From the IMG/VR virus record IMGVR_UViG_3300048996_000092, positions 1 through 57,861 of that record: a DNA stretch of 57,861 nucleotides; one strand, given 5' to 3'. A program made the translations under genes and the position numbers. The notes beneath the pieces were generated by a model. That model was not told where the DNA came from. It saw only the letters and a list, made by a program, of their open reading frames with translations, and did no database searches. Shown here one piece after another: positions 1 through 57,861 of this stretch (its first letter is position 1; each line of letters opens with the position of its first letter). The stretch comes from a virus.

Positions 1-1
1 C

Positions 2-820
2 GCCGCCATTCCGCGTCCAAAGGATGGCGCTGCTGGTGTTGACGGGGTGGATGGCCGCGACGGTGTGGATGGCAAGTCGGTTTCTCTGGACGACGTTCGC
101 CCGCTCGTTGCTGAGGCGGTTGACGCGATTCCGCGGCCCAAGGACGGAGCTGACGGCAAGGACGGCGCAGATGGCCGTGACGGCCTTGACGGGAAGTCCG
201 TGTCACCTGAGGACATGCAGCGGCTGATTGCTACGGAAGTCAGCCGACTACCCGCCCCAAAGGATGGGGCGCCGGGCCTTGATGGCCGCGACGGTGTGGA
301 TGGTGTCAACGGAAAAGACGGCGCCAACGGCACGTCGGTAACTCTGCAGGAGGTGCGCGGCTTTCTGGAAGCGGAACTGGCGCGCTGGGAACTGGACATG
401 GAGCGCCGCGGCTTCGAAGTCATTCAGCGGGCCTTGGACCGAATCGAAAAGCCCAAGGATGGCGCGCCCGGCAAAGACGGCAAAGACGGCAGAGACGCGC
501 TGGATCTTGAACACTTCGACGTCGTCAAGAGCGAAGACGGCCGCACACTGACTTTCGTGCTAACGCGCGGCGATGATCGAGCCGAAAAGGCCGTCGTGCT
601 CGACAGCCCCGTTTACCGCGGAATCTGGAAGCCCGCTTCATACAAACGCGGCGACTGGGTGACGTTCGGCGGATCAATCTTTGCCGCGACACGTGACACC
701 GATTCCAAACCGGAGACCAACGACAGCTGGAAACTGTGCATCAAGCGCGGCCGTGATGGAAAAGACGCCACGCCGCGTGACCCGCAGGTACCGCGTCGCG
801 TCGTAGTCGGGGGGCGCTGA
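2..820 (+). CDS. Collagen-like virion protein, 5' end cut by the window
   Basis: The frame is open from base 2, so the start lies outside the window. The protein holds three or more Gly-X-Y blocks of the KDG/RDG/VDG type, separated by roughly 25-residue helical spacers that each begin GKSVS or GTSV, so the whole unit repeats. The last 90 residues leave the repeat and look like a small beta-rich module (YRGIWKPASYKRGDWV, then a Trp-rich stretch ending DSWKLCIKRG) of the kind seen in phage structural proteins with a carbohydrate-binding look. It sits directly before head-tail connector genes, where collagen-like head or neck decoration proteins occur in HK97-like phages. Virion location is inferred; it overlaps the next gene by one base (TGATG). 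Confidence 0.75.
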   Translation, partial: AAIPRPKDGAAGVDGVDGRDGVDGKSVSLDDVRPLVAEAVDAIPRPKDGADGKDGADGRDGLDGKSVSPEDMQRLIATEVSRLPAPKDGAPGLDGRDGVDGVNGKDGANGTSVTLQEVRGFLEAELARWELDMERRGFEVIQRALDRIEKPKDGAPGKDGKDGRDALDLEHFDVVKSEDGRTLTFVLTRGDDRAEKAVVLDSPVYRGIWKPASYKRGDWVTFGGSIFAATRDTDSKPETNDSWKLCIKRGRDGKDATPRDPQVPRRVVVGGR

Positions 821-1152
821 TGGTCATGCTCGTTGAGTTGGCACAAGTGAAGGCGCGTCTACGGTTCGACCACGAGGAGGAGGACGCGGATATTGAATTC
901 GCCATCAAGAGCGCGTCCGCGGCGGTTATGAACTATCTCAAGCTTGATCACGACTTCTACACGGATTCGTTCAATTCCTCGGGCGAAGTCTCAACCAATG
1001 TTCCGGAGGAAGTGGCCCAGGCCGTGATTACGCTCGTCGGCATTTGGAAGCGCGATCCAGCCGGAGCGGAAATGAGGGATTGGGAAATGGGCTACCTGCC
1101 GCGCCCGGTCATGGCAATCCTGTACCCGTTGCGCGATCCGGCGATGCAATGA
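820..1152 (+). CDS. Head-tail connector protein, HK97 gp6 family
   Basis: This 110-residue, mostly helical protein has the hallmarks of the gp6-like connector: an N-terminal LAQVKARLRFDHEEED segment, a helix with SASAAVMNYL, a middle VPEEVAQAVITLVG helix and a Pro-rich end (GYLPRPVMAILYPLRDP). In HK97-type phages gp6 forms a ring on the portal that starts the neck. The start overlaps the upstream stop, and a second in-frame ATG lies two codons on. It is followed by a small membrane protein and then the head closure gene. Confidence 0.8.
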   Translation: MVMLVELAQVKARLRFDHEEEDADIEFAIKSASAAVMNYLKLDHDFYTDSFNSSGEVSTNVPEEVAQAVITLVGIWKRDPAGAEMRDWEMGYLPRPVMAILYPLRDPAMQ

Positions 1153-1460
1153 ACGCCGCGTGCCTGGAAGTCATGGCGAGCATTGGTGTGATCGCCACCA
1201 TCATGACGTTCGTCGCGATCGCGGTGTACTTTGTGGACAAGTTCCAGACCGACGACAACGGCACTGGCGTCAAAGACATGCCGCGGGCACTCGGCGTTGC
1301 CAAACCGGGCGACGTAGTAATCCTCGAGGTTCCTGGCGCGGTGTCTGTCGAAGCGCACCAGCGCTACATGCAAGCCCTGGACGCCATGAACACCGGCGTC
1401 AAGTTTGTACTTCTGAGTGATGGCGTGCGCCTTGCGCGCGTGGGATCGGATGAGCCTTGA
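1149..1460 (+). CDS. Small membrane-anchored protein in the head-tail cluster
   Basis: The start ATG overlaps the upstream TGA. The 103-residue product has one clear membrane segment near residues 8-27 (MASIGVIATIMTFVAIAVYF), then a soluble tail of about 75 residues with a PGDVVILEVPG strand motif. No family is recognised. A membrane protein between the connector and head-closure genes is not a standard neck component; an inner-membrane role during infection or assembly is possible but unproven. Confidence 0.6.
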   Translation: MNAACLEVMASIGVIATIMTFVAIAVYFVDKFQTDDNGTGVKDMPRALGVAKPGDVVILEVPGAVSVEAHQRYMQALDAMNTGVKFVLLSDGVRLARVGSDEP

Positions 1461-1794
1461 CCCTGGCCGCCTGCGCCATCGCGTCACAATTCAAAGGCCC
1501 GTCACAGTTCAGAATGTCACCACCGGAGAACTCAGTACGTCCTGGGCGACCGTAGTCGCCAACATTGCAGCGGCCATCGAACCACTGAGTGTCCGCGAGT
1601 TCATCGCCGCGCAGGGAATGCAAAGTGAGATCACGGCAAGGATTGTCATTCGATATCGCGCCGGCCTCACGGCGGAAATGCGGATCGTTCACGGATCGAG
1701 GGTCTACAACCCGCAAGGCTGGCTGGCAGATGCAGACAGCGGGCTGGAGTACCTGACGGCGCCGTGCTCTGAGGGTGTGAACGACGGCCAATGA
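1450..1794 (+). CDS. Phage head closure / head-tail adaptor protein
   Basis: The 114-residue protein matches the head-tail joining family (Phage_head_tail, HK97 gp7 / SPP1 gp16 type): it opens with LDPGRLRHRVTIQRP, continues with a SWATVVANIAAAIEPL strand pair, the conserved ARIVIRYRAGL and MRIVHGSRVYNPQGW stretch, and is the usual length. This protein closes the head after packaging and joins the connector to the tail. The start overlaps the previous gene by 11 bases. In related phages the next genes would be gp10-like and DUF3168 tail completion genes; here those come 5 kb later, after the glycan cassette. Confidence 0.82.
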   Translation: MSLDPGRLRHRVTIQRPVTVQNVTTGELSTSWATVVANIAAAIEPLSVREFIAAQGMQSEITARIVIRYRAGLTAEMRIVHGSRVYNPQGWLADADSGLEYLTAPCSEGVNDGQ

Positions 1795-2897
1795 GCACGT
1801 TCGCGGTGCTCGGCACCGGCCCTTCCATGAGTCAGGGGCTAGCCGACCTCGTACGAGACAAGTGCCGCGTTGTTGCCGTCTCCGACTCATACAAGCTGGC
1901 GCCATGGGCGGACGCCTTGGTCAGTAACGACCGTGCGTGGTGGAAGCAGCATCCCGAAGCCATGAAGTTCGCCGGCAGGAAGTTCGCGGGCGCGAAGTTG
2001 AGCGGCACCGAATACCTGATGGCCACTGGCATCTATCGAGCTGGGTCCAACAGCGGCCTGCAAGGACTGCGCGTCGCGGAAATGCTGGGGGCGACCCGCA
2101 TTCTGTTGCTGGGCTTCGACATGCGCGGCTCGCACTTCTTTGGTGAACACCCCTCGCCCCTGCGAAACACCACAGCAAAACGGTTCGCCGCGCACATCGC
2201 GCAGTTCAAGGGATGGTACGGAACGAAGGTGATCAACTGCACGCCGGGGTCGGCCCTCACGGCTTTCCCCATGATGGACATTCGTGAGGCACTGAGCCTG
2301 AAGTCAGATTCGGCGGGAGGCAAACGCGCGGCTGAAACAAAGGCTGCGACTGCGCCGGTATGCCGCCCCTCTTCGACCGATTCGGCGCTGGTCTCAGAAA
2401 GACACGCGCGGCTGTATCGCGACTACTACGCGCAAAGACACATCGAGCCGCGCCCGAGTGGCTGGCTGGATCGGGTCGAGCAACTAGCATCGAGCCTGGA
2501 GGCGGCAAGCATCATTGACTACGGATGCGGCGCGGCCCGCGGCATATCGCGATTCTCCAGGTTCACCGTAGTTGATTACGATCCTGGACTCCCACAGTGC
2601 GCGGCCATTCCTCAGCCCGCGGACCTCGTGGTCAGCATTCACGCGCTTGAACACGTTGAGCCCAACTGCGTGGATACGGTGATCGACCACATGTTGGCGC
2701 TCGCCAGGAAAGCCGTGCTCATCACGGTTTCCTGTGAGCCATCAACCAAGAAATTGCCAGATGGTTCGCCATGGCATTGCTTTGTCCAAAGCGCGGACTG
2801 GTGGCGGCGCCGTCTTTCGTCCTTCGAACCGCAACCCGTATTGAAGGATCGCATTGGCGCGGAATACGCGGCGATCTACAGGCACAAACCACAATGA
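1791..2897 (+). CDS. Fused glycosyltransferase-like (N) and SAM methyltransferase (C) protein
   Basis: The 368-residue protein has two parts. Residues 1-165 open with FAVLGTGPSMSQG, contain VVAVSDSYKLAPWADALVSND and SGLQGLRVAEMLGATRILLLG, and end near residue 165; this resembles phage GT29/MptE-like (DUF115-like) sugar-transfer domains. Residues about 205-365 form a class I methyltransferase: SIIDYGCGAARG is motif I, and DLVVSIHALEHVEP is the segment after motif II. A polar linker joins the parts. The start overlaps the head-closure gene by four bases (ATGA). It is the first gene of the glycan cassette; the exact substrates are unknown. Confidence 0.72.
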   Translation: MSTFAVLGTGPSMSQGLADLVRDKCRVVAVSDSYKLAPWADALVSNDRAWWKQHPEAMKFAGRKFAGAKLSGTEYLMATGIYRAGSNSGLQGLRVAEMLGATRILLLGFDMRGSHFFGEHPSPLRNTTAKRFAAHIAQFKGWYGTKVINCTPGSALTAFPMMDIREALSLKSDSAGGKRAAETKAATAPVCRPSSTDSALVSERHARLYRDYYAQRHIEPRPSGWLDRVEQLASSLEAASIIDYGCGAARGISRFSRFTVVDYDPGLPQCAAIPQPADLVVSIHALEHVEPNCVDTVIDHMLALARKAVLITVSCEPSTKKLPDGSPWHCFVQSADWWRRRLSSFEPQPVLKDRIGAEYAAIYRHKPQ

Positions 2898-3883
2898 CGC
2901 AATTCAAGAACCGCACCGTGCTGGTCACCGGCGCGGGCGGCTCGATTGGCACTCACTTGTGCCGAATCATTGTCAGTCAGAACGCCCGTGAACTACGGCT
3001 GCTGAGTGTTAGCGAAAACGCGCTGTACAACGTCGAGCGCTCGTTGCGCCGCGAGTACCAGAAATACCGCGATACGAAGTTGGTGCCGATCCTGGGAAGC
3101 GCCTGCGACGATCAGCTGTTGCACGAATCCCTGGCAGACGTGGATGTGATCATTCACGCCGCGGCTCACAAGCATGTGCCGCTGTGTGAGGCCAATCCAT
3201 TTGAGGCGATCACCAACAACGTTGGCAGCGCGTGGACTCTCATGTGGGCGGCCTTCCGCGCTCGCGTGCCGCAGCTGTGCGTCATTTCAACCGACAAGGC
3301 GGTGAACGCGAAGTCTGTGATGGGCGCGACCAAGCGTCTGTCGGAGATCATGCTGCAGGACGTTCCGCGGGCTGACGTGTTCACTGACTGCTTCGTGGTC
3401 AGGTTCGGCAACGTCATGGACTCGGCGGGATCTGTACTGCCGCTGTGGCGCGAACAGTTAGCCGCGGGTGAGCCCATCACGCTGACGCATGAACTGTGCG
3501 AGCGTTATTTCATGTCCATCGAGCAGGCCGCCGGCTTGGTGTGTGACGTGGTCGCCCTTAAGCCACGTGGTGGCACATATGTGCTGGATATGGGCAAGCC
3601 GGTGAGCCTGAAGAGTCTCGCCGAGCAGATGCTGAAATCGGCGCGCAGTGCGATGCCAATTCAAATCATTGGCCTACGCCCAGGTGAAAAGCTGACCGAG
3701 GAATTGCACTTCGGTGGGGAGCTTCACCAAACCGCCGTTGCGAAGGTTTTCCGCGTTCAGGAGACCAACCATCGGCCGCGGGTTACGCGGGATGACATTG
3801 AAAACCTGCTGACGCTATCAGCGCTTCGAAGCCCGCAAGCATTGCCACTGCTGTGGCGTTTGATAGGTGGTCAGCATGGCTGA
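2894..3883 (+). CDS. Nucleotide-sugar 4,6-dehydratase, FlaA1/PseB/CapD-like
   Basis: The 329-residue protein is a short-chain dehydrogenase fold enzyme: GAGGSIG at residues 13-19 binds NAD(P), IIHAAAHKHVPLCE follows, and the active-site stretch STDKAVN...VMGATKR puts Met143 where other SDRs carry Tyr, before Lys147. That S/T-M-K arrangement is typical of the UDP-GlcNAc 4,6-dehydratase group (FlaA1, PseB, CapD). GLRPGEKLTEEL near the C terminus is also characteristic. The expected reaction is conversion of a UDP-HexNAc to its 4-keto-6-deoxy form, the first step to modified deoxy-sugars. ATG start overlaps the upstream TGA. No aminotransferase is encoded nearby, so the product may feed a host pathway. 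Confidence 0.85.
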   Translation: MTQFKNRTVLVTGAGGSIGTHLCRIIVSQNARELRLLSVSENALYNVERSLRREYQKYRDTKLVPILGSACDDQLLHESLADVDVIIHAAAHKHVPLCEANPFEAITNNVGSAWTLMWAAFRARVPQLCVISTDKAVNAKSVMGATKRLSEIMLQDVPRADVFTDCFVVRFGNVMDSAGSVLPLWREQLAAGEPITLTHELCERYFMSIEQAAGLVCDVVALKPRGGTYVLDMGKPVSLKSLAEQMLKSARSAMPIQIIGLRPGEKLTEELHFGGELHQTAVAKVFRVQETNHRPRVTRDDIENLLTLSALRSPQALPLLWRLIGGQHG

Positions 3884-4580
3884 GGCATTCAAGGTTGACC
3901 CGGCATGGACGGACAAGGATTCCAAGGTGGAGGAATTTCGGCAGCTGTACGAGACGCGCGAGTTCATGGATGCCTACGCGGCGCACACGGATATCAGATT
4001 GAAGGCCGACCCGAAGAGCGCCATCGGCCGTAGTGATGAGTGGGAATCTCACGGCGCGATGCAGTTGAAGTTTTTGAGACGCCGCGGCATGAAGCCATCG
4101 AGCAGGTTGCTGGACATAGGGTGTGGCCCTGGGCGCGCAGCGCGGCACTTGGTGCCGTACTTGGATAGCTGCAACTACATCGGCGTTGATATATCGGCGG
4201 CGTGCCTTGAGCACGCGAACGCCCTGGCCCGCGGGGAGGGGTGGGAGGACAAGTGGCCGACGTTCATTCGCAACGGCGACCTGGACATCGACGCGCCACC
4301 GGCATTTGACTTCATGTGGGCGCATTCCGTGTTCACGCATCTGCCCGCAGCGCAGATTGAAGTCATGGTTTCCAATGCGGCGCCGCGGTTGAAGAGCGAC
4401 GGGCAGCTGCTGTTCACGTACAAGCACAGCGATCAACCGGAACGGGTGGGGCTGAAGCAGTTCAAGTATCCGTTCGCCGTGTTCGAGGAGATCGCGATAC
4501 GCCACGGGCTACTGGCGACATTGTTGGATGTGCGTTGGCCGGCGAAGCAACGTACCGGCCTCATGGCGAAGCCGCTATGA
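3876..4580 (+). CDS. Class I SAM-dependent methyltransferase
   Basis: The 234-residue protein has motif I LLDIGCGPGRAARHL at about residues 78-92, an acidic end of strand 2 in YIGVDIS, and FDFMWAHSVFTHL as the post-motif segment common in sugar or small-molecule methyltransferases. The substrate is unknown; in this cassette a sugar O- or N-methyltransferase is likely. The chosen ATG overlaps the dehydratase by eight bases; a GTG nine bases earlier is possible. It is separate from the methyltransferase domain of the 1791-2897 gene, so the cassette has two. Confidence 0.8.
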   Translation: MAEAFKVDPAWTDKDSKVEEFRQLYETREFMDAYAAHTDIRLKADPKSAIGRSDEWESHGAMQLKFLRRRGMKPSSRLLDIGCGPGRAARHLVPYLDSCNYIGVDISAACLEHANALARGEGWEDKWPTFIRNGDLDIDAPPAFDFMWAHSVFTHLPAAQIEVMVSNAAPRLKSDGQLLFTYKHSDQPERVGLKQFKYPFAVFEEIAIRHGLLATLLDVRWPAKQRTGLMAKPL

Positions 4581-5329
4581 CACTGACCGATGTGACCCTG
4601 GTCGTGCCGTTCTATCGAAACGGAGCAATGCTGGCGCGTCAAATCGCAGAGTGGGAGTTGTATCCGCCGGGCGTTCAGGTCCTGGTCGTTGACGACGGAA
4701 GCCCAGACCCGGCGCGGCCCATCATTGAGCAACACGCGTCCGCCAGTCTGCGCGAGCGGTTGTCGCTGCTACGAATCAAAATCGACATTCCATGGAATCG
4801 CGAAGAGGCGCGCAACCTGGGGACCCTGCAAGCGCGCACAGACTGGGTGATTCACGTGGACATTGATCACGTGTTGCCGCGCGCCTCGGCGAGCGCGCTA
4901 TTTGAATTCCAACCAAAGCCGCGGCACTGGTATCGGTTTCCGCGGTGGCGAAACGGCAAGGCCGACGAGACACGGAGGAAGGACGCCATTCCAGACGACT
5001 GCGAGTTCGGCCGCATACACGAGCACGTTGACAGCTACCTGATAGGCGCGGACCTGTACGCGGAAGTGGGCGGTTACGACTTGCGATTTTCCGGGTGTCT
5101 CGGCGGCGGCAGTGACTTTCTGAAGCGCCTCTCCGCAATCTCACCGCCACAAATGATGCCGGACCCCGTGTGCCTGCACGTGTACACCCGCGGCGTAGTC
5201 AAGGACGCATCGGACTGGTGCTTGAGTCGCGATACAACGGAAGGCAAACGCCGCGCGCGCGCCAAGCGTCTGAGCGGACAGCCATACAAGAAGTGCGAAG
5301 TTCGGTCGGCATGGGAGCGTGTGCTTTGA
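4577..5329 (+). CDS. Family 2-type (GT-A) glycosyltransferase
   Basis: The 250-residue protein has the GT-A signature: TLVVPFYRNG at the N terminus, VLVVDDGSPD near residues 36-45 (nucleotide-binding Asp pair), the ARNLG helix, and a DxD-type metal site in VIHVDIDHVL (residues 91-100). The C-terminal half (GGYDLRFSGCLGGGSDFLKRL) matches the acceptor end of GT2 enzymes related to chondroitin-synthase-like transferases. It should move a sugar from a nucleotide donor in the cytoplasm. ATGA coupling to the methyltransferase upstream. Confidence 0.85.
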   Translation: MTLTDVTLVVPFYRNGAMLARQIAEWELYPPGVQVLVVDDGSPDPARPIIEQHASASLRERLSLLRIKIDIPWNREEARNLGTLQARTDWVIHVDIDHVLPRASASALFEFQPKPRHWYRFPRWRNGKADETRRKDAIPDDCEFGRIHEHVDSYLIGADLYAEVGGYDLRFSGCLGGGSDFLKRLSAISPPQMMPDPVCLHVYTRGVVKDASDWCLSRDTTEGKRRARAKRLSGQPYKKCEVRSAWERVL

Positions 5330-5979
5330 GTGAGTACCCGAAATGTCTTGGTGAGCATGAAACGATCCGCATGGCCAACACTGGTCGAAGTCTTTCGCGC
5401 CTGGGCGACGGCGAAATCAAGATTGCGTTCGGCCACGGGATTGGCCGCGAGCCACGTAATCGCAAACTCACGGAGGAGATTCGGTCGATTATTTTCAAGC
5501 CTGCGCGCGGCCTGTTGGTCGGAATTCCGACAATGGACCCGAATGGCTGTCGCTTCTGGAATTGGTCGCGGCACATTCAAAGATACGCCAACCTTCTCCC
5601 ATCAGACGTGCTGTTCTATTCCGCGTTCGTCGCGCGTCCCGACTGCGCGCAGTGGATCGACAACAAAGAGTACGTTGCCGGCGTCGCCGCGCTGTGGAAG
5701 GACAAGCGCGTCACCGTTGTCGCCGAAGCCAACGGCTCGATGATCAAGGCAGTGGAGTACGGCGCACGGGAGATCATTCACGTCGAATGCCCAGTTCGCG
5801 AGGCGTACGCGGTCATTGACCAGCTGGAGGCTGACGTTGTGAAGAGCAAGCCGGAAATCACCATCATGGCGGCCGGCGCAACGGCAACCTGTCTTGCTAA
5901 CCGTCTCCAGCGCCGCGGAATGCATGCGATGGACCTTGGCACCGGCGGCAAGTTCTTCCAACGCTGGCTAGTCTCGTGA
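5326..5979 (+). CDS. GT-D fold glycosyltransferase (DUF1792 type)
   Basis: The protein has the RLGDGEI motif (Asp-Gly-Glu near residues 28-30) that supplies the DxE site of the GT-D fold, then GIPTMDPNGCRFWNW and, near the C terminus, ITIMAAGATATCLANRLQRRG and MDLGTGG, the order expected for this family. I place the start at TTG 5326 because GGGAG lies eight bases before it and it overlaps the upstream TGA; an in-frame ATG at 5311 would add five residues. It would extend a glycan built by its neighbours. Confidence 0.78.
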   Translation: MSEYPKCLGEHETIRMANTGRSLSRLGDGEIKIAFGHGIGREPRNRKLTEEIRSIIFKPARGLLVGIPTMDPNGCRFWNWSRHIQRYANLLPSDVLFYSAFVARPDCAQWIDNKEYVAGVAALWKDKRVTVVAEANGSMIKAVEYGAREIIHVECPVREAYAVIDQLEADVVKSKPEITIMAAGATATCLANRLQRRGMHAMDLGTGGKFFQRWLVS

Positions 5980-6755
5980 ACTTTGTCGTTTGGATCTGGA
6001 AAGGCAATCGGAAGTACGAGGCGGAACACGTCAACCATTTGTATCGGCAGTTGGACCGCGTGTGCCCCGGTCGATTCACGCTGACATGCGTAACAGATGA
6101 CACCAGCGGGTTCCACAGCAAAATCCGCGTAGTTGAGACGCCGCCTGCAGCCCGCGCTCTGCGCTACCTGCTGACACCTGAGAAGGCCAACTTCCCCAGC
6201 TGCTATCCGCGGCTGTGGATGTTCTCTGAGGAGGCGCGACTGCTTGGCGAGCGAGTGATGCTCATCGACGTGGACTTGGTATTTACGGCGGACCCGAGCC
6301 CGTTGTGGCAACGACATGAAGAGTTCGTCGGATGGCGACCAATGCGAACCTGGGGGCGAGAAACCCGGTTTGGCGGTGGCATCTATCTGCTGACAACGGG
6401 CACTCGAACCGACGTGTGGACGTCCTTCAAGGGCGCAGAGTCAATCAAGCTGGCGCGCGCCGCCGGCCTTCGCGGCAGCGATCAAGCTTGGCTGAGCTAT
6501 TGCCTCGCTTCCAAAGAGGCGATGTGGCCGCGCAATTCAGGAATCTACAGCGTGCGCGACCTGACCCACGAGCTGAAACGCGCACGTGTCGTGAAGCGCA
6601 CTAAGCCGCCCCTGAGCCTGCCGGCTGACGCGCTGATTGTTCAGTTCAACGGCCCGGACAAACCCTGGCACATCGACGCGCATTCGCGTCACGAATGGTT
6701 ACGTACTCACTTCATTCAACCATCCAATGGCAGCGCAATACGTCAAGGGGCTTGA
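5976..6755 (+). CDS. Putative glycosyltransferase with DxD motif
   Basis: The 259-residue product begins with a GTG that overlaps the upstream TGA. It opens with a Rossmann-like NFVVWIWKGNRKY and has RVMLIDVDLVFTADPSPLW around residues 93-110, where Asp98-x-Asp100 is the metal and nucleotide-sugar site of GT-A enzymes; WLSYCL and WPRNSGIYS follow. I cannot fix the CAZy family; GT8-like or phage-specific are the likeliest. It is the last cassette gene and overlaps the gp10-like tail gene by 29 bases, tying the cassette into late translation. Confidence 0.68.
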   Translation: MNFVVWIWKGNRKYEAEHVNHLYRQLDRVCPGRFTLTCVTDDTSGFHSKIRVVETPPAARALRYLLTPEKANFPSCYPRLWMFSEEARLLGERVMLIDVDLVFTADPSPLWQRHEEFVGWRPMRTWGRETRFGGGIYLLTTGTRTDVWTSFKGAESIKLARAAGLRGSDQAWLSYCLASKEAMWPRNSGIYSVRDLTHELKRARVVKRTKPPLSLPADALIVQFNGPDKPWHIDAHSRHEWLRTHFIQPSNGSAIRQGA

Positions 6756-7215
6756 CGGAATACTGGCAACGCTGAAGGCGCTGCCACCGCACATTGTTTC
6801 AAAGGCCGGCGGTCCGGTACGCGGCGCGCTCCGAAAGGGCGCTGTTGTATTTCAGAAAGCCTACCAAGAGAACATCCGCGCCATCATTGAGGAGCCCAAC
6901 AAAGACGGCAGCACTCCGGACACGTCAGGCACGTTGGTCAAGTCAGTGATCATCAGCCGCGGCAAGTATCGCGCGGGCTTTCAGGGCGAGACGTTCAAGG
7001 TGCGAATCAAGCGCGGCGTAAAGGCGCCGAACGGCCAGAGCGTCAACAAATACGCCGGTGTTCTGGAGTTTGGCTATGAGGGGGTGCCGGCGAAGGCGCC
7101 GATGCGCAAAGCATACGAAGCAAACAAGGCCGCGGCGCTCGCGGTGATTGTCAGTGAAATGAAGAAGCGCACCGATGCAGCTGCGCGTAAGGCTCGCAAA
7201 CAGGGGTTCAAATGA
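6727..7215 (+). CDS. Tail completion protein, HK97 gp10 family
   Basis: This 162-residue, basic protein fits the HK97-gp10_like family: an N-terminal GLDGILATLKALPPHI helix, a KGAVVFQKAYQENIR helix, the VKSVIISRGKY strand pair, YAGVLEFGYEG and a C-terminal Lys/Arg-rich helix. The family helps finish the tail-to-head joint. The ATG at 6727 is chosen because conserved sequence begins there. It resumes the standard neck-tail gene order after the glycan cassette. Confidence 0.82.
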   Translation: MAAQYVKGLDGILATLKALPPHIVSKAGGPVRGALRKGAVVFQKAYQENIRAIIEEPNKDGSTPDTSGTLVKSVIISRGKYRAGFQGETFKVRIKRGVKAPNGQSVNKYAGVLEFGYEGVPAKAPMRKAYEANKAAALAVIVSEMKKRTDAAARKARKQGFK

Positions 7216-7586
7216 CGCCATCAATCTTTGCGCTTGTGGCGGCGTCACCCGCATGTGTTGCGCTGATCGGTACGCCGCCGCTGATGCGGTTCTACTCATT
7301 CGCCGAGGCTCAGCAGCCTACCGCGCGGCCATACGCGGTGTGGCAAATGGTCACGTCGGTGCCGGCCAACTACCTCGGCCAACTGCCAGACACCGATGAC
7401 GCCCGTGTGCAGGTTGACGTTTACGCGGACAGCCAGGCCACCGCCAACGCGCTGGCCATTGCAGTTCGCGATGCCATAGAGCCGCACGCTCACATGATCA
7501 ACGCGTCAGACCGCGCACGCGACCCGGTGACGCGCTCATACGGTTACCTGATGGAGTTTGAATTCTTCACGCCGCGCGACACCTGA
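7212..7586 (+). CDS. Tail completion / terminator protein, DUF3168
   Basis: The 124-residue protein opens TPSIFALVAASPACVALIG, followed by YAVWQMVTSVPANYL, and the beta-strand ARVQVDVYADSQATANALA, then IRD-type helix AVRDAI, which together mark the DUF3168 tail-terminator group (HK97 gp11/lambda gpU fold). It would cap the tail tube and bind the neck. ATGA overlap with the gp10-like gene. A rho-independent terminator follows directly. Confidence 0.82.
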   Translation: MTPSIFALVAASPACVALIGTPPLMRFYSFAEAQQPTARPYAVWQMVTSVPANYLGQLPDTDDARVQVDVYADSQATANALAIAVRDAIEPHAHMINASDRARDPVTRSYGYLMEFEFFTPRDT

Positions 7587-7614
7587 CAACGTCGTGCCAC
7601 ACGATTGATCCACC

Positions 7615-7640
7615 AAACCCGGCCTAGCGCCGGGTTTTTT
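7615..7640 (+). terminator. Intrinsic terminator after the neck genes
   Basis: A perfect 9-bp stem (AAACCCGGC / GCCGGGTTT) with loop CTAGC is followed at once by a run of T. It lies between the DUF3168 gene and the tail tube gene, so it would lower or separate transcription of the glycan/neck genes from the highly expressed tail tube. Confidence 0.85.
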
Positions 7641-7668
7641 GTTTTCCGCCACAGAGGAACGAAGCACC

Positions 7669-8172
7669 ATGGCCCTCAAGACCGCTCGAACGAGCTTGTA
7701 TTTTGTAGACCCCAATCCGGATAACACGTCAGGGGCAGCGGTCGTCGCGGTCGGATGCGTGACGAACCTAACCGGAATCGAAGCCGGCCGCGACCAGCTG
7801 GAGAACACGTGCCTTGAAGACAGCGCACGCAGTTACGAGGCAGGTCTCGCAACCCCCGGCGCCGCCACGTTCACGATCAACTTCGACCCACAGGACGAGT
7901 CGCACCGGCGCGTATACGAGCTGTGGCAGTCCGGCGAAACGCTGCAGTGGGCGGTCGGCCTCTCTGATGGCCCGGCATTTCCCGCCGCGTTGATTCCGCC
8001 AGAAATCGACACAGACGAAACGGGCTTCAACCTTCCTGATACGCGCAGCTGGATCACGTTTGAGGGCTACATCGCCAACGTGCCGCTGGATCTTGCGCTG
8101 AACGCGCTCGTCACGGCCAGCGTGACGCTGCAGATCAGCGACTTCCCTGTCGTTACGCCGAGGATTCCATGA
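7669..8172 (+). CDS. Major tail (tube) protein
   Basis: The 167-residue product is of tail-tube length and follows the tail terminator gene. It starts MALKTARTSLYFVDP, has alternating beta strands (ATFTINFDPQDESHRRVYELWQSGE, read as strand-helix) and the ending VTASVTLQISDFPVV typical of tube monomers with a beta-sandwich. GAGG lies upstream of the ATG. It polymerises around the tape measure. The gene stands alone between a terminator and the chaperone genes, consistent with high expression. Confidence 0.78.
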   Translation: MALKTARTSLYFVDPNPDNTSGAAVVAVGCVTNLTGIEAGRDQLENTCLEDSARSYEAGLATPGAATFTINFDPQDESHRRVYELWQSGETLQWAVGLSDGPAFPAALIPPEIDTDETGFNLPDTRSWITFEGYIANVPLDLALNALVTASVTLQISDFPVVTPRIP

Positions 8173-8582
8173 GCAAGTTCTTCAACGTTCGCACGCCGGT
8201 CTCGATCCGAATCGGTGAGCAGGCTCACACGTTCTACATCCGCGAGCTGGGATACCTACGGTTCATGGAAATGAACGCGAAAACCGGCGGTCCCGATACG
8301 CCTCGTGATGAGCGCGGCCTTGCATTGATGAAGGCAGTCTGTCTCGCCGCCATCGAGGAAGAGGACGGCACCCTCAGCTACACGGAAGACGATTGGCAAA
8401 ACGAGCTGCAGGAAGTAGTGCGCACGTTGTCCAGGGCCGCGATGAAAGCCCAGGGTGTGGACCTGGAAAAAAACAGGGCCCAGGCCGACGTCAGTGAGGA
8501 GGACGCCGAGGGAAACGCCGAGCCGTCGAGGAAGTCTGGTGCGAACTCGCACTCCACCTCGGCGGCACCGTCGGTGAACTGA
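8169..8582 (+). CDS. Tail assembly chaperone G-like
   Basis: This 137-residue protein begins SKFFNVRTPVSIRIGE and has ELGYLRFMEMNAK, an architecture known for lambda gpG-type tail chaperones placed between the tube and tape measure genes. It binds the tape measure during tail assembly. Beyond about residue 105 the sequence is low-complexity and Ser/Glu-rich, as expected for a G product read in the unshifted frame. A GGGAAAC slip site at residues 114-116 would divert some ribosomes to the T frame. Overlaps the tube gene by four bases. Confidence 0.75.
   Translation: MSKFFNVRTPVSIRIGEQAHTFYIRELGYLRFMEMNAKTGGPDTPRDERGLALMKAVCLAAIEEEDGTLSYTEDDWQNELQEVVRTLSRAAMKAQGVDLEKNRAQADVSEEDAEGNAEPSRKSGANSHSTSAAPSVN
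8510..8516 (+). other. -1 programmed frameshift site GGGAAAC (G to G-T)
   Basis: Read in the G frame the bases are G GGA AAC, i.e. the X XXY YYZ form; lambda uses the closely related GGGAAAG at the same step. After a -1 slip, reading resumes at 8516 and stays open to 8821. The downstream frame shows T-like residues (VWCELALHLGGTVGELKHRMS) well before its first ATG at 8591, which argues that it is translated by frameshift and not only by re-initiation. Confidence 0.8.
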
Positions 8583-8821
8583 AGCACCGAATGAGCGCGG
8601 CCGAATTTGGCCGCTGGATCGACTACTTCAACAAACACGGCCGAGTCGGACCTACGCGCATGTTCGACGGCGGCGCTGCCCTGATCGCGTGGAAGGTGGA
8701 TCACGTCATGGGCGGCAAAACGCAGATCAAAGACTACCTACCGTTCTATGTGGACCCGGAGCAAATCGCAACCGTGAACGACGTTATGAAGGCATTCGGC
8801 GGGATGACGTCGCGTGGCTAA
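8516..8821 (+). CDS. T domain of the G-T tail chaperone, made by -1 frameshift
   Basis: In the -1 frame after the slip site about 101 residues are encoded: a Trp/Leu-rich start, then MSAAEFGRWIDYFNKHG, which matches the usual gpT-type helix (MSxxEFxxWxxYY), and VDHVMGGKTQIKDYLPF. The G-T fusion would be about 217 residues and recruits tube protein to the tape measure in lambda-like phages. An internal ATG at 8591 would give only 76 residues and lose the conserved first helix. It overlaps the tape measure start by eight bases. Confidence 0.75.
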   Translation, partial: RRAVEEVWCELALHLGGTVGELKHRMSAAEFGRWIDYFNKHGRVGPTRMFDGGAALIAWKVDHVMGGKTQIKDYLPFYVDPEQIATVNDVMKAFGGMTSRG

Positions 8822-11156
8822 CATCGGCTCGCTTGTAATCGACCTTCTGCTGTCCACCGCCAGCTTTGACACAGACCTTGATAGGCAGGCGAAGGCGCTA
8901 AAGAAGCGCGTCGCGGAGATCGGCCGTGACGCGCAGACGATCGGCAAACGGGTAGCACAGGGCGCGCTAGCTACGGCTTCCGCATTCACCATCATGGTGA
9001 AGTCCGCGATCAACACCGCGGACGATTTGCGGGACCTTGGGCAAGCCACCGGCGTCAGTGTCGCAAATCTTTCTGAACTGGAACACGCGGCGCACCTTTC
9101 TGGGGCCGGCATTGAGGATGTCGCCACTGCATTTCGTCGGCTGACCATCAGCGCGATTGAATCCAAAGACTCAAACTCCAAGGCGGCGGCGGCATTCAAG
9201 GCGCTCGGCGTCTCTGCCACAAACGCCGATGGCTCACTCAAAGGAAGTGAAGAGCTTCTGCTGGATATTGCCGATGGATTCAGCAAATTTGCTGACGGAT
9301 CAGGTAAGGCCGCCGTTGGCCAAGCGCTACTGGGGCGCAATGCACAGAAGCTGATCCCGTTGCTGAATGAAGGGCGCGCTGGCATCGAGGCATTCAAGGA
9401 TGAAGCCCGAGCGTTGGGGCTGACCATCACCGATGAGACGGCCGCGGCGGCTGATGAGTTCAACGACAACCTGACCCGGTTAAAGGGCGGCATCACAGGG
9501 ATTGCGCGCGAGGCTTCAGCGCGGCTGTTGCCGACGTTGGTCGGCATCACAGACCAGCTCGTGGAGTTTGCGAAAGACGGCGACGCCGTCAACAAGGTGG
9601 TCGACCAGATTGAGGCGGGATTCAAGGCCCTAATTTCGTTGGGCGTAGCCGTCAAGATTGTCTTCGACGTGGTCGGCGGAGCAATAGGAACTCTTGCAGG
9701 CGCTGCGGCCAAACTGACGAAGGGACTCACTGCGGCCGACTTTGTCTCGCCTGCGCGGCTGTTGTTCAAGGTTGGCCAAAACGCTATTGAAGCAGGCGAC
9801 GCCTTCGATCACCTCGGCGAAGGCTTCGGCGACATCGCCGATCAAGTGGGCAAGGACGTCAAGTTCATCGACGGCCTATGGAACGGCTTCGATGAAACGC
9901 TAAACGAAGTGGTAGTAACGGCGAAAAAAATCAAGCCGGTACTCAAGTTTGGTGACGAGGAAACCAGCAAGGCGGTTGCCAAGGCGACCAAGACGCTGGA
10001 GGAATTCCGCCAGGGTCTTCTGGAGCAGGTTGCAACGTTCGGCCTGGGTGAGGCGGCGGCGACCAAGTATCGGCTTGAGTTCGGCAATCTTTCCGATGAA
10101 GTCAAGAAGTCCGGCGAAAAGGGACTGGCGATAAAGGACGGCATCCTAGCTGCCGCGAACTTCAAGCAAGCCCAGGAAGACACCAAGCTCCTCGGCGAAG
10201 CCATCACCGACATCAACATTCAACTGGACGAGCTGGCCGGCAAGGACGTGTCGGCCGCGCTGTCTCGATTCGATCAGCAGAACGCGGAACTTCGCAAAAC
10301 CATCGCCCGCAGTGGCACAGCCGCGGACAAGGAAAAGCTGGACGCCTTGCGCGTCCAGATTGGCGCGCAGGCGGAGTTCAACCAGCTGCAGAAAGAGGCT
10401 GGCGCGATCACGGACGAGCTGGCGCGCGAAGAGGAGCGCATTAGGAACACACAGGAGACTGGCGCGCTAACCGAGCTGGACTCATTGCTTGCTCTCGATG
10501 AGGCGCGGAAGAAAGCGCTGGTGCAGCTGGAGGCCATTCACGCCAAGCAGAAGGAAATCGCCGCTCAAAGCGGTAACCCTGCGCTCATAGAGGGCGCGCA
10601 AAAGGCCGGGGCGGAAATCGACGCGCTGGCAGCGCAGACGGATCTACTCGCCAAAAAACTTCGGTCCGGTTTTGAAGACGCCGGCACTGACGCCTTTGCG
10701 GGGTGGATCAGCGGCGCACAGTCTGCTGGAGATGCCTTCGACCAATTTATCGGGGACATCGAAAAGCAGATCACTGCGTTGGTTGCAAAGCAGCTGGTGC
10801 AGAAACTGTTCAGCAGTTTTTTTGGCCAGACAGGAAACACCGGCGCCGCAGCAGCTGGCGGCGGATCGGGCGGTGGTACGGATTACTTTGCGCTCATCGC
10901 ATCACTGTTCGGTGGCGGCAAGGCGTACGGAGGTCCTGTTGCCGCCGGGACCATGTACCGCGTCAACGAGCGGGAACCGGAATTCTTCAAGCCAAACGTC
11001 GGCGGCAAAGTCGTCCCGCTTTCACAGATGGGCAACACAGGTGGTCAAGTGACGCAGAACATCAACGTGCGCGGCGATGTGACAGAGAAGAGCGCCCAAC
11101 AGTTGGCTGTTGAGACCGCCCGGCGGCAGCGCGCTGCAAGTTCAAGGCTGGGCTGA
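8814..11156 (+). CDS. Tail tape measure protein
   Basis: At 780 residues this is the longest product here, strongly helical, beginning (GTG) ANIGSLVIDLLLSTASFDTDL, the typical start of a tape measure; a 'DDLRDLGQATGVSVANLSEL' segment follows near residue 70. Hydrophobic stretches around residues 260-300 would be the membrane-seeking part, and a Gly-rich segment near residue 690 precedes the end. Length sets the tail length; at about 0.15 nm per residue the estimate is 115-120 nm. It overlaps the chaperone T frame and is overlapped by the distal tail gene. Confidence 0.9.
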   Translation: MANIGSLVIDLLLSTASFDTDLDRQAKALKKRVAEIGRDAQTIGKRVAQGALATASAFTIMVKSAINTADDLRDLGQATGVSVANLSELEHAAHLSGAGIEDVATAFRRLTISAIESKDSNSKAAAAFKALGVSATNADGSLKGSEELLLDIADGFSKFADGSGKAAVGQALLGRNAQKLIPLLNEGRAGIEAFKDEARALGLTITDETAAAADEFNDNLTRLKGGITGIAREASARLLPTLVGITDQLVEFAKDGDAVNKVVDQIEAGFKALISLGVAVKIVFDVVGGAIGTLAGAAAKLTKGLTAADFVSPARLLFKVGQNAIEAGDAFDHLGEGFGDIADQVGKDVKFIDGLWNGFDETLNEVVVTAKKIKPVLKFGDEETSKAVAKATKTLEEFRQGLLEQVATFGLGEAAATKYRLEFGNLSDEVKKSGEKGLAIKDGILAAANFKQAQEDTKLLGEAITDINIQLDELAGKDVSAALSRFDQQNAELRKTIARSGTAADKEKLDALRVQIGAQAEFNQLQKEAGAITDELAREEERIRNTQETGALTELDSLLALDEARKKALVQLEAIHAKQKEIAAQSGNPALIEGAQKAGAEIDALAAQTDLLAKKLRSGFEDAGTDAFAGWISGAQSAGDAFDQFIGDIEKQITALVAKQLVQKLFSSFFGQTGNTGAAAAGGGSGGGTDYFALIASLFGGGKAYGGPVAAGTMYRVNEREPEFFKPNVGGKVVPLSQMGNTGGQVTQNINVRGDVTEKSAQQLAVETARRQRAASSRLG

Positions 11157-11749
11157 TGTCGTTCATTGAGACGCGACTACTTGATTGTGTCGCGTACGGA
11201 ACTCAGGGCGGCCCAACGTGGAGCACCCGAAAGATTGCCTTACGTTCTGGGATCGTGCGGCGAAACGCAAACCGAAGTAGGCCTCTGTACAGGTTCATCG
11301 TGCTGTATCAGAACCTGCGCGCGGCAGATCACGAGGAAGTGATTGGGGCCTTCAACGCGTGCCGCGGCGGCCTGTTCGGTTTCAGGCTCAAGGATTGGTC
11401 GGACTTCCGCGGCACAAATGAACTGATTGGCCTTGGCACCGGAGCACCGCAGACCGTGCAGCTGGCCAAGCTTTACGAGTTCGGCGCCCAGAACGTATCC
11501 CGCCCCATTAGAAAGCCCGTCAGCGTCTCCCTAACTGATGACGGCGCGCCGCTGGCTTCATCCACTGACATGACCACCGGCGAGGTTACGTTCACCGGCT
11601 CCAACGGCGGCGTGATTCGCTGGTCTGGCGAATTCGATGTGCCAGTTACGTTTGAACAGGATGAGCTGATGTTTGATGCAGTTAATCGCTCCAGCACCGG
11701 CCTGATTCTCACGGCGGACGTCGGGCTACTCGAAGACGTGAGCGCATGA
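11156..11749 (+). CDS. Distal tail protein, DUF2460 family
   Basis: The 197-residue protein has the features of the DUF2460 family (also gene transfer agent gp12-like): SFIETRLLDCVAYGTQGGPTW start, RPLYRFIVLYQNL, FNACRGGLFGFRLKDWSDF and a C-terminal sandwich ending GLILTADVGLLEDV. It forms the ring at the tail tip onto which the hub is built. ATG overlaps the tape measure stop by one base, and the next gene overlaps by four. Confidence 0.87.
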   Translation: MSFIETRLLDCVAYGTQGGPTWSTRKIALRSGIVRRNANRSRPLYRFIVLYQNLRAADHEEVIGAFNACRGGLFGFRLKDWSDFRGTNELIGLGTGAPQTVQLAKLYEFGAQNVSRPIRKPVSVSLTDDGAPLASSTDMTTGEVTFTGSNGGVIRWSGEFDVPVTFEQDELMFDAVNRSSTGLILTADVGLLEDVSA

Positions 11750-12696
11750 GGGAGGTGCCGGTCGCACTCCAGGCTCACCTGGACCAAGTCGACAACACCA
11801 CAACGCGCCTCATCAAAATCACGCTACGCAGCGGCTTCACATACGGTCTGGCAATGCTGGATCGGAATGTCACCTACGACGATGGCGGCGGTGAAGGTGA
11901 AATCCAATACATCGCGACGCACGGCTTCGACGCGGCGGCGTTGAGCGCAGACATCGGCTATTCGGTAGACAACGCCGAAATTTATTCCCTCGTCTCCGAA
12001 ACCGTTGATGGAATCACCACGGCAATGGTGGACGCTGGCGAGCTGGATGACGCCACGTGGATTTGCTACCTCGTGAACTACGAGGACCTGACTATGGGCC
12101 ACGTCATGCTCGATGCTGGCGACTTGGGGGAAGTGCGCACGCGCTACGGCATGGTGTGGATACCCGAGCTGCTGTCCTACGGGATGCGGCTACGGCAGAC
12201 GGTGGGCTCTGTATGGTCGCGCAAGTGCCGAGCCATCTTTGGATCTCCGGCGAATTCGCAGACCGGATGCGGCGTCAACCTCGTGCCGCTGTGGGTTTCC
12301 GGTGAAGTGATTGCCATTGGCGATGAAAGCACCCGCACTTTCGTTGGGGATGCCGTTACCGCGACGGGCGGTGAGGTGCCGTTCCCTGGTCGCGTTCAAT
12401 GGCTGACTGGCGCCAACGCAGGCAGAGAGTACGCCACAGAGGAAATCGCCAGTGACGGCGAGACCGTGTCTCTCATTGAGACAACTGGGTATCCCATCGA
12501 AGTCGGCGACACCTATCGAATTCGGCCGGACTGCAGCAAGCGCTTTGTCGAGGACTGCATAGACGTTTGGGACAACGGCCCCAACTTCAAAGGCGAGCCA
12601 TACATTCCGGTGGGTGATGCATCGGCGGTCCAGTCGCCCGGCGCAGAGGTTCCCGGCGGTGGCGGACATCGGCCTGGGCCGAAGCAGGACGTATGA
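11746..12696 (+). CDS. Tail hub protein, DUF2163 / phage_BR0599 family
   Basis: The 316-residue protein matches DUF2163 followed by the phage_BR0599 C-terminal domain: VALQAHLDQ...TTTRLIKITLRSG at the start, IGYSVDNAEIYSLV, a central LLSYGMRLRQTVGSVWSRKCRAIFG stretch (Cys-bearing), and DCSKRFVEDCIDVWDNGPNF near the end, a conserved Cys-x-Lys-x-Phe block of this family. In gene transfer agents and related siphophages it is a baseplate hub protein placed before the peptidase gene, as here. Confidence 0.86.
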   Translation: MREVPVALQAHLDQVDNTTTRLIKITLRSGFTYGLAMLDRNVTYDDGGGEGEIQYIATHGFDAAALSADIGYSVDNAEIYSLVSETVDGITTAMVDAGELDDATWICYLVNYEDLTMGHVMLDAGDLGEVRTRYGMVWIPELLSYGMRLRQTVGSVWSRKCRAIFGSPANSQTGCGVNLVPLWVSGEVIAIGDESTRTFVGDAVTATGGEVPFPGRVQWLTGANAGREYATEEIASDGETVSLIETTGYPIEVGDTYRIRPDCSKRFVEDCIDVWDNGPNFKGEPYIPVGDASAVQSPGAEVPGGGGHRPGPKQDV

Positions 12697-13112
12697 GCGC
12701 GGAGGATTTTGTTGCCGCAGCTCGTCAACTGAAAGGCGCGCGATGGCGGCACCGCGGCCGTAAACCGTGGGCGGTTGACTGCATTGGTGTTCTCAAGCTG
12801 TCAGGAGATGCGTGCGGCCTGAACCTGAGAGACCAGATTGGATATGGACGAGAACCCTGGGAGGACCGTCTGCGCAGCGCGATGCGCGAGCACTTCGGCG
12901 ATCCTGTGCCTCCGCCGTGGCGCCCTGGCGATGTGCCTTTAATCCGCTGGGGCAAAGGTGAGCCGTCGCATGTGGGGATCTTGGGAGATCACCCTGACGG
13001 CGGTCTGACGCTCATTCACGCGCACAACCTTCATGGCGTGGTTGAAAACTCTCTCACCGGCAACTACGCGCGCTGCGTGATTGAAGTTTATCGCCCGTGG
13101 CGGGAGGACTGA
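12693..13112 (+). CDS. NlpC/P60-type tail peptidase
   Basis: The 139-residue protein carries the papain-like pair expected of NlpC/P60 enzymes: Cys30 in AVDCIGVLKL and His93 in PSHVGILGD, with a later His-rich LIHAHNLHG. It should cut cell-wall peptide stems during DNA entry from the tail tip. Order DUF2460, DUF2163, NlpC/P60, hub is the same as in gene transfer agents and many siphophages. ATGA overlap with the upstream gene. Confidence 0.87.
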   Translation: MSAEDFVAAARQLKGARWRHRGRKPWAVDCIGVLKLSGDACGLNLRDQIGYGREPWEDRLRSAMREHFGDPVPPPWRPGDVPLIRWGKGEPSHVGILGDHPDGGLTLIHAHNLHGVVENSLTGNYARCVIEVYRPWRED

Positions 13113-13115
13113 CGC

Positions 13116-14171
13116 GTGTCAACCCGTCAGATCCTCGGCACCGTTGGCGCGGCGGTCGGCGCATATTTCTTTGGACCACAGGGAGCACAGTGGGGTTGGG
13201 TGATCGGCTCTGCTATCGGCGGGGCGATTGATCCGGAAATCATCAAGGGCCCCAGTGTCGGCGACATTGCCGCTCAGACGAGTCAGGAGGGCATACCGCG
13301 GCCGATTGTGTTCGCACTATCGCCGCCCATGGCCGGCAACATCATTGCCAGTGGCGAGCCGCGAATAGTCAGACGTCGCGAGAGCCAGGGAAAGGGTGGA
13401 CCAAAGGTTGAGACTGAATCGGTCTATCGCACGTACGCCATCGGCGTGTGCGAGGGGCCGATCACACGCTTCGTTCGCGTGTGGAGAAACAACCAGCTTG
13501 TCTATGACGCCGAAAATGAAGCGATGGGCGGCGACATACCTTTTGATTTTTTGGGTCAGCACCACACCACGCCCGGTGAGAACGGCCAATTCCTCAACAC
13601 CGGCCGGTTTTTTCTTGGCGGCTGGGATCAGGACCCATCACCGGATCTTGAGATTGTTTTCGGCGTTGGATTGACGCCATCGCACCGCGGAACGGCATAC
13701 ATGGTGATGGCGGACGAGGATCTGACCGACCTCCGCGGCGCCATTCCGCAATTTCAGTTTCAGGTCGAGCGGTGCGAAGGATTCTTTCTCACCAGTCGTC
13801 CGTATGCGTTGGAGCACATCGACGCCGTAGGCAGCGATCACGCGGAGCCGGACGACAGCCGGCTCATGGAATTGATGATCGAGGGAATGCAGAGCGAGCA
13901 CGTCCAGCCGCGCTTCGGCGAGATATTCGGCGGCCTTGTTGAGTACGAGGATGCCGAGCCGGAGGGCATGGAGTCGCTTCACGTGGAGCCGCTATTCGGC
14001 GACATCTTCGGCGGGCTCGTTACCTACGAAGATGCCGAGCCGGAGGGCGTGGAATCCGGTCTGGTCGAACCGCTATTCGGCGAATTGTTCGGCGACCTTG
14101 TTGAGTATGAGAACTGGCCGCCAGAGGGCATCGACTCGTTGCTTACGCCCTTGGATGGCACCCTGGAGTGA
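13116..14171 (+). CDS. Tail hub / host specificity protein, N-terminal portion
   Basis: The 351-residue product opens as a typical tail hub N terminus (MSTRQILGTVGAAVGAYFFG, GQ/QWGWVIGSAIGG, then VGDIAAQTSQEGIPRP, YAIGVCEGPI, RVWRNNQLVYD). Usually such a protein runs about 1000 residues; here it leaves the conserved part near residue 218 (AIPQFQFQVERC) and ends after three 27-residue acidic repeats. The conserved downstream portion reappears in the separate gene at 15780. Start uses GTG with weak coupling three bases after the peptidase gene. A Gly/Ala-rich hydrophobic helix spans about residues 9-38. Confidence 0.75.
   Translation: MSTRQILGTVGAAVGAYFFGPQGAQWGWVIGSAIGGAIDPEIIKGPSVGDIAAQTSQEGIPRPIVFALSPPMAGNIIASGEPRIVRRRESQGKGGPKVETESVYRTYAIGVCEGPITRFVRVWRNNQLVYDAENEAMGGDIPFDFLGQHHTTPGENGQFLNTGRFFLGGWDQDPSPDLEIVFGVGLTPSHRGTAYMVMADEDLTDLRGAIPQFQFQVERCEGFFLTSRPYALEHIDAVGSDHAEPDDSRLMELMIEGMQSEHVQPRFGEIFGGLVEYEDAEPEGMESLHVEPLFGDIFGGLVTYEDAEPEGVESGLVEPLFGELFGDLVEYENWPPEGIDSLLTPLDGTLE
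13881..14123 (+). repeat. Three tandem 81-bp (27-residue) coding repeats
   Basis: Residues 256-336 of the hub N-terminal protein are three copies of a unit of the form EG(M/V)(Q/E)S...V(Q/E)P(R/L)FGE(I/L)FG(G/D)LV(E/T)YE(D/N)...P, followed by a partial fourth. They are Phe/Gly/Glu-rich and unlike the rest of the protein. Copy number may vary between relatives; they may be a flexible spacer or binding tail. Confidence 0.85.
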
Positions 14172-15184
14172 AAACCCCCATGACAGCGAATAAAGCACCG
14201 CACCTCTGGACGCGGCGACCGAAGATCCTGGAGCCGAATAAGGAGATCCTTATCGCGCCCACGGTGTGCGGCTTCTTCAAGCTCGAAGCTGTGCGGCCGA
14301 ACGGGCAACGGCGGCTGCTGGCCGACTGGTTCCCGAACCTGATAGTGGACACCGGCCTTGATTATATTGGCGACAACGGCGATTGGATCAACGGCTGCGT
14401 CGTTGGAACCGGCAACTCTGCGCCAGCCAATGGCGATACCGCTCTCGATACGCAGCTCGCGCTAACTACCAACAAGACGGAACTCGACGCCGCCATGAAC
14501 GTGACGGCTGACCGGTACGCGCGAGCACTGCACACTTTCCGATTCTCTACCGGCGCCGCCGAGGGCAACCTTGCAGAGATCGGTATCAAGGCGGGCGGCA
14601 GCAATCCGCTTTGGTCGCGCGCACTAATTCTTGACGGCGGCGGCAGCCCGACGACAGTCACCGTCCTGGCGGACGAAGCGCTCGACACATCATATGAGCT
14701 GCGCCACTACCCGCCACTTGATGACCTTGAGACAACCATGGTCATCAGCGGCGTTACGTACGACGTAGTCGTGCGCGCAATGGAAGTCGATTCCCAATGG
14801 CCGATAGTGGGAGCCTTCCAGGCAACAGGGTGGCGCGCCGGCGTAACAAACAGTCTGCCGTCGTTCTACGGCTCAACGAGCACGCTAGGCGCTGTGACGG
14901 CCGGCCCAAGCGGCGGAGCTGCGGGCGGCTCCACGGGCGCCAACGTTGCATATACCCCAGGCAGCCTCGTGCGCGACTTTTCGTTCTCAGCCGGGCTGAC
15001 CGCCGCGAACGCCAGTGGCGGCATCGGGGCTATCGCTATGCCGCTCGGCTTTCAGGGAAGTTCCTCAGGCGAGGCGCGCCAAGGATTAGCGTTCCAGCTG
15101 AGCTTCGACCCGCCGATTCCAAAAGACGGCTCGAACAATATGGTGCTGAACTTCCGCCAGTCCTGGGCGCGAAGGAGCATCTGA
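14168..15184 (+). CDS. Virion structural protein inserted between hub portions
   Basis: The 338-residue protein (GTG at 14168 overlapping the previous TGA; ATG at 14180 also fits) has LIVDTGLDYIGDNGDWINGCVVGTGNSAPANGDTAL at residues 58-93, read in shorter pieces: a DNGDWINGCVVGTGN motif common in phage tail-associated beta proteins. A Gly/Ser-rich segment near residues 240-260 separates two beta-rich parts. No enzyme motif is seen. Placement suggests a tail tip or fibre-base component. Confidence 0.6.
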   Translation: MKTPMTANKAPHLWTRRPKILEPNKEILIAPTVCGFFKLEAVRPNGQRRLLADWFPNLIVDTGLDYIGDNGDWINGCVVGTGNSAPANGDTALDTQLALTTNKTELDAAMNVTADRYARALHTFRFSTGAAEGNLAEIGIKAGGSNPLWSRALILDGGGSPTTVTVLADEALDTSYELRHYPPLDDLETTMVISGVTYDVVVRAMEVDSQWPIVGAFQATGWRAGVTNSLPSFYGSTSTLGAVTAGPSGGAAGGSTGANVAYTPGSLVRDFSFSAGLTAANASGGIGAIAMPLGFQGSSSGEARQGLAFQLSFDPPIPKDGSNNMVLNFRQSWARRSI

Positions 15185-15186
15185 GA

Positions 15187-15780
15187 ATGCTGCCGGATGA
15201 AGTGCTCTCCACGGTTTCGCTGCCGGCGCAGTTCATATTTCCGCGCAACATTCCGCGTCGGCATCTCATCGACTACGAATACGGCGGTGCTGGCATAAAC
15301 GATCCGCAGGGAAGCTTGCGCCTGAAAGTCTGGAAGGGCGAGTACATCGAAAACGAGGTCGTGCTGTCGGCCACGGGCGTCGCGCCGGTGTCGGTACTGG
15401 CCATCGAGGGATTGTCGGATTTCTCTTTCACGTTCGACCGCAACATGCGGCTCGCGGTCGCTTACGAGTTTGAAGACGGCAGTACGCCGCGCTTCCGCTG
15501 GTTCGATACGATCGCCAACGACTATGTGACGCTTGTATTGCCGTCTGGCTCGATCACGCCACGCTGTGCGCACGACGATAACCGCGACAATCAAAGCGGC
15601 ATCTCCGACATCATTCTCGCGTACTGCCGCGCAGGCTCCCTGTACTTCCGCGCACAGCGCGAGCGCTACGCAGAAGAACACCTGCTAAGCGCGGAGGCTG
15701 GGGAATCCGGCCTCATACAGATCGGGATGAACAGCGGCTGGCGGTTGCAGTTCCAGCTGTCCACGGCGTCCACGACGTAA
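15187..15780 (+). CDS. Tail-associated protein with ILAYCR/QIGMN motif
   Basis: The 197-residue protein includes GISDIILAYCRAGSLYFRAQ and, near the end, LIQIGMNSGWRLQFQLS, a pair of motifs I recall from proteins encoded beside phage tail fibre and hub genes. It is predicted all-beta. The ATG lies two bases after the previous stop and the gene ends with TAATG into the next. Function beyond tail association is unknown. Confidence 0.6.
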   Translation: MLPDEVLSTVSLPAQFIFPRNIPRRHLIDYEYGGAGINDPQGSLRLKVWKGEYIENEVVLSATGVAPVSVLAIEGLSDFSFTFDRNMRLAVAYEFEDGSTPRFRWFDTIANDYVTLVLPSGSITPRCAHDDNRDNQSGISDIILAYCRAGSLYFRAQRERYAEEHLLSAEAGESGLIQIGMNSGWRLQFQLSTASTT

Positions 15781-17396
15781 TGGCTTACTGCACGTACTCC
15801 CTATCAACAGTGGTGATGGAGTTGGCGATTCGCGCGGGCATGGACCCGCGCAACATCGACGTACAACGACTGGATGCGCAGGTTCGCGGTTTCGCGGTAA
15901 TTAACACCTATCCGTGCACGGAGGCATTGCGCGCGCTCTCTCAGGTATTCCTGTTCGATCCGTCAGGCTATGACGGGCAGGTGCACTTTACGCCCAGAGG
16001 CGACGACACCATTGCCACCGTCACGGAAAACGACATGCTCAACGACGAGCAGGATATCGAGCAGACGCGGCGGTCTGATGGGATTCAGATCCCGCGCGTG
16101 TTGCACCTGAACTACTACGACGTTGCAGGCGGCCTCGCAACCGAGAAGCAGTCTAGCGAGCGTTCTGGAGATCACCGCGCCACCGGCGAGACGTCGCTGC
16201 AATCCGCCGTGCTGATGAATGCAGAGGAAGCAGCGCACACAATCGCCATCAATCACAAGCTGATGGCGGAAGAGCAGGGCGGAGAGCTGAAGTTCTGCCT
16301 GCCTGACAAGTGGCTGCGCATCGTTCCCGCCAGCACGTTGTTCGTGCAGTGGCAGGGAAAAACCGTTCGGACGCGCGTCATCAAGATCGTGACCAACGAG
16401 GGCTATCAGGAATACGCGCTACTGCGTGATCGCCAGAGCGCCTACACATCTAACCTTGAGGCGTTTCCGGTTTCGCCGCCGTCCTCGCCACCGTCCAACG
16501 TAGTCGGTCCAACCGTCATTGTTCCGCTCGACATCCACATCCTACGGGACGCAGACGATGCCCAGGGGCTGATCTACTACGTGGCACTGACGGGCCTTCT
16601 AGGCGCATGGACCGGAGCCCTGGTGGAACTCAGCTATGACGGCGGCGCGAACTATATCGACGCCGGCTCTAGCAGTCTCTCGGCGGTTATTGGGGAACTG
16701 GTCTCAACGCTGGGGGATCACCCGCAGGAGTTTCCTGATGAAGTGAACTCCTGCACCGTGCGGATTCATACGCCGTTCGCCGAACTTGAAGGAGGAACGC
16801 TCACTGAACTCCTGAATCGCGCCAACCTCGCGATCATCGGTAACGAGATCATTCAGTTTGGCAACGCCGATGAGACGTCGGATGGCGTCTGGGATCTGTC
16901 GTACTTCATTCGCGGGCGCAAAGGCACCACAACCGCGGCGCACGCTATCGGTGAGCGCTTCGTGCTGCTGGACGCAAACGCCCTCATTCGGGTGAACGCA
17001 AGCTTGGTGGACATTGGGCGAACGCTGACGTTTCGCGCCACCAGTTTTGGCACCAATCAAGACGACGGCATTGTGGTGAGCATGGTCTACGCGGGGCGCT
17101 CACAGATTGAGCGTGAGCCTGGATACGTGCGCGCCAGACGTGAAGGGACGGACGCCATTGTTGATTGGCAGGGCGTGGCGCGTCTTGGCGCTGGCGCGGT
17201 CACGGTTCACGGCGAGCGGTTCGACGGATATCGCGTGACTTTCTCTGACGGGACCAACCCCGTCATCAGCGTCGACACAGACGCGCAAACACTGACGCAA
17301 AGCATCGCCGCGCTGGGCTCGCCCGTGACCATTGGCGTCCGGCAGCTTAACGAACTGACCGGAGCCGGGCCGACTATCGAGGTGATCATTACATGA
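15780..17396 (+). CDS. Tail hub / host specificity protein, C-terminal portion
   Basis: The 538-residue product begins abruptly in what is normally mid-protein sequence: STVVMELAIRAGMDPRNIDV, RGFAVINTYPCTEALRALSQ, FLFDPSGYDGQVHFTPRGDD, then ADEW/LPDKWLRIVPASTLFV-type sequence, IIGNEIIQFGNAD and LSYFIRGRKGTTTAAHAIGERFVLLD. These are the conserved later domains of the hub protein whose N terminus is at 13116. It should trimerise at the tail tip. TAATG coupling to the upstream gene. Together with 13116-14171 it implies a split hub. Confidence 0.76.
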   Translation: MAYCTYSLSTVVMELAIRAGMDPRNIDVQRLDAQVRGFAVINTYPCTEALRALSQVFLFDPSGYDGQVHFTPRGDDTIATVTENDMLNDEQDIEQTRRSDGIQIPRVLHLNYYDVAGGLATEKQSSERSGDHRATGETSLQSAVLMNAEEAAHTIAINHKLMAEEQGGELKFCLPDKWLRIVPASTLFVQWQGKTVRTRVIKIVTNEGYQEYALLRDRQSAYTSNLEAFPVSPPSSPPSNVVGPTVIVPLDIHILRDADDAQGLIYYVALTGLLGAWTGALVELSYDGGANYIDAGSSSLSAVIGELVSTLGDHPQEFPDEVNSCTVRIHTPFAELEGGTLTELLNRANLAIIGNEIIQFGNADETSDGVWDLSYFIRGRKGTTTAAHAIGERFVLLDANALIRVNASLVDIGRTLTFRATSFGTNQDDGIVVSMVYAGRSQIEREPGYVRARREGTDAIVDWQGVARLGAGAVTVHGERFDGYRVTFSDGTNPVISVDTDAQTLTQSIAALGSPVTIGVRQLNELTGAGPTIEVIIT

Positions 17397-18274
17397 GCGA
17401 CACACCAAACGTTGGACTGCCTCTTGTTCCGGAGGGCACGTTAGATCCAGCGGCGGGACTCAATCTTGCGCTCATCGTTGCGGATGCTTTGATTCAGACC
17501 GGCGTCATTTCCATGGCGCTGACGGCGCCGCCGGTGGGGCCTTCTGACGGCGATATGTACATCGTCGCAGGTGAGGGCGGCGTGGCGACGGGCGCATGGG
17601 TAGGAGAGGAAGACAACCTAGCGCGCTATGTCGCCCAGGGCACGTTCTGGCAGTTCTATCAGGCCGGCAGTCAGGTCAAGTTCATACTCAACGTCGATAA
17701 CGATGGGTTCTACAAGTTCACCGGCGGAACCGGCGGATCATGGAGTCTAGCCGCGGGACTTGGCGACGCCCCTTCAGACGGCGCGCTCTACGGACGCAAG
17801 GATGCAACGTGGGAGGAGATCAGCCTAACGCTCACTGATGAGCAAAGTTCTCCGACGGAAGTTGAGAACGTAACCGCGATCATAGTGGGCGACGGTCTTG
17901 TTCTTTCCCAAGACACCGCCGGCATAGCGCGACTTGAAGCCGTGCAAACGACGACATTCGCGGCAGTCATCACGGAATCTGGAACGTCGCGCAATGCATT
18001 GCCTGCCGCTGCGGGCGCGTATGTCAGGTTCACCAACGCGGCTGCCAAAGAATATGTTTTTGACGACACAGCTGGTTACACGCTAGGCCAGGAGTTCCAC
18101 GGCCGCAACGTCGGCGCAGGCGATCTTGAAATCACGCCGACGACGGGCATGACCATCAATGCGCCATTCGGAGGCTCACTGGTGATCCCTCAGGATGGCA
18201 CGTTCACTGTAAAAATCGTGGCCGTTGATGGTAGCGAAGCGGATCTGTTCGGCGCCACGGAGCAGGTCACATGA
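17393..18274 (+). CDS. DUF2793-like tail protein
   Basis: The 293-residue protein starts GLPLVPEGTLDPAAGLNLAL and has VISMALTAPPVGPSDGDMYIVA, GAWVGEEDNLARY and GTFWQFYQAGSQ, the DUF2793 pattern. The second half is a separate beta domain (EYVFDDTAGYTLGQEFHGRN) that may bind ligand or fold as a trimeric stalk. It lies between the hub and the lectin fibre; a fibre-base role is likely. Confidence 0.75.
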   Translation: MSDTPNVGLPLVPEGTLDPAAGLNLALIVADALIQTGVISMALTAPPVGPSDGDMYIVAGEGGVATGAWVGEEDNLARYVAQGTFWQFYQAGSQVKFILNVDNDGFYKFTGGTGGSWSLAAGLGDAPSDGALYGRKDATWEEISLTLTDEQSSPTEVENVTAIIVGDGLVLSQDTAGIARLEAVQTTTFAAVITESGTSRNALPAAAGAYVRFTNAAAKEYVFDDTAGYTLGQEFHGRNVGAGDLEITPTTGMTINAPFGGSLVIPQDGTFTVKIVAVDGSEADLFGATEQVT

Positions 18275-20421
18275 TTCCAGGAATTGTCGCCAGCATCCGC
18301 ATCGTCATAGGCGGCGGTGGTCCAGGTCCAGACCCAGGAGACCTCTGGACGCCGGCTGATATCACTACACAGCTTTGGTTTGACGCCGCCGATACAGACA
18401 CCGTGACCATCTCCTCTGGCGTCTCGCAGTTGGAGGACAAGAGCGGGAACAACCGAGATGTCGCGCAGGCCACTGCGGCGAATCGGCCGACACATGGTGT
18501 TGTGACGCTGAACAGTCTGCCGGTTCTTCACTATGACGGCAGCAACGACAGCCTCGTTGGCGCAGCGAATCTAGCTGGACTCGGCCAGAACGTGCCGCGC
18601 ATTGCGTACTACGTCGTGCGGCGCTTCGGCGCCCTGGCGGGCAGCGCCTTTCCGGTTGTCTTCACGATTGGAGATGGCGACGCCGCAAATAATACCAATG
18701 CTCGCTTCGGTCACTACGCGTCCGAGGTGGACAACATAGAGCGCCCAACAGGGCAACGGACCGACGCGCAGGGTCTGGATAGTGAGGACGCAGGCGCGAT
18801 TGCCGGCAATACGTGGCAGCTCTTCGCCATTCACTCAGAGTATCTGAGTGCGCTCTGCAGAGCGTGGCGCGATGGAACATCGGTGCTCAATACGACGCAT
18901 CAGGATGCAGGAAACACTTCCAATACTGCGCCAAGTTCTATCGGCGTGGGCAGCTGGGTGGAAGGAAGTTTCAGCCTGGATGGCGACATCGCGGAAATCA
19001 TCGTCACGCACGCCATAGATGACCGGCTGAAAATCGAAGGGTATTTGGCGTGGAAGTGGGGCCTACAGGCAAACCTCCCCGCAGCTCATCCGTACAAAGC
19101 TGCGGCACCGCTGACTAGCGATGGCGGCGATCCGTTCTATGACGACGTCGTGTCGTTGCTCAAGTTCAACGCGAGCGGCACCACCTTCACGGATGAAAAG
19201 GGCGTCGCCTGGACTCCTGCAGGGAACGCAACCTGCGGCGCGGTCGCGCCGCAGTACGGAAGCGGCGCACTGGAGCTTGACGGAACGGGCGACTGGCTAA
19301 ACGCCACCGACGCTGTCTTCGTGCACAACACCCGCGACTTCACAATGGAGGCGTGGCATCGGATTGGGGCCACGCTCACCGGCAATCACTTCATTTTCTC
19401 GTATGCCGGCGGCTGGGGAGTGTATGCGCTCACATTCAATTTCGGATGGGCGTTATTCGATGGGGCAGCAAGCAACGTCATCGTCGGCGGTGGCGGCGAA
19501 GCAGTGCCATTGATTTACAAGCACATCGCTCTATGCAGGGCCGCCGGTATCTACCGGCTGTTCGTCGACGGCCTCTTAGTAGGCAGCCCCACGAGCGACG
19601 CAACAAACATCACAAGCAACGCGGTACGGATTGGCGCCCAGCCCGGCGGCACCGGCGGCTTCAATGGGCAGATTGACGAGTTCAGAATCACGCGACGCGC
19701 TCGGTATACAGAAGCTTTCACGCCGCCCGCCGCGCCCTTCGGAAGTTTCCGCACGGACCTGATTGATCCGCATTTCGCCAGCGTCGTGGCCCTACTGAAC
19801 TTTGAGGGCGCGAACGCGCAGACGTGGTTCCTGGATGAGCGCGGCAATCTCTGGACGCGCAGCGGCACTCCAACAATCAGCACCGCGCAAACGCCGGGCT
19901 TCGGTACGTCGTGCCTGGATGATCCATCCGCGCAGAACTATATCGTGACCGAGAGCCACGCGAACTTCGGCTACGGCACTGGCGACTTCACCATCGAGTT
20001 CTACGCGCGGCCGACGACGCTCGCTGGCGGGCCGCAAATCTGGTACGACCAGCGCACGGCGCTGAATCAACTCCGCCCGGCCCTATATCACGCAGGCTCC
20101 GGCGATCTACGCCTATACGTCGGCGGCTCTGACCGAATCGCCGCACCGACTGGAACTATCGTCGTCGATACATGGCACCACATCGCGCTTTGCCGCGCTT
20201 CAGGCAGCACGCGGCTCTTTGTAAATGGCGTGCAGGTCGGCTCTACGTTCGCCGATGCGACAGACTACGAAGCGAGCCGAGTCCTCTTAGGAAACGCGGG
20301 CGATCAAGACGCAAACGTCTTCGGCTTCACGGGGCAGTTCAAGTGCCTGCGTATCACGAAGGGTGTGGCCCGATATCCGACTAACTTCACGCCGCCATCG
20401 GCGCTCTTTCCGGTGTCCTGA
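18271..20421 (+). CDS. Tail fibre with three concanavalin/LamG-like domains
   Basis: The 716-residue protein opens with a Gly/Pro-rich leader and then has three lectin-like beta-sandwich domains: about residues 30-270 (WFDAADTDTVTISSGVSQLEDKSGNNRD), 290-490 (VVSLLKFNASGTTFTDEKG, DFTMEAWHRIG) and 500-714 (VVALLNFEGANAQTWFLDERG, DFTIEFYARP). The second and third are repeats of each other, both ending in an RLFVDG/RLFVNG...FNGQIDEFRITR or GQFKCLRITKG block. Such LamG_3 domains often bind glycans, so this is a strong candidate receptor-binding protein. ATGA overlap with the DUF2793 gene. Confidence 0.78.
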   Translation: MIPGIVASIRIVIGGGGPGPDPGDLWTPADITTQLWFDAADTDTVTISSGVSQLEDKSGNNRDVAQATAANRPTHGVVTLNSLPVLHYDGSNDSLVGAANLAGLGQNVPRIAYYVVRRFGALAGSAFPVVFTIGDGDAANNTNARFGHYASEVDNIERPTGQRTDAQGLDSEDAGAIAGNTWQLFAIHSEYLSALCRAWRDGTSVLNTTHQDAGNTSNTAPSSIGVGSWVEGSFSLDGDIAEIIVTHAIDDRLKIEGYLAWKWGLQANLPAAHPYKAAAPLTSDGGDPFYDDVVSLLKFNASGTTFTDEKGVAWTPAGNATCGAVAPQYGSGALELDGTGDWLNATDAVFVHNTRDFTMEAWHRIGATLTGNHFIFSYAGGWGVYALTFNFGWALFDGAASNVIVGGGGEAVPLIYKHIALCRAAGIYRLFVDGLLVGSPTSDATNITSNAVRIGAQPGGTGGFNGQIDEFRITRRARYTEAFTPPAAPFGSFRTDLIDPHFASVVALLNFEGANAQTWFLDERGNLWTRSGTPTISTAQTPGFGTSCLDDPSAQNYIVTESHANFGYGTGDFTIEFYARPTTLAGGPQIWYDQRTALNQLRPALYHAGSGDLRLYVGGSDRIAAPTGTIVVDTWHHIALCRASGSTRLFVNGVQVGSTFADATDYEASRVLLGNAGDQDANVFGFTGQFKCLRITKGVARYPTNFTPPSALFPVS

Positions 20422-20423
20422 GT

Positions 20424-20756
20424 ATGAGCGAGAACGTCATCCTCTGGCTCTTCGGCATTCTGATTACTCTGCAGACCACTGTCCTGGGCGCCGTTATCGC
20501 GGCCATCTGGAGGCACGGCGACGATTGCCGCGATTTCCGTACTGGCCTAGCGACTGCCGTGGCCGACATCAAGGCAAAGCTTGAGAGGGTGGAGCGCGAC
20601 ATCGGCACGCACGAGACCGGGCTGCGGGGGCAGGTGCACAAGCTTGCGAGCGAGATAACGCCGCTAGCTGTTTGGGCACAGATGGAGCAGCGGTACAGCG
20701 AACGTCGCGAGCATCAGCGGCGCATTCAAGACGAAAGGGAAGATGATTCCCGCTGA
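20424..20756 (+). CDS. Membrane protein with coiled coil, lysis cassette (holin/hemolysin-like)
   Basis: The 110-residue protein has one N-terminal membrane helix (VILWLFGILITLQTTVLGAV, residues 5-24) followed by a charged helical tail, DIKAKLERVERDIGTHETGL, that could form a coiled coil. That layout resembles XhlA-type lysis accessory proteins. The gene overlaps the endolysin gene by 14 bases. A role in holin or membrane disruption is inferred. Confidence 0.6.
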   Translation: MSENVILWLFGILITLQTTVLGAVIAAIWRHGDDCRDFRTGLATAVADIKAKLERVERDIGTHETGLRGQVHKLASEITPLAVWAQMEQRYSERREHQRRIQDEREDDSR

Positions 20757-21261
20757 GCTGACTCAAATGATGCCGTTCGCCGCGGCTCGGGCAACAACGT
20801 ACGCGGCACCACTGACCAGCGCAATGCTGGAGTTCGATATCGACACCACCAAGCGGCAGGCCGCGTTTCTCGCCCAGGTGTGTCACGAGTCCGGATCACT
20901 TCGGTACGTCAAGGAGATCGCAGACGGCGCTGACTATGAAGGCCGCAGGGACTTGGGGAACGTCACTCCGGGAGACGGGCCCAGGTTCAAGGGCCGCGGG
21001 TTGTTGCAGATCACAGGTAGAGCGAACTACGCGAGCTGCGGCGCTGCTCTGCACCTGGACTTGATGGCTTCACCGGAAATCCTCGAGTTGCCTCAGAACG
21101 CCTGTCGATCGGCCGGGTGGTTCTGGGCGACACGTGCGCTCAACAAACACGCCGACGCAGATCATTTCGCCGCGCTCACCAAGGCCATCAACGGCGGCTA
21201 CAACGGCCTTGATGACCGAATACAACACTGGCTTCGAATTAGAGGAGTTCTGGGAATATGA
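20743..21261 (+). CDS. GH19 chitinase-fold endolysin
   Basis: The 172-residue enzyme has the phage GH19 layout: AFLAQVCHESGSLRYVKEIA with catalytic Glu49, YEGRRDLGN with a second acidic residue (Glu66), and PGDGPRFKGRGLLQITGRANY as substrate loop. The C-terminal TKAINGGYNGLDDR matches the family. It should cleave the peptidoglycan sugar backbone at the end of infection. No signal peptide is seen, so a holin is needed; membrane proteins flank it on both sides. Confidence 0.9.
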   Translation: MIPAELTQMMPFAAARATTYAAPLTSAMLEFDIDTTKRQAAFLAQVCHESGSLRYVKEIADGADYEGRRDLGNVTPGDGPRFKGRGLLQITGRANYASCGAALHLDLMASPEILELPQNACRSAGWFWATRALNKHADADHFAALTKAINGGYNGLDDRIQHWLRIRGVLGI

Positions 21262-21602
21262 GCGATCCACAACCGCTGTTGCCGCCTATTCCCTGGTACG
21301 AATCCGAAGTGCAACTGCGCGCCGTGCTCGCAATGGCGGCGCAGCTGCTTTCAATACTGACGCGTATCGCAGATCACCTCGGGCTGCATGTTCAGTTTTC
21401 TGGCGCCGACATCGACGCCATCTTTGCTGACCTCACGCAGGGCGCGGCAATCTGGCTCGGCGCGCTCGCGATCATCAAGCGACAGAAGTCTCAAGTCGCG
21501 CCGCTGACCCTCACGGCTGGCGCCGCCGCTGTCCAGGTGGTGACGAACCCACCGCTGCTCGATGCCGATCCCACCAAGGTGCCAAAGGAGCCCAAGCCAT
21601 GA
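21258..21602 (+). CDS. Putative holin
   Basis: The 114-residue protein has two hydrophobic helices: about residues 20-38 (LRAVLAMAAQLLSILTRI) and 62-78 (GAAIWLGALAIIKRQK), with a Pro-rich C-terminal tail. Size, membrane pattern and position after the endolysin fit a class II-type holin, but no family signature is firm. Confidence 0.6.
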   Translation: MSDPQPLLPPIPWYESEVQLRAVLAMAAQLLSILTRIADHLGLHVQFSGADIDAIFADLTQGAAIWLGALAIIKRQKSQVAPLTLTAGAAAVQVVTNPPLLDADPTKVPKEPKP

Positions 21603-21994
21603 AGCTGAAACTATCAATCCTGCCCCTGCTGCTGATTCTCGCGGCGTGCGGTAGCAACCCATTCAAGACCGCACAAACCGTCGAGCAGCAAGGAGACGCG
21701 CTCTATGGCTCGTATGTGATCGCCAAGGACCAAGGGGCCTCGATCCTTAAAAACCCCGCCGTTGCTGACGACGTGAAGCGGCCGGTCGCCCAAGCCATGG
21801 TTGACAGCAAGCCAGTGGGCGACTCACTGCAGGATGCGCTCACTGCGTATTCCCAAGTAAGCGTGGAAGTTAAGCAGGGGACGACGCCGCAGGAGCGGCT
21901 TGAAATCGTCGAGCAGAATGTCGCGGACTGGATCGCCAGGGCGACACCGATCATCAACAAACTGATTGACACTGTCGGAGGGTTACTGAAATGA
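21599..21994 (+). CDS. Lysis-cassette lipoprotein
   Basis: Residues 1-17 form a lipoprotein signal (KLKLSILPLLLILAAC) with the lipobox LAAC, so Cys17 would be the acylated residue. The mature part of about 115 residues is helical and contains ERLEIVEQNVADWIARA. In a lysis cassette, an outer-membrane lipoprotein may act as an o-spanin-like or unrelated virion-release protein; there is no partner i-spanin with a clear overlap, so this is uncertain. Confidence 0.6.
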   Translation: MKLKLSILPLLLILAACGSNPFKTAQTVEQQGDALYGSYVIAKDQGASILKNPAVADDVKRPVAQAMVDSKPVGDSLQDALTAYSQVSVEVKQGTTPQERLEIVEQNVADWIARATPIINKLIDTVGGLLK

Positions 21995-22284
21995 ACACGC
22001 TGATGATCTACCTGAGCATCGCGCAATCCGTGGCCACCGCATTGCTGCAAGGCCGCGCCGATCCGAGCAAGGTGACGGAGTGGACTGGGTATCTGAGTTT
22101 GGCGACTGCGCTCGCGGGCGCGGTTACCAGCGGCAACCAAGACTTGGCGGAGTTGGATCGTCAGCTGACAGAAGCTGTGGCAGCAGACCGCGGACTGACG
22201 GTAGAGCAGCGAGCCGCGTGGCGTCTTCGCGATGATATCTCAACGGAAGTAGCGCGCACGTGGCTCGCGGAGCATCCCACCTAA
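21991..22284 (+). CDS. Small protein, last gene of the late operon
   Basis: The 97-residue product has a hydrophobic N-terminal stretch (MIYLSIAQSVATALLQG), a TGYLSLATALAGAVTSG segment that could enter a membrane, and a charged helical end. Not recognised. ATGA coupling to the lipoprotein gene. It ends eight bases from the convergent sigma-like gene. Confidence 0.5.
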   Translation: MNTLMIYLSIAQSVATALLQGRADPSKVTEWTGYLSLATALAGAVTSGNQDLAELDRQLTEAVAADRGLTVEQRAAWRLRDDISTEVARTWLAEHPT

Positions 22285-22291
22285 GGGCTCC

Positions 22292-22738
22292 TCAGGTGCT
22301 CATGCGAAGGGTGCAGTAGGCAACGCGCAGGCGCCGCAGGACCACAGGGTCCGACAGCTGTAGTCGCGCAGCGATTTGCCTGTAGGTAAGTCCGTCTGAA
22401 ACGTGCAGCATCAGGACTTCGCGCTGTTCAGGAGGCAAGCGCTGCGTCGCCGCGCGCAGCGCGCCTTCAGTTGCTTGTCGATCCGCGTCTGACATCTGTT
22501 TACCAGCGAGCGCTGGTGTCTCATCACAAACATCCATCGCGAGCCTGAATAGACGCCCCTGTGGGTCCTGCACGCCGTCGTCGTCGTTGATCTGGCTCAG
22601 TCGCGCGAACACTTCGGCGGCCAATCGTTCGGTCTCTGAATCGGGGAATTGCGCCTCCGTCTCTTCTGGCGTGACGTGTGGTGGAAATATTGGTTCAAAT
22701 ATTCTGGTCATCCATCTGGGCAGCTTGAGAGTTGTCAT
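22292..22738 (-). CDS. RNA polymerase sigma-70 region 4-like protein
   Basis: The 148-residue protein ends in a sigma-70 region-4 helix-turn-helix: LPPEQREVLMLHVSDGLTYRQIAARLQLSD at about residues 98-127, read as an r4-type domain. The first 75 residues are acidic and lack an evident region 2, so it may be a truncated ECF-like factor or an r4-only regulator. It lies at the convergent end of the late operon, read toward it, under a separate-looking upstream region with two operator-like palindromes. A late-gene regulator is a reasonable guess. Confidence 0.78.
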   Translation of the reverse strand: MTTLKLPRWMTRIFEPIFPPHVTPEETEAQFPDSETERLAAEVFARLSQINDDDGVQDPQGRLFRLAMDVCDETPALAGKQMSDADRQATEGALRAATQRLPPEQREVLMLHVSDGLTYRQIAARLQLSDPVVLRRLRVAYCTLRMST

Positions 22739-22822
22739 GATTTTTCAAATGCCTCCGTGTGGTTGGGGCTTGCACCCATTGTCATTCTCAGCACGCGTAA
22801 ACCGGCCAGCAACTAGGTATAA

Positions 22823-22850
22823 CGCACAATGCGCGTAACGTGCAATGCAC
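22823..22850. promoter_or_regulatory. Two operator-like palindromes upstream of the sigma-like gene
   Basis: CGCACAATGCG (22823-22833) and GTGCAATGCAC (22840-22850) are two near-identical palindromic 11-mers with centres 17 bp apart. On the - strand a weak TTGCAC / TTATAC promoter with a 17-base spacer overlaps both. A dimeric regulator binding here could control the sigma-like gene. Confidence 0.5.
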
Positions 22851-22875
22851 GCAAAAGGATGTGTATGCTTCGCTC

Positions 22876-22998
22876 TGCTGTGCTCCGGTGTACCTGGATC
22901 GAATCTTTGGTTGCGGTGCGACTTTAGGAGGCACCAGACCACCTAGGGCAGTTAGGCAGACCGAGCCTAGATCGTAGAATGGGGGCCGGAGCACAGCA
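22876..22998. ncRNA. Possible structured RNA closed by a 13-bp stem
   Basis: TGCTGTGCTCCGG (22876-22888) is the exact reverse complement of CCGGAGCACAGCA (22986-22998). Inside lie two more helices, GGTGC/GCACC (22915-22919 with 22931-22935) and CTAGG/CCTAG (22943-22947 with 22966-22970), giving a three-way junction shape. The region is otherwise non-coding between 22739 and 23015. Either strand could carry it; neighbouring genes are on the - strand. Confidence 0.4.
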
Positions 22999-23015
22999 CT
23001 CCCTCTCGCCAATTT

Positions 23016-23273
23016 TCAATTCTGTCTTTCCGTCTCTAGCGCGTCGGCGTTCGCCGAGCGCCACCCGCGCTTTCGAAGGTATTGCGGCGCCACTGATTCA
23101 ATCTTTCCCGTCGGCATCAAGACTCGATACGTCTCCCGTTCCACTTGGTAGCCGCGAATAACCATGATCACGCGCGTCGCCAGCTCGTCCACAATCTCCA
23201 CTTCCCTGCCTTCAAATCTTCCGTAGGTCAGAAGAACAATCTCCCCAAGGCGGAAGCCGCGCTCACCATCCAT
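23016..23273 (-). CDS. Small SH3/KOW-like protein
   Basis: GAGGAG lies seven bases before ATG 23273, which overlaps the upstream gene by 11 bases. The 85-residue product has GEIVLLTYGRFEGREVEIVDE, resembling a KOW/SH3-type strand-turn-strand, followed by basic sequence. Function unknown. Confidence 0.55.
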   Translation of the reverse strand: MDGERGFRLGEIVLLTYGRFEGREVEIVDELATRVIMVIRGYQVERETYRVLMPTGKIESVAPQYLRKRGWRSANADALETERQN

Positions 23274-23505
23274 ATCCGTGCTCCTCAGTTTCTGACAACG
23301 ATCCATCTGCCATCACTTCACGCCAATACCAAAAATTACTCAGTCCGTGCGTGCCCCAATATTGGCCGCTGGTCACCTTCACCGTGCGTCCGTCAGGGTG
23401 CTGCACCACCTTGCCGATCGCCATCGAACCAGGCATCAGCTCTTCAGTGATGCGCCGCGCCTCTCGACGCATCCACTCCTCGTCCATCATGTCTTTCATT
23501 GTCAT
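23263..23505 (-). CDS. Small unknown protein
   Basis: The 80-residue product starts at an ATG overlapping the upstream TGA. It has an acidic N-terminal helix (DEEWMRREARRITEELM) and a beta part with GKVVQHPDGRTVKVTSGQYW, like small binding modules encoded in phage early regions. Not recognised. Confidence 0.55.
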   Translation of the reverse strand: MTMKDMMDEEWMRREARRITEELMPGSMAIGKVVQHPDGRTVKVTSGQYWGTHGLSNFWYWREVMADGSLSETEEHGYGW

Positions 23506-23783
23506 GGCCACACCACGTAGATGACTAACCCGTCCCCAGTCTCCGCGTCCTGCACATGCACTGCGTTAATGCGCGCAGCTCCTGAAATCAGGAATGCCAG
23601 GGACGTAGCGCCACCGGCGTGGGAACGCGCCAGCTCACGGATGTCGTCATTGTCGTATTTCGCCTTGAGGTGAATCGGGTCCGGGTCTTCGTTGCGCCAG
23701 ATGCGTACACGAAGGCCGTTGGCCACGAAGTCGGCGGTAGACTCAACGCACGGGAACGGCGGAACAGTCGAATCATTTGCCAT
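23502..23783 (-). CDS. Small unknown protein
   Basis: ATG 23783 is preceded by GGGGAGG. The 93-residue product contains RVRIWRNEDPDPIHLKA and ends GLVIYVVWP. No recognised family; part of the - strand run of coupled small genes. Confidence 0.5.
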   Translation of the reverse strand: MANDSTVPPFPCVESTADFVANGLRVRIWRNEDPDPIHLKAKYDNDDIRELARSHAGGATSLAFLISGAARINAVHVQDAETGDGLVIYVVWP

Positions 23784-23922
23784 GTTGCCTCCCCAGGCCG
23801 TACCCAAGAATTACCCCGAGACCACCAATGATAAATGCCATCACGAGCTGTGGACCTCCGTCGCTCGCCAGGATCGCGCACACGACAATGGCTATCAGGC
23901 AGCGCCAATCAGCTGTGCTCAT
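23773..23922 (-). CDS. Small two-helix membrane protein
   Basis: The 49-residue product, preceded by AGGAC, is mostly membrane: CLIAIVVCAILAS and LVMAFIIGGLGVILGYG. Function unknown. Confidence 0.55.
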   Translation of the reverse strand: MSTADWRCLIAIVVCAILASDGGPQLVMAFIIGGLGVILGYGLGRQHGK

Positions 23923-23933
23923 CTTGCGCGTCC

Positions 23934-24161
23934 TCACTGTGGCGTCCGCCGCCAAGGCGTGAACTCCACGACAACGGTCTCGGCAATTCCGCCTAGGCGA
24001 GAAATAAACTCTTCCGCCTCACGTTTCTTGCGAAACCCCTTTGCCTTGTCCTTGTCATCCGTCCACGCCGCGTGCCCTTTGGGCATTTCGTCTTGAACGT
24101 ACAGCGTCACGGGCCAATCTTTCAGGCGAATCGTCCACCCGCGCCAATCGGTGCGCCTCAT
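23934..24161 (-). CDS. Small unknown protein
   Basis: The 75-residue product begins MRRTDWRGWTIRLKDWPVTL and has a basic helix DKAKGFRKKREAEEFISRL. ATGA overlap with the metallophosphoesterase gene upstream. Unknown. Confidence 0.5.
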   Translation of the reverse strand: MRRTDWRGWTIRLKDWPVTLYVQDEMPKGHAAWTDDKDKAKGFRKKREAEEFISRLGGIAETVVVEFTPWRRTPQ

Positions 24162-24754
24162 CTCAGCTGATCCTCTCGGCTGTCATACCAAGCGAGCCCA
24201 TCCCCATAGCCGGCAGCGTACGCGTCGGCCGGTGACAGTGTTGCCCACGATCCTGGGTGCGGTTGGGGCGTAGCCAACAGCGTATCGAACAACACCGGGC
24301 GCAAATCGTGATGCTCAACTGACACGCAAATGTAGCGCGGGTCTTTCATCTTGGCGCTGTGCATGTGTCCGTGAATGTTCCGCGCGTACCTGCGGAACTG
24401 ATCTGGATGAACCGGCACGTGAGTCAGAATGCAGTGGCGATATTCCGCAGCGCCGTAGATCCTGCTGAAATATTGCTGATACACCGCCATCGGATATTGG
24501 TCATGGTTGCCCATCACCAGCTTTTTGACCCCGTGCAGGTAGCCAAGGACTTCGTGCCGCGCGCTTCCGCCAAAGTACACGTCGCCCAAGTGCCATACGG
24601 TGTCATTGGGCTTGACGGTCGCGTTCCAGCGCTCCACCAGCTCCCGGTCATGCTCTTCGATTGTTAAGAACCGCTGCCGCGCCAGCTCCCACTTGATGAT
24701 TCCATTGTGGTGGAAGTGCGTATCAGCGGTTGCAAAGACGCGGTTACAGCTCAT
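24158..24754 (-). CDS. Calcineurin-like metallophosphoesterase
   Basis: The 198-residue enzyme has the ordered metal motifs of the family: FATADTHFHH near the start (D-x-H), VWHLGDVYFGG (GD-type), KLVMGNHDQ (GNHD), and ILTHVPVHP plus NIHGHMH for the last His ligands. It hydrolyses phosphoesters, possibly nucleotides, RNA or cyclic signals; phage copies can act on host signals but the substrate cannot be read. The ATG overlaps the stop of the upstream gene, which fixes the start. Confidence 0.85.
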   Translation of the reverse strand: MSCNRVFATADTHFHHNGIIKWELARQRFLTIEEHDRELVERWNATVKPNDTVWHLGDVYFGGSARHEVLGYLHGVKKLVMGNHDQYPMAVYQQYFSRIYGAAEYRHCILTHVPVHPDQFRRYARNIHGHMHSAKMKDPRYICVSVEHHDLRPVLFDTLLATPQPHPGSWATLSPADAYAAGYGDGLAWYDSREDQLR

Positions 24755-24963
24755 GGAAAGGTTGGGCGCTTGCCCAGGCAACGTACGACGATGCTGTATT
24801 TCCCGCGACTGCTGTCATCGTCAATCAGGCCGATGCCGCCGATGACAATGATGTTGCCATTGTTGTGCTCCACGTAGCGGCGCACCGCTCTGTACAACTG
24901 ACTCACGGGATCGCGGCCGGCAAGCAAGTCGCGTTTCCTGGACGATCTGCGCTTCGCCTTCAT
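24751..24963 (-). CDS. Small basic protein
   Basis: The 70-residue product has a very basic N terminus (KAKRRSSRKRDLL) and a hydrophobic strand NIIVIGGIGLIDDD. GGGAGAG precedes ATG 24963. Not recognised. Confidence 0.5.
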   Translation of the reverse strand: MKAKRRSSRKRDLLAGRDPVSQLYRAVRRYVEHNNGNIIVIGGIGLIDDDSSRGKYSIVVRCLGKRPTFP

Positions 24964-25214
24964 TGGTCTCTCCCGGCTGCCAAAGCCATCGCACAACCCT
25001 TGCACGTTCTTTGGTCAGGCTCAGCAAGCCGATGACAGAAATCGCACAGGACAATTCCCTTCGCGGTGGCGCGGCGCCAGCTCGCTGCTGCCTTGTATAG
25101 CGACCGTGCCGTGACGGGCGCGAACGGGAACGGCGTGCGGCCCCACAGAATGTGCTCGCACAGGTATCCGTCCGCACCTGGAATGGCCGCACGCACGATT
25201 TGCGCCGGGGTCAT
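24960..25214 (-). CDS. Small Cys-rich protein
   Basis: The 84-residue product holds C-x2-C and C-x2-C pairs in VLCDFCHRLAEPDQRTCKGC, a likely zinc knuckle, after an N-terminal helix. ATGA overlap both sides. Confidence 0.55.
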   Translation of the reverse strand: MTPAQIVRAAIPGADGYLCEHILWGRTPFPFAPVTARSLYKAAASWRRATAKGIVLCDFCHRLAEPDQRTCKGCAMALAAGRDQ

Positions 25215-25381
25215 GGCGACTTCGAATGTTCGTTCCGCAACATGCCCAGCGCCAGCACGATGTTGAAACAGTCATCCAGACTGACCCCGGCGTACGCGGC
25301 CACGCCCTCGTAGAAAGCCAGCATTGGCACGGGCATTGTTACAACGATCTTGCTGCGCGCCTTCTTCTTTCGCTTGGCCAT
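25211..25381 (-). CDS. Small basic protein, possibly ribbon-helix-helix
   Basis: The 56-residue product starts with AKRKKKARSKIVVTMPVP followed by two helices (LAFYEGVAAYAG, LDDCFNIVLALGMLRN), an RHH-like layout. AAGGAGAG precedes the ATG. DNA-binding role is inferred. Confidence 0.5.
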   Translation of the reverse strand: MAKRKKKARSKIVVTMPVPMLAFYEGVAAYAGVSLDDCFNIVLALGMLRNEHSKSP

Positions 25382-25398
25382 GGCTCTCTCCTTTCGTG

Positions 25399-25812
25399 TC
25401 ACCGCAGTCGTGGATGAAGGACGTTGCGCACTATGTCTAACTCATACAGCCGGACGTCCGCGCGCATCGCCATGTATGCAAGGAATCGTTCAAGCATATC
25501 CGCAGTGCCGTTGCCGCCGGGACAGCAAAGACCGAAATCCGGCTCAAGTTCCAGCATGGTGCCGTTACGCGTCTTGCCGGCGACTTTTACCTTGCCGAGT
25601 CCCCGGTAGTATTCCCACAGGGCATCACATGCCACGGGCTGAACGCCGTGGGCTCGCGCCCATTGGTCAGCGAGCGTGTCCGCGCCGCGGGCATTTCCGT
25701 GAAGCAGGTGCGTGAAACGATACATTCCATGCAGATGATCCAGCGCCCTGTTCAGTGCCATATGTGCAACAAACTCGCGGCCACCGAAAACGCAAATCAT
25801 CCGGCGCGTCAT
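25399..25812 (-). CDS. SLOG-family protein, DUF2493 type
   Basis: The 137-residue protein opens MICVFGGREF and has THLLHGNARGADTLADQWARAHG, the DUF2493/YspA-type SLOG motif that binds nucleotides or small ligands. It ends with Leu/Met helices. ATG 25812 overlaps the upstream TGA. Its ligand in phage is unknown; SLOG proteins take part in signalling and defence. Confidence 0.78.
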   Translation of the reverse strand: MTRRMICVFGGREFVAHMALNRALDHLHGMYRFTHLLHGNARGADTLADQWARAHGVQPVACDALWEYYRGLGKVKVAGKTRNGTMLELEPDFGLCCPGGNGTADMLERFLAYMAMRADVRLYELDIVRNVLHPRLR

Positions 25813-26060
25813 ACCCAGCATTCCACGATGCACGGATCGTCATCCGGGAACCGGCCGATATTTGCGCAGGCTCCAGCCTCGATCAGCTTTCGGCGCATCT
25901 CAGCCAGACTTTCTGCGGTCATGATCTGCGTCGTAGCAAATTCCCCGTACCACACGCGGCAGAGAATGACGACGTTGGGGAAGTCGCGCGGCCGGTCATA
26001 GACCACCCACATGGGCGGGAAGTGGTTCTGAGCTTCCTCAAGTGTCGTTGGCGCGTTCAC
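25809..26060 (-). CDS. Small unknown protein
   Basis: The 83-residue product (GTG start overlapping the upstream TGA) contains FPNVVILCRVWYGEFATTQ and a helix AESLAEMRRKLIEAG. No family recognised; an in-frame coupled member of the - strand run. Confidence 0.5.
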   Translation of the reverse strand: MNAPTTLEEAQNHFPPMWVVYDRPRDFPNVVILCRVWYGEFATTQIMTAESLAEMRRKLIEAGACANIGRFPDDDPCIVECWV

Positions 26061-26284
26061 CAGTCCTGGTCCGGCGCCCGGTCAATGAACAGTGGCGGCG
26101 CCTCAATATTGGGCCAGTGCACCTCCGCGAAAAACCGGAAGTCCCCGATTGTGCCGTCCGTGGTGAAGCGCATCGCCCATTCTTCAGTGAGCGGCCATTC
26201 GCCACGCATGGAGTTGTCTTCGCTGTAGATCAACAGGCGCGGCCCCACGGTCGAGAACAGGCTACGCTGAATCTTGACGATCAT
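26057..26284 (-). CDS. Small unknown protein
   Basis: The 75-residue product opens IVKIQRSLFSTVGPRLLIY and has EEWAMRFTTDGTIGDFRFF. Start chosen from the ATGA overlap with the upstream gene. Not recognised. Confidence 0.5.
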   Translation of the reverse strand: MIVKIQRSLFSTVGPRLLIYSEDNSMRGEWPLTEEWAMRFTTDGTIGDFRFFAEVHWPNIEAPPLFIDRAPDQDW

Positions 26285-26466
26285 GGCGGCGGCTCCTTGG
26301 TTTGAATCACCTCGATAGTCCAGCCCCGTTCCGCGCAGAACGCTTTGATACGACGCACCGTCCAGCCCTTCATGTATTTGAGAATGGGCGCGCACAGTCC
26401 CTCACCAATGGCGGCGCAAAACAGTCGCCCGCCGTACGTTTTTCCGGTGATGCGGTAGAGGGTCAA
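26281..26466 (-). CDS. Small unknown protein with TTG start
   Basis: The best start is TTG 26466, which overlaps the upstream TGA; a GTG lies 30 bases earlier. The product (about 61 residues) includes TLYRITGKTYGGRLFCAAIG and a C-terminal helix. The start is uncertain. Confidence 0.4.
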   Translation of the reverse strand: MTLYRITGKTYGGRLFCAAIGEGLCAPILKYMKGWTVRRIKAFCAERGWTIEVIQTKEPPP

Positions 26467-26687
26467 GGCATTGCCTGGATGATCGCCAGGGTGCACGTCG
26501 CAGAACACGTGGCCGCGAACGGCTTGCCGATTTCCTTAGCCGCGACCTCTGCACCTGGGAGATACCAACACCACTGGTCGCACAGCGGGTTTGCGCACCA
26601 ACCCCAAATCCAATCCGGCGGAATATGCAGCCGATCGCGGCTCTCCGCTACTTCTTCCGCAGTCGGCGTAATTCGGTTACTGATCAT
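26463..26687 (-). CDS. Small Trp/Cys-rich protein
   Basis: The 74-residue product has WIWGWCANPLCDQWCWYLPG with several Cys and a second Cys pair (TCSATCTLA), pointing to zinc binding. AGGAG precedes the ATG. Confidence 0.55.
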   Translation of the reverse strand: MISNRITPTAEEVAESRDRLHIPPDWIWGWCANPLCDQWCWYLPGAEVAAKEIGKPFAATCSATCTLAIIQAMP

Positions 26688-27070
26688 TTCAACTCCTGGA
26701 GTCGCGCGATTTCCTCTGCACGCTCGTTTGCAAGGCCCTGCCAGAAGTTACGCGAATCCTCCATTGCCACGGCCCATTTCTTCAGATCCCTGACGAGGTC
26801 GGCCGCATCGTGATGACTCCATAACGTATCAGGCGGCGGGTCGCCCTTGACGGCATTGACTACATCCGTCAACACCTTGAACTGCCGCGCACACACGGTT
26901 CGGATGTTCTCGTAATCCTCAAGTGAGAACACCAACGCCGTCCATGTGTCCGCCATTGATATGGCGCGCGGCTGCTTACCCTGCCCATTGCTTTGACCAG
27001 TCGTCCAGTAGTCGCGAGCGCGGCGCGCGAACGACAGTTGGTCATGAAGCGTCACGTCGGTTGGTTTCAT
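26684..27070 (-). CDS. Unknown 128-residue helical protein
   Basis: The product is largely helical (LHDQLSFARRARDYW, LVFSLEDYENIRTV, AAD-LVRDLKKWAVA). ATGA coupling to the gene downstream. No family recognised. Confidence 0.5.
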   Translation of the reverse strand: MKPTDVTLHDQLSFARRARDYWTTGQSNGQGKQPRAISMADTWTALVFSLEDYENIRTVCARQFKVLTDVVNAVKGDPPPDTLWSHHDAADLVRDLKKWAVAMEDSRNFWQGLANERAEEIARLQELK

Positions 27071-27094
27071 TGCTATGCCCTTCCATGGTGGTTG

Positions 27095-27400
27095 CTAGTG
27101 GGCGCTCTTCCGTATGGCTTCGATCATGTCGCCAGACGCGATATTGGCTGCCTGGGTTCGCGCGAGGGCGGGAATCGCTTCCTCCATAGTCTTAAACGGG
27201 GTCTGGCGGGTTTCATAGTGAAACTTCTCGCTAAGGCACACTCTGCACCGGCGGTTTTTTGGGTCCGCGGCAACCATGCTTTCGAAGCCAATGCGCGTGT
27301 CTTCTTCCGCCTTGGCCGGCGGCAGCACCGCGTCGTCAAACGCGGCCGCGATCATGCAGTGCCGTTGCTCGCAAAGGCATTGGCAAAGCCACACAGTCAC
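27095..27400 (-). CDS. Small Cys-rich protein
   Basis: The 101-residue product (GTG start, GTGA overlap) has CQCLCEQRHC near the start and RRCRVCLSEKFHYETRQTPF in the middle, so two possible zinc sites. Unknown. Confidence 0.5.
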   Translation of the reverse strand: MTVWLCQCLCEQRHCMIAAAFDDAVLPPAKAEEDTRIGFESMVAADPKNRRCRVCLSEKFHYETRQTPFKTMEEAIPALARTQAANIASGDMIEAIRKSAH

Positions 27401-27678
27401 GACAGCGCTTCCTGTATCAGCGCACGCTCGGCGCCTTCGACGCGCGGTAGCAATGCCTGCAGCGCCTCCTCGTATCGCTCATACCGACCTTGCAAGTAAC
27501 CGGAGTTGAATGCCAACGTCGCGTCTAGTCGCGGCAAATGCATGATCGTGTGGCGCATGCGACCCAGGATTTTCTTGGCCTCGTATTCCCACTGGTCCAC
27601 CTGAGTTTCGAGGGCGACGATGCGCGCGCGGCGCTCGTTGGCGATTGCTTGCCAATCTGGGCTGGAGTTGTCGGTCAT
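27397..27678 (-). CDS. Coiled-coil protein
   Basis: The 93-residue product is helical with an ALETQVDQWEYEAKKILG segment and acidic/basic periodicity. ATGA overlap with the upstream gene. Unknown. Confidence 0.5.
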   Translation of the reverse strand: MTDNSSPDWQAIANERRARIVALETQVDQWEYEAKKILGRMRHTIMHLPRLDATLAFNSGYLQGRYERYEEALQALLPRVEGAERALIQEALS

Positions 27679-28142
27679 GGATCGAACACCTGGAGACGTT
27701 CGCGCACCGCGAGGTCATAGAACTGATCCTCGTTGAAAACCAAAGACGGTATAAACGGCGGCGAGTACCACAACTTGACGCCACACTGCGCGCACTTGAT
27801 GTTTCTTGCAGCGCCGCCGCGTGGACCGGGGTGAAATTCAAAACAGCCACAGAGTGGACACGAGCCGCGCTTGTTCAGAAAATCCGGAAAAGTTCTTATC
27901 CTGTACGTGTCCAACGCAGCTTGAGCCGCCTGTCTCTTGGTCAGCCCCGCTGGATCTTCCTCCGTCGAGCCTGGGATGTAGCAGTGGCACCGCCGCTCTT
28001 GGTGCGCAACAGATCCCAAGACAAGCCGGCACATGCATTCCCAATGAAGCGGGTCGCCGTTGGCCATGTACCGGATGGCGTCATCAGCCGCGATCAGTTC
28101 ATCGCAGCAAATGCACACTGGAATGGAAACTTTATCCAGCAT
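27675..28142 (-). CDS. Zinc-finger-like protein
   Basis: The 155-residue product has Cys-rich blocks in VCICCDELIA, RRCHCYIPG, SCPLCGCFEFH and IKCAQCGVKLWY, the last two a C4 zinc ribbon. The ATG at 28142 overlaps the upstream gene by 11 bases; ribosome site is weak. Function unknown. Confidence 0.6.
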   Translation of the reverse strand: MLDKVSIPVCICCDELIAADDAIRYMANGDPLHWECMCRLVLGSVAHQERRCHCYIPGSTEEDPAGLTKRQAAQAALDTYRIRTFPDFLNKRGSCPLCGCFEFHPGPRGGAARNIKCAQCGVKLWYSPPFIPSLVFNEDQFYDLAVRERLQVFDP

Positions 28143-28368
28143 CTGGCGTAACCAGTGCAACGTCTTCTGCCAGTACAAACCGCACAAGACGAATGGACTT
28201 GCCGGACCGCCGGGCCTGCAGGCGCAGTTGCTGAATGATGTCCTCCCGCTCGATCTTATCGCGGCGAACGGAGACCATTGGAATGCAGCCGGCGGGCACA
28301 ATGGCTTGCTTCAACCCGATTTCGCCGCTACCCAACTCGTCCTCACCAATCCACGCGTAAAGGTTCAT
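28132..28368 (-). CDS. Small unknown protein
   Basis: AGGAGG lies just before ATG 28368. The 78-residue product has GEIGLKQAIVPAGCIPM and a basic helix REDIIQQLRLQARRSGK. No family recognised. Confidence 0.5.
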   Translation of the reverse strand: MNLYAWIGEDELGSGEIGLKQAIVPAGCIPMVSVRRDKIEREDIIQQLRLQARRSGKSIRLVRFVLAEDVALVTPDAG

Positions 28369-28383
28369 CAGTTGCCTCCTGGG

Positions 28384-28641
28384 TTAGTCGACGCGCCAGC
28401 CCGCGTCCAGCATCTCGTTAACACTCTCGAAATTCTGCTTCGGTAGTGATCTCAGAACTTCTTCCCAGCCGCCGCCGCTCGGCAGTCGATAGGTATTGCA
28501 CAGGTAAACGGTGGTCATGCTGCTGACGTGAAGGAAGCCGCACTGCAAGTCGCGGCCAGTGCTGTTCTTCATAGGCAACAGCGGCCATCGCGGCCATGAT
28601 GCGGGGCGGCCAATGTCCTCTATTTCTTGCTCCCTAGTCAC
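28384..28641 (-). CDS. Small unknown protein
   Basis: The 85-residue product starts at GTG 28641, downstream of AGGAC, and contains REQEIEDIGRPASWPRW and LPKQNFESVNEMLDAGW. The upstream gene overlaps it by eight bases. Start uncertain. Confidence 0.45.
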   Translation of the reverse strand: MTREQEIEDIGRPASWPRWPLLPMKNSTGRDLQCGFLHVSSMTTVYLCNTYRLPSGGGWEEVLRSLPKQNFESVNEMLDAGWRVD

Positions 28642-28831
28642 CGTCTTTGTCCTCCCACGCGGCCAAGTTCTCCACGGCGAATAGGCAGCGCTTTGCGATT
28701 CGCCGGTATAGCTCCGCGCGATCTGCCGGCGGAAACATTGTAGCCAGCACGTCGATAACTCCGACTGCCTGCGCCGACATCTGCTCGATGCGGGCGCCGC
28801 GCGTCGCTTCCTCCAGCTCAAGTAGGTTCAT
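28634..28831 (-). CDS. Small helical protein, paralogue of the 51120 gene
   Basis: The 65-residue product ends with ADRAELYRRIAKRCLFAVEN; the + strand gene at 51120 carries the related DQAELYTRMATRC. ATGA overlap with the 28828 gene. A shared family in both arms. Confidence 0.55.
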   Translation of the reverse strand: MNLLELEEATRGARIEQMSAQAVGVIDVLATMFPPADRAELYRRIAKRCLFAVENLAAWEDKDGD

Positions 28832-29040
28832 GGCTGCCGCCCGAACAGGTGGACGACGAGAATCAACCATGGCAACGCAAGAGCCCAGTCAAAAAACGGC
28901 GGCAGCGGCACGTGAAACTTGTGCAGCACGGCGAGTAAAAAGATCATGGTGAAACCTCCAAGAGCCGCGCATGCCTGTATCCACGGCCGAATACGCGCAT
29001 CCGTTTTCCGCTCCCACTCTCTGAACTCGTCCTGACTCAT
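28828..29040 (-). CDS. Small membrane protein
   Basis: The 70-residue product has a polar start (SQDEFREWERKTDARIRPW) and two membrane helices (ALGGFTMIFLLAVLHKF; WALALPWLILVVHLF). ATGA overlap upstream. Unknown. Confidence 0.55.
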   Translation of the reverse strand: MSQDEFREWERKTDARIRPWIQACAALGGFTMIFLLAVLHKFHVPLPPFFDWALALPWLILVVHLFGRQP

Positions 29041-29651
29041 GTCAAACGCTGCTCCAGTTGTTCCAACCATTCGATCAGCTCCCGCACCGCTTCCTTGGCG
29101 CCTTCGCGATGGCGCGGCCGGAGTTGACGCGCCGCAGCCGCTACCTGGGTAGGTGTCTGATTGCGGCATGCGGCCCGCAACATGTGCGCGCACTTGGCAA
29201 AGTTTCGCCAATCCGCGTTGCGCTTGGTCATGACGTCAGCAACGGTCGTCGGGGCCAGCGGGCGCACAAGAATCTTGGCGAACTTGCTGTCCGCCATATC
29301 CGCCAGCTGGCAGGCCGCTGTTGCCTCGTGCTTCTTGAAGCCGTGTTCCATCATCAGGCTTGTCGGCCCAGGCAGACGGCCCCTGCTACTCTCGCCACCG
29401 GGGCGCAGCTCCGCCGCGATCACCCCCATGCGACGGAATGCATGCAGCTTGAGACGCTTGGCTTCGGTTAGCGCTTCATTCTGGCGATAGATGCGCGCCC
29501 ACGCGGCCAGGGCCTCGCCCCTGTTGTGCCACATACGCGCTTCATCAAAGGTCGTGCATGCCTGCAATGCTTTGACTGCATCGACATACACAACCGGCAC
29601 GGGTGGTCGCGGCGTCTTGCGCGTGACCGCCGTAGTCTTTTGGCTGAACAT
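29037..29651 (-). CDS. Phage regulatory-like protein, paralogue of the 38863 gene
   Basis: The 204-residue basic helical protein shares the pattern AVKALQACTTFDEARMW, EALAAWARIY, KRLKLHAFRRMGVIA with the + strand gene at 38863. The pattern is common in phage proteins that precede DNA-modifying or partition-like domains. GGGGAGGAG precedes the ATG. It may bind DNA; no catalytic domain is seen. Confidence 0.65.
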   Translation of the reverse strand: MFSQKTTAVTRKTPRPPVPVVYVDAVKALQACTTFDEARMWHNRGEALAAWARIYRQNEALTEAKRLKLHAFRRMGVIAAELRPGGESSRGRLPGPTSLMMEHGFKKHEATAACQLADMADSKFAKILVRPLAPTTVADVMTKRNADWRNFAKCAHMLRAACRNQTPTQVAAAARQLRPRHREGAKEAVRELIEWLEQLEQRLT

Positions 29652-29899
29652 CACTCCTCCCCGGCGGCAGCGTCGCGCCGCCCCTCGTATCGTTCTCTTC
29701 TTCGTTCGCGGCGGGCCCACATGCGCTCAAGAGCGCAAACCCGACAGGAGCTGGATGGATGGCTCTCGTACGGCCTGTGTTTTCTCATCGTGCCCATGCC
29801 GCGCCCGCAATGACAATTTCCAAAGTCACGCCCGTGGGCTTCCCATTCTTTTCGCCAGCGCTTCACCATCAAAGCGCGTTCCAGTTGAAACCTCTGCAT
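29651..29899 (-). CDS. Small basic Cys-containing protein
   Basis: The 82-residue Arg-rich product has CHCGRGMGTMRKHRPYES and SSSCRVCALERMW, four Cys in a zinc-finger layout. ATG 29899 follows GGGGAA; an ATG at 29869 is an alternative. One-base overlap (TGATG) with the next gene. Confidence 0.5.
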   Translation of the reverse strand: MQRFQLERALMVKRWRKEWEAHGRDFGNCHCGRGMGTMRKHRPYESHPSSSCRVCALERMWARRERRRERYEGRRDAAAGEE

Positions 29900-29941
29900 C
29901 GCTGTTCCCCTTGCTGCGGGCGGGATTGCCCGGAGTAGGGG

Positions 29942-30100
29942 TCACGAATGTTTCCTTCTGCATCGCCAGTCCCACCAGATGACAAACACGCCGCATAGAA
30001 ACCCGCCGGCAAAGGCCAGCCACTTCCACCCTGGAGGCGCGCTCGCCGTCATCCCTGCCAAGGGCGCTGCCATCAGCAGCAGGCAGGTGCGCAGCGTCAT
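29942..30100 (-). CDS. Small membrane protein (52 residues)
   Basis: ATG 30100 overlaps the upstream TGA (ATGA). The product starts MTLRTCLLLMAAPLAGMTAS, like a signal segment, and has a second hydrophobic helix WLAFAGGFLCGVFVIWW, ending in a basic tail. Below the length normally called but fully coupled to its neighbour. Confidence 0.6.
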   Translation of the reverse strand: MTLRTCLLLMAAPLAGMTASAPPGWKWLAFAGGFLCGVFVIWWDWRCRRKHS

Positions 30101-30294
30101 GAATCAATTCCGTCAACCCACCACACGTGCTCGCACGTCGTACACGTATACCGGTGATCCTCATATCCGCCGCAGTGCGATTCCCATAGCTGATGCTGCA
30201 CTGTCTGTCGGCCGCATAGCCTGCAGAAAAGACTCGTCTCGGCCGGCTCTGAAAAGTCGCCATAGCAATCCGCGATAGTGCCGGTGTGCGTCAC
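30097..30294 (-). CDS. Small zinc-ribbon protein
   Basis: The 65-residue product (GTG start, GTGA overlap) has LFCRLCGRQTV and RYTCTTCEHVWWV, a C2-C2 zinc ribbon. Possible nucleic acid binding. Confidence 0.6.
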   Translation of the reverse strand: MTHTGTIADCYGDFSEPAETSLFCRLCGRQTVQHQLWESHCGGYEDHRYTCTTCEHVWWVDGIDS

Positions 30295-30557
30295 TTGGCT
30301 CCCGCGTACTCAGCGCCAATCAACCGCGCTTCGATCTCAGTCAATGTGCGGAAAAGACTCTTGTGCACTTCGGTCGCCCGGTTGTTATCAGCAACGAGCA
30401 GCCATACGTCGCCGTCGCGCTGATAGACAGATTCCAGGTCGATGTAAGGCGGGCTGCCGAGGAGGCGCATGAGCCACAGGTTCCGGTGTCGGAAGGTGAC
30501 GCGCATGCGCGTCCGTCCAGGAACCGCGCTGATGAGCCTGCTATCCAGTTCCTTCAT
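30291..30557 (-). CDS. Tandem-duplicated small protein, copy 2
   Basis: The 88-residue product shares LISAVPGRTRMRVTFRHRN with LITALPGRTRMRVTWRVRH in the gene just upstream (30541), and both end with a helix around SEIEE/TEIEARL. GAGGAGG precedes the ATG. Function unknown. Confidence 0.6.
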   Translation of the reverse strand: MKELDSRLISAVPGRTRMRVTFRHRNLWLMRLLGSPPYIDLESVYQRDGDVWLLVADNNRATEVHKSLFRTLTEIEARLIGAEYAGAK

Positions 30558-30825
30558 TTTCCGCCTCCTCGCTCCGCTTCAAAATTAGCTCTTCAATCTC
30601 TGAGAGCGCCGCCGCCATACGTGGGGGGCATTCAGCGCCGCCAACCAAGCGCCACTTCTCCCCGCTCCCCTGGTAGATTCCGAACACTTCAGAGGGAAGC
30701 CACCACGAAATCAGTAGTTGCGCCCAAAATGGGTGCCTAACTCGCCATGTGACACGCATGCGGGTACGTCCTGGCAGTGCAGTGATCAGTCGGCAGTTGA
30801 TGCAAGTGAATGAACTGCTAAACAT
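30541..30825 (-). CDS. Tandem-duplicated small protein, copy 1
   Basis: The 94-residue product is the partner of 30291-30557, with an added short N terminus FSSSFTCINC. The two overlap by 17 bases, so the pair arose by local duplication and stayed coupled. Confidence 0.58.
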   Translation of the reverse strand: MFSSSFTCINCRLITALPGRTRMRVTWRVRHPFWAQLLISWWLPSEVFGIYQGSGEKWRLVGGAECPPRMAAALSEIEELILKRSEEAENEGTG

Positions 30826-31066
30826 CCACGAACTCCACCGCGTTCAGCCGTTGGGCGATCTGCCCGGCCTGGAATTCGTTTTTGTGGGCGTTCCAGAAAC
30901 CGCGACAACACACTTGAGACCCCTTCGGCGCGTGATGACAGATACGGTGACCCTTGAAGCCCATGTGCGGATCGCGCACCGCGTCTTCCAGGGCTTTCAG
31001 GTCGAGGGACGAGTCGGGTCGATAAATGCACGTGGCGCACATGCGCTGCTGGACCTTGAACGTCAT
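30818..31066 (-). CDS. Small Cys/His-rich protein
   Basis: The 82-residue product has QRMCATCIYRPDS, then GHRICHHAPKGSQVCCRGFW, consistent with a bound metal. ATGA overlap with the DUF2283-like gene. Confidence 0.6.
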   Translation of the reverse strand: MTFKVQQRMCATCIYRPDSSLDLKALEDAVRDPHMGFKGHRICHHAPKGSQVCCRGFWNAHKNEFQAGQIAQRLNAVEFVDV

Positions 31067-31281
31067 AAACGCCGCGCCTCGAACATGGCTGTTATAGGCA
31101 ACAGTCGGCGCGCATCCAGTACCTCGATGCCAAGTAGCCGACCGTCAGCGCCGAAGTCCAGATTGATAGTGCCAGCGCGCTTGTCGCAGGCATAAGTCTT
31201 GACCGCAGAGCCGGGCGCAGCAGGGGCGTCATCAAGGTAGATATACGCTGCGTCAGCTTGTTCGTCGTATTGGATATGCAT
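31063..31281 (-). CDS. DUF2283 family protein
   Basis: The 72-residue protein fits DUF2283: MHIQYDEQADAAYIYLDD, GTINLDFGADGRLLGIEVLDA. The family is small, widespread and of unknown function, sometimes near regulators. GAGGAGG lies upstream. Confidence 0.75.
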   Translation of the reverse strand: MHIQYDEQADAAYIYLDDAPAAPGSAVKTYACDKRAGTINLDFGADGRLLGIEVLDARRLLPITAMFEARRL

Positions 31282-31296
31282 GGCCCATTGGCCTCC

Positions 31297-31608
31297 TCAC
31301 GGCTCGATAGGTCCAATCATTCTGATTGCGTTGTTGCTGCCTCGATACTGGCGCACGAAGTCCGCGAAGGAGACGTCCTGTGGGCACCGCGCCCGAATAC
31401 GGGATGGCGCGCCCTCCGCTGCGACGGCACATATGGCGCAAAGCGCATATGAACCAAAGATCACCCCGCCGACTTCAGTGGAATCCGTGTAATCAACGGC
31501 ACACCCGTCGCACACAACGATTCTGCCTATGTCGATGCTCTCGCCAGGATTCTCCGCCGCCTTTTCCCATGCGCGCTCAAGATCCCGGTTCATTGGCCGT
31601 TTGAACAT
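31297..31608 (-). CDS. Small Cys-pair protein
   Basis: The 103-residue product has VVCDGCAVDYTD and ALCAICAVAAEG, two C-x2-C pairs that could make a zinc ribbon, plus a basic N terminus. GGAGA precedes the ATG. Unknown. Confidence 0.55.
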   Translation of the reverse strand: MFKRPMNRDLERAWEKAAENPGESIDIGRIVVCDGCAVDYTDSTEVGGVIFGSYALCAICAVAAEGAPSRIRARCPQDVSFADFVRQYRGSNNAIRMIGPIEP

Positions 31609-31913
31609 TTCAGTATCTCCAGAACGTTGGCGCGGGTGGCCTCGTACTCGCGGGAAATCTGCTGCAGCTTGGCGACGAGCTGGGCAGTGGTTCCATTCTC
31701 TTGGGCTACGCGATACGCGGCAAAGTGGGCGATATAGGAATCCGCGGCAACCATGTACAAGCGGATCATAAATGTGTCCGTGATCCTTGCCCCGCCGATT
31801 AGCCCCTGGAAAACTTGCAGACGTTCCTGTGTGCTCAAGTGTGCGGTGGCGCCGTTAATGCACCCCGCGCAGACCGCATGGGCGCGGTCGATTCGAGTGC
31901 CCGCATCGTTCAT
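31590..31913 (-). CDS. Unknown helical protein
   Basis: The 107-residue product is helical, with VCAGCINGATAHL near the start and AKLQQISREYEATRANV at the end. It abuts the HTH gene with no gap. Not recognised. Confidence 0.5.
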   Translation of the reverse strand: MNDAGTRIDRAHAVCAGCINGATAHLSTQERLQVFQGLIGGARITDTFMIRLYMVAADSYIAHFAAYRVAQENGTTAQLVAKLQQISREYEATRANVLEILKCSNGQ

Positions 31914-32516
31914 TCACTTGACTCCGAGAACTTTCGCCAGCGCGTTGTACGCGATCTGGCCACGACAGAAGTCGTCAGAGAAATTTTCGGCGCCCGGCAC
32001 ATTGGCACGAATGTCATCTGCCTTCTCACGCCGCCCTTGCTTGAGATTGATCCAAGCTTTTTCAGCTGCGGCCACAAGCGCCGCGACGCCGTCAGGCTGA
32101 ACGCGCGTGGGCTCGATCGCCGGACCTTTGTGGACCACCAGCTGACCGCCGTTTTTCTTCCGGTCAGTGGTGCGCCACCCGTATGCGGTGGTGATCGGAA
32201 CCCCAACCTTGATCGCGGCGGCCTTCACCTTCATGCCTTGTGCGACCAAGGCGTATAGCTCTTGCTTCTTAGCGTCCTTGTCATCGGCGGGAGCGGGCTC
32301 GTGCGCGTGTCCGTTCTTCTTTGTAGCAACGACGAGTGCCGTGGATTTAATAACCGGCGCCGCGCCTGGGGGCTCGTCTGGAAATCTCTTGAGCCAGTTG
32401 GCAAGCATGCTAGAGCAGATGCCGCGCTTGGCTAGAACCTGTTCAGTTGGAATGCCCGCACGGCGCATTCGAACCGTCTCGATCTTGAACTCATCGGTAT
32501 ATGCTTTGCGTTTCAC
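31914..32516 (-). CDS. Regulator with transposase-type HTH
   Basis: Residues 5-45 (AYTDEFKIETVRMRRAGIPTEQVL, read as a helix set) match the IS3-type OrfA HTH (HTH_Tnp_1). A second HTH-like helix pair (VKAAAIKVGVPITTAYGWR) follows a low-complexity linker. No transposase catalytic domain or terminal repeats are seen, so it is more likely a DNA-binding regulator than part of an insertion sequence. The ATG at 32516 overlaps the upstream TGA. Confidence 0.62.
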   Translation of the reverse strand: MKRKAYTDEFKIETVRMRRAGIPTEQVLAKRGICSSMLANWLKRFPDEPPGAAPVIKSTALVVATKKNGHAHEPAPADDKDAKKQELYALVAQGMKVKAAAIKVGVPITTAYGWRTTDRKKNGGQLVVHKGPAIEPTRVQPDGVAALVAAAEKAWINLKQGRREKADDIRANVPGAENFSDDFCRGQIAYNALAKVLGVK

Positions 32517-32824
32517 GCTCGTCTCCGGTGCAGTGCTTCAGCGGCCTTGATTGAAACAACCACGGCCTTCGCGCGACGTTTGACCCTTGACGCGAAAAGG
32601 ATGTGCTTGGCTTCCAGCTCTTTCTGATCTACGAACTTCACGCGGTCGTCTGATACAACGGCGACAGAATCGACCAGCGTTTGCCGCAGTCTCAGTCGCT
32701 CTGCGTGCTCAAGCACGCGATCTGCGCCTTCGTTTCCCCACCGATGCATATAGGCGCGACATCGCGCACAGGTGCTGCACCTCGTTGTGGCTTCTCTCTC
32801 TCTACACTTCACACAAGCGGCCAT
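32513..32824 (-). CDS. Small Cys-rich basic protein
   Basis: GGAGGA precedes ATG 32824. The 103-residue product begins AACVKCREREATTRCSTCAR with two Cys pairs, then becomes basic and helical. Possibly nucleic acid-binding. Confidence 0.55.
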   Translation of the reverse strand: MAACVKCREREATTRCSTCARCRAYMHRWGNEGADRVLEHAERLRLRQTLVDSVAVVSDDRVKFVDQKELEAKHILFASRVKRRAKAVVVSIKAAEALHRRRA

Positions 32825-32877
32825 GGTGATCCTCCAATCTAGGGGAACGTGAGTTGAACAACAGCCCGCGACACACA

Positions 32878-33186
32878 TCACCGCCGTGGAGTTGCGAGAC
32901 GCTTAAGTTTTAGCTTAAGCAGCGCGACCCGCGATTGATGGCTGTGAGTGAGCAAGCAGAAGAATTCATAGTCGCGCCCCTTCATGGACCGCGCACCTGA
33001 CTCCCATTGTTGCCAGGAGCGAAGCGAAGTAGTCATGAGTAGGGCGCACTCTCGTTGAGTGAGCCCGACGCTCTTTCGAACGGCGGTGACATCTTTGGGC
33101 GTAGCGTTGGCTTTTGAGCGGCTACATAAAGCACGAAGTTCGGGCAGAGGATTCTTGTGGTTTTTTGTATTCTTGTGGACGGGCAC
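32878..33186 (-). CDS. Cro/C1-type HTH regulator
   Basis: The 102-residue protein has a Cro/C1-type HTH: VTAVRKSVGLTQRECALLMTT followed by LRSWQQWESGARSM, the form seen in HigA/MqsA-type repressors. GGAGGA lies eight bases before the GTG start. It could be a phage lysis-lysogeny regulator or an orphan antitoxin; no toxin gene is adjacent. Confidence 0.7.
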   Translation of the reverse strand: MPVHKNTKNHKNPLPELRALCSRSKANATPKDVTAVRKSVGLTQRECALLMTTSLRSWQQWESGARSMKGRDYEFFCLLTHSHQSRVALLKLKLKRLATPRR

Positions 33187-33402
33187 GCAATGTTCCTCCG
33201 AGACCTTCTTTGTTGGTCACTGATGCGGCGCCGGTGTGGGCGGCAATAATCGGCGCAGGTGATGTGCAATGGGGGGCGCATGATATGCGCGGAGTTGCGA
33301 CTGCAACCCCTGGGATTTCCGAAAGCCCGCGTGTTCCCTTGCACTGCATGTGTGGCGGTCTCCCTTCAGGTCTCGTAAAGAACTACCGACCGCCCCTGAT
33401 TA

Positions 33403-33711
33403 TTAATTGGTGGCGCGCGATCTATCAACAGTCTTTCCCGCAGCCTTCTTGTACACATCGGCGATCAGGCGCTTCAATGCTCGACCCTCGTCTGTACTAT
33501 TCAGGCCGGAAAGTGCGTATGCCCGCGACAGAACATAAAGCAAGTCCGCGCAGCAGGTGACCACACGGGCGAGCGCCTTGGAATCTTTACTGTCGCCGTA
33601 GACCAGGGCGACCGGTGTTGAGTCATCGGCTCGTACGACCTCGATGCCTGCCGCGGTGGTTCTGAGCGCCAATCCTTGTGGCAATTGGCCGTGGTTGTCT
33701 GTAGTACCCAT
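33403..33711 (-). CDS. Unknown protein, first gene of the - strand arm
   Basis: The 102-residue product has LALRTTAAGIEVVRADDST, VALVYGDSKDSKALARVVT and a helix near the C terminus. Start at ATG 33711 is chosen over an upstream in-frame ATG in sequence that does not look coding. Followed by 216 bases (33187-33402) in which I see no gene. Confidence 0.5.
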   Translation of the reverse strand: MGTTDNHGQLPQGLALRTTAAGIEVVRADDSTPVALVYGDSKDSKALARVVTCCADLLYVLSRAYALSGLNSTDEGRALKRLIADVYKKAAGKTVDRSRATN

Positions 33712-34060
33712 GTCGCGGCAGCCTCGTGTCCTGCGGTTCGATGGTGCGCCGAGCCTGGAGCTATCATGAAGACGTGCACGGTACGCACACAAGACTAAGA
33801 CCGAACAGGCACCCCTGGCTTTGTAGTGCTCTATGATAGGTTCGGCGGACGATCAGGCCCAGGTTATTGATTTGTTAGAGGGCATTGGTGGAGAGGGAGT
33901 CCGCGTATTGACTGTCGCAGCCCGCCGCATCTCGTCGCAATTTATCTCGCGCCTCAGTCTCTTAGGTGCTAACCCGTACTCGCATCCCGTCGCATGGTGT
34001 CGCAACTCACTGCAGGAGTTATGATAGGTAGGATGATAGGACACCACGGAGGCAGACCCA
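33712..34060. promoter_or_regulatory. Divergent control region between the two arms
   Basis: Genes run away from this 349-bp stretch in both directions. It has no convincing gene. Two blocks of GTCGCA-type hexamers at exact 10-bp spacing lie at 33914-33939 and 33979-34004, and ATGATAG-type words at 33833, 34021 and 34033 (+) and 33761 (-). No clear -35/-10 pair was found, so promoter positions are not assigned. Confidence 0.6.
33911..34005. repeat. Two triplets of 10-bp-spaced hexamers
   Basis: GTCGCA occurs at 33914 and 33934 with GCCGCA at 33924 between; CTCGCA, GTCGCA, GTCGCA are at 33979, 33989, 33999. The two blocks match over 20 bases (33921-33940 and 33986-34005) at 16 of 20. Exact helical-turn spacing favours a cooperatively binding protein. 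Confidence 0.65.
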
Positions 34061-34921
34061 GTGACGAAGAAGACGCGCGAGCAAATTGCCGCCCGGCCAC
34101 ACAACAAAAAGCCGCCCACCCTTCACGAGCCGCCGCTTCGATACGGCACCAAGCCGCCAACTGAGAAATCCAAATCAGGCGACCTCGCATGGCTAGACGT
34201 CAAGGGGCGTCTGCACATGCTTGTCGGCGACAACCGCGGCGGCTGGCGGGATGTGGGCGACAGCGGGCTAGCTGCGAGTCAGCGGGCCGCGGCAATGTGT
34301 GCTGCAGCCATTTGTGCGCCGCCAGACGCCACGCCAGAAGAACTACAAGCAATGATGGCGACGGCCGCCGCATTGACCATTCCTATGTTTACGCGATCTG
34401 GCAAGCAAGTGTTGGAGATCCGCAAGTTCGATGCAGTCACCGGACAATGCGCGTGTCTCGTGGAGGGCGGCGCACTTCGCACTTTGAAATACACCAGCCT
34501 TGCGCACCACTTCGGCGATCCCGGAAAGCGCGCGCACTTGAAGGCGGCGGCGCTTCGTATGTCAACCCAATCAACGACACAACACGAATACGCATTCGAG
34601 ACGACGTTGACTGCGGCGATACGTGTCAAGGCCGCGACCGAGGAAGAGGCGCGCGCCATGCTGAGGGCGGAACTAGATTCGGCGAATTCAAACCTTGGCG
34701 CATGGCCGAGTGGCGAGCCGATTCTGTGCGAAGTCTCACTGTTCCTCATCAAGGGGCCGCCATACGAGATTGATGGACGCGAGGCCGTGCCGACCGGCTG
34801 GAAGAAGTGCAAGACATGCGGCGGTGATGGATCGCATCCGCGCCAGGAAGACCAAGACTGCGAGGACTGCGGCGGTAGTGGTGACGTGCCGACAGGCTAC
34901 CAAGGCGACCACGGTGCCTAA
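34061..34921 (+). CDS. Multi-domain early protein with C-terminal zinc finger
   Basis: The GTG start follows GGAGG. The 286-residue protein begins with a basic, Pro-rich stretch, holds an Ala-rich central part (QRAAAMCAAAICAPPDATPE), a helix-rich segment, and ends in a DnaJ-like zinc motif (KCKTCGGDGSHPRQ, DCEDCGGSGDVPTG) with two CxxCGG pairs. It is the first gene of the + arm. Function unknown; a chaperone-like or nucleic acid role is possible. Confidence 0.6.
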   Translation: MTKKTREQIAARPHNKKPPTLHEPPLRYGTKPPTEKSKSGDLAWLDVKGRLHMLVGDNRGGWRDVGDSGLAASQRAAAMCAAAICAPPDATPEELQAMMATAAALTIPMFTRSGKQVLEIRKFDAVTGQCACLVEGGALRTLKYTSLAHHFGDPGKRAHLKAAALRMSTQSTTQHEYAFETTLTAAIRVKAATEEEARAMLRAELDSANSNLGAWPSGEPILCEVSLFLIKGPPYEIDGREAVPTGWKKCKTCGGDGSHPRQEDQDCEDCGGSGDVPTGYQGDHGA

Positions 34922-35099
34922 CTCAAAGCAGGGAGACCGCGGGCGCTCCGTTCATTTCCAAGCAATTCTAGCGGCATGTGCTGTCGCATTTGTCATTGCC
35001 GAATTCTTCGAGGTGACCCGCGCGGGGGCCGTCATCTTGGGAGGAGTGCTGGGCATGGGCGCGTTTTTGACTGTTCGCATCTGGCTCAGGCGCCGATGA
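34914..35099 (+). CDS. Small two-helix membrane protein
   Basis: The 61-residue product (GTG start overlapping the upstream stop by eight bases) has two hydrophobic helices, FQAILAACAVAFVIAEFF and AVILGGVLGMGAFLTV, and a basic tail. Unknown. Confidence 0.55.
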   Translation: MPNSKQGDRGRSVHFQAILAACAVAFVIAEFFEVTRAGAVILGGVLGMGAFLTVRIWLRRR

Positions 35100-35434
35100 A
35101 GCGACTGCAACTGATCTGCGGCAAATGCGGCGCACAGGTGAGAGCGCTTGCCAACGGTAACTTGCCCGAGCACTTAAGCTCCAGACACACGCGCGTGCGC
35201 GGCCACAGATGGCAGCGCCTTCGATGTGACGGGCTCAACGTTGAGTCGCCGGTTCGCGTGTTCCTGGGCTGCCCATATCGAGATCCGATTATGGCGGACG
35301 GGTGGTTGGCGTTTCATCAGGGGCGAGCGGCCCCCAAGGGACTATGGCCGCGAACTCGCGGCAAGTCGTATGCATGGCGACAAGGATGGATCAAAGCAAA
35401 GTTGGCGGCGCAACAGGGAAAGCCGAGGTGCTGA
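35096..35434 (+). CDS. Rmf/CrpP-like protein with N-terminal zinc knuckle
   Basis: The 112-residue product has an N-terminal Cys pair (LICGKCGAQVRAL) and then MADGWLAFHQGRAAPKGLW and KSYAWRQGWIKAKL, resembling the ribosome modulation factor / CrpP superfamily (G-x-xAF-xx-G ... W-x-x-GW). If real, it could bind RNA or ribosomes. ATGA overlap with the membrane gene. Confidence 0.55.
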   Translation: MKRLQLICGKCGAQVRALANGNLPEHLSSRHTRVRGHRWQRLRCDGLNVESPVRVFLGCPYRDPIMADGWLAFHQGRAAPKGLWPRTRGKSYAWRQGWIKAKLAAQQGKPRC

Positions 35435-35436
35435 CA

Positions 35437-35646
35437 ATGGACAGCAACCAACTGAGAGCCATGCGCGCAATCCTCGCGGGCGAAGCTAACGGGACGGGCT
35501 TCCCGCAGATGTCGCAGCCAATGCTGTACGTCCTACTAGAGCGCAAGTGGGTAGAGAACGTCGGCCACTTCGGCAGCTACGTTTACAAGAGCACGCAATT
35601 GGGGCGGAGCACGGTGCTGGCCGCCGGATCAAAGGGAGGTCAGTAG
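35437..35646 (+). CDS. Small unknown protein
   Basis: ATG 35437 follows GAGGT. The 69-residue product has DSNQLRAMRAILAGEANG and a strand with SYVYKSTQLGRSTVLAA. Not recognised. Confidence 0.5.
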   Translation: MDSNQLRAMRAILAGEANGTGFPQMSQPMLYVLLERKWVENVGHFGSYVYKSTQLGRSTVLAAGSKGGQ

Positions 35647-35649
35647 TTT

Positions 35650-35877
35650 ATGCCTAAGAAGAGACCCGAGGCCGAGCCGGAGATCCGCGTCGGCATTTGC
35701 TGCGGTTGCCAGCAAGACTCCATGCAGCTCTACAAGGTGCCAAACGTCTTTCGATACCGATGTGCGCTGTGCTTTCTGAAAGAGACCGGCTACCAGCACC
35801 ACTTGGCGCCGCGTATCGCCCCGCCGCTGATCGACACCACCACCACACTGCCCGCGGCATTACGCGAGGACTCCTGA
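35650..35877 (+). CDS. Small Cys-rich protein
   Basis: The 75-residue product has VGICCGCQQDSM and YRCALCFLKETG, likely one zinc site. Unknown. Confidence 0.55.
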   Translation: MPKKRPEAEPEIRVGICCGCQQDSMQLYKVPNVFRYRCALCFLKETGYQHHLAPRIAPPLIDTTTTLPAALREDS

Positions 35878-35878
35878 C

Positions 35879-36100
35879 ATGGCAAAGAAAACTGTTGAAA
35901 TCGACGTCGATGAGGTTGACGTCTTGCGCGCGCACGCGGTCGGCGCTGCTCTCAGTAAAGCGCGCCCCAAAGACTATATGACCAACGTGCCTGCCCGTGA
36001 GGCGTGGGAAGAGGCCGTGAGGCAGGTGGCGGCCGTGGTGTGCACCGCCGACGGCACGAGCCTGACGCGGTTCTACGGCCTATGCGGCGTGCTGCCGTGA
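35879..36100 (+). CDS. Small unknown protein
   Basis: The 73-residue product begins AKKTVEIDVDEVDVLRAHAV and is mixed alpha/beta. It begins two bases after the previous gene. Unknown. Confidence 0.5.
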   Translation: MAKKTVEIDVDEVDVLRAHAVGAALSKARPKDYMTNVPAREAWEEAVRQVAAVVCTADGTSLTRFYGLCGVLP

Positions 36101-36255
36101 CAGCAACTGAAAAACTGGCGCTCGCATTGCTGCGCCGCCTAGTCGGCGAGGGGCGCGAGTTCCCGGACGCGCTGCACACCGTTCGCGAAACGCATCAGCT
36201 GTCGGAGCGCGCACTTGCGCGAGTTGTTGCTGCATATGACCAGGGGGCGAAATGA
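36097..36255 (+). CDS. Small helical protein
   Basis: GTG 36097 overlaps the upstream TGA; an in-frame ATG at 36082 is an alternative. About 52 residues: TATEKLALALLRRLVGEGRE and SERALARVVAAYDQ. Unknown. Confidence 0.45.
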   Translation: MTATEKLALALLRRLVGEGREFPDALHTVRETHQLSERALARVVAAYDQGAK

Positions 36256-36575
36256 CACTGCCAACCGAGCCGAAACACTTACAAACGCGCTACGGGGCGC
36301 GGGTAACCCGTATGCACGAGGTCACACACACGGACGACAATTGGTTTGTTGTCTGCGACGTTGAATGGCCGGACGGGCAAAAGAAAGAACGTCGGCCATA
36401 TCACCCCGGCGAAATCTTGTATGAGACTGACGAACACGGGTTCGGCCACAAGGAAGTATGCGACATGAGCGCAGCCGTCATGGAGCACCTGGGCGCGCAT
36501 GGCACGTGGGATGAGAAAGGCAGATGGACCGCCCACGGCGCAAAGACGCCGAAGCGCCGCGGGTCACCCGCATGA
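36252..36575 (+). CDS. Unknown protein
   Basis: The 107-residue product has RVTRMHEVTHTDDNWFVVCD, PYHPGEILYETDEHG and a basic end. ATGA overlaps at both ends. Unknown. Confidence 0.5.
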   Translation: MTLPTEPKHLQTRYGARVTRMHEVTHTDDNWFVVCDVEWPDGQKKERRPYHPGEILYETDEHGFGHKEVCDMSAAVMEHLGAHGTWDEKGRWTAHGAKTPKRRGSPA

Positions 36576-36787
36576 GTAAGTACAAAGAGGGTGACACCGC
36601 GAAGTTGACCAACCTGGGCGGCTATCTGAATGGCCTGCGCGTGGAGGTTCGTGCTGTGTCGAAGACTACAGGCGGGGTGACAGTCCGACTGTTGGAACAA
36701 CCCTCCGGCACCGCGTACCGCAGGGGCGACGACATTCATGTGATGCCGTACGAACTGAAGAGGGAGGGCGACAATGTTTCAGCGTAA
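36572..36787 (+). CDS. Small SH3-like protein
   Basis: The 71-residue product has SKYKEGDTAKLTNLGGYLNG, VRAVSKTTGGVTVRLLEQPS: a small beta barrel like SH3/KOW modules. ATGA overlap. Unknown. Confidence 0.5.
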   Translation: MSKYKEGDTAKLTNLGGYLNGLRVEVRAVSKTTGGVTVRLLEQPSGTAYRRGDDIHVMPYELKREGDNVSA

Positions 36788-36959
36788 CAGCAGGCCAGCG
36801 CCGAAGACGCGCAAATGGTCAGTGCACTTGGACGACGGCACATTCGTTGGCTACGTCTGGCAAACCACCGACGAGTTGGCGCGCCTAGAGGCGCTGTCAC
36901 AGTTCGGCGATGCGGGTAAGCCGCTGCACGAAAAAGAATTCAGCGTGATGGAGCGTTAA
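36774..36959 (+). CDS. Small unknown protein
   Basis: The 61-residue product begins FQRNSRPAPKTRKWSVHLDD. It overlaps the previous gene by 14 bases. Unknown. Confidence 0.45.
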   Translation: MFQRNSRPAPKTRKWSVHLDDGTFVGYVWQTTDELARLEALSQFGDAGKPLHEKEFSVMER

Positions 36960-36962
36960 CCC

Positions 36963-37430
36963 ATGGATCAAGCAACTCCAATGACCGAGCTGCATAAGGA
37001 CGCAGCAGCGCTCCGCGCATCCTTCATGCGAAACAAGGCGATTCTGCTTAGAGCGCTACGCAATGCCGAATTGCCCGATTCGTTCCTTGAGGGCTGGCAG
37101 CAAAAACTAGACCGCATGTGCAGTTTGGCCGCGCCACCGACAGAGATCCCCGCACCAATGAAAAAACTATTCAACGTCTCAGTTAAATATCCCAAGCAAC
37201 CGCGAGATCGTAGCTGGTCTGTGTTTCGCTACGCTGTCCTGGCTGAGTCAGTTGAGCACGCGGAGCAGAGGATGCGCGCAGAGCAGGTAGGGCATCGTCA
37301 ATACATTGACATCTACGCGCGCGAAGTGACAGACGGCATCATGGGCCGCGACAACTATAGATCCAAGGACGGCGAGAAGTTCAGCCGCGGCGAGAAGCCG
37401 ATGAGTGAAAGCCCGCTGTTTGCGGAGTGA
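36963..37430 (+). CDS. Unknown protein
   Basis: The 155-residue product has an N-terminal helical half and a second half with FRYAVLAESVEHAEQRMRAE and YIDIYAREVTDG. Unknown. Confidence 0.5.
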   Translation: MDQATPMTELHKDAAALRASFMRNKAILLRALRNAELPDSFLEGWQQKLDRMCSLAAPPTEIPAPMKKLFNVSVKYPKQPRDRSWSVFRYAVLAESVEHAEQRMRAEQVGHRQYIDIYAREVTDGIMGRDNYRSKDGEKFSRGEKPMSESPLFAE

Positions 37431-37437
37431 TTCCGCC

Positions 37438-38019
37438 ATGTACTCGCGCATGAAGAAGGGGCTCACCATTGAACAAAAGCGCGCTCGCGCGCGAGTGAGC
37501 AAGACGAGTGAGCGCGCCTATTTTATGTTTGGCCTTGGATGCAAACGGCTATCGGATGTCTATGTTCACCCGGAAGACATGCAGAAGGTCGCGAACTATA
37601 TTGACGCGGCCAACGCAAAGCGCTTTCGTGGCCGCCGACCACCGCGCATCATCAAGGCGCCGCCTCCACGTGGCGGATATACCAAGCAACAGTCTGCCGA
37701 GATGTTGGGTCGCGACGTTGGCTACGTCGAACGTTGTTTGCGAAAGGGCGTTCTGAAGTATCTGCCGCGCCACGGCGGTCGACAGCGCTATGTCAGCGGC
37801 GAGTCTATTCGACACGAAAAGCGGCTGCTGGAAGCGCTGGCACTGCTGACAACTGATCAGGCAGCTGCATACCTAAGCAGCCGCGGCGTGCACGTGGCCG
37901 CCAAGACACTGATCAACTGGCGATACAAAGGGATCGGCCCGAAGGCCAAGCTACTGCCGCGGCACAACACGCGGTATTCGCCGCGTGAGTTGGACCGATG
38001 GATGAACGCACGCACATGA
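37438..38019 (+). CDS. DNA-binding protein with two HTH motifs
   Basis: The 193-residue protein has two excisionase/MerR-like HTH stretches: TKQQSAEMLGRDVGYVERCL, and LTTDQAAAYLSSRGVHVAAK with LPRHNTRYSPRELDRWM. GGAG lies ten bases before ATG 37438. Role in recombination or regulation is likely but unproven. Confidence 0.6.
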   Translation: MYSRMKKGLTIEQKRARARVSKTSERAYFMFGLGCKRLSDVYVHPEDMQKVANYIDAANAKRFRGRRPPRIIKAPPPRGGYTKQQSAEMLGRDVGYVERCLRKGVLKYLPRHGGRQRYVSGESIRHEKRLLEALALLTTDQAAAYLSSRGVHVAAKTLINWRYKGIGPKAKLLPRHNTRYSPRELDRWMNART

Positions 38020-38058
38020 AGCCAGCAGCCCAGACCGCGTTACTAGGGGAGACCACAA

Positions 38059-38289
38059 ATGTTTAAAGACTCGGAGATAGAGAGCATCAGCGGCCATCTG
38101 GTGATCGTGGCTATGCACTACGACGACAACGCAGCCGACCTACGCAAGGCGAAGGCGGCTCCGGACCCGCAACGAGACGGACCGAATGCTGGCGCGGCTT
38201 ACGAATCACTGGCGCAACAGTTCGAGCGACAAGCCAAAGAGGCGCGGGCTTTTGCCGAGCGCATCGAGAACCGCGAGTCTGGCTCATGA
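38059..38289 (+). CDS. Small unknown protein
   Basis: The 76-residue product is acidic and helical (SLAQQFERQAKEARAFAERI). ATG preceded by GGGGAG. Unknown. Confidence 0.5.
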   Translation: MFKDSEIESISGHLVIVAMHYDDNAADLRKAKAAPDPQRDGPNAGAAYESLAQQFERQAKEARAFAERIENRESGS

Positions 38290-38570
38290 CTGCCACACCG
38301 CCGGATCGTGTCAGGTGCAGTAAGTGCAAGGTTGAGTTCCCAGATCCAATGAACCACACGGGTTGCTGCGAGGAACCTGGATGCAGCGGCATCGCGGAGC
38401 GGTACTACCCGGATGATCGGATCGGGCAGATGACCGGGCGCCAAACGCCGCCAGGACTGACACAACAGGAGCGCGCAGACATTACAGCGGCTCTGGAGGA
38501 TGTGTGTGATGAGTCCAGGCGGCTGCGGCAGATTGTCAATAAACGGAAGTGCACCGCGGAGGGCAAATGA
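38286..38570 (+). CDS. Small Cys-rich protein
   Basis: The 94-residue product has VRCSKCKVEFPDPMNHTG, CCEEPGCSG: four to five Cys in a zinc-finger pattern, then a helical tail. ATGA overlap. Unknown. Confidence 0.55.
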   Translation: MTATPPDRVRCSKCKVEFPDPMNHTGCCEEPGCSGIAERYYPDDRIGQMTGRQTPPGLTQQERADITAALEDVCDESRRLRQIVNKRKCTAEGK

Positions 38571-38866
38571 AAACGGCGAGCAAACAGCAGGTCGTCATTG
38601 ACGCACTCAAGATCGTATCGGGCTTTGAGGACTGGCGATTCAAGCAAGGGTCGCGGGGCACGGTGATTGTGATGAGCTGTCACGACATCGAATACGAGCT
38701 TGCAACTGATGGCGCCCTGACCGCGCTTCCGCTGGAAAAGTGCGACAAGTGTCACGACACCGGCTTGGTCCAGAAAAAAGGATCTTTCTCTGCCAAGTCA
38801 TGCGACTGCGTGCTTGGGCGCCGCAAGTCAGAGGTAGCCGCGAGAGACCAGGGGTTCATCAAATGA
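38567..38866 (+). CDS. Unknown protein with C-terminal zinc motif
   Basis: The 99-residue product ends KCDKCHDTGLV...AKSCDCVLG, DnaJ-like zinc knuckle, after an alpha/beta start (QVVIDALKIVSGFEDWRF). Unknown. Confidence 0.55.
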   Translation: MKTASKQQVVIDALKIVSGFEDWRFKQGSRGTVIVMSCHDIEYELATDGALTALPLEKCDKCHDTGLVQKKGSFSAKSCDCVLGRRKSEVAARDQGFIK

Positions 38867-39540
38867 GAACAGCCATCACCCAAGTCAGCGCGCGTCCAAT
38901 CATCGAGCGCAAGGCGCGTGTCCCAGCTGAGTACAATGAGGCGGTCAAAGCATTGGCGGCATGCGTAACGCTGGATGAAGCCAAGTATTGGGATGACAAG
39001 GCAGAGGCACTGAAAGCCTGGGCCAAGATATATGGAGACGATGAAGCCGGCTTGTCGGCGCGCCGGTTGAAGTTGCACGCGTATCGCCGAATGGGGGAGC
39101 TGGCCATGCAGATGCGCCCGTGGAAACCCGGCGCACGCAAAGGCTGCAAAATGGGTGAGGGCGCGGGCAAAGGGGTGCCGTCACTGCTGGTCGAGCACGG
39201 TCTGCCCATGCACAAAGCCAATGCCGCCAGCGCGGCGGCGCGAATGCCAAGACGAAAGTTTCAGGCGCTGGTCAATCAGCCAAAGCCACCGGCGCCAAAC
39301 GCATTGCTGGCCAAGTTTTCGGACCGCAACGTCACAACAGCGTGGCGTGAAATCTCCGGCGTCATCGGCGGCAATTCCCTTCTCGGATTTCGCGGATGGT
39401 GCAGATCACGCGACGCGCGCCAACTGGCCAGAGCACTAACCCAGACGGAGACCGCGAAGGCACGGGAGTGCGCGCGGGAGGCTGCCGAATGGCTTGACGA
39501 GTTCGAACGCAATCTGAGACGCGCAGGGAAGTCAAAATGA
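38863..39540 (+). CDS. Phage regulatory-like protein, paralogue of the 29037 gene
   Basis: The 225-residue basic helical protein shares VKALAACVTLDEAKYW, EALKAWAKIYGDDEA, RRLKLHAYRRMGELA with the - strand gene at 29037. The pair diverges outside these blocks. It likely binds nucleic acid or a partner; catalytic residues are not evident. Confidence 0.65.
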   Translation: MRTAITQVSARPIIERKARVPAEYNEAVKALAACVTLDEAKYWDDKAEALKAWAKIYGDDEAGLSARRLKLHAYRRMGELAMQMRPWKPGARKGCKMGEGAGKGVPSLLVEHGLPMHKANAASAAARMPRRKFQALVNQPKPPAPNALLAKFSDRNVTTAWREISGVIGGNSLLGFRGWCRSRDARQLARALTQTETAKARECAREAAEWLDEFERNLRRAGKSK

Positions 39541-40367
39541 GTGAGGCTCAATACAAGATCGACCCGCGCAATATCCACATTGGCACCACCAGCGACGGCG
39601 TGGAGATTCGGATTGTTGACGGCGTCGGTCTCAGCCTGACAGTTAGCGATCAAACGATTGTCCGCCCTATTCTCGATGTGCACGCGCTCATGCATATCGG
39701 CAAGTGTGTATGCGAGAGCGGCTTTGGGAAGGTCGTGCCTGTGTGCAATGCATACATAGACGGCGGCGAATGCTGTCTGACGTGCGACCACCCGCGGGGG
39801 TGTCACGCCGAGGCGGTTGTCACATGGACTTGCCCAAAATGCACAGCGCTCAATAGGGACGACTATCACCGCGTTTGCTGTCATCGGTGTTTCGCGTTGC
39901 GACCGCCGAACAATTCCATGGCCGCGGAGCTGAGAGAAATGGTCAGCACGCTTCGACGCACTCCCGTCTCACTGCGGGACATCATTCCATTGTTACAGCG
40001 CGCCGCGGACGCGATCGACACGCCAGGGGACCCATGGATCAGCGTTGACGACGAGCTGCCCGAAGTGGGCGAAGACGTTTTCTACGCATTCAACGGGTGC
40101 ACGTTCAGGGGCAAATACTTTGGCGCTGAGAATGAAGACAGGCTGCCCTGCTTCGGCGGCGCCGCGGGCTTCCTGACCGGCGACGTCATGTTCTGGATGC
40201 GTGTGCCGAAGGCACCAGCAAGTACGCGGCTTGATCTGAGAAAGGAACCAATAGGAGCCGCCGATGGAACCGAATTCTGTGTCGCGCGCTCGCCGCAAGA
40301 TACAGGCTTGGAATGCAGAAAACCTTTTGGACACAACGGGCGACATTCATGGGAGCAGGCGCAATGA
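39537..40367 (+). CDS. DUF551-like domain protein with zinc motifs
   Basis: The 276-residue protein has Cys-rich middle blocks (GGECCLTCDHPRG, TWTCPKCTALNRDDYHRVC) and a C-terminal DUF551-like stretch with WISVDDELPEVGEDVFYAF and GDVMFWMRVPKAP. Its function is unknown; DUF551 is common in phage accessory genes. Confidence 0.6.
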   Translation: MSEAQYKIDPRNIHIGTTSDGVEIRIVDGVGLSLTVSDQTIVRPILDVHALMHIGKCVCESGFGKVVPVCNAYIDGGECCLTCDHPRGCHAEAVVTWTCPKCTALNRDDYHRVCCHRCFALRPPNNSMAAELREMVSTLRRTPVSLRDIIPLLQRAADAIDTPGDPWISVDDELPEVGEDVFYAFNGCTFRGKYFGAENEDRLPCFGGAAGFLTGDVMFWMRVPKAPASTRLDLRKEPIGAADGTEFCVARSPQDTGLECRKPFGHNGRHSWEQAQ

Positions 40368-40720
40368 ACACCGTCAAAGTTAAGAAAACAGAATTGCTGG
40401 CAAAGCTTCAGACAAACCGCGACAGCCATCGCGAACTTTTCCTGAAAGCGCAGGAAGGCTATAGACAGCTGGTCATCGCTGAGTTGGACAAGTCACTCAA
40501 GGAAGCGCGCGAGGGCCGTAACATTCGCACGCACATCCGCCTTGAGGCGCCGCATGACCACACGGACGAATACAACAACGTGATCGAAATGCTGCGCATG
40601 AGCGTTGACGACACCATTGAGCTGGAGGCGCACGCGTTCCAGTGCTACGTCATGGACAAATGGACTTGGGCCGCCGCGGATCTGTTGACCAAAACCGCGT
40701 ACCTGGGTGCTATCAAGTGA
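40364..40720 (+). CDS. Helical phage protein
   Basis: The 118-residue product is helical: KKTELLAKLQTNRDSHRELF, YRQLVIAELDKSLKEARE, then DDTIELEAHAFQCYV. Resembles small helical phage proteins of unknown role. ATGA overlap. Confidence 0.55.
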   Translation: MNTVKVKKTELLAKLQTNRDSHRELFLKAQEGYRQLVIAELDKSLKEAREGRNIRTHIRLEAPHDHTDEYNNVIEMLRMSVDDTIELEAHAFQCYVMDKWTWAAADLLTKTAYLGAIK

Positions 40721-41019
40721 GCAGCCGCACGAAGGAACAGCGGCCTTCACTGGAAGACTTACGTGCCAAGATCGAGGCATCCCGCGAAGCGCCAGACGTG
40801 TCGCCGGCAACAAGAGGGCAGGAATTTGCCGTGCGCGCGCTCACGTCTCAAGTCGTCGCATGGCAAGCCGCATACCTTTGGCACGCTGGTATCACGCAGA
40901 AACTGCTTTCCGGATTCCCCCTGGGTGGGGACGGCGCGCAGAAAGATGAGTACGAGGCAATGGAGTGGGAGCTGCAGGAGGGCGCGTCCCTGATCCGCGA
41001 GAGGTTACCGCAGCCATGA
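40717..41019 (+). CDS. Small helical protein, paralogue of the 50822 gene
   Basis: The 100-residue product (GTGA start) shares WQAAYLWHAGITQKLLS with WEAAYKWHLGITEQL in the gene at 50822. Unknown. Confidence 0.55.
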   Translation: MSSRTKEQRPSLEDLRAKIEASREAPDVSPATRGQEFAVRALTSQVVAWQAAYLWHAGITQKLLSGFPLGGDGAQKDEYEAMEWELQEGASLIRERLPQP

Positions 41020-41396
41020 CTGAAGGGCCGACAAAGACCAATGTCAAAACGCTGGTCGATTCTCCGCGCCCCAAGAGCGGACCGCCGGCGCCAACTCCGC
41101 CTGAAGAGATATCGGCGCTGCGGTCCGCGCTTGAGTCTATTCGATGCGCCGCATGGAATGAGCACCATACGGCTGTATGGATGCAGAAAGTTGCGGCTCA
41201 CGCACTGGAGCCAAACACGTGGCCGCATCCGGGACAGCAGTTAGCCCCAGCGCCAAGAACGGAACCGACGGCCGACGAGATGTCCGCATTCCTCACGAAG
41301 TTCTACACCATCGCGCCGGCTCGCATGGAGTTCTACCGGGACGTATTGAGGCGGTGGACGCGGCACTACTCCCCCGCAACGAAGGGAGGCGAGTAG
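41016..41396 (+). CDS. Unknown protein
   Basis: The 126-residue product has a Pro-rich N terminus, then SALRSALESIRCAAWNEHHT and ADEMSAFLTKFYTIAPARM. Unknown. Confidence 0.5.
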   Translation: MTEGPTKTNVKTLVDSPRPKSGPPAPTPPEEISALRSALESIRCAAWNEHHTAVWMQKVAAHALEPNTWPHPGQQLAPAPRTEPTADEMSAFLTKFYTIAPARMEFYRDVLRRWTRHYSPATKGGE

Positions 41397-41398
41397 TC

Positions 41399-41545
41399 AT
41401 GTACGGTGAAATGATCGCGCGGGTTCTGGCGTTCTGGGTCGCGATGATTGCTGTCATCGCGTTCGTGCTGGGCGGGCTGGTGGTGTGGGGTCTTCCGAAG
41501 TTGTGGGCTGTCTTGAAGCCGTGGATTCACTCCGTCACTGGATGA
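41399..41545 (+). CDS. Small single-helix membrane protein
   Basis: About 48 residues, one long membrane helix (FWVAMIAVIAFVLGGLVVWG). Coupled on both sides. Unknown. Confidence 0.5.
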   Translation: MYGEMIARVLAFWVAMIAVIAFVLGGLVVWGLPKLWAVLKPWIHSVTG

Positions 41546-42054
41546 AATTTGATATGAGCTATTGCCGCTGGTCTAGCGACTTTTTCGAGTGCGACGTCTA
41601 CGTGTACGCCAATGTGTCAGGAATGTGGACGACACATGTGGCCGGCCGGCGGCTCAAGCATCGCGTCCCTGACGAACTCAAGGCGGCGCATCCTCATGGC
41701 AGCGACCCTGAGTTTGCCCACAAGTACATGGCGGCTTATCGCGCCGTTGAGGCATGGCGCAACTCACTGCCGTGTGATGAGTTGCCCGTGAACTACGCGC
41801 AGCCGGACGGCACAAGTAAGCCTGGAATCTGGCGCACGCCAAAAGCCTCCGAGTATCTGGACCTGCGTGAGATCGGCGCCGAAGCCGGCGAGAGCTACGA
41901 CGACGCGAGCCCCGGTGAATGCGCCGACCGCCTGGAGCAGCTGAAAGCCAAGGGGTTCAACGTGCCTCAGTACGCGATCGACGCTCTGCGCGAGGATCAG
42001 TTGGAGATTCATCAGATCCAGGGTGAGCACGCCGCCGAGGTAACCACGCAATGA
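41542..42054 (+). CDS. Unknown protein
   Basis: The 170-residue protein starts KFDMSYCRWSSDFFECDVYV and is conserved-looking, with SLPCDELPVNYAQPDG and a helical end DRLEQLKAKGFNVPQYAID. I recall the start pattern from phage hypothetical proteins. ATGA overlap. Confidence 0.55.
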   Translation: MKFDMSYCRWSSDFFECDVYVYANVSGMWTTHVAGRRLKHRVPDELKAAHPHGSDPEFAHKYMAAYRAVEAWRNSLPCDELPVNYAQPDGTSKPGIWRTPKASEYLDLREIGAEAGESYDDASPGECADRLEQLKAKGFNVPQYAIDALREDQLEIHQIQGEHAAEVTTQ

Positions 42055-42506
42055 CGCCGTTCGAAGTCTTCACCGCAGAAATGGCAAAGACCGTAAGACG
42101 CAGAAAGCGCAACGTGGAGCGAGACGCGGCGATCATTTCAGACAGACGAGCTGGCATGACGTACGCCGCGATTGCCGCCAAGCACAACGTCACTGAGGCG
42201 CGGTGCAATCAGATTTGCGCGGCTGCGGGCTTGCCAAAGACCAGCACGAAGCCATGGAACGCCGAAACCGCCGCCGGGGTGACGGTGGAGTCGGGTCAGT
42301 ACAAGGGTTACAGAATTCGCGTCGCTCGCAAGGCCGGTAGGTGTGATGGAGGTGGATGCGCGGTGCAGATTAACGGCGGTGACCACTATGTGGAAGGTGA
42401 CGGGCACGGGACGCGCGGTCCACTAGGCTTCGCGCGTGAGCGGCTTTGTTTGAAGTGCGCTGGAGTAGAGCTGCTTTGCTTGAAGCGCGGTGGGGTAACA
42501 GAGTGA
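42051..42506 (+). CDS. HTH protein with C-terminal Cys motif
   Basis: The 151-residue protein has IISDRRAGMTYAAIAAKHNV, a helix-turn-helix like sigma r4 or Trp repressor types, and a C-terminal GRCDGGGCAVQINGGDHYVEG plus tandem-duplicated LCLKCAGVE / LCLKRGGVTE. Metal and DNA binding are likely. Confidence 0.6.
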   Translation: MTPFEVFTAEMAKTVRRRKRNVERDAAIISDRRAGMTYAAIAAKHNVTEARCNQICAAAGLPKTSTKPWNAETAAGVTVESGQYKGYRIRVARKAGRCDGGGCAVQINGGDHYVEGDGHGTRGPLGFARERLCLKCAGVELLCLKRGGVTE

Positions 42507-43153
42507 CGAGAGAGCAACCGATCCGTTTCGTTTCCCGAGAGACTGACTCCCCCGAGGTGCGTGCGCGGCTTGCAGAGCTGAATGCGCATGAGTACCCACA
42601 GGACAATGCAGATGCGATCACCGACCGGATCGACTGGGCGGAAGTCAACTCGCGCGCGCGCGCGATCATCCATGAAAACCGATCCATGCGGTCGAGGATC
42701 TTGGCGGTGTGGCAGATTGCGAACTACATCGGCGAGCAGACCGCGGGCCACGTAGCGTGCAAGCGCGGCTGCTCACACTGTTGCAACATCGCTGTCAGCC
42801 TGCCTAAGCAGGAGGCAGAGCTGATAGGCGAGCGCATCGGGCGAAAGCCCGCGACAACAAAACCCCGTCTCGACGGCGACCACATCGCCTTTGGATATCA
42901 CAACCCGTGCCCGTTTCTGCGCGACGGGGAGTGTTCAATCTACGAGTCGCGGCCAACAGCTTGCCGCATTCACTATTCGGTAGACCGGGACGACTTGCTG
43001 TGCCGCCTAGTGCCGCCGTATTCGATTCCGGTTCCGTATCTCAACACGACGCGCATAACCACATTATTGATTCAGGTGTCGTCCCGCGGCGCAATGCCGC
43101 ATTACGCGGATATCCGTGAGTGGTTTCCGCCATCCACACAGCAGGGAGTTTAG
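42503..43153 (+). CDS. YkgJ-type cysteine cluster protein
   Basis: The 216-residue product has ACKRGCSHCCNIAVSLPKQE, PCPFLRDGECSIYESRPTACR, the ordered Cys pattern of YkgJ (Zn/Fe-S binding). The GTG start overlaps the upstream TGA. Function of the family in phages is unknown. Confidence 0.78.
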   Translation: MTREQPIRFVSRETDSPEVRARLAELNAHEYPQDNADAITDRIDWAEVNSRARAIIHENRSMRSRILAVWQIANYIGEQTAGHVACKRGCSHCCNIAVSLPKQEAELIGERIGRKPATTKPRLDGDHIAFGYHNPCPFLRDGECSIYESRPTACRIHYSVDRDDLLCRLVPPYSIPVPYLNTTRITTLLIQVSSRGAMPHYADIREWFPPSTQQGV

Positions 43154-43158
43154 AAAAA

Positions 43159-43479
43159 ATGAAGACGATGATTATAGCGACAGCGGCGTTAGCGTTATCA
43201 GGCTGCGCGGTGCAGAAGGAAATGGTGCCGACAGGCGGCAGCCGATCCGATGGCACGGTGGAGCTGAGTTACGAGTTTGGAATGTTCGAGACACCAAAGG
43301 TAGACAGCGCACAGGGCGCGGCCACCGCGTCACAGCGTTGTCGTGCGTGGGGCTACACGGACGCGGAGGCGTTCGGCGGCTCCAAGTCTCACTGCCAAGC
43401 TTTCAATGGCTATGGCAACTGCCTCAAGACCCTGGTCACTGTTCAGTACCAGTGCATCGGCGCGGACACGCCGCGGTAA
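43159..43479 (+). CDS. YecR-like lipoprotein
   Basis: The 106-residue product starts KTMIIATAALALSGC with a lipobox, then has MVPTGGSRSDGTVELSYEFG and RCRAWGYTDAEAFGGSKSHC, which I recall as the YecR-like lipoprotein family. It would sit at the outer membrane. Possible lysogenic conversion protein. Confidence 0.7.
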   Translation: MKTMIIATAALALSGCAVQKEMVPTGGSRSDGTVELSYEFGMFETPKVDSAQGAATASQRCRAWGYTDAEAFGGSKSHCQAFNGYGNCLKTLVTVQYQCIGADTPR

Positions 43480-43490
43480 TGTGGAACAGG

Positions 43491-43519
43491 GAGCAGCGGC
43501 GATTGCGGGGCCGCTGCTC
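43491..43519 (+). other. Strong hairpin between genes
   Basis: GAGCAGCGG (43491-43499) and CCGCTGCTC (43511-43519) form a perfect 9-bp stem over an 11-base loop. No T-run follows, so this is not a classical terminator; it may modulate mRNA stability between the lipoprotein and LITAF-like genes. Confidence 0.6.
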
Positions 43520-43544
43520 TCGGCTATCAACACGGAGAACGACA

Positions 43545-43862
43545 ATGGCGCAAATGATCTGCAACAACTGCGGCAATACGGGCTCGCCGAAGACACATAC
43601 CAAGGGGAGCATTTTCATCGAGCTGATTCTGTGGCTGTGCTTCCTGATTCCTGGGCTTATCTATTCAGTGTGGCGCATGTCGTCACGCTCAAAGGTGTGC
43701 CGGTCATGCGGTGCGCCGCACACCCTGGTGCCGCTTGACTCGCCACGTGGCAAGCAGCTGATACAGCAGTTTGCGCCTGTATCGCGGGGTGATCAGGAGA
43801 TGCCGTGGTGTGCGCCATGCGGGTCCTACCATCACGCGAGCGCGCCACACATCAGGGCATGA
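43545..43862 (+). CDS. LITAF-like zinc-ribbon membrane protein
   Basis: The 105-residue product has ICNNCGNTGSP, a hydrophobic segment LILWLCFLIPGLIYSVWRM, and KVCRSCGAPHTLVPLD: a split zinc ribbon around a membrane-inserting helix, as in LITAF-like domains. The tail adds a third Cys pair. ATG chosen at 43545. Confidence 0.7.
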   Translation: MAQMICNNCGNTGSPKTHTKGSIFIELILWLCFLIPGLIYSVWRMSSRSKVCRSCGAPHTLVPLDSPRGKQLIQQFAPVSRGDQEMPWCAPCGSYHHASAPHIRA

Positions 43863-43865
43863 GCC

Positions 43866-44027
43866 ATGCCGCGAAGCTTGTTCACGCCTGAGCGGACGAC
43901 TCTGCGGGTGTACCCGCGAGACTACGCCCTCCAAATGATTCAGCTGCTTCGCGTGCTGGAACGGATGTACCCAGACTTGCCGGCCGTTCTCTCGGAGCGC
44001 ATTCGAATGGAATGGATTTACACATGA
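43866..44027 (+). CDS. Small helical protein (53 residues)
   Basis: ATG 43866 lies three bases after the LITAF-like gene, and the stop overlaps the next ATG (ATGA). The product begins PRSLFTPERTTLRVYPRDY and is amphipathic. Unknown but coupled on both sides. Confidence 0.5.
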   Translation: MPRSLFTPERTTLRVYPRDYALQMIQLLRVLERMYPDLPAVLSERIRMEWIYT

Positions 44028-44239
44028 ACTTTATCAACCACACAACGACCAGCTCCCTGGACTCAGGCGATGCCTTGGAGTGCATCGACGTCGGTGTTCA
44101 GTACGCCAGCGCCGTGCTGACGTTGTTTGAAAGCGCGCAGCTCGGTGTGAACCAGAAGCGCAACATGGAAACGGCGATGGAGTGGCTTCGGGCTTGGCGT
44201 GACGCTGCGCGCGATCTGTCAAAGGCGACGAACCCATGA
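44024..44239 (+). CDS. Small unknown protein
   Basis: The 71-residue product has DALECIDVGVQYASAVLTLF and a Trp-rich helix EWLRAWRDAARD. ATGA at both ends. Unknown. Confidence 0.5.
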   Translation: MNFINHTTTSSLDSGDALECIDVGVQYASAVLTLFESAQLGVNQKRNMETAMEWLRAWRDAARDLSKATNP

Positions 44240-44526
44240 ACAGGGAAGAAGTCGCACAGAAGATGGCGGCCGAATGGCTTGCCGCTCACCCCGGCGCAAC
44301 CGTCGAGCATGTTGCAGGTTGGATCAGCGCGTGCGGATGCCTCGGCTGCCCGCAGTGGGGCGTTCGGTCGGGGCTTGGACCGTACGACTACTCATGCGAA
44401 TGCGGCGCCAAGTGTCGGTGCCGCTGCACGCTTGAGCCTTACAAGTCACAGAACGCCGCCAAGTGGGAATGGGCGCTTGGTCAGGCAGAGTTGGCGGTAG
44501 TGCGCGCGTCCGCGGTGAAGTCATGA
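44236..44526 (+). CDS. Small Cys-rich protein
   Basis: The 96-residue product has ACGCLGCPQWG, CECGAKCRCRCT, a dense Cys set suggesting metal binding, framed by helices. Unknown. Confidence 0.55.
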   Translation: MNREEVAQKMAAEWLAAHPGATVEHVAGWISACGCLGCPQWGVRSGLGPYDYSCECGAKCRCRCTLEPYKSQNAAKWEWALGQAELAVVRASAVKS

Positions 44527-45107
44527 GTACGAACGCTCTTCGCCCCGGACTACCGCCACTGCCAGACCACATGAAGGGCTTGCCGGTTGATGCTCGCGGC
44601 TACCCGATTCCACACTTCGTGGCGTGGGTGGATGGCAAGCCAGACTTCCGCCTACTTGATGACGCCAAGTTTGCGCGCTCACTTTCCGAGAAGACGTGCA
44701 CGGTCTGCGGCATTCCACTTGGCCGCTTCAAGTCATTTGTCGGGGGGCCAATGAATGTGCTGCAGCGGATCTGCGGCGAGCCGCCCATGCATCGAGACTG
44801 CGCGCTGTTCGCAGTCCAGGCATGTCCGTTTCTTCTGTTGCCACTTGCCCGACGTCGATTGGCGAACTTGCCAGATGATCTACAACGCGTCCCAGGTGAG
44901 GAGATGTTCGAGGAAGGCAACCCCGGCGTCACCAGCATATGGACATGCACTGAGTTCCGCGCGGGCAGACACGTCCGGATATTTGAGCTGGGACAAGCCA
45001 CGTCACTTGAGTGGTTCACAGAAGGGAGACCCGCAACCACGGAGGAGATCGCCGCCGCCTGTGAACTCGCAAAGGGTCGATTGAGTGGCCGCGGCGTGTC
45101 GCTATGA
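44523..45107 (+). CDS. Conserved-looking phage protein with Cys pair
   Basis: The 194-residue protein begins NALRPGLPPLPDHMKGLPVD, with CTVCGIPLGRFKSFVGGPM and RICGEPPMHRDCALFAVQ, and ends in a helical tail. I recall this pattern from phage hypothetical proteins but not its role. Confidence 0.6.
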   Translation: MSTNALRPGLPPLPDHMKGLPVDARGYPIPHFVAWVDGKPDFRLLDDAKFARSLSEKTCTVCGIPLGRFKSFVGGPMNVLQRICGEPPMHRDCALFAVQACPFLLLPLARRRLANLPDDLQRVPGEEMFEEGNPGVTSIWTCTEFRAGRHVRIFELGQATSLEWFTEGRPATTEEIAAACELAKGRLSGRGVSL

Positions 45108-45514
45108 CGTTGCACCATCCGGTGGATTTCGAGCAGGTGAAAAAGCAGCGCGACGAATACCACGATTGTCTTGTCAAACAATCGTCACTGCTTCACGACG
45201 TGCAGAACGAGCGTGACGCCGCGATCAAGCAAGTGGTCGAGCTGCAGGACGATAAGGTCAGGCTGCTGCGCGCGAATCTGAAGATGGCGATACAGGTGGA
45301 TCTAGTGCGTGCTCTCGATCACGAAGCAACAGCTGCACGCCGCATCGTCGCGATGCTTGCGTGGCGCAAACGGACGTCGCGTCGAACGGTAATCGGCGCC
45401 CGCAAGCTTGGGCGGCTGGACCCGCGCGCGCTTGGCCATATGGAGGGCGAAGAAAACGAAGCGCACAACGCATACGAGCTTGCGAGCCGCATTCTTCGAG
45501 GGATTGACCTATGA
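45104..45514 (+). CDS. Coiled-coil protein
   Basis: The 136-residue product has a long helix DFEQVKKQRDEYHDCLVKQ and LLHDVQNERDAAIKQVVELQ, typical of coiled coil. The end overlaps the 45511 reading frame, which is not supported as a gene; the gene on the other strand starts at 45523. Unknown. Confidence 0.5.
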   Translation: MTLHHPVDFEQVKKQRDEYHDCLVKQSSLLHDVQNERDAAIKQVVELQDDKVRLLRANLKMAIQVDLVRALDHEATAARRIVAMLAWRKRTSRRTVIGARKLGRLDPRALGHMEGEENEAHNAYELASRILRGIDL

Positions 45515-45522
45515 CCAGCGCC

Positions 45523-45840
45523 TCACCAGTAGTACACCTGCGGCTTCTTGCAGTCAGGCCACTGGAAACGGTCGGGGTCTGCGCCGCGCTCAATCGCGTG
45601 CAGCATGCGATTGGACCGGATGCGCGCCGGGACAATGTGCCAGTCGTGGGTCCACCAGCCGGGCTCGTGCATGGTCAGCCGGTGGTAGCCGCGCCAGGGT
45701 CGTTCAGTGTGGGTAAACCCGTAAAGCAGCGGGCGCTCAAATGCGCGCCAGGAATGTCCTGTCACCGCGCCGCGGTACAGGATCTGAAGTTTGCGGATCT
45801 TGGCCACCTGCTGTTGGTGGCGGCGAATCGAACGCTTCAT
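45523..45840 (-). CDS. Antisense gene within the + strand run
   Basis: The 105-residue product starts KRSIRRHQQQVAKIRKLQIL and is Trp/His/Tyr-rich (YGFTHTERPWRGYHRLTM, GWWTHDWHIVPARIR), much more protein-like than the overlapping + frame. GGAG lies eight bases before its ATG. It is the only - strand gene between 34 and 52 kb. Function unknown. Confidence 0.65.
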   Translation of the reverse strand: MKRSIRRHQQQVAKIRKLQILYRGAVTGHSWRAFERPLLYGFTHTERPWRGYHRLTMHEPGWWTHDWHIVPARIRSNRMLHAIERGADPDRFQWPDCKKPQVYYW

Positions 45841-45910
45841 GAAACGTGCTCCAAGTTGTTGGGGTCACGTCATTGGCGTCTCCAGGAGTTTCGAGGCGGA
45901 GGATATTAGC

Positions 45911-46336
45911 ATGACGGATGACATTCAGGACCGCGGCCCATGGACCGTGCAGAAGGGCTCCGACGGCCTACTCGGCGTCGCCAGTGATGACTTCAAGCAC
46001 GACGTGTGGCTGAGAGTCATGGGCGACTTTGCCGACGACGACGCGCGGAAAAGCTACTGCGATTGGCTGGCGGCGAAGTTGAACGCCGAAACCGGCGACA
46101 TGCTGGTCAAGGCTGCGGCGCCGGAGCTGCTGTCGGCGTGCAAGGCGCAACACCAAGCCATCGACATTCTGTTTGCCATGCTGATCAGGGAAACCGCGGA
46201 GCGAACATCCAAGTTGTTCTATCCAAGTAAGAGCGGCGTTCCGTGGGACGCGATGCTTGAGGGCAACGTGGCGATTGCGAAGGCGGAAGGCAATCAGCCG
46301 CCGGTGGTTTCGTCGGATGGTGAGCGCGCCGAATGA
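45911..46336 (+). CDS. Unknown protein
   Basis: GGAGG lies nine bases before ATG 45911. The 141-residue product has DIQDRGPWTVQKGSDGLLG and a helix KSYCDWLAAKLNAETGD, with possible Ala-rich helix after. Unknown. Confidence 0.55.
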   Translation: MTDDIQDRGPWTVQKGSDGLLGVASDDFKHDVWLRVMGDFADDDARKSYCDWLAAKLNAETGDMLVKAAAPELLSACKAQHQAIDILFAMLIRETAERTSKLFYPSKSGVPWDAMLEGNVAIAKAEGNQPPVVSSDGERAE

Positions 46337-46944
46337 TCACCATTGATGAGAACCTGTTGGCGATTTGGTGGATAGCGCTGCCGTCGATGGCGAAGCCTGG
46401 GACCAACGAGGCGGACTTGCTGTGCTCATTGGCTCGCCGGTCGCCTGAGGAATGCGAAATCATCTATCGGTTTCGTTACTACGAAACCAAAGGCGCGTGG
46501 GATGGACTGGATCGAAAGAACTGGTACGACGGCGTTGTAAAGCAGCAGCCAGAGGAAATCATTCCGCACCTGCGCGCTATGTTCGAGAAGCTGTCCGCGT
46601 TAGCCGGGGGGAGTAAGGTGTTTGAGATTGTGCGCGGCGATATGACCATTCCTCAGTTCATAGATGAGTTCGCGAAAATGCCGTTCGTGCACATGAAGAG
46701 CGGCGACGATGCGGAGCGGTGGCTGAAGGAGCACGAGCATCAGCAGCGCGCCCAGACGCCATACCGCGCACCGCTGCCTATGCACTACGCGCCCAACGGC
46801 GGGCACAGGATTGCCTGCCCCATCGAAGTCATTGGAACCAACATCACAGCAGAGCCGGGGGACGTCACGTGCAAGCGATGCGCGAAACACGCCGACGTCG
46901 TGAACTACAGAAACAATTTACGAGACAAACCACCACATGCCTAA
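46333..46944 (+). CDS. Unknown protein, two parts
   Basis: The 203-residue product has an N-terminal RSPEECEIIYRFRYYETKGA and C-terminal YAPNGGHRIACPIEV, VTCKRCAKHADVVNYRNN with a Cys pair. It overlaps the integrase by eight bases. Unknown. Confidence 0.5.
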   Translation: MITIDENLLAIWWIALPSMAKPGTNEADLLCSLARRSPEECEIIYRFRYYETKGAWDGLDRKNWYDGVVKQQPEEIIPHLRAMFEKLSALAGGSKVFEIVRGDMTIPQFIDEFAKMPFVHMKSGDDAERWLKEHEHQQRAQTPYRAPLPMHYAPNGGHRIACPIEVIGTNITAEPGDVTCKRCAKHADVVNYRNNLRDKPPHA

Positions 46945-48202
46945 GCAAGCCAAAAAATTGAGCGCGTTCCACGTGCACCGCCTGAAGAAGACACACGCCG
47001 TCGGCGGCGTCGCAGGTCTGTACCTCCAGGTCCGTGGTCCAAGCGCACGGAGCTGGATACTCAAGGCCCCTATCCATGGGAAGCGACCGAATCTCGGGCT
47101 CGGGTCGTTCCCGGAGATCAGTCTGGAAAAGGCGCGCATGCGTGCAACCGTAATGCGCGAGCAGATCAGGGAAGGAAAAGACCCACGAGACGTTCAGCGG
47201 CAAGCCGCTGATGAGGCGCGTGCGGCTGCAATGTCTTTGATCAAGTTCAAAGAGGCTGCAGAGGATTGCTGGAAGGCCAAGGCGGCGGAGTTCAAGAACG
47301 CCAAACACAAGTTGCAGTGGATTTCTACTCTGCGCCAATACGCCAACCCGCACATCGGCGACATGTACGTGCAGAGCATCGAACGTGCCCACGTCCTGAA
47401 AGCGCTGCAGCCGATTTGGCACACAAAGACTGAGACGGCCGGACGTCTTCGCGGCAGAATTGAAGCGGTCATCGAGTACGTTCATGCGGTGCTGGGAATC
47501 AAAAACCGCGAGAACGCCGCCAAATGGGAAGGGTTAAAACCGTTGCTGCCGTCGCCACGAAAGCTGACGCGGCGAAAGAGAAAGCATATGGCGGCCCTGC
47601 AATGGAAGCGCATGCCTGAGTTCATACCGCTGTTGATCAAACAGGATGGCATGGCGGCACGGTGTGAGGAGTTCGCCATCTTGACCGTTGCGCGCAACAC
47701 CGAAGCGCGCGGCGCCAGCTGGGACGAGATTGATATGGAAGAGGAGGTCTGGAGGGTGTCGGCGCCGCGCATGAAGGAGTCTCTGCCTCACCGGGTTCCG
47801 TTGAGCCCAGCGGCTATGGATCTTCTGCGTGCGCTGCCGCGCTTCGAGGGAACGTCACTACTGTTCCCAGGGCTCGCCGGTAAGCAGCTGTCGGAGAATA
47901 CGTTGGGCAAGGTGGTCAACCGCGTGACGGCGCAAATGCCTGGATCGCCAGAGGCGACGCCGCACGGGTTCAGGTCTGCATTCAAGGACTGGGCGCGTAG
48001 TCAGCCTGGGCACGAGGACGAAGTGTCTGAACTGGCACTTGCCCACGTCAATTCAGACGAGACGCGCGCGGCATACGCGCGAGACGAGCTGATGGAAAAG
48101 CGACGGGTACTGATGAACGACTGGGCGCGCTTTTGCTACGCACCGGTTACTGGCAATGTCGTGCCGTTCCGCAAGGAAGACCGGGCGGTGGCGGCGCTAT
48201 GA
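46937..48202 (+). CDS. P4-type tyrosine integrase
   Basis: The 421-residue enzyme has the DUF4102 N terminus (GGVAGLYLQVRGPSARSWIL), an internal core-binding domain, and catalytic residues: Arg253 (VARNTEARGA), Lys280 (PRMKESLPHRVPL), His343-x-x-Arg346 (TPHGFRSAF), His370 (LALAHVNS) and Tyr380 (RAAYARDEL). It is full length. It should catalyse site-specific integration and, with a partner, excision. The gene sits inside an operon, overlapping both neighbours, not beside an obvious attachment site. Confidence 0.92.
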   Translation: MPKQAKKLSAFHVHRLKKTHAVGGVAGLYLQVRGPSARSWILKAPIHGKRPNLGLGSFPEISLEKARMRATVMREQIREGKDPRDVQRQAADEARAAAMSLIKFKEAAEDCWKAKAAEFKNAKHKLQWISTLRQYANPHIGDMYVQSIERAHVLKALQPIWHTKTETAGRLRGRIEAVIEYVHAVLGIKNRENAAKWEGLKPLLPSPRKLTRRKRKHMAALQWKRMPEFIPLLIKQDGMAARCEEFAILTVARNTEARGASWDEIDMEEEVWRVSAPRMKESLPHRVPLSPAAMDLLRALPRFEGTSLLFPGLAGKQLSENTLGKVVNRVTAQMPGSPEATPHGFRSAFKDWARSQPGHEDEVSELALAHVNSDETRAAYARDELMEKRRVLMNDWARFCYAPVTGNVVPFRKEDRAVAAL

Positions 48203-48714
48203 GTAAGACGGGTGGCGCTAGCGCGCAGCACGGTTTGACGAATTCGGATTTCGTTGTCCTGCAGAAGCAGCGGAATGGTGTTGCAATGGACATTGGCGCC
48301 TTTCTAAAACTGCCCACCCAGGCATGCAGGCTGGAAACCGCCCTGTCACTGTTGAAGCGCGCTCGATCCACCATTCTGCAGGCTTGTGCCGCGCTTGACG
48401 AGGCTCACGTGTCTGCCCATGACATCCGGGCCAAGGCGCTTGCGGAGGTAATGCCAGCGCTGCCATCGCGCCAGTTTTCATTTCGCTGTACAGGGTGCAC
48501 AGCCGGCAGGCACACGACGCAAAAGATGGTCAGTGAGTGTGTTGCGCGAAAGGAAAGGCGCGACGCAGACCGCCGCCTCAAGATTGCCGCCGCGGCTAAG
48601 GCGGAAGTCAATGCCCCCCAATGCAAGAAGTGCTGGGACACAAAGCAGTTGACGCTTGCGGGCGGCGCCAAGATCCGCTGCCAGTTCTGCAAACCGAAGG
48701 TGGACCACCCATGA
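48199..48714 (+). CDS. Cys-rich protein after the integrase
   Basis: The 171-residue product has ATGA overlap with the integrase. It is helical in the first half and has FSFRCTGCTAGRHT, and CKKCWDTKQLTLAGG with RCQFC at the end. May bind nucleic acid or metal; possible excision partner but no HTH of that type seen. Confidence 0.5.
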   Translation: MSKTGGASAQHGLTNSDFVVLQKQRNGVAMDIGAFLKLPTQACRLETALSLLKRARSTILQACAALDEAHVSAHDIRAKALAEVMPALPSRQFSFRCTGCTAGRHTTQKMVSECVARKERRDADRRLKIAAAAKAEVNAPQCKKCWDTKQLTLAGGAKIRCQFCKPKVDHP

Positions 48715-48875
48715 TCGACAGAGAGCAGTTACACGACTTCGTGGCCGCGCACGGGTTCGGTGCGCCAACGGCGGATGGTTACATTGTCGGTCAGCAGCTG
48801 ATCGAGCATGGTGACGACTATGCAACCGCCGCGGCTGAGATCGTCGCTCGCGGCCTGACCGAAGACCCGGAATAG
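48711..48875 (+). CDS. Small protein (54 residues)
   Basis: ATG 48711 overlaps the upstream stop. Product includes DREQLHDFVAAHGFGAPTA and a GQQLIEHGDDYATAAAEI helix. Unknown. Confidence 0.45.
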   Translation: MIDREQLHDFVAAHGFGAPTADGYIVGQQLIEHGDDYATAAAEIVARGLTEDPE

Positions 48876-48915
48876 TGACGGCGCCGGAGCCGCGATGACC
48901 AGTGGGAGGCATCTA

Positions 48916-49446
48916 ATGAGAAGCACGAAATGCAAGCCGAGCCCATGCCCACAATGCCGCGCTAATCTTGATGTTGCCACCAGCGCTGTGGGAACCAAGG
49001 CATACCCCGGCGCAGTCAGTGTCTGTCTGTATTGCGGCCACATGCTGGAACTCGGCGAAGGGCTGGTGATCCGGTCGCTTGCGCCTGAGAAATTTCTGAA
49101 GCTTGAGCACGAGCAGCAACTGTACCTTGGCGTGGTGCGCGAACAGGTCATGAAAGACATCGCGGAAAAGAAAGCCGCCGCGGCGGCGCCGCGTGTCGTT
49201 CACTTACAGCGCGAGCGGTACGACGTGCGGATCGACCGGCAGACGCACTGGGGCAATCCGTTCGTGATAGGCAAGGACGGCAACCGAGAGCAGGTAATTG
49301 CCAAGTACCGCGCGTGGATCATGCAGCCTGACAACGCGCACATGATCGAAATGGCAAAGAAGGAATTGCGCGGCAAGGTTCTTGGCTGCTGGTGCGCGCC
49401 GAAACCGTGTCATGGTGATGTGTTGCTGGAGATTGCCAATGGTTAA
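48916..49446 (+). CDS. Zinc ribbon plus DUF4326-like protein
   Basis: GGGAGGC lies seven bases before ATG 48916. The 176-residue product has CPQCRANLDVATSAVG and VCLYCGHMLELGEG (zinc ribbon), then RYDVRIDRQTHWGNPFVIG and VLGCWCAPKPCHGDVLLE, the DUF4326 pattern. DUF4326 is found in phages and bacteria and has unknown activity. Followed directly by tRNA-Ser. Confidence 0.72.
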   Translation: MRSTKCKPSPCPQCRANLDVATSAVGTKAYPGAVSVCLYCGHMLELGEGLVIRSLAPEKFLKLEHEQQLYLGVVREQVMKDIAEKKAAAAAPRVVHLQRERYDVRIDRQTHWGNPFVIGKDGNREQVIAKYRAWIMQPDNAHMIEMAKKELRGKVLGCWCAPKPCHGDVLLEIANG

Positions 49447-49448
49447 GC

Positions 49449-49538
49449 GGAGGGGTGGCAGAGCGGTCGATTGCACCGGTCTCGAAAACCGGAGCGCTCG
49501 AAAGGGCGCCGCGAGTTCGAATCTCGCCCCCTCCGCCA
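49449..49538 (+). tRNA. tRNA-Ser (anticodon CGA)
   Basis: Acceptor GGAGGGG pairs with CCCCTCC, discriminator G and encoded CCA follow. The anticodon arm CCGGT-CTCGAAA-ACCGG gives CGA (reads UCG). There is a long variable arm and a T arm GCGAG-TTCGAAT-CTCGC. The tRNA lies within the gene run after the DUF4326-like gene, 1.2 kb after the integrase. Confidence 0.95.
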
Positions 49539-49554
49539 TTTTCAGGAGGAGCAT

Positions 49555-49923
49555 GTGAGCGGCGGAAATCTTGACTACCTGTACGAGCGCATCACGGAGC
49601 TGTCGGAGCTGCTGCATCGCCGCCTCGGCGACACCGAGCGAACCTGGGAGGCTGGCGAGCGCGGACTGGTCCGTCTCTTTGCCCGTTCACTGGATGAGAC
49701 CGCGGAGGTTGCGCGTCAACTTGAATGGTACTGGTCTGGGGACACCGGTCCAGCAGATGCGCTCGCAGCGGTTCGCAAGGCTGTGGCGCACGTTAAGCGT
49801 GACGCCTGCGCCAAGTGCGGTGGCGAGCAAGGCGGCGTCCCTGGCAACGAGAACATCATCGAAGGCGATCCGATATGTGACTACTGCCATAGCTTGAGCA
49901 TGACCCCTGGGGGCGCCCCATGA
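49555..49923 (+). CDS. Coiled-coil protein with Cys pairs
   Basis: GTG 49555 follows AGGAGG. The 122-residue product has NLDYLYERITELSELLHRR and a Cys end ACAKCGGEQGG, ICDYCHSLSMT. Unknown. Confidence 0.55.
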   Translation: MSGGNLDYLYERITELSELLHRRLGDTERTWEAGERGLVRLFARSLDETAEVARQLEWYWSGDTGPADALAAVRKAVAHVKRDACAKCGGEQGGVPGNENIIEGDPICDYCHSLSMTPGGAP

Positions 49924-50612
49924 AGTTCAGAGAGCACCGCGGCGGTCTGGAGGATTCAATGCGGACGGTGGTGGAAGTTGCGGACCGCACCGCCCTGGTC
50001 GCTCTGATGCAGAGCAGATTAGCCGCGTATAGCTACGCATTCGAGCCGCACCAATTGAGAGTTCAGCCGTACATGCGCGATGAGCGCATAGGGTGGGACA
50101 CGCACATAGTCACAATTGACGGGTACGGCGTCGCAGGGTTCACTGACGGGCCGGTTGAGGAACCGCCCCCCACGCCGCCGTCTCTGGAACGCGAAGAATG
50201 GACGCCGCAGCAAGCGCTTGAGTTCTACGCCGCCGGTCGGCACTTTGACGTCGTGAACGGTAGAACGCGAATCATCGACACCGGCGCAATTGCCAGTGAC
50301 GCGCTGAAACAGCTTTCGGCCGAGTATGCCCAACTGAAGGGGCTTGATCAGTCGCCGGAAGTCGTGCCAGGAACGGCAGCCGTCCTCGAGCTTTCTGGCG
50401 CGGGTCAAGCGCACGCCGAGCAGATGCGAACCGCCTTGCTGCGTCTTCAGAAATTGCAAGTGCACGGATCGAAGTCGGACAGGATGATTCTCGCCGCCCT
50501 CACGCCGCCCAAATCCGGCGAGCCCAACTGGTGCTCGCGGTGTGAGACCGCGCACAAGCAAGGGTGCGATGTTCATTGTCACCTGGAGAGCGACGGGGAT
50601 TGCAGCTGCTGA
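49920..50612 (+). CDS. Unknown protein with C-terminal Cys/His cluster
   Basis: The 230-residue protein has a mixed N-terminal domain, VEEPPPTPPSLEREEWT linker, a helical middle and a CSRCETAHKQGCDVHCHLES, DGDCSC end with many Cys. Unknown. Confidence 0.5.
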   Translation: MKFREHRGGLEDSMRTVVEVADRTALVALMQSRLAAYSYAFEPHQLRVQPYMRDERIGWDTHIVTIDGYGVAGFTDGPVEEPPPTPPSLEREEWTPQQALEFYAAGRHFDVVNGRTRIIDTGAIASDALKQLSAEYAQLKGLDQSPEVVPGTAAVLELSGAGQAHAEQMRTALLRLQKLQVHGSKSDRMILAALTPPKSGEPNWCSRCETAHKQGCDVHCHLESDGDCSC

Positions 50613-50633
50613 CCGCGCCTGGAGGCGTTTCCA

Positions 50634-50825
50634 ATGGCAGACATTTCAAAGTGCACCGGCGTCGACACAACCACGAAGGGAATCTGCCCCAAGCGTGAGA
50701 CGTGCTATCGGTTCACCGCGGTCAGTGCCGGCAACAGTCAGTCATGGCTTTCGCACGCGCCATTCGACAGGTACGGCCAATGCCTCTTGTACAAGCCAAC
50801 ATCACAAAAGAGAGCGGCCCGATGA
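50634..50825 (+). CDS. Small Cys-containing protein
   Basis: The 63-residue product has ISKCTGVDTTTKGICPKRET, CYRF, and ends basic. Contains four Cys. Unknown. Confidence 0.5.
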   Translation: MADISKCTGVDTTTKGICPKRETCYRFTAVSAGNSQSWLSHAPFDRYGQCLLYKPTSQKRAAR

Positions 50826-51115
50826 AGCCGGCATCCAGTACGAGCACCGTGCGCACCACACTGCAGGAGCTGCGCGAAATCATTGAGAAGTACCGCGCAA
50901 TAGAAGAATCAGAGCCCGGCGGGCTGCGATCAGCAAACGTTCGCGCGCGCATCCGCGGGTACGAATCAGACGCCTGGGAGGCTGCATATAAATGGCACCT
51001 CGGCATCACAGAGCAGCTGAGAATTGCTGCGGCTCAGCAGGACCCGCTCGGATGGGCCGAATGCGAACGAGAGCGCATTGAGGGCAACACCATGATTCGT
51101 GATCGTCTTGGATGA
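50822..51115 (+). CDS. Small helical protein, paralogue of the 40717 gene
   Basis: The 97-residue product shares WEAAYKWHLGITEQLRIAA with the 40717 gene, and an ER-rich end (CERERIEGNTMIRDRL). ATG overlaps the upstream TGA. Unknown. Confidence 0.55.
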   Translation: MKPASSTSTVRTTLQELREIIEKYRAIEESEPGGLRSANVRARIRGYESDAWEAAYKWHLGITEQLRIAAAQQDPLGWAECERERIEGNTMIRDRLG

Positions 51116-51119
51116 CGCA

Positions 51120-51356
51120 ATGAAGAAACCGCCGCCACGCCCGAAGCGCGAGAAGAAACCCGCCGCGCCCGGCGTCGTGATAATCAACATTCCAATGCCG
51201 ATCAACCTGACCATTGAGGCGATCGAAGTGCAGACGGTGCGCATATTGGGCCTTCTGGCGCAACCGCTACCCCTGAGTGACCAAGCGGAGCTGTACACGC
51301 GCATGGCCACGCGCTGCAGGGAACTGTCATACCTAGCGCGTCAGGGGGATGGATGA
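51120..51356 (+). CDS. Small protein, paralogue of the 28634 gene
   Basis: The 78-residue product has a Pro/Lys-rich start (KKPPPRPKREKKPAAPG) and then LSDQAELYTRMATRCREL, matching ADRAELYRRIAKRC of the - arm gene at 28634. Unknown. Confidence 0.5.
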   Translation: MKKPPPRPKREKKPAAPGVVIINIPMPINLTIEAIEVQTVRILGLLAQPLPLSDQAELYTRMATRCRELSYLARQGDG

Positions 51357-51730
51357 AACTCGTTGATACGCGAACCATCACGCTTCCCGCTGGTGCGCTC
51401 GTGGGCATGGTGATTGCGCGCGAGCTGGCATCCGATTTCACTGAGGCACTACAGGCGCTTGGTCGCGGTTGGATGATAATCCCGTCGATGTTTCCGCGCA
51501 TGGCTTACGTCGTTGCGGTCGCGACTACAAATGACCGAATGGATAAAGGGGCGCCGATGGTCTATGGCTGCACCAGGGAGCCGGAGCTGCGCGATATCGT
51601 GGAGCTGGCTTGCGAACAGCTGGAAGAGGGCGCCAGAGTGTTCTGGTTTCTGATCGTGCGCGACACCACGCAGCGCGCGCAGATATTGGATTGGATCAAA
51701 CCGTATTCAGAGCCAGAGCCGTTGCATTGA
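51353..51730 (+). CDS. Unknown protein, last of the + arm run
   Basis: The 125-residue product is alpha/beta: ITLPAGALVGMVIARELASD, ARVFWFLIVRDTTQRAQI. It ends at a 441-base gap. Unknown. Confidence 0.5.
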   Translation: MKLVDTRTITLPAGALVGMVIARELASDFTEALQALGRGWMIIPSMFPRMAYVVAVATTNDRMDKGAPMVYGCTREPELRDIVELACEQLEEGARVFWFLIVRDTTQRAQILDWIKPYSEPEPLH

Positions 51731-52171
51731 AAAGGGAACTGCGCCGCCGGTTCGCAGACCAGACGACGCAGCTCGCAGCAATTTCCGACGACCCAACGGC
51801 ACCCACCAACACACGGGGGCGTGTTCTGTAAGTTGAGCCGGTTGGCCACCACGGACAACGGGCCGCAGACCGCTGCAGCAAGGACCCCCTGGAGGCGGGG
51901 CCAGCTCTCACCAGATAGACGGGGGCACGGCCAAGGGTCACCCCCTGACCGTTGGCCTCTGGCGACCAGGAGGGGTTGGCCTGACGTCGAGTGGGGGTCT
52001 TTGCATGTGGTGGTGGAGATGTCGTGCGGCCCCATTTTTGGGGTTGCGATCGGCCGAAGGGCCCGCCCGGTCACGTATGCAGTCATGCAGCTGCGCGCCG
52101 ATTCTCTAGCGCACGACTCTCCACCACGTTTCACTTTCACGCCACAACAAACAGCGGAGTAACTAAGGACA
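51731..52171. other. Non-coding gap with inverted and repeated GTTGGCC sequence
   Basis: No convincing gene is seen in this 441-bp stretch, the largest gap in the window. It holds GTTGGCC at 51841, 51951 and 51975, and an inverted pair GGCCAAGGGTCA (51929-51940) / TGACCGTTGGCC (51946-51957), 11 of 12 bases matching. It could be a promoter region for the barrel gene, an attachment or replication site; none is proven. Confidence 0.55.
51929..51957. repeat. Inverted repeat, 12-bp arms
   Basis: GGCCAAGGGTCA and TGACCGTTGGCC are inverted copies with one mismatch around a CCCCC loop. Present in the gap between the small-gene run and the barrel gene. Confidence 0.6.
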
Positions 52172-52702
52172 ATGCGTACTATCACAGTGATTGTGCTGAC
52201 CATGATTTTCGCGGCGCACGCGAACGCAGAGGGAGCGTTTCGAATTGGCATCGGCGGCGGACAGGCAACCATCGAGGCCGATGATCTGGACCTGAAAGGC
52301 AGCGCAACTGCCTGGGAAGTATTCGGCGGCTATGAGGCCAACGAGAACTGGGCCGTGGAGATCGGCTACATCGACGGCGGCAGCGCAGACGACAGTATCG
52401 GCAACGTCACAGTCGAGGCCGACACGACCACCTTTGTCGCCTCAGTGATCGGGTCCCTGTGGGTCGGCGATAACTTCAGCGTCTACGCGCGCGCGGGGCT
52501 GATGCACTGGGAGTCTGAAGAGGCGCTGAAGGTGAGCGGCGTAACCGTCGCCACCGATGACTTGGACGGTGACGATCCATTCTTCGGCGCCGGTGGCGCT
52601 CTGCTGGTGGATGGCGCATTGCTCAGGCTGGAGTATCGGTTGGCGAATCTTGACGACACCGACCTGTCACTCATTTCACTGGCGCTAGCGTGGAGGTTCT
52701 GA
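52172..52702 (+). CDS. Outer-membrane beta-barrel protein
   Basis: The 176-residue protein has a signal peptide (RTITVIVLTMIFAAHANA, cut near residue 19), then FRIGIGGGQATIEADDL, TAWEVFGGYEANENWAVEIG, SVYARAGLMHWES, LRLEYRLANLDDTD and the terminal Phe (SLISLALAWRF), the pattern of an eight-strand OmpA/OmpX-like barrel. Phage morons of this type, such as Lom, alter the host surface in lysogens. The gene stands alone after the gap, so it likely has its own promoter. Confidence 0.8.
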   Translation: MRTITVIVLTMIFAAHANAEGAFRIGIGGGQATIEADDLDLKGSATAWEVFGGYEANENWAVEIGYIDGGSADDSIGNVTVEADTTTFVASVIGSLWVGDNFSVYARAGLMHWESEEALKVSGVTVATDDLDGDDPFFGAGGALLVDGALLRLEYRLANLDDTDLSLISLALAWRF

Positions 52703-52704
52703 GG

Positions 52705-52902
52705 ATGAAAAAGCTAGCGTTCGTTCTGCTGTTGACCGGCTGCGCCTCTACCGGAGGTGGCAGATATGCGCCGCCGCCCCAGTGTGACTCCACCGACGTG
52801 GTAGTTAGCGCAGCTCTTCCACAGCCAACGGACTTGCAGGACTTGGTTCGCCGACGCCAGGACGCGGAGCGCCGCGCGCGGTGTAAGGCTCAAGAAAGTT
52901 GA
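52705..52902 (+). CDS. Small lipoprotein
   Basis: The 65-residue product has KKLAFVLLLTGCASTGG with lipobox LTGC, then a polar tail. Closely follows the barrel gene with GAGG at the junction. Unknown function; likely outer-membrane anchored. Confidence 0.6.
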   Translation: MKKLAFVLLLTGCASTGGGRYAPPPQCDSTDVVVSAALPQPTDLQDLVRRRQDAERRARCKAQES

Positions 52903-52945
52903 GGGGTTGAATCACCATTCCCGGAGGACAACCCTTTCAACTGGT

Positions 52946-52979
52946 GGGCGTGTGGTGAAAGCTGCACGCCCATTTTTTT
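52946..52979 (+). terminator. Intrinsic terminator after the barrel/lipoprotein genes
   Basis: GGGCGTG and CACGCCC form a 7-bp stem around a 12-base loop and are followed by ATTTTTTT. On the - strand the same stem is preceded by A residues, so it may also limit the - strand transcript that carries the tRNA-like halves. Confidence 0.82.
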
Positions 52980-53059
52980 GCCGAGGATAGGAGAGGGGAG
53001 GGCCGTGCGTGCCTGCCGTGCCCTCCATCCCTGGTGTTACCCCGCGAAGCGCCGCGGTG

Positions 53060-53200
53060 ACGATGACGATTAATAACCCGGTGTCTTAGCCACCTAAACG
53101 ACTTCCCCATAAAGTTTGGTGGAGGGGAAGACGGGATTCGAACCCGTGTTTCCGAGTGATCATATGTGCTTTGCTTCGCGCCTTACGCTGACGATTGTTA
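53060..53200 (-). ncRNA. Circularly permuted tRNA/tmRNA-like RNA (3' half before 5' half)
   Basis: On the - strand, a T arm (ACGGG-TTCGAAT-CCCGT, 53147-53131) is followed by an acceptor 3' strand CTTCCCC (53130-53124), TCCACCA, a short spacer, and then GGGGAAG (53108-53102), the exact 7-base partner. Next come TC and a canonical D arm: GTTT, loop AGGTGGCTA, AGAC. Then CCGGG (53081-53077) pairs with CTCGG (53156-53152), the anticodon-stem position, four bases before the T arm. The helix can extend to 11 positions with one mismatch. A complete cloverleaf is thus encoded in reversed half order. The conserved tmRNA 5' motif and a tag reading frame are not found. Identity (two-piece tmRNA-like, permuted tRNA, or att-derived element) is unresolved. 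Confidence 0.55.
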
Positions 53201-53249
53201 GGTGATACGCAGACGAGGACTATCACTCTGACAATGACGACAACGCTAC

Positions 53250-54023
53250 CTAACTCTGTTTCAGCGGCTCCAGCAGTAGCGGCACGAGAATCGCCGCGAC
53301 TGAGCCTTTCACAACCTCTGTGTCATTCGCGCGCGTTCGCGCCTGTTTCACTTCAACCAGCAGCTCGTCGATCAGCTTAAGCGCTTCCGCTTTCTGTGAC
53401 GACGTTGCCGCGCCGCTGCGCTTAACGGTGGTGAATTTGCCGACCACCGCATCACGCTGAATGGCTTGAACCTGTGCAGGATGCTTCTCGGTCGCGGGCG
53501 ACATCACGACCGGGACAACCTGCTTTTCAGTCTTGGTCGTCTCTTCCGCGTACTTCGTGACATAGATGTGCGCGCCGACAGCTGCCGCCAGTTCCCAATG
53601 CTTGGTTGCGTCGAGCGTGGGGATCTCCGCGTAGAGTGCGCGCAGCTTGGTTATCCGCGCCTCAAGGCCCATCAGTTCGTCCACCGGCAGTCCGGCCAGA
53701 AGTTCCTTGCCGCGCCACATAACAGTGCCCGTTGCCACGCGGTTGGTCGCATTCTTCTGGAACTGCAAATCCTCGGCGCGGCCGAATATCTGAAGCGCGT
53801 ATTCCAGGGTGTCGAATACCGTGGTGGTAACCGGCTTCTCCTCGCGCGCCATGTCTTCAATATTTTGGTTTGCTGGACTGTCTTCGATCATTGACAGGCT
53901 CTTGCTGTGGCCGTCGAAGAAGTGGGAGACGTTCTTGAATTTCTTCAGCGTGTCCTCGTACAGCTGGTTCCATGCGCCGGTCGGCGTTTTTTCCGCGGCA
54001 AGCAACTCATGCAGCTTGGCCAT
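53250..54023 (-). CDS. DUF7873-like conserved phage protein
   Basis: The 257-residue protein opens AKLHELLAAEKTPTGAWNQL and has FDTLEYALQIFGRAEDLQFQ, MGLEARITKLRALYAEIPTL and AHIYVTKYAEETTKTEKQVV, matching a family I recall from phages and as DUF7873. AAGGAG precedes ATG 54023. Not enzymatic by sequence; a role in DNA or virion biology is unknown. Confidence 0.7.
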   Translation of the reverse strand: MAKLHELLAAEKTPTGAWNQLYEDTLKKFKNVSHFFDGHSKSLSMIEDSPANQNIEDMAREEKPVTTTVFDTLEYALQIFGRAEDLQFQKNATNRVATGTVMWRGKELLAGLPVDELMGLEARITKLRALYAEIPTLDATKHWELAAAVGAHIYVTKYAEETTKTEKQVVPVVMSPATEKHPAQVQAIQRDAVVGKFTTVKRSGAATSSQKAEALKLIDELLVEVKQARTRANDTEVVKGSVAAILVPLLLEPLKQS

Positions 54024-55458
54024 GAACTTCTCCTTTCGGTGCGTGTGGTTGATCAGGTTGTAGAGCCAGCGCGACCGCATTAGGACCGTCGCGCCATGCG
54101 CGCCACAGGTCACGAAGCAGTCGCTTCTCGACGTACCGTTGCGCGCGGCGATGCCAAAGCATCTTGGAGCCGTCAGGAACTTTCTGCTGTTCGAACACCT
54201 TGCGCGCGAGATACAGGTCGCGATACGCGCTCTGCTGCTTGAGAAGTGAGTCGCCTATTACAAACATGATAGATCGTCGCGCGGGCGAGTAACCCATGAT
54301 GTCGCCCTTCGCCTTCGACTTGCACGCGGCCTTGCCATCGACGACGTGCAAACCCATGCGCTTCCAAATCTTGGCCGGGCTGGAATAGTTACCCAGGTCG
54401 CCGCATTCGCCGACTATCTGCGCAAGGCCGAGATCGCCGAATCCATTCACTGCCTCTACCCATGGCCACACCGGCAACTGCTTCGCCAATTTCCGGCATT
54501 TGCGCTCGGCTTCCTTACGTTGCACGGCTAGGCCCGCGCGCACTTCAACTAGGGGCTGCACGTAGAGAGCGAGCTTGGGGTCAACACCACGCCGCTGGAC
54601 GTCACGTAAGTCGAGGTCTCCCCCAAGCTCCGCAGAAGAAGCGATGTCGGCAATAAGGACGTGGTTGTCACTATCAACGGGGCCTTCATCGCTTGAACGG
54701 ACGGGCGCGGCGGCAGATCCTATCTGGGAATCCGCGTCGTTCGGGCCGCACGCGCCCTGTGAAACCGCGATGTCGGCACGCTCGCCTTGGCGGTCGACAT
54801 GGACTTGGCCTTCATCGCTAGAAAGGTCGGGCGCAACGACAGGGCTTTCGCGGGAATCAGCGGATTTTTGGTCGTCAGCGCCCTTCAATTTGAGTGCGCC
54901 TACATAGCGGCGCTCGATTGACTTGATGACGAGCGTCATTGACTTTTCCGGTCGGTGGAAGTCCTGACGGCGCCGGTGCGCCTCTCGAATCAAGTGGCAT
55001 AGGTCGGAGAGGGAAGGCATTCCAGTTTCGGGCGACAGACCGACACAGCCCTTCCCCTCCGATGGAAGATCAGCGCAAGCGCGCAACGGTGTCGCGGGCT
55101 GCGGTTCCAGAATGGCACGCTCGGCTGATGGAAAGTTGGACGAGTCAGGCACCACGTTGCTGGGCGTCACGTCATTCGAGGCCTGATCGTCCGATGAAAC
55201 GTCAGCACCAGCGCGCATGGCGGTCGCGGACTGCAGTTCCAATATGGCGCGCTGTGCTGATGGAAGGTCGGGCGACGAATCAGGCAGGACCCTGTTGGGC
55301 GTCACCGAGGGTGTGGCCTGATCGTCCGTAGAGACAGAAGGGCGCGGCAGTCGCGTTCGGGATAGCACCGTCTCATGGGCCTTGCCCTTCTTTGATTGGC
55401 GCCGAGCCTTGACATTGCCGTTCTGGGCGTCAAGCACATGCGGGTCTCGACTCAGCAT
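54007..55458 (-). CDS. Domesticated IS110-type transposase_20 domain protein
   Basis: The 483-residue protein has a long disordered N-terminal half with repeats (two blocks of a PDSS..PSA(Q/E)RAILE...ADxxS type, and S-rich acidic ones), then from about residue 330 a Tnp_20-like domain: VWPWVEAVNGFGDLGLAQIV, ECGDLGNYSSPAKIWKRMGL, GDIMGYSPARRSIMFVIGDS. The IS110 N-terminal DEDD/RuvC nuclease part is absent and no terminal inverted repeats or left/right ends flank it. GAGGAG precedes ATG 55458. It looks like a DNA-binding remnant put to phage use, but catalysis cannot be ruled out. Confidence 0.72.
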   Translation of the reverse strand: MLSRDPHVLDAQNGNVKARRQSKKGKAHETVLSRTRLPRPSVSTDDQATPSVTPNRVLPDSSPDLPSAQRAILELQSATAMRAGADVSSDDQASNDVTPSNVVPDSSNFPSAERAILEPQPATPLRACADLPSEGKGCVGLSPETGMPSLSDLCHLIREAHRRRQDFHRPEKSMTLVIKSIERRYVGALKLKGADDQKSADSRESPVVAPDLSSDEGQVHVDRQGERADIAVSQGACGPNDADSQIGSAAAPVRSSDEGPVDSDNHVLIADIASSAELGGDLDLRDVQRRGVDPKLALYVQPLVEVRAGLAVQRKEAERKCRKLAKQLPVWPWVEAVNGFGDLGLAQIVGECGDLGNYSSPAKIWKRMGLHVVDGKAACKSKAKGDIMGYSPARRSIMFVIGDSLLKQQSAYRDLYLARKVFEQQKVPDGSKMLWHRRAQRYVEKRLLRDLWRAWRDGPNAVALALQPDQPHAPKGEVHGQAA

Positions 55459-55988
55459 GACTTTGTCTCCTCGTACATACGCGCGATGACGTCCTCCCTC
55501 ACGGAATGCCTGACGCACCCGCGTGCTGGCATTTCATTGGCGAGGGCGAGCAGCCAGCGCTTCTTGTGGCCGTTGCCAAGTTCCTGCAGTTCGTGAATGC
55601 GCGCTTGCGCAACGAGGTCATCTCTGTTTGCTGCGCCTAGGCTCATACCGCTCGCGAGAGGCCAGTCATACCAGTTACGCTCTATCGCCGTGATCAGTGC
55701 GTCGCCGGCATTGCCGCGTGCGCGAGTCGTGTGCTGGATAGATTGCCGCGTGTGGCGCAATGCCAGACGGATGACGTCGTATGCTGCCTGCTCTTTGAAG
55801 CGATCCAGAGCGGCGCGATACACGGCTGGCTCCGCATCCATAAGTGCCATGAACTTTTCCGCCGCTGCCCTGATGTCGCTCCCTGATTCATCAAGGAACT
55901 TCCTAGCCAGGGCGGCGAGGGTGATGTTGGCATAGGATCGTCGACGCCAACGTTCCCCCTCACCAGCCGATTCGTGTGGCGCTGCCAT
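55452..55988 (-). CDS. Unknown helical protein
   Basis: The 178-residue product is helical with ALARKFLDESGSDIRAAAEK, YRAALDRFKEQAAYDVIRLA and GHKKRWLLALANEMP. AAGGAA precedes its ATG. It overlaps the IS110-like gene and may be its partner. Unknown. Confidence 0.5.
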   Translation of the reverse strand: MAAPHESAGEGERWRRRSYANITLAALARKFLDESGSDIRAAAEKFMALMDAEPAVYRAALDRFKEQAAYDVIRLALRHTRQSIQHTTRARGNAGDALITAIERNWYDWPLASGMSLGAANRDDLVAQARIHELQELGNGHKKRWLLALANEMPARGCVRHSVREDVIARMYEETKSC

Positions 55989-55999
55989 AAAAATTCCTT

Positions 56000-56257
56000 T
56001 CAGTTGACTGGAAGCTCTATCACGTGCCAGACAAAGCGGCCGTCATCGCACGTGCCAACGTACTGGCCGCGGTCTGGGATCAGATGGCCGGTGCCGATGA
56101 TTCTGAAGCGGCGATCGCACTGCGCACCATCAATATCAACCTCTACCCAGATGCATAAATCCGCCTGCATCGCGACGCGGCGGACGATGGCGCCCATGCT
56201 CATCGGGACGTCATTGTCGACACCGTGCCGCAGCGGATACTTAAAGATGGTGCGCAC
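56000..56257 (-). CDS. DUF7352-like small protein
   Basis: GTG 56257, one base from the upstream stop, gives the start RTIFKYPLRHGVDNDVPMS that matches the family I recall; a TTG at 56275 would be out of line. It also has AMQADLCIWVEVD, RFRIIGTGHLI, and RFVWHVIEL at the end. Function unknown; typical in phages. Confidence 0.68.
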   Translation of the reverse strand: MRTIFKYPLRHGVDNDVPMSMGAIVRRVAMQADLCIWVEVDIDGAQCDRRFRIIGTGHLIPDRGQYVGTCDDGRFVWHVIELPVN

Positions 56258-56258
56258 G

Positions 56259-56483
56259 TCAGGTCTCAGCTGCAATCCGCGCCGGCACCTTGTGGTCGGC
56301 GATGCGGCACAACCACGCCAGTTGATTGACGGTGATGTATGTGCCCAGCCCGTGCCGATTCGCCTTCAACATCATTTCGGCGGCGAATTCCTGGTCACCC
56401 TCGCTGCGCGCCTGGGACTGCGCGTCGCCGCACAACTGACGGAATTCGTAATCGGTTGCGTACCAGTCTGCTGCGCTCGTCAT
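56259..56483 (-). CDS. Small unknown protein
   Basis: The 74-residue product has TSAADWYATDYEFRQLCGDA and TYITVNQLAWLCRIADHKVP. ATG 56483 preferred over an upstream TTG. Unknown. Confidence 0.5.
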   Translation of the reverse strand: MTSAADWYATDYEFRQLCGDAQSQARSEGDQEFAAEMMLKANRHGLGTYITVNQLAWLCRIADHKVPARIAAET

Positions 56484-56489
56484 GACCAA

Positions 56490-57296
56490 TCACCGGTTTT
56501 GGGTTGTGGGGATTTGAATGAACGGCGTGGCGCCGCCCATCATGTACTGCGGCATTTTTCCGTCCCACCTTTGCACGGCTTCCCATTCGATCAGCTTGGC
56601 GTTCTGTTCCAGCGCGTTGGCGCGGATGCGGATGGACTCTGCGTCCGCCTTCGCGTTGAGGATCGTCGCCTTGGCGTTTCCCGAAGCTGTCTCAACCTTC
56701 TGATTGGCCTGCTCGCGGATTTGCACCGTGTGGTTCTGTTCCTCGATCGCCTTCTGCTGCGCGATCACCTTGGCCTCTACGGCGTGCTCGAACTCGGGCG
56801 TGTAGTCGATGTTTGTCAGCTGGAAGCCGGTGACGATGACGTTGCGCGCGGCGAGCTTCGAGGTTACTTCCGCCTCGATGGCGCGTGACGCCTTGTCGCG
56901 CTGCGCGATGATGTCAACCGCCTCGTGTTGGCCGAACTCACGCTTGATGCTCTCGTGCAGCACCTGCCCGACCAGCTTTGCCGCCCACTCCACTCCGACC
57001 GTTTGAAAGACCATGTGCGCCCGCGTCGGATCAAGGCGGTACGTCAGCGTGAACAGCACCTTGGCCTGCTGCACATCGCGCGTGTACGCGGTGGATTCGC
57101 CATCCCACTTCTGCACGCGCGTATCCATCTGGATGACGTCAGACGTAAAGGGGTTGTACCAATACAGGCCCTCCGGCAGTGATTCAGACATCACCTTGCC
57201 GAAGCGTGTTTCAACGCCGCGGTGGCCGGTGTCGACTGTCTGCCAGCCGCAGCCGCTTAGAGTCATGATCGCCGCGAACAACAGAATGCTTTTCAT
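56490..57296 (-). CDS. SPFH/prohibitin-like lipoprotein
   Basis: The 268-residue protein starts KSILLFAAIMTLSGC with a lipobox, then the SPFH domain: VDTGHRGVETRFGKVMSESL, EGLYWYNPFTSDVIQMDTRV, VLFTLTYRLDP, ALKEQ-type coiled region IAQQKAIEEQNHTVQIREQA, and a C-terminal helix with MPQYMMGGATPF. SPFH proteins make ring or cage assemblies on membranes. GGAG precedes ATG 57296. A phage-encoded lipid-anchored SPFH protein is unusual. Confidence 0.8.
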   Translation of the reverse strand: MKSILLFAAIMTLSGCGWQTVDTGHRGVETRFGKVMSESLPEGLYWYNPFTSDVIQMDTRVQKWDGESTAYTRDVQQAKVLFTLTYRLDPTRAHMVFQTVGVEWAAKLVGQVLHESIKREFGQHEAVDIIAQRDKASRAIEAEVTSKLAARNVIVTGFQLTNIDYTPEFEHAVEAKVIAQQKAIEEQNHTVQIREQANQKVETASGNAKATILNAKADAESIRIRANALEQNAKLIEWEAVQRWDGKMPQYMMGGATPFIQIPTTQNR

Positions 57297-57508
57297 TTCT
57301 TCAACTCCTGGGTTTCCCTGGTGACGTGCCACAAAACTGCGCGACCTGATGCGGAGAAAAGCGCCAGCGGCCAAATCGCGCACAGAAGTAGGCGCCGCGG
57401 GAACTTCGAGAACGTTCTGGCGAAAGCGAGGTCCGACAGCGCGACCAACAGAAAGCCCATCGCGCCAAGCGACCAGACCATGAGGCTGAAGACAAACAAT
57501 CGGATCAT
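57293..57508 (-). CDS. Small two-helix membrane protein
   Basis: The 71-residue product (ATG 57508) has two membrane helices, LFVFSLMVWSLGAMGFLLVA and RLLLCAIWPLALFSASGR. It overlaps the SPFH gene by four bases (ATGA) and lies directly upstream, so it may be a partner. Confidence 0.6.
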   Translation of the reverse strand: MIRLFVFSLMVWSLGAMGFLLVALSDLAFARTFSKFPRRLLLCAIWPLALFSASGRAVLWHVTRETQELKK

Positions 57509-57717
57509 CACGACGCCACCTCCATTTCCTGCAGGTGCTGCGCGTCGCACTGCTCAACCTGATCTTTAACCCAGCGCGTCGTTTGACTGGTGAGGCGCAC
57601 CGGTCGGGGGACGCGCCCCGTTTGCGTCCACCGCCAAATAGTTGCCGGGTGAACGCCATAGCGCGCGGCCATCTGCCGAACGCTTAGATAAACGATGTGC
57701 GGCGCCTGTTTTGTCAT
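57508..57717 (-). CDS. AlpA-like HTH protein
   Basis: The 69-residue protein has YLSVRQMAARYGVHPATIWR followed by RVPRPVRLTSQTTRWVKDQV, the AlpA/MerR-like excisionase HTH with wing. It could be the partner of the P4-type integrase (excisionase) or a regulator. ATG 57717 (a GTG precedes it by one codon). Confidence 0.75.
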   Translation of the reverse strand: MTKQAPHIVYLSVRQMAARYGVHPATIWRWTQTGRVPRPVRLTSQTTRWVKDQVEQCDAQHLQEMEVAS

Positions 57718-57861
57718 CACGCGCTCTCGCGCGTGTCGATGACGTATTGAGCGTACGCGCTGCGCAGCTCCTTCACGTCGACCATGCGGCGGCGCCGCCC
57801 CTTGGGCACAGTCTGGATGCGCCCAGTCTCGATGAACGTGCGATAGAACTGCGTGCGCGAC
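57717..57861 (-). CDS. Excisionase-type HTH protein, partial (5' end outside the window)
   Basis: Reading on the - strand from the right edge there is an open frame of about 47 residues ending at 57719-57717, with RTQFYRTFIETGRIQTVPKG, then RRRMVDVKELRSAYAQYV. It resembles HTH_17-type DNA-binding modules. Its stop overlaps the ATG of the AlpA-like gene by one base. The N terminus is lost at the window end. Confidence 0.6.
   Translation of the reverse strand, partial: SRTQFYRTFIETGRIQTVPKGRRRRMVDVKELRSAYAQYVIDTRESA

Follow-up and report, generated by a model that had tools for sequence, protein, structure and literature searches.

Genes at the locus

The window analysed here is the whole 57,861 nt of IMG/VR record IMGVR_UViG_3300048996_000092, a fragment that opens within a collagen-like gene; the portal, protease and capsid genes lie outside it. 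Six intact genes, labelled A to F in order, lie exactly between the head closure protein (HCP) and a gp10-like tail completion protein. The features of the region are as follows.

2..820, plus strand, collagen-like protein (Gly-X-Y, KDG repeats) with a C-terminal CBM5/12-like domain, truncated at the window start; candidate acceptor (PF01391 24.4 bits, just under cut-off; the CBM5/12 likeness is read from the sequence, with no profile match)
820..1152, plus strand, head-tail adaptor Ad1, flank (PF05135 4.3e-8, phrog_40 7.5e-15)
1450..1794, plus strand, head closure protein Hc1 (HCP), left flank of the cassette (PF05521 2.9e-28, phrog_25)
1791..2897, plus strand, A: sialyltransferase-like domain (PmgO/D3 orf7 family) fused to a SAM methyltransferase (phrog_4603, phrog_24759)
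2894..3883, plus strand, B: soluble UDP-GlcNAc 4,6-dehydratase of PglF/WbpM type (Polysacc_synt_2 PF02719 5e-88)
3876..4580, plus strand, C: SAM methyltransferase, sugar-O-methyltransferase-like (Methyltransf_12 PF08242 5e-16)
4577..5329, plus strand, D: GT2 glycosyltransferase with a DID motif (PF00535 2e-10)
5311..5979, plus strand, E: GT-D fold glycosyltransferase, DUF1792 (PF08759 1.9e-16)
5976..6755, plus strand, F: GT-A/GT8-like glycosyltransferase (phrog_1962 4.8e-7, fold match, invariant DxD)
6727..7215, plus strand, HK97 gp10-like tail completion/neck protein, right flank (phrog_5 3.9e-11; PF04883 score just below cut-off)
7212..7586, plus strand, tail terminator, flank (PF11367 5e-16)
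7669..8172, plus strand, major tail protein; candidate acceptor (phrog_158 2.7e-27)

The preliminary description of this stretch had placed six glycan genes at 1791-6755 between head closure and the gp10-like gene, overlapping their neighbours and read in the late direction. Pfam and phrog searches bear out the gene limits, the order and the annotation. All six genes are on the plus strand, the late direction, and each overlaps its downstream neighbour: the overlap is 4 bp (ATGA or GTGA) at A/B, C/D and E/F and 8 to 29 bp at the rest; the start codons that fit these overlaps are at 1791, 2894, 3876, 4577, 5311 and 5976. The overlaps would tie translation of the cassette to that of HCP and gp10, and the late co-expression that had been proposed is supported by position. 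GC content is even across the region (59-62%), so there is no compositional sign of recent foreign insertion. No segment of A-F reaches transmembrane hydropathy (maximum KD19 1.39) and all six proteins are soluble, which argues for enzymes that work in the cytoplasm, the site of virion assembly.

The N-terminal domain of A (residues 8-171) matches the sialyltransferase-like family phrog_4603 at 3e-31, and its model has pLDDT above 90 in most blocks. The C-terminal methyltransferase matches phrog_24759 at 6e-14 and PF13489 with only 19 bits, under the cut-off of 27. A fold search with the whole fusion gave no significant match, the Cst-I sialyltransferase coming only at rank 35 (E 0.1), because the methyltransferase half is poorly modelled. 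The phrog_4603 family had no match in six bacterial genomes, and a literature search on the function of PmgO and these sialyltransferase-like proteins gave nothing relevant.

B carries the active-site motif STDKA...MGATK, with both the TDK and the MxxxK present, and its best solved relative is Campylobacter jejuni WlaL/PglF (5bju, 8e-58, 200 bits over 286 aligned residues), against 126 bits for CapE and 113 bits for the UDP-GlcNAc C6 dehydratase 2gn4. By its sequence B probably belongs to the retaining PglF/WbpM class, nearer to PglF than to PseB or CapE. The cassette has no enzyme for reducing or aminating the 4-keto sugar.

The solved relatives of C are weak, among them a D-glucose O-methyltransferase (6uv6, 1.5e-5). 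E falls within the GT-D family, with 61 bits to PF08759 where the cut-off is 27, and its nearest solved relative is dGT1 (4pfx, 4e-14). F has no Pfam match above cut-off, the GT8 profile PF01501 standing below it at E 0.3. Its predicted model (pLDDT 85) matches the folds of LgtC (7e-10), GlyE and glycogenin, and the DxD residues D98 and D100 are invariant in an alignment of its relatives.

Two other parts of the window deserve mention. An integrase at 46937-48202 lies close to a tRNA-Ser at 49449-49538, and the record probably represents a prophage that continues into host sequence past the tRNA. From 22300 to 34000, over 12 kb, there is no long ORF and the GC skew is reversed; this part probably consists of small early genes on the minus strand.

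The insertion site

We collected the loci of 80 IMG/VR relatives by a search with HCP. In most of them the site is empty: HCP is followed by a gp10-sized gap of about 470-840 bp and then by the tail terminator. Glycan genes stand beside HCP in 15 of the 80, and none of the 16 prophage relatives in named bacterial genomes has a cassette gene at the site. A comparison of two of the loci, L016 and L023, shows a clean insertion of about 1.7 kb exactly between HCP and gp10. The claim that the genes break a normally continuous order therefore stands, since 16 of 16 prophage relatives and most IMG/VR relatives have no cassette gene there.

The collagen-like gene just upstream of the head-tail adaptor has relatives in 24 of the 70 HCP loci with enough upstream sequence. 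These are present at 12 of the 13 loci that carry A or F, the exception being D3, versus 12 of 57 others, though the others include one locus (L013) that carries cassette D and C. The association is confounded by kinship. We considered the collagen-like protein as an obligate acceptor of the glycan and rejected this, since it is present in 11 loci in which no cassette gene was found and absent in D3; it stays a candidate.

Related cassettes in uncultured viruses

The nearest relatives of the cassette are reshuffled versions of it. One locus has the order HCP-A-D-C-F-gp10 (L101), and two have HCP-D-sulfotransferase-C-F-A-gp10 (L014 and L093); in other cassettes there is also a GDPD protein or a methyltransferase of FkbM or CmcI-like type. 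The sulfotransferase-like protein of the close relative L014 (2020-2754) hints at sulfated glycans. Elsewhere two A-family genes flank the tail terminator of a single phage (L079, 10349-10876 and 13974-14498), which suggests duplication within the block.

Scans of viral sequences with the single proteins B or F gave no matches; scans based on alignments of each did. The F-family scan gave 280 viral loci. A head-tail marker lies within 5 kb in 43 of the 78 loci newly fetched from it, and in 19 of the 30 whose flanks are full. Among the loci collected, 34 non-redundant lineages have at least two cassette families within 5 kb of head-tail genes, a count from which near-duplicates were removed and which, being partly selected by the F query, is not a frequency. 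Many lineages have the A, D, E and F families together. In the B-family scan the order B..D..E..F (dehydratase, GT2, GT-D, GT8) is found in the window and in eight other lineages, between which B is 42-73% identical. Several of these sets adjoin terminase or major head genes, while the surroundings of some B-containing contigs were not identified. One set lies between the terminase large subunit and a 760-aa protein (L245), another precedes the terminase (L246), and a related set precedes the major head protein (L231).

Two of these cassettes have, between B and D, a short homologue of UDP-glucose/GDP-mannose dehydrogenase that comprises just the N-terminal and central domains (L245:8960-9748 and L246:1148-1951). 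A third B-D-E-F cassette holds an HNH/NUMOD4 homing-type endonuclease (L096:6067-6561), a possible means of cassette mobility.

Relatives of F also occur in 50 of 754 sampled bacterial genomes. We considered whether these too are phage cassettes and rejected the idea: the 16 places examined had no head-tail genes, so the bacterial relatives are mostly cellular.

The search of phage databases and gene neighbourhoods proposed in the preliminary description thus cuts both ways. The site is normally empty, but the set is not unique, and the statement that no standard phage module combines such genes at this position has to be given up. In the collected loci at least 34 non-redundant lineages, Tetraselmis viridis viruses S20 and SI1 included, have a related cassette in the head-neck block, and Corndog has a comparable group of genes (PMC4351075).

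What the cassette modifies

We believe the six genes probably form a virion-glycosylation cassette of the head operon, one that makes a methylated 6-deoxy-HexNAc glycan in the cytoplasm and places it on a virion protein. Late in infection B would convert UDP-GlcNAc to UDP-4-keto-6-deoxy-GlcNAc, which host enzymes may complete or which may be used directly. The four glycosyltransferase domains (the N-terminal part of A, D, E and F) would then work in the cytoplasm, adding sugars one by one to a virion protein until a short glycan is formed, which the two methyltransferases (C and the C-terminal part of A) would cap. The sugar coat would alter what binds the particle, and reshuffling of the cassette would alter the coat. 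The methylated deoxy-sugar route proposed earlier is supported in the form of a methylated 6-deoxy sugar; the path from UDP-GlcNAc through a 6-deoxy HexNAc to O-methylation is the one that the enzyme families suggest. The likeliest acceptor is a particle protein that is both abundant and exposed, namely the major capsid protein, the major tail protein or the collagen-like protein of the head.

The main alternative is that the genes alter the surface of the host cell, either late in infection or in lysogens, for example to block re-adsorption of progeny or rivals to lysing cells. O-antigen conversion is the best-known role of phage glycosyltransferases, clusters for surface polysaccharides include members of the GT2 and dehydratase families, the phage is temperate judging by the integrase near the tRNA-Ser, and linkage to late genes fits a surface change at lysis too. 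However, the cassette lacks any membrane protein, flippase, polymerase, phosphoglycosyl transferase or oligosaccharyltransferase. Lysogenic conversion genes usually lie beside the integrase, and these lie in the late head operon instead. The module is also found in the head or packaging regions of unrelated phages. We consider host-surface modification unlikely and favour the virion as the target because of the lack of membrane enzymes, the late head-operon position and the recurrence near head genes of unrelated phages. That related, reshuffled sets occupy the same part of many uncultured viruses makes it most likely that the virus decorates its own particle, and does so with an uncommon sugar.

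It is also conceivable that this is an ordinary moron island, unrelated sugar genes gathered at a permissive spot with no common function. The relatives do vary in content (sulfotransferase, FkbM, CmcI-like methyltransferases, GDPD, HNH endonuclease), and distant relatives of F lie on bacterial chromosomes. An accidental collection should nevertheless be judged improbable against the co-occurrence of four of its families across many lineages, an order of four genes kept at the identities given above, and genes that are all intact and overlapping. That the cassette glycosylates hypermodified phage DNA, as in T4 or the TET-linked phage clusters, is a very remote prospect: methyltransferases and glycosyltransferases occur in DNA hypermodification clusters too and some cassettes lie beside terminase, but the window and 19 cassette-bearing records, many of them fragments, had no Tet_JBP match (a control gave none either), and thymidylate-synthase-like and C5-methylase matches were found in 2 and 5 of these 20 records respectively, none of them in the window.

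Virion glycosylation as the function of the cassette leads to a broader idea, which we put forward only tentatively. The cassette may be one form of a modular glycan-serotype locus widespread in uncultured phages, with a conserved core of dehydratase, GT2, GT-D, GT8 and sialyltransferase-like genes that is reshuffled, varied with methyl- and sulfotransferases, and carried in the head-neck or packaging operon. Each lineage could in this way have a virion sugar coat of its own, and collagen-like head proteins may carry it.

To our knowledge virion glycosylation has been demonstrated in few phages only, mostly mycobacteriophages. If our reading is correct, sugar-coated virions would be a frequent thing in environmental phages that infect other hosts; their coat would consist of 6-deoxy, methylated and sometimes perhaps sulfated sugars and be exchanged through gene shuffling. 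This would bear on adsorption, particle stability and phage recognition, and it would explain sugar genes in viral metagenomes that are usually filed under auxiliary metabolism. If the broader idea is also correct, phages would have in this locus an equivalent of the surface-antigen loci of bacteria, one that cultured phages hardly ever show.

Comparison with known systems

B shares the STDKA...MGxTK motif with C. jejuni WlaL/PglF but, unlike PglF and WbpM, it lacks a membrane domain and has neither an aminotransferase nor an acetyltransferase partner close by. The relative of E, dGT1, works in the Fap1 adhesin pathway, where it transfers glucose to a glycan attached to a protein (PMC5063993); unlike E it is bacterial and fused to a GT-A domain. 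The cassette does not resemble gtrABC-type O-antigen conversion, since A-F have no TM-like segment such as a flippase, a multi-pass glycosyltransferase or a membrane-anchored GT2 would show.

P1 PmgO and D3 orf7 belong to the same family as A, the one cassette family found in those two phages, and D3 orf7 lies between the major capsid gene and the head-tail connector. These and P1 pmgP and pmgQ are single glycosyltransferase-like genes, whereas the window holds a pathway; pmgO, pmgP and pmgQ were scored non-essential (PMC10695390).

Corndog has an O-methyltransferase and three glycosyltransferases between portal and protease (PMC4351075), and glycosylation of the capsid and tail tube is reported for Che8, Corndog and Myrna in the part of PMC12363180 that cites Freeman 2023. 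A literature search on tail-tube glycosylation in other phages gave nothing relevant. Like gp35-38 of Corndog and cluster O (PMC4351075), the window has a putative O-methyltransferase and several glycosyltransferases within the head gene block. Several such genes inside a virion structural operon are a feature of the Corndog/Che8 type, and the window has them. The slots differ, portal/protease in Corndog and HCP/gp10-like here, and no 4,6-dehydratase is named for the Corndog or cluster O genes, whereas the window has B. We detected no sequence kinship to the mycobacteriophage glycosyltransferases: mycobacteriophages are absent from the matches to B-F (E up to 1e-5) and from the A matches listed. 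Groups of glycosyltransferases and methyltransferases in phage head blocks were known already, and the present cassette appears to be a variant with no detectable homology to the Corndog type.

The closest cultured phages are S20 and SI1. Among 50,697 cultured-phage records the GT2/GT-D/GT8 set occurs only in these two, in the head block. D and E match nothing else there, F matches only these and EBPR siphovirus 3, B matches a few unannotated records and C none. In S20 (NC_020840) the stretch from the capsid region to head closure holds A, GT-D, a methyltransferase, GT2, FkbM and F. No homologue of B or C was found in S20 or SI1, and we found no functional work on their cassette in the literature. 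Their slot is upstream of Hc1, and A and its methyltransferase are separate genes in them; like the window, both have A, GT-D, methyltransferase, GT2 and GT8-like genes in the head block in the late direction, and their deposited genomes are a starting point toward an isolate.

What the first reader, a model, noticed from the sequence alone, without database searches (positions are those of the whole stretch)
53060..53200. Circularly permuted tRNA/tmRNA-like RNA gene
On the - strand a T arm and acceptor 3' strand with CCA come first, then after a short spacer the exact complementary 5' acceptor strand, a canonical D arm and the 5' part of an anticodon-like stem that pairs upstream of the T arm. 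Every helix of a cloverleaf is present with halves swapped, and the central helix extends to about 11 positions like P2 of tmRNA. In bacteria only two-piece tmRNAs are known to be permuted, yet the tmRNA 5' consensus and tag frame are missing, so this may be a new permuted RNA type, made into two pieces by RNase P/Z. A further possible 8-bp pairing (GCTTCGCG/CGCGAAGC, about 53042-53049 and 53173-53180) ties the outer regions together.
Basis: partly seen in the sequence, partly recalled or inferred. Interest (0 to 1): 0.87.

Follow-up and report, generated by a model that had tools for sequence, protein, structure and literature searches.

The report
Permuted tRNA-mimic RNA beside DUF7873
The phage carries a real, widely conserved RNA gene that folds into a tRNA-like shape with its halves in swapped order; it belongs to an apparently uncatalogued family of bacterial and phage RNAs that resemble Ro60-binding Y RNAs but travel with a different, uncharacterised protein (DUF7873), which they probably bind through repeats spaced six nucleotides apart.

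Summary
On the minus strand (53156-53077) a T arm, a 7-bp acceptor stem with CCA, a D arm and an anticodon-like stem occur in permuted order, tied by an outer helix. It is not a chance fold or an att relic. The RNA lies just downstream of a DUF7873 gene, and nearly every DUF7873 locus examined, in phages and in actinobacterial genomes (at least 528 stretches), has one or two such units downstream, with overwhelming covariation.

But this is not an ordinary Y RNA. Ro60 is absent from the window, from 15 of 30 bacterial genomes and 6 of 7 phage isolates searched. Where Ro60 is present it has its own Y RNAs, with a motif seen in 7 of 8 such loci and 0 of 223 DUF7873 RNAs. DUF7873 RNAs instead carry 6-nt periodic repeats (in the window NNNGTN seven times).

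Best reading: a Ro60-independent, Y-RNA-like RNP in which DUF7873 subunits bind the hexamers and the tRNA-like arm engages a tRNA-handling enzyme. The RNA family is well supported; protein binding and function are inferred. Two-piece processing remains open.

The parts
53250..54029 (-). DUF7873 gene, likely protein partner of the RNA, immediately upstream
   Evidence: Pfam PF25283, 209 bits, 1.2e-61; permuted units follow it in nearly all relatives
53248..53254 (-). 5' arm (GTTAGGT) of the stem closing the hexamer-repeat loop; overlaps the DUF7873 stop codon
   Evidence: sequence; similar stems visible in most close relatives, matched-vs-mismatched test not significant
53204..53247 (-). 44-nt loop with seven hexamers NNNGTN, putative protein-binding repeats
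   Evidence: GT at the same phase in 7/7; lag-6 identity 22/38, p 3.5e-4 against first-order shuffles; period 6 in relatives
53197..53203 (-). 3' arm (ACCTAAC) of the stem closing the hexamer-repeat loop
53173..53180 (-). outer helix, 5' strand CGCGAAGC
   Evidence: pairs with 53050-53043; in nine relatives own partners score 10.1 on average, foreign partners 6.5
53152..53156 (-). anticodon-like stem, 3' strand CTCGG (positions 39-43)
53131..53147 (-). T arm ACGGG-TTCGAAT-CCCGT (49-65)
   Evidence: T stem 100% paired with changes on both sides across 40 units
53124..53130 (-). acceptor stem, 3' strand CTTCCCC (66-72)
   Evidence: 100% paired across 40 units, two-sided changes at all 7 pairs
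53120..53123 (-). discriminator T73 and CCA74-76
   Evidence: CCA conserved at this place in window-type viral units
53102..53108 (-). acceptor stem, 5' strand GGGGAAG (1-7)
53083..53099 (-). D arm GTTT-AGGTGGCTA-AGAC (10-25) with G18G19
53077..53081 (-). anticodon-like stem, 5' strand CCGGG (27-31)
53056..53076 (-). short segment after the tRNA-like unit with further CGT hexamers (AATCGT CATCGT)
   Evidence: sequence; lag-6 excess after unit 1 in the window clade
53043..53050 (-). outer helix, 3' strand GCTTCGCG
52997..53026 (-). 3' hairpin GGAGGGC-ACGGCAGGCACGCACG-GCCCTCC
   Evidence: loop motif kept with covarying stems in L002/L183, L175, L178; chance matches elsewhere lack an upstream unit

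Best explanation
The feature is the noncoding RNA of a two-part cassette, DUF7873 plus a YrlA-type (circularly permuted) tRNA-mimic RNA, which makes a Y-RNA-like ribonucleoprotein that does not use Ro60. Shown here by sequence comparison: the permuted cloverleaf, its outer helix, its coupling to DUF7873, its separateness from Ro60-linked Y RNAs, and the 6-nt periodic repeats. Inferred: DUF7873 subunits each bind one hexamer and coat the repeat-bearing loop or flanks, taking the place Ro60 has on ordinary Y RNAs. Inferred with less support (about one in three): the tRNA-like arm docks or baits a tRNA-handling enzyme, by analogy with YrlA, which tethers PNPase to Rsr, or as a decoy for nucleases that cut tRNA.
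For: Units follow DUF7873 in 80/80 bacterial and 68/77 viral loci and 61/64 further viral loci. Covariation. Same arm order as YrlA and a full-length match of 39.2 bits in a relative. Ro60 absent in half of the bacterial genomes and 6 of 7 phage isolates with DUF7873; separate Ro60-linked units in the same genomes; Ro60-type motif 7/8 against 0/223. Period-6 repeats in four groups with different motifs, lag 6 best in 91/152 segments against 78/423 controls, none in Ro60-linked RNAs. No conserved neighbours, so the pair moves alone.
Against: No transcript or binding data. DUF7873 is slightly acidic overall (median pI 6.2) and matches no known RNA-binding fold. The window unit itself scores only 18.7 bits with YrlA (gathering 69). 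Some viral loci show no unit near DUF7873 even with the model, e.g. L172 and L187. Loci were chosen through DUF7873, so the coupling is measured from one side only. The function of the tRNA-like arm is analogy.
Confidence: 0.7

Rival explanations
1. The precursor is cut at G1 (RNase P) and after CCA, giving a two-piece RNA held by base pairs with a free CCA end that is charged or engages the translation machinery, in the manner of two-piece tmRNA.
For: CCA at 74-76 in 42/52 distinct loops of window-type viral units against about 0.01 per position elsewhere in the loops; G1 in most units; full 7-bp acceptor stem kept in all 40 units.
Against: Only 20/56 (first) and 5/31 (second) distinct chromosomal loops have CCA, and several loops extend the helix through the CCA. 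No tmRNA by ARAGORN, low Rfam tmRNA_permuted score, and position 70 is C, not the U of the G3-U70 pair that marks alanine tmRNA. CCA may also be inherited from a tRNA ancestor.
Confidence: 0.2
2. The element acts in cis, as a structured 3' region of the DUF7873 mRNA that DUF7873 binds to control its own level; the tRNA-like fold then serves stability or processing.
For: It begins at the stop codon, whose bases lie in the stem that closes the hexamer loop; always on the same strand downstream of the gene; no sigma-70-like promoter between.
Against: Chromosomal RNAs run about 350 nt with two elaborate tRNA-like arms and end in terminator-like hairpins, far more than autoregulation needs; Ro60 and its Y RNAs are a trans-acting precedent.
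Confidence: 0.12
3. Remnant of tandem tRNA genes or an attP copy of a host tRNA end whose halves match by common descent.
For: Tandem identical tRNAs can mimic the pattern: a tRNA-Asn pair scores about 55 bits with the model.
Against: No tRNA flanks the window unit; the outer helix covaries; the arrangement is conserved beside DUF7873 in phages and chromosomes.
Confidence: 0.01

Closest known systems
YrlA, bacterial Y RNA (Rfam RF02553), partner of Rsr/Ro60
   Same: T arm, closed acceptor-like stem, D arm in that order, on a basal stem formed by the RNA ends (PMC8394870); tRNA mimicry
   Different: Partner gene is DUF7873, not Ro60; Ro60-type motif absent (0/223); 6-nt repeats instead; often two units per RNA (also seen at Ro60 loci in actinobacteria); CCA often kept in phages
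Permuted (two-piece) tmRNA (Rfam RF04321)
   Same: 3' half before 5' half of a tRNA-like domain, CCA, short segment between; also carried by some phages (PMC9004378)
   Different: No tmRNA called, Rfam score far below gathering, canonical D arm with G18G19, no G3-U70; protein-linked repeats instead of a tag message
Circularly permuted tRNA genes of algae and archaea (PMC3978253)
   Same: Swapped halves of a tRNA
   Different: Those are circularised and recut into ordinary tRNA; here the anticodon end opens into a longer RNA and no anticodon loop exists
Cas7-type proteins on crRNA (known from general knowledge)
   Same: A 6-nt period along the RNA, which suggests one subunit per hexamer
   Different: No fold match with the confident model; no CRISPR context; only a lead
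GOLLD and ROOL large RNAs (PMC12286853)
   Same: Structured RNAs linked with phages and near tRNA genes
   Different: No Rfam match here; this family has permuted tRNA domains and a protein gene

Membership tests
YrlA / bacterial Y RNA | T arm - closed acceptor-like stem - D arm order | tested here: met
   Rfam alignments to the window unit and to L013 unit 2
YrlA / bacterial Y RNA | Basal stem joining the two flanks | tested here: met
   Outer helix in nine relatives; helices 6 and 7 in 41 RNAs, 91-94% paired
YrlA / bacterial Y RNA | Rfam gathering score (69 bits) | tested here: not met
   18.7 (window), 39.2 (L013); Ro60-linked units in actinobacteria also miss it, 37-60 bits, so the threshold is a weak criterion
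YrlA / bacterial Y RNA | Encoded beside Ro60 (TROVE) | tested here: not met
   None in the window; absent in 15/30 bacterial genomes and 32/38 viral records
YrlA / bacterial Y RNA | Ro60-type base motif of actinobacterial Y RNAs | tested here: not met
   0/223 DUF7873 RNAs, 7/8 Ro60-linked loci
YrlA / bacterial Y RNA | Binds Rsr and PNPase | not testable with these tools
   needs biochemistry
permuted tmRNA | Recognised by ARAGORN or Rfam tmRNA models | tested here: not met
permuted tmRNA | G3-U70 pair for alanine charging | tested here: not met
   acceptor GGGGAAG/CTTCCCC has C70
permuted tmRNA | Tag reading frame with resume codon | not tested
   no systematic search; ARAGORN reports no tag
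tRNA gene | Continuous cloverleaf with anticodon loop | tested here: not met
DUF7873 (adjacent protein) | Pfam PF25283 score over cut-off 27 | tested here: met
   209 bits

The most novel reading that the evidence does not exclude
A new class of RNP: DUF7873, with no clear match in the structure libraries searched, polymerises on 6-nt RNA repeats to form a ring or filament that displays one or two permuted tRNA arms, which in phages are cut into two-piece, CCA-ended RNAs; bacteria and phages use it in conflict over tRNA.
Probability: 0.2. Interest if true: 0.93.

Novelty: new variant of a known kind. Interest (0 to 1): 0.8.

Why it matters
Bacterial Y RNAs have been understood as partners of Ro60. 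Here is a widespread RNA family with the same tRNA-mimic head but a different protein and a different, periodic base, spread over phages (jumbo phages included) and actinobacterial chromosomes, absent from Rfam, beside a protein of unknown function. It makes a question testable: what does the permuted tRNA head do when Ro60 is out of the picture? It also gives DUF7873 a likely role and shows that some phage 'tRNAs' (a 'tRNA-Sup' in FBKp24) are mis-annotated parts of such RNAs.

Tried and rejected
Att copy or tandem-tRNA relic: rejected (conserved beside DUF7873, covarying outer helix; tandem tRNAs do mimic the model, but none flank the window unit). tmRNA: rejected on ARAGORN and Rfam. Ro60 in the window: none. 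Cas7 likeness came from Foldseek on a poor first model and was gone with the good model, so it is not evidence. PDB sequence search, PHROGs, PADLOC and NCBIfam gave nothing useful for DUF7873. A conserved operon around DUF7873 in bacteria: none. The 16-nt loop motif as an element of its own: of 69 matches elsewhere only six have a stem, four of them the known loci and two without a unit. RNAalifold on nine window-type sequences recovered only the core. The stem closing the hexamer loop is visible in most relatives, but its matched-versus-mismatched test was not significant.

Full report
What is there. On the minus strand, at the stop codon of a DUF7873 gene (53250-54029), a stem GTTAGGT/ACCTAAC encloses a 44-nt loop; then come one strand of an outer helix and a permuted cloverleaf (53156-53077): anticodon-stem 3' strand, T arm, acceptor 3' strand with T73-CCA (15 nt between the acceptor strands), acceptor 5' strand, U8-C9, D arm, anticodon-stem 5' strand; then the second strand of the outer helix and a 30-nt hairpin. 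ARAGORN and Rfam at gathering thresholds find only a tRNA-Ser elsewhere in the window.

Is it more than chance. DUF7873 (PF25283) led to the relatives. A simple detector of permuted units, applied to 157 loci from bacterial genomes and viral contigs, found 232 units of score 19 or more in the 350 nt after DUF7873, against 3 on the opposite strand of the same loci; 80 of 80 bacterial and 68 of 77 viral loci have at least one unit, and 58 bacterial loci have two. A second viral set, nearer to the window, has units in 61 of 64 loci, and a covariance model finds several that the detector missed. The detector demands pairing, so pairing alone would be biased; the controls are the strand contrast, the shuffles and the slid partners. 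On a MAFFT alignment of 41 full RNAs 88.8% of cells pair (70.7% in shuffles, 40-53% when slid), with 400 two-sided changes against 118 in shuffles, and both acceptor helices pair in every sequence. For 40 separate units the covariation score is 0.904 against 0.219 in shuffles.

What kind of RNA. Rfam's YrlA shows the same order, T arm - closed acceptor - D arm, so permutation is not special to tmRNA. YrlA aligns over its whole length to the second unit of L013 (39.2 bits, gathering 69); the window unit gives 18.7. PMC8394870 describes YrlA as a basal stem plus a tRNA-like domain, with Rsr on the stem and PNPase on the domain.

Not a Ro60 RNA. The window has no TROVE gene; 15 of 30 bacterial genomes and 32 of 38 phage or viral records with DUF7873 have none, among them 6 of 7 phage isolates (many viral records are fragments). 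Where Ro60 exists, the unit model finds other units beside it, at places apart from DUF7873 (G014, G016, G027, G028 and others). Those loci carry the motif GGTGCG(C/A)A...TACTT in 7 of 8 cases; 0 of 223 DUF7873 RNAs do. So there are two systems with one kind of head.

The hexamer repeats. The window loop reads AGCGTT GTCGTC ATTGTC AGAGTG ATAGTC CTCGTC TGCGTA: GT stands at the same phase in all seven, lag-6 identity is 22 of 38, p 3.5e-4 against first-order shuffles. Segments 5' of the first unit show excess identity at lag 6 in four groups (also at 12 and 18 in the actinobacterial types), with different motifs by eye (CGTTAT, CTGAAA, AAACTN); the segment after unit 1 shows it in three of the four. 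Sequences within a group are related, so the z-scores are inflated. In dereplicated loci lag 6 is the single best lag in 91 of 152, against 78 of 423 control segments and 11.7% of shuffles; Ro60-linked RNAs show no such period. Inference: one protein subunit per hexamer, DUF7873 being the obvious candidate.

The protein. An alignment of 72 sequences gave a model of mean pLDDT 93.8 with no PDB or BFVD match at E 0.001 or better. A long beta hairpin carries conserved basic residues, and conserved HPAQ lies at its turn; the protein overall is slightly acidic. DUF7873 occurs in 6 of 296 actinobacterial genomes drawn (one of them the centre genome) and in one control genome, Deinobacterium chartae, and in phages of Klebsiella, Rhizobium, Vibrio, Gordonia, Arthrobacter and cyanobacteria. 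Its neighbours in bacteria are not conserved, so the pair seems to move as a unit.

One piece or two. CCA at 74-76 is much enriched, most in window-type phages, which suits cutting by RNase P and 3' processing; but many chromosomal units lack it and some loops extend the helix through it. This is left open.

Mechanism. Most likely the RNA is a scaffold: the repeats bind several DUF7873 subunits, and the tRNA-like arm or arms draw in a tRNA-handling enzyme or act as a decoy. The first step rests on periodicity and linkage, the second on analogy with YrlA; PMC7790460 raises the decoy idea for YrlA itself.

Novelty. No paper in the searched library mentions DUF7873 and none found describes this family. 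The key Y RNA papers are not held, so a prior description cannot be excluded. The head is of a known kind; the partner, the repeats and the independence from Ro60 are what appear new.

Noticed in passing
L006 7018-7097 (Klebsiella phage FBKp24, MW394391.1 46041-46120): The annotated 'tRNA-Sup-TTA' overlaps the second permuted unit (7060-7154) and is probably a mis-annotation.
   Followed up: partly
L253-L260 (actinobacterial Ro60 loci): Ro60-linked Y RNAs score 37-60 bits with YrlA, under Rfam's gathering score of 69, so current annotation would miss them; several loci have two or three units.
   Followed up: partly
window 52997-53026 (-): Hairpin with a 16-nt loop ACGGCAGSYACGCACG kept in L002/L183, L175 and L178 with different stem sequences.
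   Followed up: partly
window 46937-48202 (+) and 49449-49538 (+): Tyrosine integrase with a tRNA-Ser(CGA) about 1.2 kb away, a possible attachment site.
   Followed up: no
window 56490-57308 (-): SPFH/Band 7 protein in the phage; 52172-52702 (+) encodes an OmpA-like beta barrel, 48895-49446 (+) a DUF4326 protein.
   Followed up: no
L261 (G001 C23 344400-345000): Two tandem tRNA-Asn genes score about 55 bits with the permuted-unit model: a caution for anyone scanning genomes with it.
   Followed up: yes
G061, W03 (L008), G053: A few phages carry both Ro60 and DUF7873, in G061 and W03 only about 2 to 7 kb apart.
   Followed up: no
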